Part shown: positions 1 through 64,000 of the stretch, piece after piece
How the letters are laid out: each line of letters begins with the position of its first letter
Numbering within the stretch: the first letter of the stretch is position 1
Made by a program: the position numbers and the translations under genes
Assembly: GCF_002234675.1 (NCBI RefSeq)
Contig: NC_019870.2
Coordinates: 5,154,485 to 5,218,484, forward strand
Direction: 5' to 3'
Origin: Oryzias latipes
Taxonomy: Eukaryota > Chordata > Actinopteri > Beloniformes > Adrianichthyidae
Length of the DNA: 64,000 bases
The notes under the pieces: model-generated
Told to the model about the DNA's origin: nothing
What the model saw: only the letters and a program-made list of their open reading frames with translations
The model's database searches: none

Positions 1-1125
1 CATATATTCTTCTCCTTAATGCCAAGGTTTTTAGATTTTTTTTCAATGCGACACTCAGACTCCCTTCTTCTCATCTATTTCAAACTGCACGTAGATACGT
101 TAACAACAACTTGCATGTGATGGTGTTTCCAGAATTGGAATGCGGTTCCCTGGAGCGGATTCGCAAATACTCATGCAGAGACAGACATACTCCTCAGTTT
201 GTCTCCACTGCTGTCAGAAGTCATTACACAAACAGCGCTGCCAGAATAATTCACTCGACTTTGGATTCAAGAGCTCCAAACCCGGAGAGAGGCCAAGAGG
301 GGAGGGGGAGTTAGGAAAAACAGAGAATAGCAAATATGTGCCGGTGCCTTTTTTATTGCTGTTTTTTCTATTGGTACTTTCAGCTTGTGAACACTATCCT
401 TTGTCCATTTTTTCTCTCAAAAGAAGAGTCATAACTCATTTTTAAGAAAACAACTGAACAGCTTTTTTTTCAGCTTTGAAAACAAATCAACTGGATGCAG
501 AATTTTTAGCTTTGAAACGACTTGTTCCTACGGTGGCCCTGAATTCCAAATCACACCAACAAACACAAAAACATATTAAAGATCACAACCACAAAAACAA
601 AAACAAAAAATTATATTACTGGCCTTTTTAAAATAAAACAAATGAAATGCCTATAATGCTACCAAATTAACCACTATGTTGTCATTACACGAGAAACATA
701 TCTAGTATTATATAAATTGGTTTATGTTCCACCATGTCACTATAAACTTTGATTTGTTGAATAAGTATGCATGATATCCATACCAGAAAAAGCAAACAAG
801 TGTTTCTTTATTCTACAGTACGGAGAAGGAGACAAGACAAATTGCGTAAAATACCCAAAATATGCTCATTTACAGTATGTATTTCATTACAGCGTTGTTA
901 CTCAATAAAATGATTTATTTATTTATACATTTTTGCCAACAGACCGAAGCCCATTAATAGGCAAATTCTAAAAACCAGAAACCAGAGCAAATGGAACATG
1001 GAATAAAACAGCTTGTTGCTTGTGCTGGCTTAATCATTTATTTTAGGAAATTCTGAGGATAACCTTCGCCTGTTAACTTGTTGTTTTGTTTTTTTCAGTT
1101 TTCCTGGAGGAGATGTCAGGCATCT

Positions 1126-1181
1126 GATTGGCTGGTCCAAGCAGCCCACTGATTGGGTGACAGTGGAAGGCTGCTGATTGG
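1126..1181. promoter_or_regulatory. Three inverted CCAAT (GATTGG) boxes spaced exactly 25 bp
   Basis: GATTGG occurs at 1126, 1151 and 1176, each preceded by a CT dinucleotide. The sequence between the boxes is only loosely similar, so this is either an old 25-bp tandem triplication or a real NF-Y-type array. CCAAT arrays with fixed spacing are known in NF-Y-bound promoters. No gene start was recognised next to it, so function is inference only. Confidence 0.3.
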
Positions 1182-2282
1182 TTGATTTGTTCAGAGGCCA
1201 AAGAATTGTAGTTGTAGCTTTCTGTCATTGTAGATCAGCGTTCTCAAACTCCATTTACCATGGGGCCACTGGAGGTAAAGTCTGGCTGAGGCTGGGTTGC
1301 AACCTCAGAGCGCTCAGCTCGTGGGTGTCTCAGTTTCAATCAACAAATACATAAACAAATGAATTTTATAAGACGCTGTGATGCTAGCCACCATGAGTAA
1401 ACTTTCGTATATAAGTATATGCTGAAAACTAGTGATAACCAAGTTTGCCCCCAAAGATTAAATTATGATATATGAATGGTAATTAGTAAGACATTATGGT
1501 TTGTATATGGCGTGTATGCGTGCACCCCCATGCAGGTGTGTGTGATCACTGCGCTCGCTCAGACAGAGGGACGGTGCTGCTCCGCCACACTTTCTAAACT
1601 GAAATCATCCAGCGTCTGAGCAAAACCAAAATAAACAAGTATGCTTGAAAAATGCTTGTGTGTCTCACAAGGTTTCTGACTGCTGACTCTCCCAAACAGT
1701 CGTCCACAAAGCAAGAGGCCCCACTTTGGTAAAAAAAACCAGACTGGATGGATTTCATCCAGAGAAGTGGAGCACCATAATTTATTGTTTAGACTTCATA
1801 TTTATGGAAAGAAGCTCTTTTAACAGAGCTTAGCATCCTTTTTTAAATCAAAAGTCTGCTTTTGTGCTTTTGGTTGATTTAAATGTTTTGTATAACTTGG
1901 GTTTTAATGCGTTTTCTTTCTTTGTTGAATGTTTTCACTTGATATTTTGTCATGTTTGATAGACATCAAGGACACTTTATACATTTCTGACACTTTTTGT
2001 AAGACAGGGATAAAATCAACCCTCGGACACAGTAATGTAACAAAGTCTTTCTTTGCAAACAAGAGACATTGGCTCTAAGCCGTAATAAAATTAACCACAT
2101 TCTGCCACATGGACAGGGGTGTTTCAAAAGCTTTTAGGGGCTCTGGGCTCTTGATTATTAGGGCACCCCAATCCTACCAAATATTTAATACGTTTTTTCT
2201 GAACCACAGTTTGTTTCCATCGTTAGGTCATTTTGTTAGGCAGTTGTGAAAATTTACTTGCACTCTGGACCAGAGGAAACAT

Positions 2283-2299
2283 GGGGGGGGGGGGGGGGG
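2283..2299 (+). repeat. Poly-G tract (17 G)
   Basis: Uninterrupted run of 17 G on the plus strand. It is long enough to form G-quadruplex-type structures and to be unstable in length. Two similar tracts (C21 at 31846 and G22 at 63952) occur in the window. Confidence 0.9.
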
Positions 2300-3749
2300 A
2301 AATCAGCTTTTTGAACTTTTGAGTTCTTCTGTTTCTTAATTCAAGGGAAACCAAATGATAGAGGAGAACCTGACAGAAAAATAGAAGTCCACTTCTTTCC
2401 ACTCCTTTTCCAACAAAATTTATTTGGTTAATTAAACTATTTGATTGCCATAATATTTACTCCTTAACACCAAAGCTTTAGCTCCAGTGTTTACATTCTT
2501 TTGACTACCATAACTCTTGAACTAACTCTTCGGTTAATGTAATTTCAACTGATTCTGACGCTGGGAAAAGCAGCTTTGTGCTGATGTGCAACATTTTACA
2601 GAAGTGAGGTGTTTACATAATCAACATAAATCCACTGATACTGATGTGGCGAAAAGGCGTCTTTATGCTGATGTGCAAAGCTGGTTTTCTCTGAGTGAGA
2701 ATCCGCTGATTTTCATTGATTGCATTAAAAAGTGTATGGTATTTATTTAGATGTTGCCAGCAACCTCTCCGGTGTTAAAGGGTTAATGGATTCTATTTAT
2801 GTGATATGTGAGCACTATATGTATAGGTGCACATATAGCGTTCTCTCACTATATTGTGGCTCACCTTTTGCAGTCTTGCAGATTTTTTTCTGAGTATTTT
2901 TCTTGTTTTTTTACTTTTGTTACACAGTGCACTGCATTCTACTTTCTGATTGGCTGTTGACCTTGTCAATTCATCTCCTTAGTGCCATGTCTTCTGTACA
3001 GAATGCATTCAAGTTGCCAAATTTACACAAATCTTCAATTGCGATAAGATCGTCGTTTTTATTTGAGGGTTCAAACAAGAGAGAAAATTTATGTCTGAGA
3101 AAAGTATGTAAAGTGTGTAATGAGAGGTTTACCAACCTTAATACATCTATAATCTTTACTTTGTGGAATTCACCTATTGCAGGTCATTTTTGTTACCGTA
3201 ATTCCAGCTATAAACGTAGGAACACTGTGTGTCTATATATGATCAGGAGCAATTGTAATGTCAAGAAGACAGGAGTATTTTCTTTATCATTTTCTAATAA
3301 ATTTGTGAATCAATATCCTAAATACAGTCGACATAATGTATGTTTTTTTAATTGTCTTTCTTTTTAAATAGCTTTAAATGAACCAATAAATCATTGTGCA
3401 TCATTGCAGGTATGAAATACTGCATTTAAAGTTTGTCCATAACAATGATGCTGACAGTATAAGAAGGTAGCTTTTATTACAAGTTGTTGTATTTTTAAAC
3501 TTTTCAATCCTCAGTTTACTTTAATTTTATTTTTAATTTTTTTATTATTTCCTAAAGAGCTCACATAAAAAGACGATAGACTACAACTTTCATGTCTGGG
3601 ACATCATGAACCATCTATCTATCTTTTATTCCTGTGTTGTTAAGCCATAAAGTCTTTACAAATGCAGATTGTGGGATGTTTTCAATCTATACTTTGAACA
3701 CTCATGGTGGTTTTGGTAAAGGACACAAACATTTTTTTTTCCATTTGTC

Positions 3750-3755
3750 TTTATT
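3750..3755 (-). terminator. Probable polyadenylation signal of the fbp1-type gene
   Basis: The plus strand reads TTTATT, which is AATAAA on the minus strand. It lies about 230 bp beyond the stop codon at 3984-3986 and in the correct orientation for the gene. This gives a short 3' UTR ending near 3735. Confidence 0.5.
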
Positions 3756-3983
3756 TAAAAAATACAGGGTATCTTTCTACAAATAGTATGCAGTACCAAG
3801 ATGTAATTAGCCCAGTGTGAGGCAGAGTGTCTGGATCCTCTTCCTCCTTCAGTTCTGCGGAGAGACGGGATAAAAAGCAACAGGAATGTCATTGCTTCTG
3901 ATTTTTCTCTGTCGCCACTGGACCGACCTGCCAAACAAACCCCCACACTTTGGTCTCAATGTCTGCTGGTGTCGTCTACTACC

Positions 3984-6900
3984 TCATTTGTGATGCTTCT
4001 TGTAGATGGCGATGTACTCTTGCACATCGTCCGGGGATCCCATGACCACAGGCACTCTCTGGTGGATGGACGTGGGCTGGATGTCCAGAATGTTCTCTGA
4101 GCCGGTCGTGGCCATGCCTCCTGCCTGCTCCATGATGAAGGCCATGGGGTTGCATTCGTAAAGCAGTCTCAGCTGAATGTCAAGAAAGAAAGATGGTGGA
4201 GAAATACTTTTTTTAGTTATTTTTTAATCATTTCTAAACTTAAATGTCTTGAGGGTTTCACCATCTCACCTTGCCCTTGGGGCTCTTAACATTTGCAGGA
4301 TACAGAAAGATTCCTCCATACACCAGCGTTCTATGAACGTCGGCCACCATTGAACCGATATACCGACTGCCGTAAGCTGCAGAGCCATCCTGGATTCAAA
4401 ACAGTCATCCCTGGCATTATTTGTGATTTAAAAAATAATCTAAAAAGTCTAACAACACAAGAAATCTTTTGACCCTGGATGGTTTGTCTTTGACTTTACC
4501 TCAGGGAATTTCTTCTTTTGGAGATACTCTGTCACATCAGGGTAAAACTGCTGCGCATATCCTTCATTCAAACTGTAGATTTTCCCCTTCTTCTTGATTC
4601 TCACGTTTCTATCCACCAACATGAACTCCCCGATCGCCTACCGGAAATCCACGCAGGGGGAAAAATACACAACATTTGCGCGTGGAGCAAAATCTGAGCA
4701 GTTTGGATGCACTTCAGGGAAACCTTACGGGGTCGAGCATAAAGCCGTTCACTCCCTGACCCGTGGAAAGGACCAACATGGTGGCGCTGCCATACAGAGC
4801 ATAACCAGCCGCCACGATGTTTCTTCCCGACTGCAGCGCGTCCTTTTCACATGGATCCCCGTTGGATGTCTATAAAAACATCATGAATGCAGGACAGTGA
4901 TTATTTTATTGTAAATACTCCAACTAAAGCCTTACACCCTTGTAGTTATGGCCTGCAGCAGTATTGGACTGCAAAGACCAGATTGTTTTCGTCTTTTTTT
5001 TAAACTGCGCATTTGTGCAAAAATGTCACCTTTGCCAAATACTCAAAAACTCAAAGTTCATCTATTACTCCCACATTGCCTACGAGAAAATTGATCTAAT
5101 TAAATTTATTCATAGTTCAAACAAAACAACATAACATAAAATATGACCTTATAAGGAATTTGGGTAGGATTAATAAAAAACCTCAGTCACCAAGGAAATC
5201 TAATTTGCCAATTCCTTTAAAGATGACACAGACCTGTACGTCACCTCCAGGCGACCAAAAGATACAATGGTTGCTATGGAGATGAAACCAACAGAAAAGC
5301 TGCCATTTAAAGAAAAAATAACGTTTTTTGTTTTTATTTTATTAAGTTGTCACCTTCAGCTCTGACCAGGGTGGGAGGGCAGAAGGGGAGAGTGAGGGGC
5401 TCATAGCAGCTGCTCCACCAGTGAGGGCGGGTCAAAACAATGTCGCTCATGGCTTAAATTCAAATTATTTTCCTCTTTCTTCCCCTTTTCGCACAGAATA
5501 AAAAATATTTGATGAAAGAACAGCTTTTTATTTATAATGTTTTTTATTTCCCACTGATCACAAGTTATTCTGAAAAAAGTTATTCCACTTCAGCCCAAAA
5601 ATCGTACCTGATGGAGATTATTTTAAACTGGCTTTCACTTGATTTTTTTGGACGGCAGAACTTTTTTTTTGTAGAAAAAAATCTCAATTTAACCTAAAAA
5701 TATTTTTTTAAATAGTATTAACAACCTAGAAATAAACACATTCAAATTCTAGTTGATGACTTTTTACTGTGAGTCGATTTAACGTTCAAGACAAATGTTG
5801 CGTGGGAGTTAATTTTATGACATTTTTTAAAATTACAAATACAAATGGTGCTTAAAGAAAAGTGTGATTCTTTGTGATAATCAAGAGTCTGACTGAGTAT
5901 CTGAAAACATTTGTCAGGCATGTCCGTGGCCCTCTTGGCCATTTATTGAAAAGTTGGGGTTGAAAAGTTTAAAACCACCTATATCAGTCACATTCAAACC
6001 AGAGGTGATGTGTCCATGCTGTCATCCCCCAAATAAAATGGAAAAAGTTGTTCCATTGATAGCAATGAGGTGTGCAAATCACATTAACAATGCACTCAAT
6101 GCAAAATCATACAAAATATCACAACAACAATTAAAATAGCAAAACAAATTTTAAAAATTCTAGAAACCAAAAACGGATTGGGAAAAAATGAGCCTAATAA
6201 GAGGAAACATTTGAAAAAAATACGAGTGATTAAAAAAAATGAAATGTTGAAAAATTGATACAAAAGAAAAAAAAGAAAAGGTAGGCGTCATGGGATGTCC
6301 CTGATTGGATGATGTTGTTCACGTTTTTAACAGGAAGTTATTTAGCATGGCCCTATCTTATGACAAAAGATAATTTTCTTTAAACTTCTGACGACAGCCA
6401 CTGCCAAAGTTCAGAGATTGCTTAATCACCTTTTGACTACAGTTAAGCAAACCTTCCATCTGCTATTCCTCTCCTTCAAGGCTCAAACGTTTCTTATTTT
6501 GTTTCATTTTGATTTCTGGAAATCACTTTCATTTCATCAAAAAAAAAATGTCGTTCACCTTTTGGCAAATCCTGTCAGGGATCGCCACAGAATTTGATTT
6601 GAACTTTAGGGCCACCGTACAACTACGGGCAGCTTCCACTGTCAAATTCACAGAATGGTTTCATACACCGACCTTTTTGTAGATGGCAAAAATCGTTCCT
6701 ATGGAGACCAGGCAGTCGATGTTGGAGGAACCATCAAGCGGATCAAAGCACACGATGTATTTTCCCTGCAAAATGAAAGCAGTGGGATAAAATACAGCAA
6801 CTGATCTAGCAAACATGAATCAGAATGGTTGTACTGTCACTCAAACCAACGATATTACGGCACACACTTGCTTATCGGGTTCCACAATGAGGGCATGCTC

Positions 6901-7363
6901 GTCCTCCTCTGAGACCAGGACGCAGGCACTGAAAGAGGACTTAATCATGTTGATGACTAGATCGTTGGACAGGACGTCCAGCTTCTTCACCTGGTCTCCA
7001 GTCACATTGGTGCTTCCTGCAATGCCATACCTGACAGGAAGGAGGAGCAGGGAGAACGCTAAACCAGTGCTTAAAGGAGTTTTGCTGTCACATTGACCTC
7101 TACTCTGGCGGTTTGGTATGACAGAAAAGAAACTTTCAACATTTTCCCTGTAAAATAAGACCCTCCGATGATCACAAAGAGAGTCCTACTCACAGGTTAG
7201 CAATCCCAGCCTTCCTGACAGCAGAGGAAATGGCTTTGACCGCTGTGCAGATGGAGTTGAGCAGGTTTGTCAGCTCTCCCGTTCCCTGGGCCTTCCTGCC
7301 CTCCTCCAGAACAAACCTGGTGAGCGTCAGCACGTTGGTGTCGAAAGCTGCTTTGTCAGACAT
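3984..7363 (-). CDS. fbp1: Fructose-1,6-bisphosphatase 1-type, seven coding exons
   Basis: FBPase hydrolyses fructose 1,6-bisphosphate to fructose 6-phosphate, a control step of gluconeogenesis in the cytosol. Coding exons (minus strand): 7363-7194, 7030-6868, 6765-6673, 4869-4729, 4637-4500, 4389-4270, 4172-3984. All have GT-AG borders and compatible phases. They sum to 1014 nt, or 337 aa, against 338 aa for human FBP1 from memory. Visible motifs: the AMP-site loop GTGELT near residue 28; VSEED followed by DPLDGSSN (residues about 119-126), which binds the catalytic metals; the [15 protein letters not shown]-type segment; [16 protein letters not shown]; and [10 protein letters not shown] with the late catalytic Glu. 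The N terminus and the AGGMATTG motif favour the liver FBP1 type, while KKKFPEDGS resembles FBP2, so fish subtype (a or b) is open. The residue corresponding to AMP-site Arg140 is Lys141. The gene is head-to-head with the kank1-type gene about 4 kb away. Confidence is high for family, moderate for paralogue. Confidence 0.95.
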
Positions 7364-7518
7364 TTTCCCGGCAGGTGGAGGGACCCAGTGTGCAAGCGCT
7401 GGAGCTGACGGAGACTGCAAAACTTAAAAAGTGGACTCTAGAACAGAGATACGGGGATGAGGAGGGGTGTGAAGCTCTTCCAGCCAATGAGGTGCTGGTT
7501 TGAACGCCACTGTGGCTA

Positions 7519-7531
7519 AGAGCAAAGTTCA
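7519..7531. promoter_or_regulatory. HNF4/DR1-type site upstream of fbp1
   Basis: AGAGCA-A-AGTTCA is a direct repeat of nuclear-receptor half sites with one-base spacing, the preferred HNF4 arrangement. It lies about 155-170 bp upstream of the fbp1 start codon. A CCAAT box is at 7484-7488. FBP1 is a known HNF4-responsive gluconeogenic gene, so the position fits. Binding itself is inferred from sequence. Confidence 0.45.
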
Positions 7532-9729
7532 AAGGTGGTGTTGTTTTGAACAGACACATAGCGTAATTGAATCAGCCTCTGGTTAAAAAAATCGATTTTT
7601 CTTTACCTTTACCAAATCAATTATCCAATTTCATGCATATTTTTCAAGACTTGCATTAAAATCAGAAATTCTCTAAGTGGTTTTTCTTCTATCTAAGCTT
7701 TAATTGAGTTTATATCATATTTAATCTAATTGAAAAGGTTTTAAAAGCTTTTGAGAGACAGGATACAAAAATCATTTAGAGATTTCTCCAAAAAGCTCTT
7801 GCCAAGACCTTTTTTTTAAAAACAAGTTTTTGCTCAGATGGTTCACACATGCGTTCTCTGCATGATCCTGAGGGAGTTTAAAGTTCAGTTCTTGCAGATG
7901 AGGACCCTTGCTCCCACGTATGCTGTCAAATTAGCTAGTTTCTGCATGAAGAATTGCAGAACAAAATGAAAACGCACCAGAACTTTGTTCTTTAAGATAT
8001 TGTCAAGTAAATCCTTTGCATTATTTAACTAACGAAACTTGAGTAACAAATTGTTCTCACTAGTCAAAGGAATATAGTAATTTACTGAAGAAACAGAAAA
8101 GTGATTTTTAAACTTTGGTCTTTCAGATAACGCATGAAAACTACAGGATATGTCCTCACAAACCTTTTCAAAATAACCTTGTTACTTGAGTTTTACAGTG
8201 AAGGACCAGTGGGATTTTTCTTCTAGACAAAAAACAATATAACCTCGTGTAAAAAGTAGTGTTGTTCACACTTTGTCCACATGGCGTCGCTGTTGGGTTT
8301 AAAGTTAAAAGTGTGGAAAACAAAAGTAAATTTCAGTTTTCTTTATTTGAGAAGGGATTCTTCTAATACGGAAAAAAAATGTATAGATCAGTAACAAAAC
8401 GTTTTGTTGTTGTTTAAAACTGTTGCTTTACTTTAAAACTGTTGCTTTACTCTTGCTTTACCATGGTGGAGTATTAGGGCTTTCGAAAAATATTAAACAA
8501 ATAAATAAGAAAAAAAAATCAAATTTTGTGAGGATAAAGTCAAAGGTCAAAATCTAAAGTGAATAAATTCGTAAAATTATGAGAAAAAAGTTGTAGAAAT
8601 ATAAACAAAATAAATTCAAGAATGAAGTTGCAATTGACGTCATAATTTTACAAGTAAAAATTCAGTCTTTTTCTGAAATAAAATGTTATACTTAGCTTTA
8701 AAAATATTACTTTTTTATAATTGTGGGCTTACGATGTAATTTTTTTGAAATTACAAATTTATTCTTGGGAAAGAAAAAAAATGTAAATAACTATGACAAA
8801 TGACATACATTTACAATTTCGCTCTCATATTTTCATTTTTTTTCACATAATTGTTCTAATAATTTTACAGCTTTATTCTAATAAAACCCTGACTTTTTAT
8901 TTTTTAATTTACAGCTTTTTTTCTCACAGTTTTACTACTTCATTCCCTTTTGTTTATTTGTCTTCTTTGATTGTGTTTGTTTTATTGTGGTCCTACTCCA
9001 TCATACAATTTTAATACAATTAAGTACAAACCTTTAATTTAAAAATGCCTTACCTTTATTTATTTAATGGATATAGGCTATTAAACAAAATAAGATCTGG
9101 AGTCACAACTCTTCAGGGGCCCGTCTTTCGAATTTAGAAAAAATGGTTTCATCAACATTTAGATCTATTTTGAAATAGCTCAAGTATCATGAAAATGTTT
9201 CTTAGAAGACTCTTCTACGTTTTCTACAACTGGCCAAATTCATGGTTTACATGTGGTTTTAAGTATAAAAAAAGTACTAAAACTATAATTGTGCCGGTTT
9301 TTTATAGTGTATGAATAATATTACATGGACGCAAGTTATCTAGCTGTATTTTTGCTCGTAGTGGCCACAAGGTGTCAGATTTGAGCTCCATTTAGGCAAC
9401 TCAAGCCATAAAACAAAAAGTTGCACATTATTCACGATTCCATCTAACGGCTTGTTTGTGATCTGTATTTGTCACACCAAAAAATATAATGTATAAGCCA
9501 AAAATATACACACATACTCCCATATACATTTGAATATATAATGAAATAACTCATTTTTTTGCACACAAATGAACCATTTAATGTATCTAAAAACACATTG
9601 TTGGCAATATTGTAGTATAATTATAATATGATTCAGAATTGTATACATGTATGTACTTATAAAATATACAATGGTTTGCATGTAAATGTATGCATACGTA
9701 CATAAAATAAATATATACATATTTCGTAG

Positions 9730-10360
9730 CCTTTGAAGCCACTCCTTTGTGCTGGAAGATCCATCCATGTTCCATTCTCAATGCTCTCAATGATGGAAGA
9801 AGGTTTCCCCCAAATTCTCACTATAAATGGCCCCATTCATTCTTACCCTCAAATGGATCAACCTTCATACTCCTTTTGCAGAAAAGCAGCCCCATAGCAT
9901 GATGTTTTCACCCCCATGCTTTAAAATGGTGTTTTGGGAATACAATTGCACAGGCTGGTAGTGTGGTATTAATACCTTTTCAATTATTATAAAGGTCAAG
10001 ACGATGTCATGTGTTACTATCATAACCTTTGTGACTGTGGTGCCAGCTCTCTCCAGGTCATTAACCAGTTCCCCGGTGTCATTATGGGCTGTTTCCTCAC
10101 TGTTCCAGATCATTTGAACCCCAGGTGGAGGGAGATTGTAAGTGAGCTGCTTGCTTATTGGTTACCCTGAACAATCCCAGTCTGGTTCAGGTGAATATTT
10201 TTGTTCCTGGAGTCCTTTGACAGCTATTTGGTCATGATGGAGAGGTTGCAGTCTGACTGTTTAAAAGTGTGGACAGGTGTTTTTTAGACAGATAACCAGT
10301 TCAAACAGGTGACATTAATAGTTGAGCTTCTTAAAGAAGTAGTAACAGGTCTGTGTTGCT
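9730..10360 (-). mobile_element. Decayed Tc1-like transposon fragment
   Basis: Minus-strand translation gives broken transposase pieces: a HGGENIMLWGCFSAKG block (about 9865-9930), a piece matching the Tc1 GELVNDLERAGTTVTKVMI region (about 10010-10090) and ALRMEHGWIFQH (about 9755-9790). The blocks are frameshifted and interrupted, so it is not functional. DNA at 10240-10340 resembles Tc1 5'-region sequence also seen at 30440-30570. Confidence 0.75.
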
Positions 10361-10565
10361 GCCAAATACATATTTCTGCATCATGGTACTATTAAATTAT
10401 TTAAAAATATTTTATTCAAAAATGCATTTGAAATGATTACATTTACGCTGATCCTATTTTTCTGTGGAATCAGTTTGATGTTCAATGTACACATGTATTT
10501 ACACAATTAATTAAATTAAGTTTAAAAAAGTTGTTTCTTACGAAATCCATCCTAAATAGTACAAA

Positions 10566-10700
10566 TTTATCATCAAATCAAACTTAAACTTTATTTGTAC
10601 AGCACTTTTACAAGTGTTGTTACTCAAAATGCTTCACATAAAAGCCCAAAGCAAGACAAGAGACAATTACATAAAAATATAAAAACCATTATAAAACCCA
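10566..10700 (-). mobile_element. LINE 3'-tail fragment
   Basis: The segment beginning ATCAAATCAAACTTAAACTT and continuing with TTTGTACAGCACTTTTACA and CAAAATGCTTCACATAAA is a typical fish L2/RTE-like 3' end in reverse orientation. No coding part is attached. Confidence 0.5.
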
Positions 10701-11007
10701 TCACATTTAGGGAATTCACCTAAATTCAATTAAAGTTAAGCTCTGATTAATTAAACATATTGAGATTTCACTTCTTGAATTATACTCTAACAAGAGAAAA
10801 ATTCATGTGAGAAAAAAAACATGTTTTTCAATGAATTCCAGGCTAAGACTACGTGATAATGTATTTGCATTGGTAAAGAAAACATGAAAAATGTTTGTGT
10901 GAATTAAAAACCCTTCTTAACTGGAGATTACCTTTGTGAGTTTATTTCTTATTTCCTGGAAACAAGGGGATAAAATGTTGAATTAATTAGAATGAGTTGA
11001 TGAACCT

Positions 11008-11116
11008 TATGGTGTCAAAATAGAGCCTAAAGTATTGCGCATCAAAACAGTAAAACCGCGCATCAAAACCCCAAATCTGCGAATCAAAATACTTTAGGCT
11101 CTATTTTGACACCATA
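11008..11116. repeat. Perfect 29-bp inverted repeat with repetitive loop
   Basis: The arms at 11008-11036 and 11088-11116 are exact reverse complements. The 51-nt spacer holds three copies of a roughly 21-nt unit beginning GCGCATCAAAAC, GCGCATCAAAAC and GCGAATCAAAAT. It is probably a foldback MITE and could form a cruciform or a stable RNA hairpin. It lies about 470 bp upstream of the likely kank1 promoter. Confidence 0.85.
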
Positions 11117-11581
11117 GAACCTGCTCAACAAAAGGTGGAAAAAGGTGTCTGCCAAAAAAACTTATAGTGACAAAGTGACGTAAAGGTAGTAAAATAGCGA
11201 TTAACAAAAATAAACAGTCCACATTTCCATCTCCTTTTATATCCCCACTGCAGGAAAGAGTGTGTTTTTTTTTTACTTTTGCCAAGGTGTTAATAATTCA
11301 TAGATTAAGAAGGTGAAATATATAAAACTATAAATGAGAAAAAGTGCCAAAAAATAAAGTTTTGGCTCCCTCACTCACAAAGACATGAAATTAAGTGTTT
11401 TATATGACTGTAGATTCATTTTGAAATTTTTTAGTGTAGATTTTTGAATGTTTTAAATGGTTTGTTGTTGGTTCCCAAAACCTAATGTGATTTATTTTTA
11501 GTTTCCTGATCACAAACTTTGTTTGGTTTCTTTCCTGTTTAACCTTACAGGTACATACTAAATCCTTTCAAAATGCTGCAG

Positions 11582-11588
11582 TATAAAA
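11582..11588 (+). promoter_or_regulatory. Candidate TATA box for the kank1-type gene
   Basis: TATAAAA lies about 330 bp upstream of the proposed start codon at 11918. A possible untranslated first exon would run from about 11612 to 11767, ending at AGA|GTAAGT, with an acceptor near 11910. Start site and 5' UTR are inferred from sequence only. Confidence 0.3.
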
Positions 11589-11917
11589 ACTAAAGGAAGG
11601 CTCTTTAAATCATCCTGGGAACAAAAGCTGCTTACAGATGGGAAAGTGATATGACATAGCGCTGCACCAACTCAAGGTTGTGCACCGAGGCTGCTCATTT
11701 TCCTCCCTGCAGTTCTGCAGAATTAACTGTGTTTGCCGAGGATTGCATTTCCACTAAGCCAGCAGAGTAAGTTTAGCCGTTATTGACTCATGGACTTGCG
11801 CTTAGACAGGGAAAGTTGTAGAATAAGAAAAAAAGGATGTGAGGGGAAAATAAAGTTTTGTTTTCTGGTTTTCCAAGCTTGGATTTCTGAACCGTTTGGG
11901 TTTTCTGAAGCACCATC

Positions 11918-24365
<12,448 letters not shown>

Positions 24366-24694
24366 AGGAATGTATCATCATAAACGGGTGCTTGCTGAAT
24401 ATCAAAGTTTAAACACCTCAAGTCTTTAGTTAGCTTCTTAAAGATCCACTTTTATTTATGATTATGCCAAAATCGTGTGACATTTTCTTGGACCTAATGG
24501 CTGCAGAGTTCTGCAGTAGTTCATTAGAAGTTTGCTTCTGAGTTGTGGGCGTACCAACCCCGCCCCCATTCCCTTCCCTGTTGCTGAGAGCTCAGAGCAG
24601 GGAGCTTTTTGCCTGTCCAGTGTATTTTGTACAGAACAAATAAGCACTTTTTCAAACAGCATGTTTTCATCTGTCCCTGATTCACAACGATTTG

Positions 24695-24700
24695 AATAAA
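24695..24700 (+). terminator. Probable kank1 polyadenylation signal
   Basis: AATAAA lies 330 bp after the stop codon at 24363-24365 and just before the MITE starting at 24723, giving a plausible short 3' UTR. Confidence 0.5.
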
Positions 24701-24722
24701 GAAATAGTCAGAAATGCAGTTT

Positions 24723-24923
24723 TAACCCTTGTGCTATCCTAGGCACTTTCCTAGGTCATCTAGACCCACTAGACAGTGCGCTGAACCTTTTTTCATCAAT
24801 GATTTGTGATCTTCACTGGTGTCCATGGATTACATAAAATCCTCTCCACCTTTATCCACCTTTGTCATGGTAGGGAGAACACGTCAATGGTCATCTTGAC
24901 CACGCAGGATAGCACAAGGGTTA
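24723..24923. mobile_element. 201-bp MITE with perfect 18-bp TIRs
   Basis: TAACCCTTGTGCTATCCT at the left end is the exact reverse complement of AGGATAGCACAAGGGTTA at the right. The internal sequence carries a CCACCTTTGTCATGGTAGGG block. I associate this family with medaka genomes, from memory only. A TA target duplication is possible. Confidence 0.8.
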
Positions 24924-27269
24924 TGCCCAAGGGTTATAACATGTCCTCCATCATCAGAAAAATGCCACAAGAACATGGCACAGAGAAACATGTCCTGCAG
25001 CTACATGTGTTTTTGGTCCTCCCAGCTTTTGAACCAGCAATCTAGTTGTTTTTTTGTTTTTGTTTTCATATGATGTCATGTGATGTGAAGGAAGGATTGG
25101 AAGTCCAGCATGTTGTCTTTGAGCAGATGAAAAAAAGAGACTTTGTGTTGGGGTTCAACTCGGGGTTCAACCCGAGTTGGTGCTTGAAGAAATTTTGAAA
25201 AGAAACAAAACATGGAAGAAAGTGAAATACTTTATATAAAGGGTTTAAAGAGAGCGTAAGAAGGGATGACTGAAATTTATGAGGATAGTAGAAAATTGTA
25301 CATATATCTGACAAGCCATTAAAACTTTGGGGGTTTGCAAATCAATGCATGAATGTGCTAAATTGTTGTGCAACAACAAGATTATTTCTGCATGGCATAA
25401 CGTAACTATATATATCTTTACTTTGTGCTTCAAGAACAACAAATGTTTTTTGAAGCTACAAGTTAAAGAACAACAGCTCAGCAAAGGTTTTCATAAACAA
25501 TTTTTCAGACAGGTTTTGGGGAAAATAACATTTATATAATTTTCAGAAAGCTACCAATTTTTGTGGTGTTTTCTTTTGTGTGCTTGAGAATGATCTTGTC
25601 CACGTTGAAATACAGCCCTTAAAACATGTATTGTTTTTTATGCATTAATTTCAATAAACACAAGAAATTTGACTTATTTGTTGTTGTTGTTGTTTTTTTT
25701 TGAAAGACCACAGAATTCCTGAAACGGTTTTTATTCATTTTTCAGCCTTTGTTAAATAAATAAAAAAGTATAACTGAAATAAAATGCCTCACATTGTCAG
25801 CAATCAGCACCTTCATATTATACTGGACTCGTCTTGATCCGTGGGTCTCTGGTGTCTCTTTTCACAGACATCCGTTCACCTCTCCACATCCGCCATCTCG
25901 CAGGTGTAATATTCTTTTCAGGTGCAGCATGTCCTGACTTGCATCAAATCTGTCTTCATTTTTCCAGCATTATCCTGGAAAAGAAGTTGAATTTTAACCT
26001 CAAAAGAAAACTGTGAGAAGAGTGTTTATTCGTTCCCGTTGTGTCTTCCTCTGTCTTTACTCACTGATCAAAGTCTGGCTATTGTGGTTCCTTTGTGCTC
26101 TACTGCAGGCTCAAACAGCATTTTACATTTCACTGAGTCATGCATCATTTATCACATATGCCGAATAACCTTCAGACTGCAGTTGTGGCTGATTTCATAA
26201 GTGATACTGTGTTGCAGAATTGATTTATAACCCAACAAACACCATTTAGATTTTGGAGCTCTAAACGCAAGGGGATTACTGTTAACATTTTTTGATAGAA
26301 GTGCAATTTAATCATTCAGCTCTCTTGTCTTTTTTCATGTTCTCGCTTCAAATGCATTCTGCAGCTCTTGAGAGCTTTTAAAAAGGGAGTCCTGAGGTGC
26401 AAATGGCAGGGAAAGGTTTGCAGGAAGAGAAAGATGTGAATTACAGTTTTTGCCCTTCCTCCCTGTGGCCTGCAGCCGCTCTGTCTCTCGCAACTCGAGG
26501 GCATTTCCACTTCTTGCATTTGTGATTCAACACACTCTGTAGGTTAATTCCCAGCAACAGCAATAAAATACAGTAAGAGGTCTGGCATCTGAAATCTTCC
26601 TGTTTCCATGGTAACAGTAGTGTTAGGCAACTAGGTCTTACGAATATCATTCTCAGATATGATCTGCCTTTTTTTATTATTATTCAAGTGGCTTCAAGCT
26701 GGCATGCTAAAAAAAAACAATGTTTATATTTATGACGAGACTTACAGATATTAAAGGAAGTAAGGCCAAACATCTGCAAGCAGTTGTGTCTCTGCATGTG
26801 CACCACATCTGTGCGCTCGGCAACCCAGTGAATGTGTTTTTGGCATGTGCTTAGCTGTGATTAATGCGTCTTGCAAGCACGTAGAGCCCAAAGTCTTTGT
26901 GTTTCTACACCCCTTTTCCAAGCTCCTGCTGTTTCCCATAAAACAGATATTTTAATGCTAAACATCTCAAATCAGATGCCAAAACGATTGGGATTTTCAA
27001 ACAGAGCTGAGTGCAGACCTGTGCTCTCCACATGCTGAGGGAATGTTTTGAAGTCAGGATCTTGTTTGGAGCAATTAAAATTTTTGTTAACTTTTTGATC
27101 AAAAAACAGAAAAGAAATCAAAGACAGAAACAAAGAAGTTTTCGTTATAGAGTGGAGCATCTTAAAATTAGATTCTAAGCTAAAAAATAATTTAAAATGA
27201 TCGATTTGGCAGACACTTAAAGTAACCTAAGAATTATTTAACAAAAGGATCCTTTTGAGTTCATGTTTT

Positions 27270-27395
27270 ACTTCGAAGCCCATCGAGACGACTGTTGTTG
27301 TGATTTTGGGCTATACAAATAAAATTGAATTGAATTGAATTGAATTGAATTGAATTGAATTGAATTGAATTGAATTGAATTGAATTGAATTGAAT
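27270..27395 (+). mobile_element. LINE 3' tail ending in an (ATTGA)n array
   Basis: AGCCCATCGAGACGACTGTT, then TTGGGCTATACAAATAAA, then about 14 copies of a five-base unit up to 27395. This is the typical end of an L2-like fish LINE. A further repeat fragment (GCTTATCCCTTCTGGGGTCG) follows at about 27450. Confidence 0.7.
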
Positions 27396-28099
27396 CATGT
27401 AAAATGTTGGCTTTTTTTTATTTTTTTTAAAGAAAGTCAAATTGTTTCGGCTTATCCCTTCTGGGGTCGCCACAGTGAATCAGCCTTTTCACTGATTAGC
27501 ACAGGTAATTTGGCAAAGTTTTATTTTTCTTTTAACTCTGCCCTTTCTGATGCAACCCTTAAAAGAAGAACTCTTTCTCTTACCCCATTTTTGCTTATTA
27601 AAAGAAAAGCTGTCGATGGAGTAAGAACTTTTGACCCTTTTTTAAGGGGCCTGTTTTGGCAGTAAAGTCTTTCACAAGTATGTGTTTCAACTCTTGTTAT
27701 GTTCGTTTTAAACCAAAAATGTCAAAACTAAAAACCTTTTAGAAACCTTCACGTTAAATCTTAAATGAAATGTGTCTGTGGGGAGGATGCCATCACTCCT
27801 TGCACACTACTTCATTGCAACCGGCCTGTGTGATTGGTAAACTCACTAGAGAATACTGAGGGTTAAATTAAGATCTATAGGATTTAAGCAAATTCAGTTA
27901 AAAAAAAAAGTCAGTAATTTGGGATTACTAAGAATTTGCTAATTATTTTTAGAACAAAAAAGAGATAAAAAGCATAAATCTGTAGATGGAATTCTCACAA
28001 AATCTTAAAATGCTTTAAGATATGTTCACATTCCTTTAAAATCTTAGATTTATAAATGAATTAATAATGTTCAATTTTTTCTAGGGGGGGTAAATTTAG

Positions 28100-28270
28100 A
28101 AATTCAAAATTCACCAATAGGTGTGAATGTGAGTGTGCATGGGTGTGTGATTGTGACCCTGGAACAGACTGGTGACCTGTCCAGGATGTCCCCGGCCTTT
28201 GCCCACAAGATAGGCTCCAGCAGCCTGAAAGGGACAAAACGGGTTTAGAAGATGGATGAATGAATGAATT
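28100..28270 (+). mobile_element. LINE/SINE 3'-end fragment with (GAAT)n tail
   Basis: GGTGACCTGTCCAGGATGTC, GATAGGCTCCAGCAGCC and GGATGAATGAATGAA form the well-known 3' end shared by many fish L2-type LINEs and SINEs. No open frame is attached. Confidence 0.65.
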
Positions 28271-29029
28271 AATTTATAAAATAAATTTCCTTTACTTTGC
28301 CAAATTCCTTTTCATTAATTAAAAAACAGAGAAAAATGAAGCATTTGATCCCAAAATAGATGAAAATCCTTCTGTATGAATCAACCTCCCTTTTATAGTT
28401 AGTATTTTTATTAAGTATTATTATTATTATTGACAGTATTCAGTGCTGTTTGTCCAGCCTCAATGAGCTGCAAAACAAAGGTTTTCATTCAATCTTATTT
28501 TTCTCTTTAAAAAAAAGGGGAGATAGAAAGGACAGCGAAAGACAGCAACATTGGGCTTTGTCTTCATCTAGATTGAGTAAAACAGTGTCTGTTTGCTCTA
28601 ACATTCATGGAATAAAACAGCTTTCAGGGGGAAATTGTGTTTTCAGCGGCTAAAACAAATCAATACCACTTCTCTGAAACCTCATTCTTTTTATGAAACC
28701 ATAAAATAAGACTGTCGACAGCGTTCTCATCAAACACTTTAGCGTATCCTGGAAGCACGGAAATGTTATCTTGAGTCTTTAAGCTCTGAAATGGTTGCAT
28801 GCATCTGTGTGGACTCAGAGAAAAATCAACGGGAGGGGGGGGCTCTTCAGGGAGTTTGCTTGCTTTAATCAAAAGCAGGAAAAGAGCCAAACCGTCAGGA
28901 AATGACAGAACTTTCAGGAAGTTTTGAGGAAAAGAATACAGTTTCAGTTTTATTTTCCTGCAGAAAAAGCAGAATTGCCATTCAGGTGATCAATCTATGA
29001 TGAAATCATTTGTGTTTTTCACCATTTTG

Positions 29030-29430
29030 GTAACACTTTATATTAAGATTCCTTAACAAGCTGACATTTATTAGTACATTAGTACATTTACAAGCATCAT
29101 TATTAGGATATTTTAAGGTGCAAATGATACATTTATTGGCATTATAGATGCCTAACACATTTGTCAGTGTTAATTAGCTTAATACGATTTATTAACAACC
29201 TTGTTAACAAATTATTATTATTATTGTTTGGGGTTCTAGTAAGACATTAATTAGCATTATAGATGTCTCACACAAGCCTAAGTGTTAATAAGCTTAAATA
29301 AGTTTTATAAACTAACTTAACAAATTAATGGGCTTTATTAATGTGTAAGCTGCTATTGAGATACTTATTAGCATTATAGATGTCTTGCAAATACCTGAAA
29401 GTGTTAATAAGATTCATTGACAATTTTGCG
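29030..29430. repeat. Degenerate minisatellite with a period of about 116 bp
   Basis: Begins with GGTAACACTTTATATTAAG, a common fish repeat terminus. It then has three units marked by GCATTATAGATG (near 29139, 29254 and 29371), each followed about 30 bp later by GTGTTAAT and AGCTT or AAG. Probably the internal array of a DNA transposon. Confidence 0.6.
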
Positions 29431-29539
29431 ATGACTTGCAATACAAGAAAAAATAAGATTTTTTTTTTAATTATTGCCACAGTTGTAGTTAAATAAAAGT
29501 CAACATAGCTTAAATTGTACTCCAAATGACCCTCGTCTA

Positions 29540-30735
29540 CATAGCAGATGGGCATCTACATAAAAAGACTTCATCCAATTAGTGAAAGATGTGAAGGGGT
29601 CCAAATATCCATTCCATTCCTCCATGCAGATCTCCTCCAGAGCAGTGATGTTTTGGGGCTGTCGCTGGGCAACACAGACTTTCAGCTTCCTCCAAAGATT
29701 GATACTGGCTAGGCCAGCCCAGGACCTTGAAATGCTTCTAATAAAGCTATTCCTTCATTACCCAGGCAGTGTGTTTGGGATCGTTGTCATGCTGAAAGAC
29801 CCAGTAATGTTTCATTTTCAATGCCCTTGCTGATGGAAGGTTTTCACTCAAAATCTGATGATACATGGTCCCATTCATTCTTTTCTTTACATCAGTCATC
29901 TTGATCCCCTTGCTGAAATAAGCCCCAAAGCATGATGTTTCCACCCCCATGCTTTGCAGTAGGCAAAGTGTTCTTTGGATGCAACTCAGCATTCTTTCTC
30001 CTCTAAACACAACAAGTAGAGTTCTTACTAAAAAGTTCTATTTTAGTTTCAACCTCTTCTAGATCATCCAAATCTAAAAACCTTTGGACAGGCATGTACA
30101 TGTATTGGCTTTAGCAGGGAGACACATCTGGCACTGTAGGATCTCGGTCCCTGGCGGTGTAATGTGTTACTGATGGTAGCCTTTGTTGCTAGGGTCCCAG
30201 CTCTCTGCAGGTCATCCACTAGGTCCCCTCGTGTGGTTCTGGGATTTTCGCTCAGCGTTCTTGTAATCATTTTGAGCCCCAGATGGAGAGAGATTATCAT
30301 TTGTCTTCTTGAATGTCTTCCATTTCCCAATAATTGCTCCCACAGTTGATTTCTCATCACCAAGCTGCTTACCTTTTGCAGATTCAGTCTTCCCAGCCTG
30401 GTGCAGGTCAACAATTGTTTCTGGTGTCCATGAACAGTTTTTTGGTCTTGGCCATGGTGGAGTTTGGAGTGTGACTGCATGAGGTTTTGGACAGATGTCT
30501 TTTACATAGACAAAGAGTTCACACAGGTGGTATTAATACGGGTAACGAGTGCAGGACAGAGGATCCTCTTACAGAAGAAGTTACAGGTCTGTCATACCCA
30601 GAAGTGTGGCTTATTTGTAGATGACCAAATACTTATTTTGCACCATGATTTGCAAATAAACTATTTAAAAATCAGACAATGGGATTTTCTGGCTTTTTTG
30701 CCTCATTTTGTCTCCTACAGTTGAGGTATATCTAT
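29540..30735 (-). mobile_element. Decayed Tc1-like transposon, nearly full length
   Basis: Minus-strand translation gives ordered Tc1 transposase blocks: an ATGGCCAAGACCAAAAAACT start near 30455, the helix-turn-helix region with frameshifts, RTTRGDLVDDLQRAGTLATK (about 30170-30240), ISNTLHRQG, then [14 protein letters not shown] and [11 protein letters not shown] (about 29770-29880). Several frameshifts and stops break it, so it is inactive. Confidence 0.85.
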
Positions 30736-30849
30736 GAGGGCTAAAATCTTATCATGATTTTAGCCCCAGTGTTTTATTACTGGCTTTGTCGGTTTCCCCA
30801 CAGCAACACAAAGCCTTAACTTTCTTGTAGTAGTCACCTTTATCAGTAT

Positions 30850-31045
30850 TCAATGTGTTTGGGGTCACTAGTCATATGTGTTAATGGAGGGGAGTGGGAT
30901 GGGTGAAGGGTGGGTTGTGTTTCTATTATAATATTGTGTGGTTTTTTGTTTTTATTTTATTTATTTTTTTAAATGTTGAAGCGCTTTGAGTTGTGCAAAG
31001 TATGCAAAGCGCTTTTTTTTAAAATAAACTTTGATTTGATTTTTT
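30850..31045 (+). mobile_element. LINE 3'-tail fragment
   Basis: GAAGCGCTTTGAGTTGTGCA followed by AAAGCGCTTTTTTTTAAAAT and AAACTTTGATTTGATT is a standard fish LINE 3' end. No reverse transcriptase is attached. Confidence 0.6.
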
Positions 31046-31845
31046 GATTAAAATTACTGGCCTATCTCATCGTTTTAGGTTGCAGAACTTGCACAATCTG
31101 ATACTTTTTGCCCCTCCGTGTGGTTACTTAGTAAACTGACTTGGCTCCAGTTACCATTTGAAACTGACCACCAAAAAAGCAATGAAATGTCCAGTGTCCA
31201 AAAAGTTTGCACAGCTTGGATAATTTAACAAGATTACAGAGAGGAAAAGCTGTGTTCAGATCAGCTTTAATAGTGATTTAATCAATTTATCTTAAGTATT
31301 AATTCTACAAGTTTGAAGGAACAGAGTACACGCACCAAATATTAATTTGATTTTCTTTGGGTTTTTTGTATTTGTTTATTACAAAACAATTGTTTTGGTG
31401 TAAGTACCAACCGGTTTCTAAAAACCTTTAGTTCTGTGAAAGAAACTTGTGGAAGTTTATTTGTGTCATTTGTGAGAGCTTTCCAGGAAAGCTGGTCGCT
31501 TCTCTGAATCATTCTGTCAGGGACAGACATTTCAAAATATTACTGTTTGCCAAAAGCTGCAAAGGGCGTTAAAGAGGATTTGTACTCAACATGCTCAAGT
31601 GCACTGAATGTTCTTGACAGAGTTAGAAGAGCTTCTAACAAAAAATTACAATTGTTTGAACTGAGTTTTGGATGAAAGAAGTTCTAGGAAAAATGGTTTT
31701 AATGCAGAGATGACCAAAAACATATTAAAATAAATAAATTTAAAAAATGACTCAAGTTTAAAACTGTCCATGATCAGTTTTGAGAAACAGTAAAAATGTT
31801 CCTCTGGAATAAATTTTTTAGAACTTACTAAAAATGACAATATTA

Positions 31846-31866
31846 CCCCCCCCCCCCCCCCCCCCC
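31846..31866 (+). repeat. Poly-C tract (21 C)
   Basis: Uninterrupted run of 21 C on the plus strand, G21 on the minus strand. It is in an AT-rich intergenic background. Confidence 0.9.
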
Positions 31867-33094
31867 AAATTGATATAAAAAATAAGAAGAAACATCTCTT
31901 TAGCTATTTCTATTTTTAATTATAATATTCTTCAAGTGTAAAGTAAATATTAATGACCAGAATGTACAATTTTTGAAATCAAGTCTATTACAACTAAGTT
32001 AAAGCAATAATTTTTGTAGATCAACTTGTTTAAATTCTACAAAATCATGCAAAAAGACAGATTTTAGGGAAAAAATGTTACAAAATTAATTTAATAAATG
32101 CAACATAGAAGAGAATTCAAAATCTAAAAATGGTTCTCAGTTGTGTTACCTGAAAACTGCTTTGTGTGTAAAAGAAAAATAGAATTTTGAAGTAGCTAAT
32201 TAACATTTTAAAAAGTTTCAGTGGAAAGAACTTCTGTATTACAAATATCAGTTAACTTGTGCCATTCAAGTCATTTATGAAGTTTCTATTCATCACTGAT
32301 TCAAGGCCCCAAAAAAAAACGCAATTGACGTAATCCAAATAATTCCAAGTAATGGCTATGAACGGAAATATGTCATATTTGTAGGATGAACAAACCCAGC
32401 AATACTGAGACTTAGGAGTGTGAGATTCAAAGTTTTGATAGAAAGCTCCAGGGAGTGGAATGGTGGCGCACAGCAGTAGCAGGGGGTACGCCTACAGGAG
32501 CACGTCTGCTGGTGGCTGGAGATTAAATAGACTGACAAGGTAAGTCTTTCTGGAGAAGCAAACTGCAGGAGGATCCATCTCACTTGAGTTTTGGACAGGA
32601 CAAAACTTGACTGACACAAGCTAGGCTAACAGCTCTGCGATACTGGAAAGTAAACTGAGGGTAAATTCTTAGCCAGAGGGGACTAAAACTGCAATGACAA
32701 TGTCTCCTACTCCCTATATTTTCAGAAGGTCGCAAATGAGAGTCATGAAAGTAAAATTCTCTTATCTGGTTGAGATGATTTGTCTGGGAAGAGGAGGAGG
32801 AAAAAAAGAAGGGAATCGATTACTATAAATCCGAGGGAGATCCAGGTAAAATTTGACTTGAGAGCTTCACAAATATGAACAGCCGGGTTGATAAGGATGG
32901 CAATGATAAAAAACTGAGATCAGGAAGGTATTCCAAGATAAAATGGGATGGAATCACCCCAGCAGTGGGAATAAAGGAGGGGGCAGACCATGTAGGGAGG
33001 ATGAACAAGGCAGAAGAAGGGGATCTGGTGAGGTAATCAACCCCGAAGGACCAAATGGGCTTGGCTTAGGAATCTTGGACAGTGGGATGGACCC

Positions 33095-33425
33095 TAAAGC
33101 TACATTCACACTGGCCGTGGCAACTCGCCTTTAAACAGCCGCCTTCAATGAAACCACTCTGTAAATTTCTGCGTTTTGAGCTTCTGTGTTCAAAACCCTC
33201 ATATCCATGTGTCGCTATGCAAGTTTTTAAGTCTGTTCTTAGGCTCTATGTACAAAACATGCAGCCATTGAACACGCGTTGAAACTTAAACCAGGTTCAA
33301 ATTTTGACAAACACACCAAGCTTCTTCCAACTGTAGCTGGAATACATGCACTAGTAAACAGAATAAAAACAAAAGAAGAAGAAGGTCCCATCCCTGCTGC
33401 TGCTTGCCTGGTGTGAACCCCACGA
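33095..33425. mobile_element. TIR element, copy 2 of 3
   Basis: Shares AGCTACATTCACACTGGC, GGCAACTCGCCTTTAAA and AGTTTTTAAGTCTGTTC-type blocks with the copies at 12562-13071 and 48933-49505. It is truncated or internally deleted relative to copy 1. No open frame of its own. Confidence 0.55.
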
Positions 33426-33959
33426 GCTGAATTCGTGTTCTTGAACAAACAACCTTTTTTGATAAATGCAAGATTTTTCGAAACTGTCCTGTTTAGACAA
33501 ATTTATTATCGCACATCCATTTTGTGCATATTCATAGTCAAGAGTTCCTGAGTTCCAGAATCACAACATCTCAGATATTCCGCAAGCCCCGCACCATGTT
33601 AGAGATGAACCTCTGCAATCTTGAAAAATCTGTGAAAAAGGTAAGACTTTGTTCAATAGCAAAATACCAGAACCTCTTGATTAGGCATCTAGTGGTGAAA
33701 TAAAATTACTCTTTAAACTACTAATTAATTTCACATTTGTAACTCTTCACCCATAACACACAGACTTAGTTTTGGCTCTTTATTTGGACTTTTTCCGTTT
33801 GTTTTCCTGCATAAAAACTTTACTAATGGATTCACTGAATCCAGATGTGCTTCTGCAGCCACGATGACTGCTGGATTTTTCTCTCCTCCCAGTTTGAGTC
33901 ACTATTTCTGCTCAGAGGACAAAGTTATGAATCCACGAAATGAGAAGTTTAAGAAGTAA

Positions 33960-34700
33960 AGAAAAAAATGGACCGGATAACTTTAACAACGGGGTAGAGG
34001 GGGGAAAGGGGGTCCGGCGGGAGTGGATACTAAAAACATGCAGGGGGGAGACTTCCTCGGGGCCTTCAGGAGTCAGGGACAGGGACTTGTAGGAGCTGCG
34101 GACGCGCCATGGATTCGGCAGCGGCGTTTCCCCCCAGTCCCATTGATTTGTATATGAAAACATAGCGCGTTTCTTCTTCTCCCCCCTTCTGGGTTCTGCT
34201 TCTGAGTGATCAGCTGATGAAGAGACTAGCAGCACGCCGCTATGCTGGTTTGCTAATTCTCTCCCCCACAGCTGCAGCCGATCCTGCGCGCCAGCCTGCA
34301 GACTGCAGCCAGGTAAATATGCCCTTTCCATCTTCCTGCTCAGGCTCGGGATTCGGCCAGGGTGCACGGGAAGAGATGGATAAAATGTGCGCGCGCGCGC
34401 ATGGGAAAGAGCGCGTGTGTTTATGTAAGGGCAGGGAGAGGGAGTGTGTAAGAGAGAAAGATGAGGGTGGGTGGGTGCCAGATTAGTCAGGGAAGAGGCA
34501 GACTTGTCAGGAGATAGCACACGCTCGGAGCCGCACGCGCACCCCTGACACCGCGCGCTGGCGCATGCAGTCAATCAGCTGTGTCACACTTCTTTGAGGA
34601 TTACCCTCCAGTATTCTGCTCCAGCCCCCCCGGAGAGAGTCGCGGGGCTTTCAAAGGACGATGTTTTTGTGGCACTTTCCCTCGATGCTGATCATCCTCG
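33960..34700. promoter_or_regulatory. CpG island, likely promoter of the smarca2-derived gene
   Basis: An abrupt rise in GC and CpG content in otherwise AT-rich DNA, with GCGCGCGCGC at about 34390 and many CGCG and CGC motifs. It spans the candidate first exon (ATG 34217, donor at 34313). No other CpG-rich stretch of this size occurs in the window. The 220-codon frame antisense to it (34574-33912) lacks domains and is a product of the GC-rich composition. Confidence 0.65.
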
Positions 34701-37700
34701 CTCGCCATTATAGTCGTAGTTTTTCTTGCTGCAACAAACCGCATGTCTTTTTGTTTTGTTTTTTGTTTCTGCAGCGCGACCCTGCATGATTGATGCATCA
34801 GTGTTCTGCCTTTTTTTCTGTTGCTGCGAGCATGCTCATCTTTCTGGCCTCTAATTGCCTTTGTGGAGATTACAGGCTGCTGCAGATATTTGGGGGGAAA
34901 GCTGCAGTGAAATGGCTGAAAGTAGCTGATTGTAAAGCATCTCGCACATACTGAACAATCATGCTTGTCCTTTTGTATGCATGAAGTAAAAAGGGGAAAA
35001 AATGCGTTTGGAATTGCAGATTATTTTTACATGGAAAGTGCTTTTATTGAAATAAATATCTTCAAGTTTTAGAGCGTGTTCAGCAACCGTGACATTTATT
35101 TTGGAACACAAAAAAGATTTAGTATTCAGGAGAAAAGGTTAACTTTGGCCACCCATGAAATTGTTTTTAAATTATAAATATTTAACTGCGTATCAATTGG
35201 CAAATAGACAACAAATATTAAAAAATTGAAAAATGATCCTGCATAACTCAGTTCATGCAGTTTGGATAAAGAAACTGCCATTCAGGATCATACAGGAACA
35301 GTGTTCCTGTAAGGATCAGTCATTGTTTTTCCATTGTTTGCATTCAGGTCCATTTCTGCTGTCCGTCTTCATTTCATGACTCAGCTGTGTCTTTCATTTC
35401 AATTAGTCCACATCAAAGTTTCTCTTTTTAGGTTTTCTCCTATTCAGGTTTTACATTTGTCAGGGACTGGTGGCATACAGGACCCAATATGCCGGTGACA
35501 AACTAAAACATTTAATAAATAAACTGAAACATGAAGAAAAAAAAAACCATGGAAAACAAAGAGGTGACAAGGCAGAACAGATGACCTGAAAACCAGACAC
35601 TCATATAGGCTTAGGGCAATTAACTGAAGTGAAGACAGCTGAGGATCATGATTACCCTGAAACTGATGTGACTGACTGGGCAACTCAGAACATGACCAAA
35701 ACATAAAAACCAAACTAAAACACAGAACCCTCACAATGTTTTATTTTTGTTATTTTGCGCATTTCATTTCATTTCCTTTCAGGTTTGTCTAGCCTCCAAC
35801 ATTTGGGTCATCCACAACCACATGTTCTTGAGACTGCCTAATGTATTTCTATTGAAATACATAAAACTCGTGCACATGTATTCATTGAGTTTTTTCTCTA
35901 AATATTTTGACACTCTTAACCATATAGTTACTTTATTTAAAACTGAAACCTATTCTTCTTTGAACCCAAAAATTGCAACAACAATAGAACTCTAATTGGA
36001 TTGTCTTTTAGGAGTCCCACAAGGGTTTGTCTCGGGACTGCTGCCTTTCTTCATTTACACATAATGGTAGAAGCCATTTCAAATGTGATTCCATAAAACC
36101 ACCAACAATTACAATATTTTCAGATAATAATAATTGGTCCAGATCATTTCAATAAATCAAATAAATATGAACAACCAATTAATACACTTCTGCAAGTGAC
36201 TGACAGGTTACATTTAAGAGTTTTAAAGGCCACAATTAAGCAGAAACAGAGTGAGAGTTGTTTCATAAAAAACAGGAGGTACATTTTAATAATCAATTCC
36301 AAGTCAAAGATAGATAAGTTAGTAACAGTAACAATAAAATGAATTCACTAATGAGGAGGAGAGTAAACAGAGGAGATGTGCATAGTAAGACAGGTAATAT
36401 CATACTTCCTCTTCACAATAGGCAGTAAAGTGTGACATAGGGATGGGGTAGAATGTAAGTTTGTGTAAAAGCTTGATAAACTATATAGGAAATGCTTTAA
36501 ATGTATGGGGCTCATATTACAGTTTCTTTTCCAAGAAGAAGAAATCTTCCAAATCATCATTTGGAGCAGTGTTTGCCTGTTTTCAGCCAGTGCATCAAAT
36601 GACAGAATGAGTTCTGTTGTGGTGGTTCTCGGGATCAATGTGAGGTTTCGGTCAGTGAACTCCGACCTCTTATTGGTTTGGTTGAAGGTGATGACTCGGA
36701 CTGTCAGCTCCCATATTTAAGATCAGTTGAACAACACTGGCTTCTTCTGTGTCAGCGTTTAGAAATGTTCGGTTAAACTTATCCCTTTAAGATGGGCTCA
36801 GACTGAGGATCTATCAGTTCCAACAGCAGAACATCCATCACATTTTGCTGTTTTAGGGTCTGGTGACACAGCTGAAATGAACTTACAAACCTTTACATTC
36901 TACACAAACTGATATTTTCACTGCACTGATAGGGCGACAGTGGCTCAGGTGGTTGAGCAGGTCGGCCAACGATTTAAGGATCGGCGGTTAGATCCCTGCC
37001 CCCTCCAGTCAACTATCATTGTGTCCTTGGGCAAGACACCCCAGCACCCTGCCTCCAGTGTGGCTCCGCTGGGGTGTGAATGTGTATGAATGTCCCGGTG
37101 ATGGTCAGAGGGGCCGTAGGTGTGAACTGGCAGCCACGCCTCTGTCAGTCTGTCCCAGGGCAGCTGTGGCTACATTAATAGTTACCATCACCAAGTGTGA
37201 ATGAGGAGTGAATGTATAATGGACACAATGTAAGCGCTTTGAGCGACTGGAAAAGCGCAGATAAATTCAACCCATTATTATTATTTTTATTATTATTATT
37301 ATTAACATGTTATATTGGGGTAGTGAGGAGCTGTAAGATAGCAGGAGAGTGTTAACATAAAGCTCTCAGCAAGGGGGGTGGAGTTGCTCCACACCAACAG
37401 TCCTCCCCTCAACTTAGAGGTAAATTTCAAATGAACTTATGCCGCGCCACATCAACTATGTACTAGAATTTGAATTGATTTAACCTTAAACCAACATTTT
37501 TACAACTAAAAGACAATAGATCAAAAGATGATCGGAGTGGGACTTCAATAAATCCTGATGATCCACTCCTTTCTTTCAGTAATTAAATAAAGTGATGGTC
37601 TTGAAGTCCCCTTGCTCGAGCAAAGGACAGGGGTTTTACTGCTAGAATTGCAATATAAATTACTTCTAAGCACAGACTTCAATAAAAATGCCTGATGAAT

Positions 37701-40700
37701 AAAGCCCAGCGTTTTTGGGTTTTTTTTGTTAAATTTGACAATCCAGCTGTCGTGACTTTTGTAAGTTTCCTCCAAGTACATCTCATTTTCTTTACATCTG
37801 ACAACCAGTCATGGGACCATTAGGCTACATTAAAGAAAAATGTTTTAACTGAAAAATAAAATGGCCTGAATGACTCAAGGATTCTTTAGTAACTTTATGT
37901 CAGTCATCTCCACATGAGAGATAATAAAAAATGTGTTCAAACTTGTTCTGGCTGCTTTCCGTTTAAAAGCTGGACTTGCTGGCCTTTACCAACTTGAATG
38001 CCAGCAGAAAGCATGCCGTGGCTTTTTTCTCTTTAACTGCATGCTAGTATAATTGATTGATTGATTGAGTGATTGATTTCTGTTTATTTCAAGCATTAAT
38101 TGTAGACAAAACAAGAAAAAAAATCGCACACATTTATCAAACTTATTACAAAACAGATTTAAAAAAAGACAAACTTAAGTCACATTTCATTCCATAAATA
38201 CAGTGAACATTAACTAAGTTGATAAGGATGATTAGAGTAATGATAAAATAGAACAAATTGTAAAGTGGATTAAGAAAGACCATTATTAGAGAACAAAGCA
38301 AACTGCACATTTAAAAATAGTGTTTTGATAATTGTTATGCAGTGCATATGCAATATTTTTGATAAGATCAAACCTTATTTTCAAAGCACTTTTCTTACCA
38401 AAGCAGCCCTAAGTGCTTCACAGGGTTAAAAGATCAGTCAAAAAACAAGAAAAAAAAGCTTCGGCTTTGAGCATTCTGGGCTACCATACATCGATTTATA
38501 TCTGGCTTCTTGGCCGTTCTTCTGTCCCAGAAGAACCCCAAAAGGTCAGAAGCGGCAAAACCTGAGGCATTTCTGAGGGTCATTAAGGCTAACCTCAACT
38601 CTAAAACACCAACAGGGAATTGAGGTCACCACATCAATAAACCGATAGAAGCTTTGGACAAAGAATCTAAATAATTTAACTGCTGTACTGTTTTTAAAAA
38701 TATTTTTATTTATTTTTGAACATACTTTTTCATAGCGCTTCTGGCTTTTGTTTGTAAAATATTACCAGGAACTACAAAAGAAAACTAGAATTTTTGCTAT
38801 AATAAAATCGTACTGTTATTGATTAATATGCAATGTTCCTTCACAGTAAAACAAAACAACTAAATAAATACAGAACTAAATGATTTTAGGATTCACATTT
38901 TAAACACAAAGTAGTTAAAATGAGCTGAATATGTAAAATAATGAATTGATCCACATAAAAGAGAAGTGACCTGGCTATGTCTATATGTCTGGAGTCTCTC
39001 AACACCCCCCCTCACACGCTGCTTTCTCCATTTGCAGCCTAAAGCAGGAGAGAACGGTTCCCTGGAGGACATGGAGGACGACGTGGGCCTGAAGAAGCGT
39101 AAAGGTGATCATCCAGTTGAGAAGGAGCTGTTGGCGGGGCAAGAAACCAGCGAAAAAGTGAAAAGGAAGAGAGGGCGCCCACCGGCTGAGAAACTGCCCC
39201 CAAACCCACCAGAACTCACCAGAACGCTGAACATGCTGGTGGACATGGTTATGAACTACAAGGATGGGTGAGGGCCCTTCAATGCTTGAGTCAAAAATTT
39301 GCGGAGAAACCGCAGATTCTGATGGTTCACCAAAACAGGAATTCCAGATTAGACCTGAGTTTCCAGTTTTAGTGAGATGGAGGTCAGTGCTCCGTAAAGA
39401 CTGTCAGGATCATCAAACCATGTTTTAATAAACCAGGTGCTTCTGGCAAACTGAAGCTCATGAGACCTTCATGTCCACAGGAATTATGTGATGTTTGTTT
39501 GGATCATAAACTGTTTAATTAGTTTAGTAAAGCCTTAGTCACATGCATCCTTATGGGGGTTGACCCGTACAGTTGTCCGGCCGTGGAGGGTTGTAGAAAG
39601 GAGCGGCCACGTCTTAAAAGATGCGCAGGTGTCTTGCAGTTCTCTTGAGGCTCATGCGGCCACCTCAGGGGACATCATGATAATGGAACGTACCATTGTC
39701 TCGCGAGCGGTAAGTGTATCTTGAAGTAGTCGGAAAGCGAATGTAAGTTGGATGCACTTATGACTTAAAGGTGATGTGGTTGTACGTTGGCCGTATGCCA
39801 CGCTGTAGTCATCAATACTTGCTACTGACAGTGCGCGAATGCTGCATGCACAGGGTGTGCACGTGATACTGTATGACTTCCTAATTTCTAACAGTGACAC
39901 TGCACCGGGAGGAGTGTTTGCTCATCACTTCAACAGCACTAATAGGATAACAGTCATGCACAGTGCGCACGATTTCGGGTGGGAGAGCTTTTACAGAAAT
40001 ATAACATTTTTACAACGTGCCTGCGTCAGCCCTTGCGTGTTGCATAGGCGTTCGCTCTACAGGCTCACCAACAACTTTTATATTTTGTGCAGATCACGTG
40101 TGTACTCCATACTGGTTGGCCCATTTATTGCCCGTGGACACAGTCCGTCTCCACCAGTACCAGAAATTGAAACCAAGGGTTCAGTAACGTCTCCCAGACT
40201 TGTCTGTTTCCAAAAATAAGTCTTTTGAGTAAAGGAAAGTGGTGTTGAGTTTCAAAAAACAATCCTGATTGTTTGAGATGTTTTTTCACCATAGATTTGA
40301 AATGGTTTATGGCTTCTTGTTGAAGAGAATTTTTGATCAAGCTGCTAAAAAAACATGAAAAAAAACTTTAGTTTTGGCCTAGGTAGGGTATTTTCACCCG
40401 CTTTAGTTTTGTTGAGGCCTTTGTAGCTGTGACAAACCCTCTTTTTGTGTCTCTTTTTTGGCCTTGTGTGTTTTTATAAAGAAATCATCCAACTTTGTTA
40501 ATCTTTTAAGGACAAATGGCTGAAGCAAAAAAAATCTACCTGAGCCTGAAGCTAAAAAGAACTTTATACCTAAATACAGTATATAGTTCAAAACCTTTTT
40601 GAGTATTCATCTGTATTTTTCTGCAAGTCTAAGTGTTCTAAAAAACGTCTTTTCACCAACATTTTGGTGCTGTTTCAGTCTAAAAGGAGTACATGTGGAA

Positions 40701-43700
40701 GCTGACCCTGTTCTTGCAGGTTGGGACGACAGATCAGTAAAGGTTTCGTGCAGCTTCCCTCCAAGAAGGAAGTGCCAGAGTATTACGAGCTGATCCGGAA
40801 GCCCGTGGACTTCAGGAGGATCAGGGTGAGTGCGACTGCATGGACTCAGGATTTAAACGCACAACTCATTCTGTGACCTGCAGTTAACCTGCAGTTTTCT
40901 ATGCAGCACGTCAGGTAACGCTTTCTTTTACAGCACAGTACTTACAGCGTAGTTAAGTTAAATTAAGGTAATCCTCTTACATATGGTGAATACCATGAAA
41001 CACACATAAACTTGGTAAGTAAATAGAATGTAAATCCTGGGCTTTTTTCACAGTACTTCAAATGTAGTTTCTGTTTACCTTCTATCTTGTTACACATGGT
41101 AAATACCATGAAACATACAATGAGTGCAAACATAAAGTCAAGGTACTTCATTTGTACTTGCCTTGTTCTTACATGTTGTAAGTACTACAAAATATACATT
41201 TACGCAACATGTACCCAGTAGGTACTATTTAAAAACCCAGTGTGTACATCAGGGGTGTCAAACATACGGCCTGCGGGCCGTATCCGGCCCGTCAGGTGGT
41301 TAAGTCCGGCCCACACATGAAGAGTAAAAATCATAAGGATGTTTAAAAAAGAAAGCAAGTTTCTAGTCCATTCCTGTGGCGAGTTATGATTTTTTTAAAG
41401 AAAAGGGGGAGCAAAGGAAAAGCAAAGCAGGTGAAAAAGCATATCTCTGCACGTGCCAAAAGCGAAACCTAACAGCTCTGCGTCTGGGTAAGATGCACTT
41501 TGGTTCCATGTGAGACTCACCACTGTTATCTTGATATAAGGATAATCAGTATTGACACAATAATGACCAAAATGTTGTCAAAAAGTGAAGTGGAGTCAAG
41601 AGCTTTCCAGGAAAAATAATTTTTTTTTTTTGTGTGTGTGTGTATACAAAGCTGAATGCAAAACTCCCATGCTTGATATGTCATCAACAGGTCGCAGTGT
41701 TCAAGGAATACAAAATTCAGCACCACTGAGACTCACCATACAGAAAAGTTTCACCATTTGCAGTTAAGAAAAGATAAGCATTACCAACTAGTAGCCGGAC
41801 TGAAAAAACAACCATTTGCATTCACTGCAGCATTGACATCAGTGATGGAGCAATGACAGCTACCTTTTTGTAAACACGTTGGTGCAAACATCCAAACCCT
41901 TTTCAGAGGTGAACTTGTGCCCCAAAAAGCAGTCGACCTTTGCCAACATGAGTCTGTCAAGGATTACGATTCCAGATCCAACATTTCTGAGGAGACTTGG
42001 ACGCCAACTGAAGGAATCCAGTCATTTATTGCATTTTCGGTTGCTATTTTTGAAAACACCAACATCACAGATATATACAGCTGTGGATATTTATTAAAGA
42101 TGTTAAAAAGACCGTCACAGCTGAGTTTGTTGAGTTGATGGATAACAGCAGCTGATAAAATAGTCAGCTCTCTAGTTACTGTGCTGGACAATGTTGTAGT
42201 GAACTGGTCATGTGATGTCAGTCTGGTCACTGATGGCGCCCTATCAAAGGTCAGGAAGAAGGCAGGTGTTTTTTATCACAAAATTCAGGCAGAAACCAGG
42301 AAAACATTCTTGGAAATTTCATTGTGTTTTGCACAGTTGAATGACAGTAAATGTGTTTCTGCACAGGATTTGAATCCTGATATGGACGGTCGTGTGAAGT
42401 TTAAGGAGAGAAAGGGAGGATAAATTCTTATGTTCAAAATATTAGCAGGTTTGATTTAGTTTAATTTTTAATGGTTTGGACATTTACATTCAAGGCACGG
42501 TGTTTCGTTTTTTTCTGTAGCCCCTTTTGAGTTTATTATTGGGATTGCTTCAGTGTCAGATGTCAAATATTCAGTCCGTATAAAACTGAATAGACCAACT
42601 TTCTTTGAAGTGAAATTAATTTTATTTGAGATCCATTGGCTCCAAGTGATTAGGCTACTATGTTGGTTGAGGCATTTTTTTTCCAACTGAGTAAAAAAAC
42701 AAAAATAAAGCTGTTATTTTGCTTTTATGTTACTAATCCGGCCCACTTGAGATCAGACGGGCTGACTTTGGCCCCCGGACCAAAATGAGTTTGACACCCC
42801 TGGTGTACATCATAAATACCAAGTAGGTATATTATAAATACCCAGTAGTTACCACATAAGTATGAACCAAATAGTACCACATAAATACACAGCAAGTATC
42901 ATGTAAGTACCAAGTAGACACAAAAAAGTACCATGTAAGTAACCAGTGGGTCCGACAAGAAGTTAAAAAAAGTACGATTTAAGTACCCAGTAGGTCCCAT
43001 GATAAGTACTATGTAAATACCCTGTAAGTACCCATTAGTTTTAAAGAAAGTACCATGTAAATACCACTTAACTAAGCTTTAAGTACTGCACTGTAAAAGA
43101 AAGTGTTGCCTAGAAAATTATTTATGATGAAGATGATTCATTGTTTGTCGTGTTAAACATCTATACTGGATGAAATTTAAAAAAAAAATAGTAATCCAAA
43201 TGATGAGCAAAGATTCAGTCCTGCTTTAAAAATAGTAAACTGAAATTTTCTCTTCGAGGATTAAGTCCAATTCCAGATTTTCATAATAACATTGTTATTA
43301 AACAAATTACTACTTTTTAAGATTTTTTTCTTAGTTTTAAGAAGTTTTTATTTTATTTTATAAAAGAACCAGTGACATGCCTAAATACTTACAGTCTGTC
43401 TTCAGTTGTGAAGCACAGAGGTGGCTCTATTATGGTTTGGGCAGCTATTGTAATACAGAGTTAGCTCAAATGTGATCATCTTCAGGGTTTACGTATTCTG
43501 TGTTGATCGTTTCGAAATGTTGATCGTTTCGTCAGGTCTAAACTACATTTATTGTTAGTTTTAAATAAATTTTTGTTTGTCACACATAACCAGACTTCTT
43601 CAGCTTTACAAAAAAAAACACACACAACGGAATAAGATTATAAATTAATCAAGTGAAATATCATAATTTGACTCCTAGATTCCAAAATTTAACTCTTGAT

Positions 43701-45789
43701 CCCAACACAGAACATTTTTTAATAATTATGGCCATGAACCAGATATTAAATGTAAGGATAAGAATCTTTGGTTTCCTTTAGCTCATTAGTGTTTATTTCT
43801 TTAAAATTTCCACACTTTTTTCATCGAAATTCTGTAATAGAATGCCATCTTTTTAAAAATGAAACTTGATTTTTGCTTTAGTCAGATCATTGTGTGAACC
43901 ATTATTTTTTATGTTTTTTTTTTCAAGTAGATAGGACACAATCGTGATTTTTCCTAGTATTTTAAACCTTCATCCTGACTGCTTCATTGTAAAATGGCAC
44001 ATTCTGCTTCTGCTTTTTAGGAGCGTGTGCGTAATCACAAGTACAGAAGTGTGGAGGATTTGGAAAAGGACGTTTTCCTTTTGTGCCACAACGCTCAGAC
44101 TTACAATCTGGAGGGATCCCAGGTGAATCTCAGGACATTTTGTTATATTCAGGCAATAAGAGAACCTCTCAGAGTCTATTTTGTTGGCGTAAATAGGTTT
44201 GAATCTCAAAGCGAGAAGGGACATCTCATGCTTTGGTTATCTGTATGTATGTATGTATGTGTGTGTGTGCGTGCCTGTGTGTGTGCGTGCGTGCCTGTGT
44301 GTGTGCGTGTGTGTCAACCAATGCAGATCTATGAGGATTCAATTGTCATCAAGTCTGTTTTCACGAGCGCAAGGCAGAGAATCGTCACAGACGAGGAACA
44401 GAAGGAGACCGTTGGCGGCAGTCACAGCGATAATGGAGGTGCAGCTGAAGACCAATTTGTTCCATCAGCAGGTGAGAGCTACATTTGGAAAAAAACCAGG
44501 TCCCAGTTATGCATTTCCATGTCTCAACAGAGACTTATTTCACAATACTTTAAACATCTTTCCTGCAGAAGATTAAATTGCTGATTATTGGAATAAGTTC
44601 AGTTAAAACTGAAGAGCTACGGGTATAGAAGTATTATTATAATATTTAATTAACTATATAAAAGTTGTGGCATTAAAGAAACAACTAAATAATATTCAAC
44701 AATGCAAGAATAAAAAGAAATATATAGGTGACCCAAGCTAAAAGCATACATAAAAATAACTCAGTAGTTTTAAATAAATAAATAAAAAGACAAAAACCTA
44801 AATTGGTTTAAAAAGCTGAAAGCATCTAAAATGTGAAACGTATAAAAAATACTTAAAGATTATGTATGGAATTATTTTAGCAAGTCATTTTTGATAAAAT
44901 ATGGTTCACAAATGACCTTTCTGATTAAAGAAATGTTTGTTTAATTTAAAAAAGACAAAGGATAACAAGTTTAAAAAATATGCTAACTTGACGAACATAA
45001 AAGAAGAACATTAACAAGTAAATAAAATAGGATTTCAATTTTAATTTAGCTAAATATACTTTAGGAAAGTCAAATTTACCTAAAAGAAACATTAAACAAT
45101 GCTGTTAAAAGACAACATACTAGATTAATAGAACAGAAAGTGTCCTGAAGTTATAAAACTGCTAAAGAAAGAAATATTAACATACTGACTAAATGCCAAT
45201 AAAACTGAAAAGAACTAACTCAAACTATATGAATATTGACTGTAAAATATTAATGTACATGCCAAATATGAAACTACTGAAGCAATTGTATAAAAAAAAG
45301 ATAAACGCTGAATAATGTTTGATACAGTTCACAGAAATTAAACAAAATTTGTTAAACAAATTGCAAAATATATGTGCTAAATCCTTATTAACCAAAAAAG
45401 AATTCTATAAAAGCTTCTTGCTTTTTATAGTTTAAGTCTGTAACTGAAAAATAATTATAAACATATTCAGTAATTAATGGAGCTTTTAATGATTAAAACA
45501 ATTAAATAAGGAAAAGCAGCCAAGTTTGAAATAAGAATAATACATAAAATTGGGCAAACTATGCTTGATTTGTGAAGCACTGAAAAAAACGCGAATAATT
45601 GAAAAAAAACAGATTTTTTAAAGCTTATTCTTAGCAGTAGTCAGATTAATTCATTGTCTTGTTTTTCATCTTGCAGTGAAACTTCTGCCAGTTCAGATGA
45701 AGGAAAGAAGCAAAAACACCAAAAGGCTGGACAACGATGTAGATGGCGATGAAAACCCAGAAGATAACGCCTCAAAAGATGAAGGCTGA
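34217..45789 (+). CDS. smarca2: Short smarca2-derived bromodomain protein without ATPase domain
   Basis: SMARCA2 (BRM) is a SWI/SNF chromatin-remodelling ATPase; its C terminus carries an acetyl-lysine-binding bromodomain. Coding exons: candidate first exon 34217-34312, then 39038-39267, 40720-40825, 44021-44122, 44327-44471, 45677-45789. Phases agree; total 792 nt, 263 aa. After a new 32-residue N terminus comes [13 protein letters not shown] (SMARCA2 EDGNLEEMEEEV), an AT-hook-like KRGRPPAEK (about 76-84), and a complete bromodomain with [16 protein letters not shown], the acetyl-lysine Asn at 173 (CHNAQTYN) and [12 protein letters not shown]. The tail is short and lacks the acidic and SVKVKIKL segments of full SMARCA2. 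No SNF2 helicase motif is visible in the 10 kb upstream, and a complete kank1 gene precedes it. It resembles the short human SMARCA2 isoform made from an internal promoter. The bromodomain exons are firm; the first exon is less certain. Alternative: 33596-33640, also in phase. Confidence 0.85.
35455..35735. mobile_element. Probable dispersed TIR repeat
   Basis: Begins TGTCAGGGACTGGTGG and ends ACACAGAACCCTCACA, giving partly matching inverted ends (TGTCAGGG against TGTGAGGG). The interior (AAAACATTTAATAAATAAAC, GACTGACTGGGCAACTCAGA) is non-coding. It lies in intron 1 of the smarca2-derived gene. Family unknown. Confidence 0.35.
35745..36150 (+). mobile_element. Decayed LINE reverse-transcriptase fragment
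   Basis: The translation shows [19 protein letters not shown], like the RT motif (S)KAFDTVNH. After a stop it shows [17 protein letters not shown], like GVPQGSVLGPLLFxIY, the RT signature of L2/Rex-type non-LTR elements. Stops and frameshifts make it inactive. Confidence 0.65.
36930..37305 (+). mobile_element. tRNA-derived SINE
   Basis: An A-box-like TGGCTCAGGTGGTTGAGCA and a B-box-like GGTTAGATCCC lie 30-50 bp apart near the 5' end, as in tRNA-derived SINEs. Then come CCTTGGGCAAGACACCCCAG, the LINE-like 3' end GTAAGCGCTTTGAGCGACTG and an (ATT)n tail. The open frame at 37019 is just SINE sequence. It lies in intron 1 of the smarca2-derived gene. Confidence 0.75.
39630..40075 (+). repeat. Unidentified dispersed repeat, copy B
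   Basis: Matches the reverse complement of 19560-20036 in order along its length (for example CCACCTCAGGGGACATCATG and TGCTGCATGCACAGGGTG blocks). It lies in the intron between smarca2 exons 39038-39267 and 40720-40825. GC-richer than its surroundings, with no coding sign. Confidence 0.55.
40913..43111. mobile_element. TIR element with AAGTACC minisatellite interior, split by a hAT
   Basis: The left terminus (AGGTAACGCTTTCTTTTACA, continuing with CAGTACTTA-AGC-TAGTTAAGT) is inverted at the right end (43050-43111). The interior on both sides of the hAT insertion is a degenerate array of AAGTACC, CAGTAGG and ATGTAAGTA units. Non-coding; lies in the large bromodomain intron (40826-44020). Confidence 0.65.
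41250..42802 (+). mobile_element. hAT (Charlie-like) transposon with perfect 8-bp target duplication
   Basis: CAGGGGTGTCAAAC at the left and GTTTGACACCCCTG at the right are perfect inverted ends. GTGTACAT flanks both sides (41242-41249, 42803-42810). The interior holds broken transposase pieces related to ZBED/GTF2IRD2-like hAT proteins, such as [20 protein letters not shown] (about 42215-42275). At 1553 bp with stops it is non-autonomous. Confidence 0.9.
44242..44314 (+). repeat. TG/TATG/TGCG repeat occupying the 3' splice-site tract of a bromodomain exon
   Basis: A TG-rich run ends 12 nt before the AG acceptor at 44325-44326, in an intron of only 204 nt. No ordinary pyrimidine tract is present. 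UG-rich RNA binds TDP-43 and CELF proteins, so it could influence splicing of exon 44327-44471 (145 nt; skipping shifts the frame). Confidence 0.8.
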
Positions 45790-46427
45790 ACCGAGGGACC
45801 CTGCTTTTTTTTTTTTTTTTTTTACATTTTTGATCATGTCTCTGCTTTATCTTTTTTCATTTCTTTTTTTAAAATCAAAAACTATTTGAGAAAAAAAAGT
45901 GGACCACACCAAAAAAAAGCAATTACCCAACTTCTTCCCAATGATTCACACCTCTTTGAGTTACATGTCGCTGCACAAAGTGCTCGTCCGTTTCTGTCTT
46001 TTACTATAATTATACTATATGGTTTATCTGCCTCTGTCCCTGTGATTGCTTCTGCAGATATTATGTAAAATGCCACTTCCACAGACGGTTTTTAACAAGC
46101 ATATTTGATTGTATGATATGCCTTTTTATGTCCTGGGAGCATTAAATTAATCTGGTCTCCAGAGCAGCAGCTGGTAAAAAAAAAAATGTAAAGGATGCCA
46201 GAATTAAAGCACACACAAAAAAGTTTGTAGAAAATGTACAATAATGAAAACATCCTCAGATGTGATTTAAAGATTAAGCATAGTGAAATAAAATCAATGA
46301 AATATGTGAAGATTCTAAACACTAAATAGGTCAAAAAGGCAGTCAAGTGGATAACATCTTTGCTGTTTGAGGAGGGAAGTGGAAGATGTCACTGTTAAGA
46401 CAATCCCTGGAAACGTGTCAGTTCCAT

Positions 46428-46433
46428 AATAAA
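46428..46433 (+). terminator. Candidate polyadenylation signal of the smarca2-derived gene
   Basis: AATAAA about 640 bp after the stop codon (45787-45789). Another AATAAA lies near 46288 and ATTAAA near 46141, so the 3' end could be earlier. Confidence 0.35.
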
Positions 46434-48932
46434 TTTGACCAAAACATCCCGAGGTGTTTCCTATTTATGCTGGTAAATGAATGCTCATGGATTATAAATT
46501 GTTCAACAATTTAACTTTTGAGAATTTTTCCTCTAACGTAAACCCACAATGGTTGACTAGATTTGTCCTAAAATGTAATTTTAAGTCATCCCAACAGGGG
46601 GTGCAAGAGGACCATATGAAGAGCATGTATTTTGACCATCACTTTAGCAAAATGATATATTTGAATCCAGGCATTACTGGTAAAAGTGTCGAAAACAACA
46701 TATTTTTGTACAAAAACAGCTGAATGTAGTTGGGTCAAGTGTTTGAGTAAATGAGAATGACAGGTTCTCCTTTTGTTCCACCTGCTGGACATAATCTATA
46801 AAACTCAATGTGAAACATCCTCCAAGCTTTCCCTTCAAATCTCTTCTACTTTTATTTATTTTATTAGATGCATTATAAAATTATTTGGGTTATTCTTTCA
46901 TTGCACTATTTTTGTGAAAAGCCTATACTTAAGAAACTAGAAATAAATAAAAAATCGGACGGTGTAAAATTAAAACTAGAAGTTTAAGGCATTTTCTGCC
47001 AAAATCCAGTTTTGTTTTACTTTTTTTTTTGATAAAACAAAGTTTTTTTTAAATATATTTATTTTAAATTGAAAGATTTCTTTTGGAAAGAGTGAACACA
47101 AAGGCAAAGTTTCATTGTAAGAATTTAAAACCCTAAGTTTTGTTGGAACTTAAATATATAATACCAGAATCTTTTTCTCTCACTTTCATTGAATTGACCT
47201 TAAAATATACAAATAAAAGAAGAAATAAGATCGTAAGAATAAAGACTGCAAGAGCTTAACAGGTAGCACAAACTGCAGGCAGAGAACAGCTTTGCATGAT
47301 GACATACTAAAAAGGTAACGAGACAACAAAGAGCACCTGTGAACGATTACACCTGAAACCAGGAGCAAATAAAAATGTCATTGACCTAAATGAAAAAATG
47401 TTTTATATGTAACTAAATAAAAACAAAAAACATTAAAATCTAATATTAAAGAACTAAAGTGAGAGGAAATTAAACAATAGTACAATCTTGATGAGTCTAA
47501 CTTCAGTCTAAAAAGAACATGCAAGGTTCAGGACCCTATCCGGACTAAATTAAGCGGACTCTGTCCAGACCAACAGACCTTTTCTAGTCTGGATGCACTC
47601 TAAAGAATAGGATGAAAAGAGACTGGGTGTGATGTATGTGATTTATATAGGTAAACAAATATGGAATGGTGTTGTATGACATACACAGCCAACCTAAAAC
47701 CATTGTGGTGTTGTTGACTTCAAGAAGTAAGTAACTGAACACCAAGGACTATAGCTGGAGTTGGAGTAATGGCTCAGTGTCCACCAGCTAGGTCGCCAAA
47801 CAGTACAAACAGAGCACACGTCATACAACACAAGAGCTGATTGCCTCGCACCAGCAAGTTACAGAGACAATGACACAAAGGGGCAGAAGAGCCTCAGAAT
47901 TATCCTAGACAGCTACAACAGTTCTAGTGGTCACCATGGGAACATCTAAACATCTCAACAAGCCAAGGAGGATTGGGAGGCCAGAGGCATCAAAGTCCTT
48001 ATCAACCAGGTAACTCTTGTGTTTCTATTAAAAATGTGCACATTTGCTTTCAAAACTAAAATGTCTTTTTGTTGCAAAGCTGAAGTCAACCTAAGCTAAT
48101 TGTTGGGGAATGACCCAAAATCCCTAAAAATGAGTCTTTCTGATGATTATACCTCATCGAGATGAGTGATTAGAGTTTAGTGATTTAGTTCAAACAAATA
48201 ACTTCCAGTCTTTGTTTTCCTCATATGTCCTCTTCCTTTAAAGTTTCTGCCTTATATTCCTGAATGAGCAGCGTTCAAAGGTAGAATGAGTTCATTCAAT
48301 TTAAACAAGCCAATTACAAAGTCGGATATGCTTTTCAACCATCTCATAAATCTATGTTCAGAGATTAACAAAATCCTTAGTGTGTAGGAGCTAAAAGGTA
48401 AATGTGCTCACAGCAAATGGCTCTGGGAAACAAAGCAGCACAGCTGCCTTCTTGATGAACACCTCACATAAACAACATGAAGAGCTAATGGAAGACCTTG
48501 GATGGATATATCACTGAGATGTAGCAACTAATGGTTTCTAGGGATTCGTGGATCTAGGGAGTGACTTAAATCTGCTGGGAGGAGAATCCATTTTCTCTTT
48601 ATACATGTGGCTAAAAAAATCAATGGACAATGTGGTCCACGCTTATTGGTATCCTCCCCAATAATAAATGGTACAATTGATTAACTAAGTAACAGTAACC
48701 GTGTCAACATTGTTGGTGATAGCTTGCCACGCTGACTTTAATAGATTTTGTGGTTAGGCTTCAAAAAAAGGAATAATTTATAGTTATTTCTAAACAATTT
48801 GTCATCTTTGTAACAACAGGTTCAAAGCCTCTAATCAAGACTGACTGACTGAAAACTGATAAACAGACTAACTGATCCACTGCAGGAGCTTTGCATTAAC
48901 TATTCTTGTCCAATAATGTTACTGTCTTATTT

Positions 48933-49505
48933 TACATTCACACCGGGCTTGGCAAAGCGCGTTCCAATGAAAGTCTATGTAAACGTGTGTGAGTGCGCAG
49001 TATGGGCTTCGGCATTTAAAACTCTGTTATTCGCACAGGTTTTTCAAGTCCGTTTTTGGGTTTTACATTCCAAACGGCATTGAACGCGCATAATAAGTTT
49101 AACCAGTTGAATTTTGACTAATCACGGACTGGGACTTAGCAGTGATGTGCAGATAGTGTCTTTTCCACAGCACAGAATTGCCAACCATTAAAAAGTTGGG
49201 AAAAATCAATAATGTTTTAATTATAAAAATTTAAAGAAATTAATAATTGTGGTTTGTGCCCGCCTGGCATTCTATGACCCAAGTCTTTCACACAATGGAA
49301 TAGAGCTGCCAAAGAAAAAGCCAGCAGCAAGGTTCATGAGATTTGCACTGCTCCAACATTTTACACCAAGTCTCTTCCGACGGTGAGTACATGCACTAGT
49401 ATTGGGTAGCAACAGTCCAGTGTGAACACCATGCTAAAAGCACGTTCGAGAGCCCACATTTCCTCACCTTTTTGAACACACATCACAAGCCAGCTCTTAA
49501 TGTAG
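48933..49505. mobile_element. TIR element, copy 3 of 3
   Basis: Shares TTACATTCACACCGGGCTTG, AATGAAAGTCTATGTAAACG and AGTTTAACCAGTTGAATTTT blocks with copy 1 (12562-13071). It ends near TTAATGTAGCT, inverted relative to the AGCTACATT seen in copy 2. No transposase. Confidence 0.6.
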
Positions 49506-50282
49506 CTTTCAAGACGTGACTGTTCGAAAAGATTGTCTGTGATTCAAAACTACCCAAATTTTCAGGTTTCTCTCCATACCTTTACCAACATTTTTAAGTT
49601 AAAATACTCATCAAAACTAAACTTTCGTGAAAATAGTCAACTTTGGCAGAAAAGGCAGCATAAGCCCCCATTTGGACCAGTGTTTGCCCTCTAGGTCAAA
49701 CACTGTACCATGTCAAGTCATTGAAAACTCCACAATCAATGCTATGGCTGTGTTTGTAGCTTTGTAATTGCCTTCTTCATTTTGTTTTGTGCCATTTTGG
49801 CCAGTTTTTAAAGCGAGTCACTTTATGTCTAACACAGTGATTCCATCTTTTTATTGATATAGTTGTGGAATGCAAAAGTGCAAAATTGTTACTTTTCAAA
49901 AGCTATGAAGCAAAAATCTTGTTGCTCGTACAGTCACAAAAGCTTTCTGACATTTGACAAGCCATAAAACAGTGCATCATGGGAATGACCTCACACCAAT
50001 TTGATGGGTGTCATCTCAATACAAAATTGGACACTTTGCCAAAAACCTTTCTCTGTCTTGAAACATTTTTTAGCTTGTCACAGGACTTTAAACCAACAGA
50101 CATCTGCTTGTTGTTGGGAGGTTTTTTTTCGATAGGAAGCCAAGACAGAGCTCTGATTTCTGAAAATCACATATACTTAGTGGTAGTGTTTCTGGTGAAA
50201 TGAATGGCTTTATGGCGCTACAATCAATGTTAGCACTACAAATGTAAACATTGTCTGCCGTGTTACATAGCATATCAACTTA

Positions 50283-50420
50283 AAGTTAAAGTCCCATTAG
50301 CTGTCACGCACCTAGGTGTGTGAAATTTGTTTGTTTGAGCTATCACCTGGGGGAGCGGTGAGCTACACCAACAGCCATGCTCGGGAATCATTTGGTGGTT
50401 TAACCCCCCCAAACCAACCC
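50283..50420 (+). mobile_element. Fish SINE-like repeat fragment
   Basis: GTCACGCACCTAGGTGTGTG, CCTGGGGGAGCGGTGAGCT, then CGGGAATCATTTGGTGGTTT AACC. I recognise this as a common dispersed repeat in teleost sequence, from memory. No coding frame. Confidence 0.55.
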
Positions 50421-50432
50421 CTAAATGCTGAG

Positions 50433-50700
50433 TCAGAATCTGAATACCTCCCATACCCTTTTGGCTTCTCCTTACCCCTACATTTAGCCCTCCAAAAAGA
50501 GAGTTATGGAAAAATAGTGTCTTCAAATTCGAATGTTACTACTGTTCAATGACATACATCATCAGTAATCACCAGTTATCTACGTTTGCCCGCAGCTGCC
50601 AGATCTCGGAAAATACGGACTGGTTCAAATGCCCCTACAGTTGGAGGGGTAGGGAGAAGCTGAAGGCGTGGGGGGAAAATTTGGATTCAGCCTTAGAATC
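50433..50700. mobile_element. Palindromic MITE
   Basis: The ends are inverted copies: AGAATCTGAATACCTCCCAT and CTTCTCCTTACCCCTACA against GTAGGGAGAAGCTGAAGGCG and TTTGGATTCAGCC. About 265 bp, non-coding, directly abutting the SINE-like fragment. Confidence 0.6.
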
Positions 50701-51502
50701 TTTGCTATAACTTGGCCTGCAATTGATCTTGGATGTGACCTTCCTGTCTTAGTCCAGACACTCTACCACATGGCCAAAGCTGGAAACTGATGTATCAGTA
50801 TTTGTAAACTGCACACACCGTTTTCACAGTAATTCCTTTTGTGTTTTACCATTATTTCCATTCATTTCAAAAAACGGTCTAGTTTTCAGAGCATAAGAAA
50901 AGAAATTAAAAATAGTTCTGTAAAATGAAAATTTATTGACCAAAACTAACCAAAAAATAGGTTTTTAATCTCAATAGGACATTCCTGGTTAAATAAACAT
51001 TAAAGAAAAATTCAATAATGCAAAATGTGTGACCTTGTTGATTTAATTAAATAGAAAAACAAACATTTTACAAAAAAGAAACAAAGATAACAGGTGTTTG
51101 TAATTATTTGCTGATTCTTTTGCCAGTTGGAATTAAATTTAAACCCTTTTTAAATTTGGGAACATTTGTATCTTTGTGAACCTTGACTTCTCTTCCTTTT
51201 TTGCCTTGGTGTTCATGGAGACCTGGCTACTGTTACCATGGCTACTTTGGATGTTACCAGTTTTTTTGTTATTTGAGAAAATCATTAGTACCAAGGTTGC
51301 TTTATGAAAACACTTACTTTGTTAAAAGCTTTTATGCTATTATAATTAGATGTGTACAGATTTTTTTTAAACCAGCTTTTAAGTTGCTGTCTTCCATTGA
51401 CCAGAAAAGCGGTTGAGTTATAAAGGACATTCACTTGGAACAAACAAGAAAAGCTTTTACTTTTAGATTGAGTCACTGGTAGCTGATTTTCTGTCACCAT
51501 TT

Positions 51503-54500
51503 CTAAATCTGTGACACCTTTTCTAAATCCTCCATGATTACATCCTGGTCTCTTCCATTGTTCTCTCCTGCCAAAGACTGTCCCTCTTTACGTGAGTACT
51601 TTCCATTTTGTACTAACATTGATCCAGCTCTGGAGCCAGGCCTGTTTATGCTGGCAGGCTGGACTGGGAGCACAGCGTTCCCTCTAATCCGATGGGAGAA
51701 GGTCTTCTGGCGCACAATATCAATGGAACAAAGCTGGAACTTGAAAGCTGCCTGAAAGCCTCTGCGGAAGTTCTCGTTGAAGAATCCGTAGATGATGGGG
51801 TTGACACTGCTGTTGAAGAAGGCCAACCAGTGAGCAAAGGGGTACACATAGATATTAATGACACGATACTGGTGCTCAGTCAGGCGGGCGTAGTCGCTTA
51901 GCATCATCAGAGTCCACAGAGGCAGCCAAGACAAAACGAAGAGCAGAGCAACGATAACAAGCATCATGATCACCCGCTTCTTCTTTCTTGAAATTGTTTG
52001 CCTTCCGTCCATGCTCAGTTTGTTGGCGCTGCTGCTCTCTCCGGTTGCACTTCCACTGCCCCTCGTGGGGGGAATGGTGGTCTTGAAGAGGGTGAAACCA
52101 ATTCGGGCATACATGATTACAATAAGATTCAGAGGGGCGAGGTAGATGTTAGCAAAAAGAACCGTGGTGTAGATTTTACGCATCTCCTGACTGGGCCAAT
52201 TCTCCCGGCACCAGTAGAAGGGGCGGGTCTTGCTCCTGTGGTCCACAACTATTCGTACCGTTGGCTCTTCTGTGACCTGCAGCATCACCCCTGATGGACA
52301 CATGATGAACAAGGCCAGGACCCAGATGATGACAATGATCATCTTTGAGGTGCCAATGGTCAGCTTCTGTCTGAAAGGGTAGACGATGCAGCGAAACCTA
52401 GCACAGGAAGTAAACAAAAGACCATCTGTTTTTTCAGAATAAACCGCCTCTAAGGGTTAAAACTGATATCTGCTTCACAACAATAGTAAAAAAAAATCAT
52501 TTAGATTCACTCTGATATTTACTTCTGCACCATGGTTTTCTTACAACTAAAATTAGTCTGCAGTTCACATCAAATCAAATTAAACTATTTTTGACAAAGA
52601 ACTTTTTATACTTTTTAAACACCTAGTGCTTTAAAATGGTAATTGGTGTATACCTATATGGTGCTTATTAACTTTGTTGAATGCCCAATGGGCTGCTTTA
52701 CAGGTACAGCTCCATTGACCCATGCAGACACTGAACACTGGCAACAACCTGTGGCCACCAGGAGCAATGTGGGGTTGAGTGTCTTATCCAAGGACACTTT
52801 GACACAACCTCATTTTGTTTGATTATTCTCCAAATTTTTGCTAAATTGTTCCACATTTCTTTTTTTTCTTTAAAGATTATATGTTTCATTGATTTTTCTG
52901 CATTTCTTTTCCATAAGTCAAAAATTCTCTGGCTGCAGACATCATCAGCCAGAAACAGAAATGACGCAACTTACCCTTACCATAACCTTACCCTTACCCT
53001 ACCTTACCCTAACCCAAAAGTATTCAGAACTTTAGAAAAACTTTATTAAAGCTTAAAACAAGAGACACCATAACTGTTAGGATTGCCATGTAAAAAAACA
53101 AAAACACTTTTTTTTAGCAGTATGGGGGTACTCCAGTTCTGGACATTTATGTCTGTAGCCAGGTGCTCCTGGAAATTCCGGCAATGTTAAGAAAAAGGCC
53201 CCAAGACTAACACAGAGAAATAAAATTCCCATTGACTGTATGTCTCGTTTACAATGCCTGGAAGACACGAATGACATTGGTAATCATGTCTCCATGCCTG
53301 GTTCATAGGATCATTCGGAGACTCTCCTAGTATGGTGAGCTTCACCATCTGCTGCAGGAGCTGCGTCTGAATGACAGCCGCTTTTAGCAATACTTCCCTT
53401 TCTCTGTGTGTTTCTCAGTTTTATGACTTGCTCTCCCACATTAGTCCGAGGAGGGAAAAATAAAAATAAGAATAACATTTTTATTATTTTCTCAATGATA
53501 AGAAAAATATTATGAAGTTAAAGAGAACGATGAGATTCTTCTCCACGTTGGTTTTGGACTCCACCCACTGATCAAACCATCAACATTACTTAGGCCAAAG
53601 CAGAGTCCCTGATCGGTTGATGTGGTGCAAAATACATATTTGAACTCTGGATGTGCAAAACATGCTGCAGGATATCTAATTGCATCTGTACATTGAAACT
53701 GGACGACCCTGACAAGCGAATCACGTTCGGTGGGAACACAGCTTTACACAATCCCCTCTGACATCCATGTTTACCTGCCCAGTTTGACAGATTAAATAAT
53801 GTCAAACTACAATTTTAAAAGTATTTCATTCCTGAAATTGGTAATACTACTTTGGCAAATGATCCTCCTTGTGAAGACAGCTGTAATATGTTTTACCTCT
53901 AGCTCGAAAGGAAAAGGAACCACTCATTTCAGAACCTTTAGAATCAGCAAACCTACTTTGTAGATCCAAGAGGGATCTAGTAGATTTTTGTCCAGAGAAT
54001 GGAACAGTGCTGGATCTATTTCTTAAACTGTACCAAACCATCTAAAATCAATCATGGGTGCACTGATCCTAATTACCACCTTAGGAAATGGGCCAAATGC
54101 AAATGTGACGGCCATAGAAATACATTAACCAGACTAATAATCTCTGTTGTCGGCCATATGATTCTGAACAGGGCGAATAAAGTCTGAGGTCATGAATCTA
54201 TGACAATAAAGGACTAGACATGATTGAATCCTTTTTTAGTTCACCAGTCAGCACGCCCCTAATTATGGATGAATTTTAGTTTTAATACAATCAGAACACA
54301 GTCAGTGAACCAACCCTAACCAGATGCTTAAAAATAACCGTGATCAGATGGTGGAACAGTGCTTACCTGTCAACTGCTATGGCAACCAACGTGAACACAG
54401 AAGCTGACACCGATATCCCTTGAACCATACCACTTAGTTTGCACACAATGCTGCCAAATGGCCATCCTGCACAGAGAGGGGAAGTGTAAAAGTATGATGA

Positions 54501-54877
54501 AACCAACAGTGGCCCACATCTTCCATCCATTTCCTGCCAGAACATTTACCTGTTATGATGTTGTCCAGCAGCGTGGTTGGCATGCAGAAGATGCCCACAA
54601 GCAGGTCGCTGATGGCAAGGTTTAGGATGAACAGGTTGGTGACAGTGCGCATGTTCTTGCTGCGGAGCACAATGAAGCACACCACACCGTTTCCTACCAT
54701 GCACACCACGAAGATCAGCAGGTAGGAGACGGTGAAGACTGCAGCCACCGAGGGTTTATGGAGGTAAAAGTCCACGTAGGTGACATTCTGGTGGATAAAA
54801 GGCTTTTTCTGCTGGTCTGAGGAATTATCAGGGTCCCAGTCCTCCATGCTGGAGTTAAAAACTAGACGTTCTGTCAT
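51503..54877 (-). CDS. npffr2: Neuropeptide FF receptor 2-type GPCR, three coding exons
   Basis: A class A GPCR for RFamide peptides at the plasma membrane, known in the family to couple to Gi/o. Coding exons: 54877-54550, 54466-54367, 52397-51503. Phases agree; 1323 nt, 440 aa. The N terminus has three N-glycosylation sequons (N8, N18, N31). TM1 begins near residue 44 with [18 protein letters not shown] gives Asp2.50; VCKLSG and FYWCRENW carry the ECL1-ECL2 disulfide cysteines; AVDRFRC is the DRY-type motif. [28 protein letters not shown] with LSDYA at the top of TM6, and [16 protein letters not shown] complete the fold. TM5 and ECL2 wording and the VIMEDLEK tail are closer to human NPFFR2 (VMEELKE) than to NPFFR1. 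The start is the first ATG after an acceptor-like CCTCATAG; a 5' non-coding exon probably lies upstream. Intron 2 is only 83 nt. Paralogue number in fish is not resolved. Confidence 0.93.
52660..52805. mobile_element. SINE/LINE-tail-like fragment in an npffr2 intron
   Basis: CAATGTGGGGTTGAGTGTCT TATCCAAGGACAC is the well-known motif shared by several fish SINE tails, and GGGCTGCTTTACAGGTACAG precedes it. Short and non-coding. Confidence 0.45.
52969..53015. repeat. Degenerate interstitial telomere-like repeat
   Basis: Six or seven short units close to CTTACCC, TTACCC and CTAACCC in about 45 bp. This resembles the vertebrate telomeric repeat (CCCTAA) with several variant units. It lies within the last npffr2 intron. 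Confidence 0.6.
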
Positions 54878-57415
54878 AATGAGACCTATGAGGAGGAGAG
54901 ACACAGTGTTACGAACTATGTGGGTATTAAGTCCATGATATAACTGGGAACAGTTACTGGAAAATATATTAGCATTGATTGTTACCACATGAAATGAAAT
55001 ACCCCCCCCAAAATGTCAATAACTGAACTGCTGGGTTTTTTAATTGAATGTGCTGACGTGGCCAAGAGCATGCCCTATAACATTCAGGCAATTTACAGAA
55101 CAAAGCATATTCAGTCCTCACCTCATCCATTCACACCTCTGTATCATTTTCACACCTCTGAAATCTGCTCTCTTCTCTTCAGGCAAGAATACATTATCAC
55201 TCATTTGTCACCCTTTGTGGAAATGTGGATAGTATTCGCACGTTTTTCTGCAAAATTACGATAACAAGATGTACCAAAAAATGTAAATTTGTCCAGCATT
55301 TTTAGAGGCACTGAATTCACAGTTCAAAGAGACCACTGAAGTGCTGAAGTAATGAAAGAAAACACTCTTAAGGAAATACAGGCACTTATTGATTCCCCAA
55401 AACACTGTTATTTTATGCAAACCGTCCACCAATCAAAGAGTTTTGTCCCGTTTCTATGGTACAGCAATGTAGGAAACCAGGATAAGAATAGTTTTAGCAC
55501 ATACAGAGCAGAACTGTCTGAAAATGTGTGTAAATACAAAGGGAGAGTTTAAAAAAACCTCATAGATTACTGTAAAAATCAAGAGACAATAACAGATTTT
55601 GCCCTATTTTAATAATTTAGCAGCTTGAAAATCTTTTTTCAAAATAAAATTCAGGTTTTTTCCATCAACAGAAGCCGCAGTAAAAATCCTTTTTGCATTT
55701 CATTTGTGCATTCTTACCCTTCAAAGTGCTATTTTTGAATTTTAATCCTTCCTTCTGTCCCTCCAGATGTCAGGTGTTTTTTTATGCAATAGAAATCCTG
55801 CTGTCTGAGAGCTGAAAGCAGCGCTCCTGCATCCCTAAGTGAAAGCCGGTACATCCACGCTGCGCGCTTGACAGGCAGAACTACTGCTGCATTTATAGAA
55901 GACAGAGAGAACACAGGACTCACATGGGAGAGAAGGGTTGGGTGCTGCACAGCCTAAGTCCATCATATCCCTCGTATGTGCTGTGTGAACTGGGTATTGT
56001 ACGGTTAAGGCAAAGGGGAAAAGAAACTAATCGCTTTTGTTTTACTTCTTACTTTGAGATCAAATCAGTAAACAGGTGCTGGCACTGATTTTAAGGATCA
56101 CATTTCAGTTTTACCAGGCAAGTTTTTGGTGCTGGACCCCAGTTGTCCATGTTTGCCCTTCATGAGGAAAATGGCAAAAATAGTCTGAAAGAAACCAAAA
56201 TAAAAACAAATTTTCTGTCTGTGTTGTGAAAACAGTTGGGTAGATTCAACAGTCAGCACCAACTCTGTCAGAAAGCCACAGGGAATTAGTTATATGGGAG
56301 ATGTGTGGTTTAAAATAAAACATCAAATTTACTTCCTACATCATATGAAAAACTCGTGAAAGCTTCCCCTTTAAAATCAACTTCTGCCTGTTAAAGTTGA
56401 GACGTTAAGATGTTTTTTTTAACAAAGTTAAACCCTTTTTTTGTTTAAAAATAAATGCGGATTTGGTCACATTTCCATCTTTAGAATTCAAGCATGTGGC
56501 CAATAGATAGAAAAATGAGGAATTTTATCTTTAGGTACCTACTAAATACCTCAAATTTGTGTGTTCAATTTGTTCTTAGAAATCAAATTTGTGAATTTTA
56601 GTTAAAAAATCTGGACAATAACTCACACCAAAGTCAAAATGTGTAGATGTTTAAAAACTGAAAGCTGTTCTGTTTTTGAAATAAATGAGAACATGCCCTC
56701 TAACGTTAAGCCCACTTGTAAGAATTAGCATAAATCTGCCAGCCTTCACTGCAAAAATTAAAATTATAAAAATTAAAATTTCCATAAGAAGCCTTTTTCC
56801 TATGCTAATTGGAAATGTGTAACAATGTAGCTAAATATATTAAAAAATTTAATGGGTTACCTTTACGCCGCATACAAAATAATACAAAAATTACCATTTT
56901 ATTTAAATAAAATTTACATGTTAAAGTGCTCATTGTAAAACAGTAATGTCTGTGTATTATGAAACTCAAATACACATCTGTGAAAGGCAACTTGATGAGT
57001 CAGAACATTGTGCGGAAAAAAGTACGCTAGAAGTACAGCCAGTATACTATTGACCATGTTAGTGTAGTGTAGGAAAAATACTCACTGAATACTTCTTTAG
57101 ACTAAATTTGAGCATTTTAAGTTTACAATACATAGATAGTGTATGAAAAGTAAACTTCAAGTATACTTTTGGTTCATTTTTAGTAAAGGCTACGTCAGGG
57201 CTGTGCAAGCTTCTTTGACTCGTGGGCCACAAAAGATTCTGAAATTTGACGGAAGGGTCTGACGCACGGAGCGTCTTGGTGACCCAACTCGTGTAAAAAG
57301 GAAAAAAATGTTGTCTGAACAACAAAAGCGTGCATTCATTTTAATTGAAATGTTATATTAAAAAAAAAAGAAATGTTATATCATATATAACATTATATAT
57401 AACATCATATATAAC

Positions 57416-57416
<1 letters not shown>

Positions 57417-57468
<52 letters not shown>
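57417..57468. repeat. (TA)n microsatellite
   Basis: About 25 TA units with one interruption near 57440. A second short (TA)n lies at 57528-57552, next to the GT array. Confidence 0.9.
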
Positions 57469-57469
<1 letters not shown>

Positions 57470-57472
<3 letters not shown>

Positions 57473-57527
57473 CATCCATCCATCCATCTTCCTCCGCTTA
57501 TCCAGGACCGGGTCGCGGGGGCAGCAG
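57470..57527 (-). mobile_element. LINE 3' tail with (ATGG)n
   Basis: The reverse strand reads CTGCTGCCCCCGCGACCCGG, then GATAAGCGGAGGAAGATGG with ATGG copies. This is a very common fish LINE 3' end. It belongs to a different element from the neighbouring RLE-type ORF. Confidence 0.65.
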
Positions 57528-57529
57528 AC

Positions 57530-57552
<23 letters not shown>

Positions 57553-57626
<74 letters not shown>
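57553..57626. repeat. (GT)n microsatellite, about 37 units
   Basis: Uninterrupted dinucleotide array. Its translations (VCVCV or THTHT runs) produce spurious long open frames on both strands. Confidence 0.95.
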
Positions 57627-57628
<2 letters not shown>

Positions 57629-57639
57629 ATATAACAACA

Positions 57640-58889
57640 CCCCTCTCACCCTCCGCGGGTGGTTTCTCCTCCAAGCTCGGGTCCTCTACCAGAGGCCTGG
57701 GAGCTTGAGGGTCCTGCAGTATCTTAGCTGTTCCTAGCACTGCGCTTTTCTGGACTGAGAGGTCTGAGGTCTTTCCAGGTATCTGTTGTAACCACTCCTC
57801 CAGCTTGGGGGTTACTGCCCCGAGTGCTCCAATTACCACAGGGACCACTGTCACCTTCACTTTCCAGGCTTTCTCCAATTCTTCTCTGAGTCCCTGGTAT
57901 TTCTCCAGTTTCTCATGTTCCTTCTTCCTGATGTTCCCATCGCTTGGCACTGCCACATCCACCACAACGGCTTTCCTCTGTTCTTTATCCACCACTACAA
58001 TGTCTGGTTGGTTCGCCATTACCATCCTATCAGACTGGATCTGGAAGTCCCACAGGATCTTTCTTTCAGGTTCTTTTTCTTTTTTAACTTGTCCTGTCCA
58101 ACAGCTGGGCAGGCAGATGAGAGCTGAGGGCCTCTTGTGTTGGACATATTTTACTTTAACAAGAGGGGTTATAAATCTTCAGACATACCTCTGGAATAAA
58201 CCCCTTTTGTAATTGAGGCCAAACTTTATTAATTTCAACCATGTTTGAAAATCTTTGGTGTTGGACCGGACGGAAAAGGAAAGAAGGGAAGAAGAGAGAG
58301 GGATGTTGGAGAGGGGGGGGGTTAGGAGGGTGATAATAGGAGGGGAGGGGGGATAAGACAATGAAGCAGCATAAAGCAACAAGTTTACTGGTTGTTTATC
58401 CTTACGGTAAGGTTCAAATGCAGTACAAAAAGGGCGGGGCCTGTCCACACACACACTCAAATGTTATAAACACACCTGCTAGCTGCAGAAATGTCCACAT
58501 GTCAACATGTACACAAAACAGATAGTGTTCACACACGCATACTTATGCCTTTAAACCAACTAGTGTGAAATATTTCATTCATTCTATCACGCAAACTATT
58601 AGTGCAAAGGTGAGCTAGCACCTGTGCTCAGGTGAGTGTTTATGTTTTTCTAAAATAGATGGTGGAACGTGAAAAGAAGGAAGGAGAGTGCCCAGCCACA
58701 GTCCCACAGGATCTTTGCCCTCTCATTCTCTGCCACCTTTGGGGGTGTTTCCCATTTTGACCTTGGGGTGTCCAGTCCATAATCAGCACACATGCTCCTG
58801 TATATTATTCCAGCCACTTGATTGTGGCGCTCCATGTATGCTTTCCCTGCCTGCATCTTCCACCCTGCAGTTATGTTGATAGGCTGCAT
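57640..58889 (-). mobile_element. Non-LTR retrotransposon ORF C-terminal fragment, split by an insertion
   Basis: Two blocks of one reading unit lie on the minus strand: 58889-58701 (AGKAYMERHNQVAGIIYR through ERAKILWD) and 58062-57640 (resuming at KILWDFQIQSDRMVMANQPD, then VVDVAVPSDGNIRKKEHEKL, VVPVVIGALGAVTPKLEEWL, SVQKSAVLGTAKIL). I recall this as the C-terminal part of a fish LINE. The PD-then-VDVAVP pattern suggests a restriction-like endonuclease of the R2/NeSL type, which is inference. The end is frameshifted. Inactive. Confidence 0.75.
58063..58700. mobile_element. 638-bp insertion with a perfect 16-bp target duplication
   Basis: GTCCCACAGGATCTTT occurs at 58047-58062 and again at 58701-58716, exactly at the point where the LINE reading frame is interrupted. 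A 16-bp duplication suggests target-primed retroposition. The insert is G/A-rich in the middle (58265-58350) and begins near TCTTTTTTAACTTGTCCTG. Family not recognised. Confidence 0.75.
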
Positions 58890-61669
58890 ATTGCCCCCAA
58901 GTCATAGTTTGCCCACCCCTGGTCTAAGTATACTTGAAGTACACTTAAATTGACGACTTTTTGCAAAGGCAATTTAGTCAAACTTTTCAGTATCTATGAA
59001 ATTCAAAGTTTTTCTGGATCAGCAAAGTTAATCTTATTCTCTCGAGTTTGATGGGTTTGTGACTCCTATTCAGGAATGATGTAATGCTTGCGAACCTGCC
59101 TGCAATGCTGACATCCTTCACCTATTTCTCACAACATAAGCTGTCAGGATCATTTTCATCTATTTTCATGAGGGACCTTTCTGCATAAACCTTCAGTGCT
59201 ATTTTCTAATTTTCTGTATTTCATTAGTTTTTACTCCAACATTTAAGATTAAAGCACCACCTCAAAGATTAAAGATGACACTATAGGAGTATAGCAAGCT
59301 TTTAAGATTCAAAATGAACAATCATATGACCATTTGAATCTTTTAATTTGTTAAAACCTCTCCTTTGGTGCTGCAGTAACATTGAGAACAATGTGTAAGG
59401 CCTTTTAAAAAGACATAGAAGTTGGAAAAAAGCAGTGATTGATTCAACTTGAAACAAAGAGTGAGTCATAATGTTTTCGTAAATGTTAGCTCTTAACCCA
59501 CTTAAACTTTATTTTTACCTTCTTCTACCATCAAATTTAAATTGAACAATATTTGCTGAATATTTTTACATTTATAAGTAAGATGCATTAACGTGAATGT
59601 GCAAAAAAAAATCTGAAATTGCATCTTATGCATTTGTGCTCTCTGCTGTCATGTTTCCAATATCACAAAGGCCTTGAATAGAAACTATTGACCATTTATG
59701 TATAAAAATACTTATTAAAAGCAATAAAATCATATTAGAGGATAGATTGTGAGAACACTTCACAGATATTAAAGAGTAGCAGGTTTCTCTCTTCCAATCA
59801 GTCAAAGTAATATTGTCAAACATAAGTCGAGTCAAACACACATCAAGCTAATTTGTCATGAAAACAGAAGCGCAAATGGATAAAACAATAAATTTAGCTT
59901 TTTCATTTATATCAAAGTTTAGCCAAAAAAACTGAACAAATCAAAACAGAAGTAAGGATAATTAAAATCATTAAAAACGAACCAAAAAACGTCAGCAATT
60001 CAAACTGGATTCAAAGCAAAAGGGACAAAATGCTGTCACACTTCTACAAGTCAAAAAGTTTTCAAATATTGTTTTAACCCTTAAAAAAATAAGCAGGTAC
60101 AGGAAACTAAGAGTTTATTTCCCTAAATAATTAACTTTTTCCTCATAAAAAATCTTGTTTCAAGTGAAAAGGGAACTATTTAAAAGTTTAGAAAAACTTA
60201 CAACAGAAGAACTTACATTTGATTGAAAAATGTGCAGGAAAATGAAGCATTTCTCAAATTTCTGCACATATAAAAAAAAGGTCATTTCTCAAGAAAAAAA
60301 AAACGGAGTGCTAGACAGCTCATTTTTGCTCCACTCTGACCATAAATTGCACAACTGCAGACTGTGTTCATCTTTTTTTTCCTGCTTTTACAGTTCCACA
60401 AAAAAAGAAAAAATCTTAGACCCGCTGGCCACTTATAACACAATGTTCCACTTTAAATGTTGCCTTAAACACATCTATTTACCTCCTTATCTTGTCAGGA
60501 CAGTGTCCATCACCATTTAACCTCACAGGGGCTGAGAAGATAAGCACTTATGCAACTTTTACTGACACAAATTCAAAACAAAAAGAATAGATATAAGCAG
60601 AAATGAATAAACAAATCAACGATTATCATTTATTTGGACTCTGTTAAGCTCTGAACCGACTAATAAGAAACACGGAGACAGAAAAGCTCAAGTTGCCAGT
60701 CCAGGAAACTGCCTGAAAGGCCCTGAGGGAAAATGCACTAATGGGTTCTCTTGACTGAGAAATGACAGTCTGGACATGTAATCACTGGACAATGTTGTGA
60801 GCCTTGGAGACCATGTCATTGGAGGCATGAAGCCTCAGTGAACACCGACGGTTCATTAAGGACACTGAAGCTGTTAGATGGACAAGCCCCTGTGCAAATG
60901 TGCAAAATGGCTTTTAGCTGCCAGTACATCTACATCTTTATATATAAAAAAAAGTTTAAGCATACCGGTATATTTCTAAAATCCTTTTTAAGGGAGGCCA
61001 TAAACGTAGTTACCTCTTGAGGATAAATTACGTGAAGGGTGAAGATGATCTTTGACCAACAGGAATACCGTTAAGATTTTGAAAAAGAATGCTGAAAAAT
61101 AATGAAAAGAGAGGACACATGGTCAAATGTGTTAAAACAAGTATTTAATCAAAATGCGAAAATTCCCTTTAGTTCTCAGTGGGTAATTTAAGAAATCACA
61201 TGATCTCAGTCATGGACTTTAAAAAAAATGTTGTAGGGTTTCTTTTTGTGCGTGTGTGTGTGTAAAAAATGAGGAAACAGATAAAATTAATTATTATGCT
61301 GAAGAATAAAAGAGCTTTTATGTTGAAAAGCAACACTGCCCTCTTAAGACAAAACCTGAAACTTGCCTCTTTTTTTTTTACATTGAGATGTTGCAGAAAA
61401 AACTGTTGCCAACTGCAAGCATTTTGCAAATTTATTCTGAAGCTGAAAGACTTTCACCAAAACCAAAGAACTGGTCTACCAATAGAAACAAACATGAACG
61501 TTTGCATAATGATGAACCTTTTCCCTTTTGGCAAAGGATCAGTAAAGACTTGGTTTGTTTCTCCATGCATCTCCACAGTAATGCTCTAAAAGCAAGCTCT
61601 TTGCTAAACTGTCTAAAAGCAGACAGCAGCATGGATTAACATATAAATCTCCAGAGAATTCACGAACGC

Positions 61670-61840
61670 ACAAACTCATCTTTTTACTCAGCCTTTTAAC
61701 TCCGGACTTAGTGGGCCAGCTTATTAACTTTTATTGTTTTACTGTTTCTTTTGTTGTCAAGTGATTTTATTTACATTTGCCGTCATGGAAAGCACTTTGG
61801 TTGCTCATGCTTTTATAAGTGCTATATAAAAAAAAGATTT
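61670..61840 (+). mobile_element. LINE 3'-tail fragment
   Basis: CTCATCTTTTTACTCAGCCT, then GGAAAGCACTTTGGTTGCTC and AAGTGCTATATAAAAAAAAG form a standard fish LINE 3' end. Confidence 0.55.
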
Positions 61841-63056
61841 TAAAAAAGGAAATCATCACATCTTTATTTCTATCAGGACAATGAAGTATATTATTTATGA
61901 TTTCATATGTCTTTTACTGTGGTAAATTTCAAAATAAAGCTACAATTAATGCAACTTTTATTGAATCTTTAAACGATAAAAAAAAACAATCACCCAAAAC
62001 ATGTCGGAAAAAAAACATGCACATATAATTTTATTGTTTCATAACCTCATTAAATATTTATGGATATTTAAAATAATTTACCAAAATTTTTTACATTTAA
62101 ATCATCCTACAGCTTTATATAAAATATTAAACTTGTTTGCAGACATGTCAGTAAACCATAAAAGATTTCCTTCCAGTTACTTCAAGCATTAATATCTCTA
62201 GAGAATAAAACTGGATGAATGAAAAAAAAATGTAACTGCTTTACACATATTCTTTTACACATAAATTGAAAGACTCTACAATTTCGGTATTTGTACGACT
62301 GTGAGTCAAACGTTCATTTTGGCCTTTTATTTTCTTAAAAACGTAAGATTCTGACAAAACTTTTTTTAGTTTAGGTGTGCATGTTTTTATTGTTTGACAT
62401 GTAAAAATATTTGTCTTTTACCATAAAATCAAAGGAATAGAAAATACCTCATTTGCCTTGATGCACAAACATATACAGAATCATGTATTAAAGAAAAACT
62501 GGTTCATTAAAAAGCCAGAAATAAATACAGAAAAACATTTAAAAATCATTTGGATCACTTTATTGCTCATTTGAAACCCTACTGCATAAAAAAACACTTC
62601 TTTTGAGTAACATACAGTTATTTGAGCACTTAAGATGCTTGTACAAAATAGTTTGTGTAGTATCTGTATTAAAAGAAACAAAAAATACAAGAATTATTGT
62701 GTCAGATGTCAAAATATACAGACATCAGAATCAAGTGTTGTTTTTGGGTCAGTCTTCAGCTTCCCACCATGTTTTTTTGGTACCTGTGTGTGTTTAAATC
62801 TGCAATGGAAGCACGATCCAGTCAATCAGACAAATGTACAGATTCCAAACAGTATTGCACATGATTGCAAAGTGAAATCTAAGTGGAGCATGAATAGAAA
62901 GGTCTCAAAAATTATGATTTTGAGGAGAAAATAGGTATATTCTTATTTTTACATCTATGAAACAGTAGTTCTTCCACATCTGGATAGTGTACATCTCACA
63001 GTGATTATTTTTGATTTCAGTTTTACAAAGATATACAAGTAAGAAAGTTAGTAAAG

Positions 63057-63087
63057 GTTTGTTTGTTTGTTTGTTTGTTTGTTTGTT
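63057..63087 (+). repeat. (GTTT)n microsatellite
   Basis: About seven to eight perfect GTTT units. Confidence 0.9.
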
Positions 63088-63951
63088 ACGATTTGTTTTT
63101 GGGCTGCTTTTTTAGTTAAATTAGTTTAATTTTGTGCTTTGTAGAGTCGGCAAAAGACAATTTATAATCAGTTATGAACTGTTGCTGTTTAGTTAAACCC
63201 TTCCAGTGTTTCTCTTTATTTCTAACAAAACATGGGTGAAATAATCCTTCAAAATAAAGGCATTTCTATATAATTTCATTTTGGCAAAGAAGAAATTTGA
63301 AGATTCGGACAAATTGGGATATTTTAAGAAAATATTTCAGTCGGTGTTTGATCTCAAATTGTTGCACAAAATATAACTTTTTTTTTGCTTCTGCAATCTA
63401 CAAAGAGAAAGCTACATAAACCTCTTCAATCAGTGAAAATTGCCTGGATATCTGAACCACCAAAGACGTTTACTTAATGATTGAAATTTATAGCTATTTT
63501 ACTGTGAGCTTACATTTCACTTGGGTATAAAAAAAAGAGGGAAAGAGGAAAACCATCTTAACATGAATAAATACATGATAAAACAATAAATACATACTTA
63601 AGGAAGCCCTTTTGTTCATGACATTTAAAGGAGGACTCCTGATCCTCAGCAGTACCTCCGCGATTTTTTGCGTTTCAAGAACTTTTACAGTACTGTACCA
63701 AAAAAATCTGGTTATGTTCGATGTTTAAAAACAAAACCAAAACAAATTCCAGTATAAAACTAAGATCCCTCTACATCATGTTTAGTCCTGGAGCTCTGAC
63801 AATGACAGATCTTTGATAAATTAACAAGAAATAAAGTCGTAAAAACTGCATTCAGATTACGTCAGTAGTGCTTCCGTTTTCTGCAGAAAACCCTGCAGGG
63901 TTAGTTTAAATTTGGTGCCTTCAATATATAAGATAAATACTTCCATGACAC

Positions 63952-63973
63952 GGGGGGGGGGGGGGGGGGGGGG
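63952..63973 (+). repeat. Poly-G tract (22 G)
   Basis: Uninterrupted run of 22 G almost at the window edge. The third mono-G/C tract of 17 or more bases in 64 kb. Confidence 0.9.
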
Positions 63974-64000
63974 TTGAAGAAAAACCACCGTCATAAAGTG

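Follow-up and report, generated by a model that had tools for sequence, protein, structure and literature searches.

The bromodomain of SMARCA2 is a handle used by drug developers, and the mitf gene of fish is reportedly an example of the partition of isoforms between duplicates. Such partition is a known model, in which one duplicate keeps one ancestral isoform (PMC5306129, in its accessible part). For human SMARCA2, a table lists isoforms of 278, 254, 236 and 119 residues and counts the bromodomain as one of the domains affected; in the portion of the article available here, the authors consider that isoforms of this kind may lack activity or result from erroneous annotation (PMC1949830). 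The bromodomain of human BRM is described in the available sections of PMC5519978 as having a moderate preference for H3K14ac and as binding DNA jointly with the AT-hook. As for the genomic setting, the neighbours of the dmrt1-dmrt3-dmrt2a cluster of zebrafish include kank1a, smarca2, adamts3 and npffr2a (PMC7689362, excerpt), and a second kank1 arose through the teleost genome duplication (PMC4904190, excerpt). A bromodomain-only smarca2 gene in fish is described in none of the matches listed from the open-licence literature (titles and abstract starts), nor in the accessible parts of PMC10968829 and PMC9359700. Here we analyse a locus of Oryzias latipes that would encode such a protein. It lies in a window of 64,000 nt, i.e. 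the whole stretch of DNA that was analysed (C12:5154485-5218484), and the feature coordinates given below count from the first letter of the window.

Five exons on the plus strand join into a frame of 231 codons followed by a stop, with GT-AG at all four introns. The first of these exons (39038-39267) contains the AT-hook, the core of which is encoded at 39161-39196, and the probable start codon at 39071. Counted from an Ala codon it measures 224 nt, as in the smarca2 gene located on C9 (see below); its acceptor lies 6 nt upstream of the place used in C9 with the phase kept, and the two bases preceding the Ala codon are AA. The second exon (40720-40825), which encodes the first part of the bromodomain, has the same length (106 nt) as in C9 and in a related gene on C8, and the third (44021-44122) has the same length (102 nt) as in C9, C8 and a further gene on C1 and includes, at 44105-44107, the codon of the acetyl-lysine-binding Asn of the bromodomain. 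The fourth exon (44327-44471), covering the end of the bromodomain and the start of the tail, is 145 nt long versus 127 nt in C9. The last coding exon (45677-45789) runs through the position of the C9 donor. That is, GATAAC is followed here by six codons and TGA, its counterpart in C9 being GATAAC and then the intron start gtgggt, so that one 3′ intron and one exon seem to have been lost relative to C9 smarca2. This fifth exon has no tblastn match of its own; it is assigned from its frame, from the phase of its acceptor and from a brief resemblance to the end of the C9 exon. Hexamers resembling poly(A) signals, which are common by chance, follow on the plus strand at 46141 and 46203 (ATTAAA) and at 46287 (AATAAA), together spanning 46141-46292, with a further AATAAA at 46428.

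The encoded protein has an AT-hook followed by one bromodomain, the latter matching the Pfam Bromodomain model with 72 bits (E 4.2e-20). Against bromodomain-only PDB chains it scores 186-201 bits with SMARCA2 and 176-185 bits with BRG1. Long BRG1 chains reach 194-197 bits over a longer stretch, and the top of the PDB list is occupied by polybromo-1, whose 327 bits are the sum over six bromodomains, the best single one giving 75.5. The preliminary description of this DNA had read the five exons as the C-terminal module of SMARCA2, with AT-hook, whole bromodomain and acetyl-lysine Asn, and the open frame, the GT-AG introns, the Pfam match and the PDB scores all bear this out.

With a human SMARCA2 sequence as tblastn query, four of the five exons were matched and nothing else in the window fell below E 5, ATPase exons included. 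When 50 kb of flank was added (C12:5134485-5248484), these four matches recurred and nothing further fell below E 0.05. An SNF2 ATPase with its helicase C-terminal part, as would characterize a SMARCA2/4 remodelling ATPase, is absent from this region; of the traits of that family, the locus shows the AT-hook followed by a bromodomain. Upstream lies kank1 (approximately 13093-24217, plus strand), the ankyrin exons of which score about 269 bits with KANK1 and about 229 with KANK2, and downstream lies npffr2 (approximately 51506-55015, minus strand), which scores about 297 bits with NPFFR2 and about 242 with NPFFR1 and shows the 7tm_1 domain in both of its exons. The last recognised coding exon of kank1 is at 24128-24217. 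Both earlier statements on the setting, i.e. that kank1 ends ahead of the bromodomain exons and that no ATPase exon is visible, therefore stand. The window also contains sequences resembling mobile elements. A transposon-like insert at 41250-42802, which is hAT-like, is located in the intron between exons 40720-40825 and 44021-44122. It carries CAGGGGTGTCAAAC as a terminal inverted repeat of 14 bp, and its target duplication, GTGTACAT, is 8 bp long. The frames at 29750-30501 and 9868-10161 (-) resemble pieces of a Tc1/mariner transposase, and C9 has several similar pieces; the frames at 57501-58901 (-) resemble a retroelement, with about 93% identity over 112 residues to a stretch of C9.

In the assembly searched (734,051,031 bases, 25 contigs), a smarca2 gene of the full-length type is present on the minus strand of C9, from about 1,064,250 to 1,011,205; its matches extend from residue 75 to residue 1475 of the human protein. 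The gene includes the ATPase as well as its own bromodomain and tail exons, while some stretches are unmatched and the joined region holds 1000 N. Two further genes of the full type, located on C8 and C1, are SMARCA4-like, and each has its own 3′ bromodomain exons. The presence on another chromosome of a full-length-type smarca2 with its own 3′ exons makes a long intron or a misassembly unlikely. Nothing was found in favour of a split gene, with ATPase exons elsewhere truly joined to 39038, as the preliminary description had raised with regard to helicase exons. Against it are the separate 3′ exons of each of the C9, C8 and C1 genes; moreover, SNF2 matches on C12, among the best candidates listed, occur only at 27.57 Mb, i.e. 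22 Mb away, and the neighbours of the locus form a conserved block. We regard a split or misassembled gene as extremely improbable.

The conserved block is apparent from the gene order on C9, which is kank1 (1.222 Mb, minus strand), DM-domain genes (1.213, 1.176 and 1.157 Mb, minus), smarca2 (minus) and npffr2 (0.811 Mb, plus). On C12, kank1 (plus), the bromodomain gene (plus) and npffr2 (minus) match this arrangement in order and relative orientation. The genome has six DM-domain matches, of which none is on C12, the cluster being on C9 only. For kank1 (80% over 69 residues) and for npffr2 (79%), the best non-self match is on C9. Furthermore, the four introns of the C12 copy are at the C9 places, and the exon lengths from the homologous Ala codon are 224/106/102 in both genes, against 260/106/102 in C8 and 263/109/102 in C1. 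A retrocopy had also been considered as a source of the C12 copy and was ruled out by the four introns kept at these places. Unlike the C12 copy, the C9 gene has the ATPase and N-terminal exons, a KVKIKL tail and one more 3′ exon. The conserved neighbours and matching exon lengths identify the two regions as a duplicated block, the simplest reading of which is a pair from genome duplication, and the duplication probably dates to that of the teleosts. The evidence thus supports the view, already put forward in the preliminary description along with the suggestion to search for a second, full-length smarca2, that the C12 locus is a smarca2 duplicate cut down to its 3′ reader end, having lost the 5′ part with the ATPase.

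The parent gene could in principle have been smarca4 instead of smarca2. In the available part of PMC4904190, zebrafish kank1b is stated to have lost its neighbours and to be linked only with smarca4, a statement that would suit a smarca4 parent and that, as regards the duplicated block, does not demonstrate the same block in zebrafish and is a point against the duplication reading. In addition, of 10 ungapped diagnostic columns 2 are SMARCA4-type, 3 are SMARCA2-type and 5 are neither. The neighbours of the C12 copy, however, are kank1 and npffr2, its first exon has the 224-nt length of C9 rather than the 260 nt of C8 or the 263 nt of C1, SMARCA2 chains score higher, and identity over 120 residues is higher to C9 (92) than to C8 (85) or C1 (82). 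Over the same 120 residues, human SMARCA2 shares 112 with C9 and 90 with the C12 copy. In a tree built on 120 columns, the SMARCA4 genes fell on one side at 100/99 and the C12 copy grouped with C9 at 92/89, a fork that is below the star threshold of the tool, involves a long branch and is unsettled on a longer alignment. A smarca4 origin is therefore disfavoured by neighbours, scores and identity, with the diagnostic residues mixed, and we consider it highly unlikely. Gene names in other fish may bear on the locus as well. The available text of PMC9454494 names smarca2, smarca4 and smarca4l as members of the subfamily in tilapia, of which smarca4l could be of the C1/C8 type or the C12 bromodomain gene. 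The 'smarca4' placed beside zebrafish kank1b (PMC4904190, excerpt) may be the orthologue of the C12 bromodomain gene under another name.

Counting residues on an alignment of the C12 copy from the numbering of PMC5519978, the DNA-contact lysines K1450, K1451 and K1460 correspond to R, R and K. T1480 is kept, as are the R at 1366 in the AT-hook and the acetyl-lysine Asn (1482 by count). Two reader stretches are conserved, two contact residues are altered (L1436V and K1382E), and the KVKIKL tail is absent. The tail of the C12 copy is also less charged, with 17 D/E and 8 K/R in 66 residues, versus 33 and 18 in 84 residues in human. Judged from these residues, the reader half looks serviceable, with the motor absent.

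In the block that encodes the AT-hook and bromodomain (120 codons), differences between the C12 copy and C9 number 62 at third, 18 at first and 15 at second codon positions, and the codon comparison gives 46 silent and 28 residue-changing differences. Residue changes specific to a lineage number 24 in the C12 copy only, 2 in C9 only and 2 in both, an imbalance that reflects fast evolution of the C12 copy. In a codon model on four genes, in which synonymous change was saturated and several branch lengths were at the upper bound (so that the sign is safer than the size), omega on the branch of the C12 copy was 0.052 versus 0.019 elsewhere for the 120-codon alignment (not significant, LRT 1.45) and 0.051 versus 0.023 elsewhere for a 184-codon alignment (LRT 8.02, p 0.005). 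An omega of 1 on the C12-copy branch was rejected with both alignments (LRT 6.13, p 0.013 for 120 codons; LRT 15.14, p 0.0001 for 184 codons), the test being an average over the whole branch that includes the time as a full-length gene and in which selection before and after ATPase loss is inseparable. The phylogeny and dN/dS estimate that had been proposed as checks on the reduced-paralogue view hence gave a fork with C9 on 120 columns and a branch omega of about 0.05, with neutrality rejected over the branch as a whole.

A simulation of neutral evolution (20,000 runs per setting, substitutions only, no indels) was used for comparison, in which the open frame and all 18 splice bases were kept in 1.7% of the runs at 0.1 substitutions/site and in 0.055% at 0.2, and in none of the 20,000 at 0.3, 0.5 or 1.0. 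These survival rates indicate that a recent loss of constraint is possible, and a long-lasting one is not. They bear on the alternative that the locus is a young pseudogene or dying remnant, i.e. a 3′ end left over after the ATPase was lost, which drifts and has not yet been broken. Fast protein change, the lost tail and 3′ exon and the lack of a known transcript would agree with such a remnant, and the purifying selection could predate the truncation. Nevertheless, 231 codons are open and all splice sites are intact, an outcome whose neutral odds, 1.7% at 0.1 substitutions/site, become lower beyond, and the residue changes spare the pocket stretches. We therefore consider a remnant rather unlikely, and prefer the reading of a retained, reduced smarca2 copy.

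A promoter for such a gene may be provided by a CpG island at 34001-34750 (GC 0.56-0.57, CpG o/e 0.66-0.78). For the 500-base window at 34001, GC is 0.57 and CpG o/e 0.66, and for that at 34251 the values are 0.56 and 0.78, against a median CpG o/e of 0.39; one other 500-base window (51751) passes the same cut. Within the island lies an in-phase candidate first exon, perhaps untranslated (34217-34312, plus strand; 32 codons, phase 0, donor of 8.2 bits). Three donors in 33501-38900 score at least 8.2 bits, and only that of 34217-34312 has a phase-0 ATG frame of at least 20 codons. When the threshold is lowered to at least 5 bits, 4 of 26 donors have such a frame. Therefore, the island and the in-phase exon of the preliminary description both exist, but the in-phase exon alone is weak evidence. 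The context of its ATG at 34217 is weak (cagctgATGA), and a frame of 18 codons starts further upstream, at 34109, with an ATG in strong context. At 39071 the ATG has the context GACATGG and encodes the Met within LEDMEDDV, and we favour it as the better start. The predicted protein would then have 220 residues; translation of the candidate first exon would raise this to as many as 263. The region 33500-39037 was compared with its homologue in C9, an intron, as well as with portions of C8 and C1. The top hit, of 42 nt (E 0.003; 37021-37060), is unconvincing, and because CpG is abundant along the entire C9 intron, a counterpart of the island cannot be singled out there. The C12 island may be descended from an internal promoter, and the gene may be transcribed from it. 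Scans of a more general kind added little: none of the 32 pattern matches in a prokaryote genome collection was a relative, a loose DNA pattern was found 8 times versus 7.0 expected, i.e. at chance level and uninformative on the C12 gene, and a bacterial-type promoter scan was equally uninformative on it.

The start at 39071 has a parallel in human. Counted from the Met of LEEMEEEV to its C-terminus, human SMARCA2 comprises 236 residues, or 254 with an 18-residue insert, and the counterpart of the C12 start thus fits by length the 236-residue isoform in the table of PMC1949830 (available part). This equation is our own, and the table's entry of the bromodomain as affected and the doubts of its authors speak against it. 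The human short forms are isoforms of a full gene, whereas the C12 locus is a separate gene. Isoform partition between duplicates (functional sharing), including the mitf case, resembles the C12 case in that one duplicate retains one ancestral isoform, and differs from it in that the C12 gene loses the motor and retains the reader domain alone. By this analogy, the C12 locus may be classed as isoform partition after duplication.

Taken together, it is likely that the locus is a second smarca2 copy that was reduced to an AT-hook and bromodomain gene and does the job of a SMARCA2 short isoform. The teleost genome duplication would have yielded this second copy, the 5′ part with the ATPase would then have been lost, and what persists would be the 3′ part, a small gene encoding a 220-residue protein. 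This product would bind acetylated H3 and nucleosomal DNA that is AT-rich, would carry out no remodelling, and would in this way occupy or mark sites also read by full SWI/SNF. That it competes with or tunes SWI/SNF, as proposed in the preliminary description, is a tentative suggestion, and we are more doubtful still that it represents a teleost-conserved motorless BRM reader gene, a short isoform made permanent by genome duplication, which acts as a natural competitor and opposes or buffers full SWI/SNF where sites are AT-rich and acetylated. The function of a short SMARCA2 product is hard to test where its exons are common to the full-length protein. If the C12 gene is expressed, a single knock-out in fish would remove the short-form product and leave the ATPase untouched, the reader half would be open to study as a separate gene, and the locus would clearly exemplify how an isoform becomes a gene through genome duplication.
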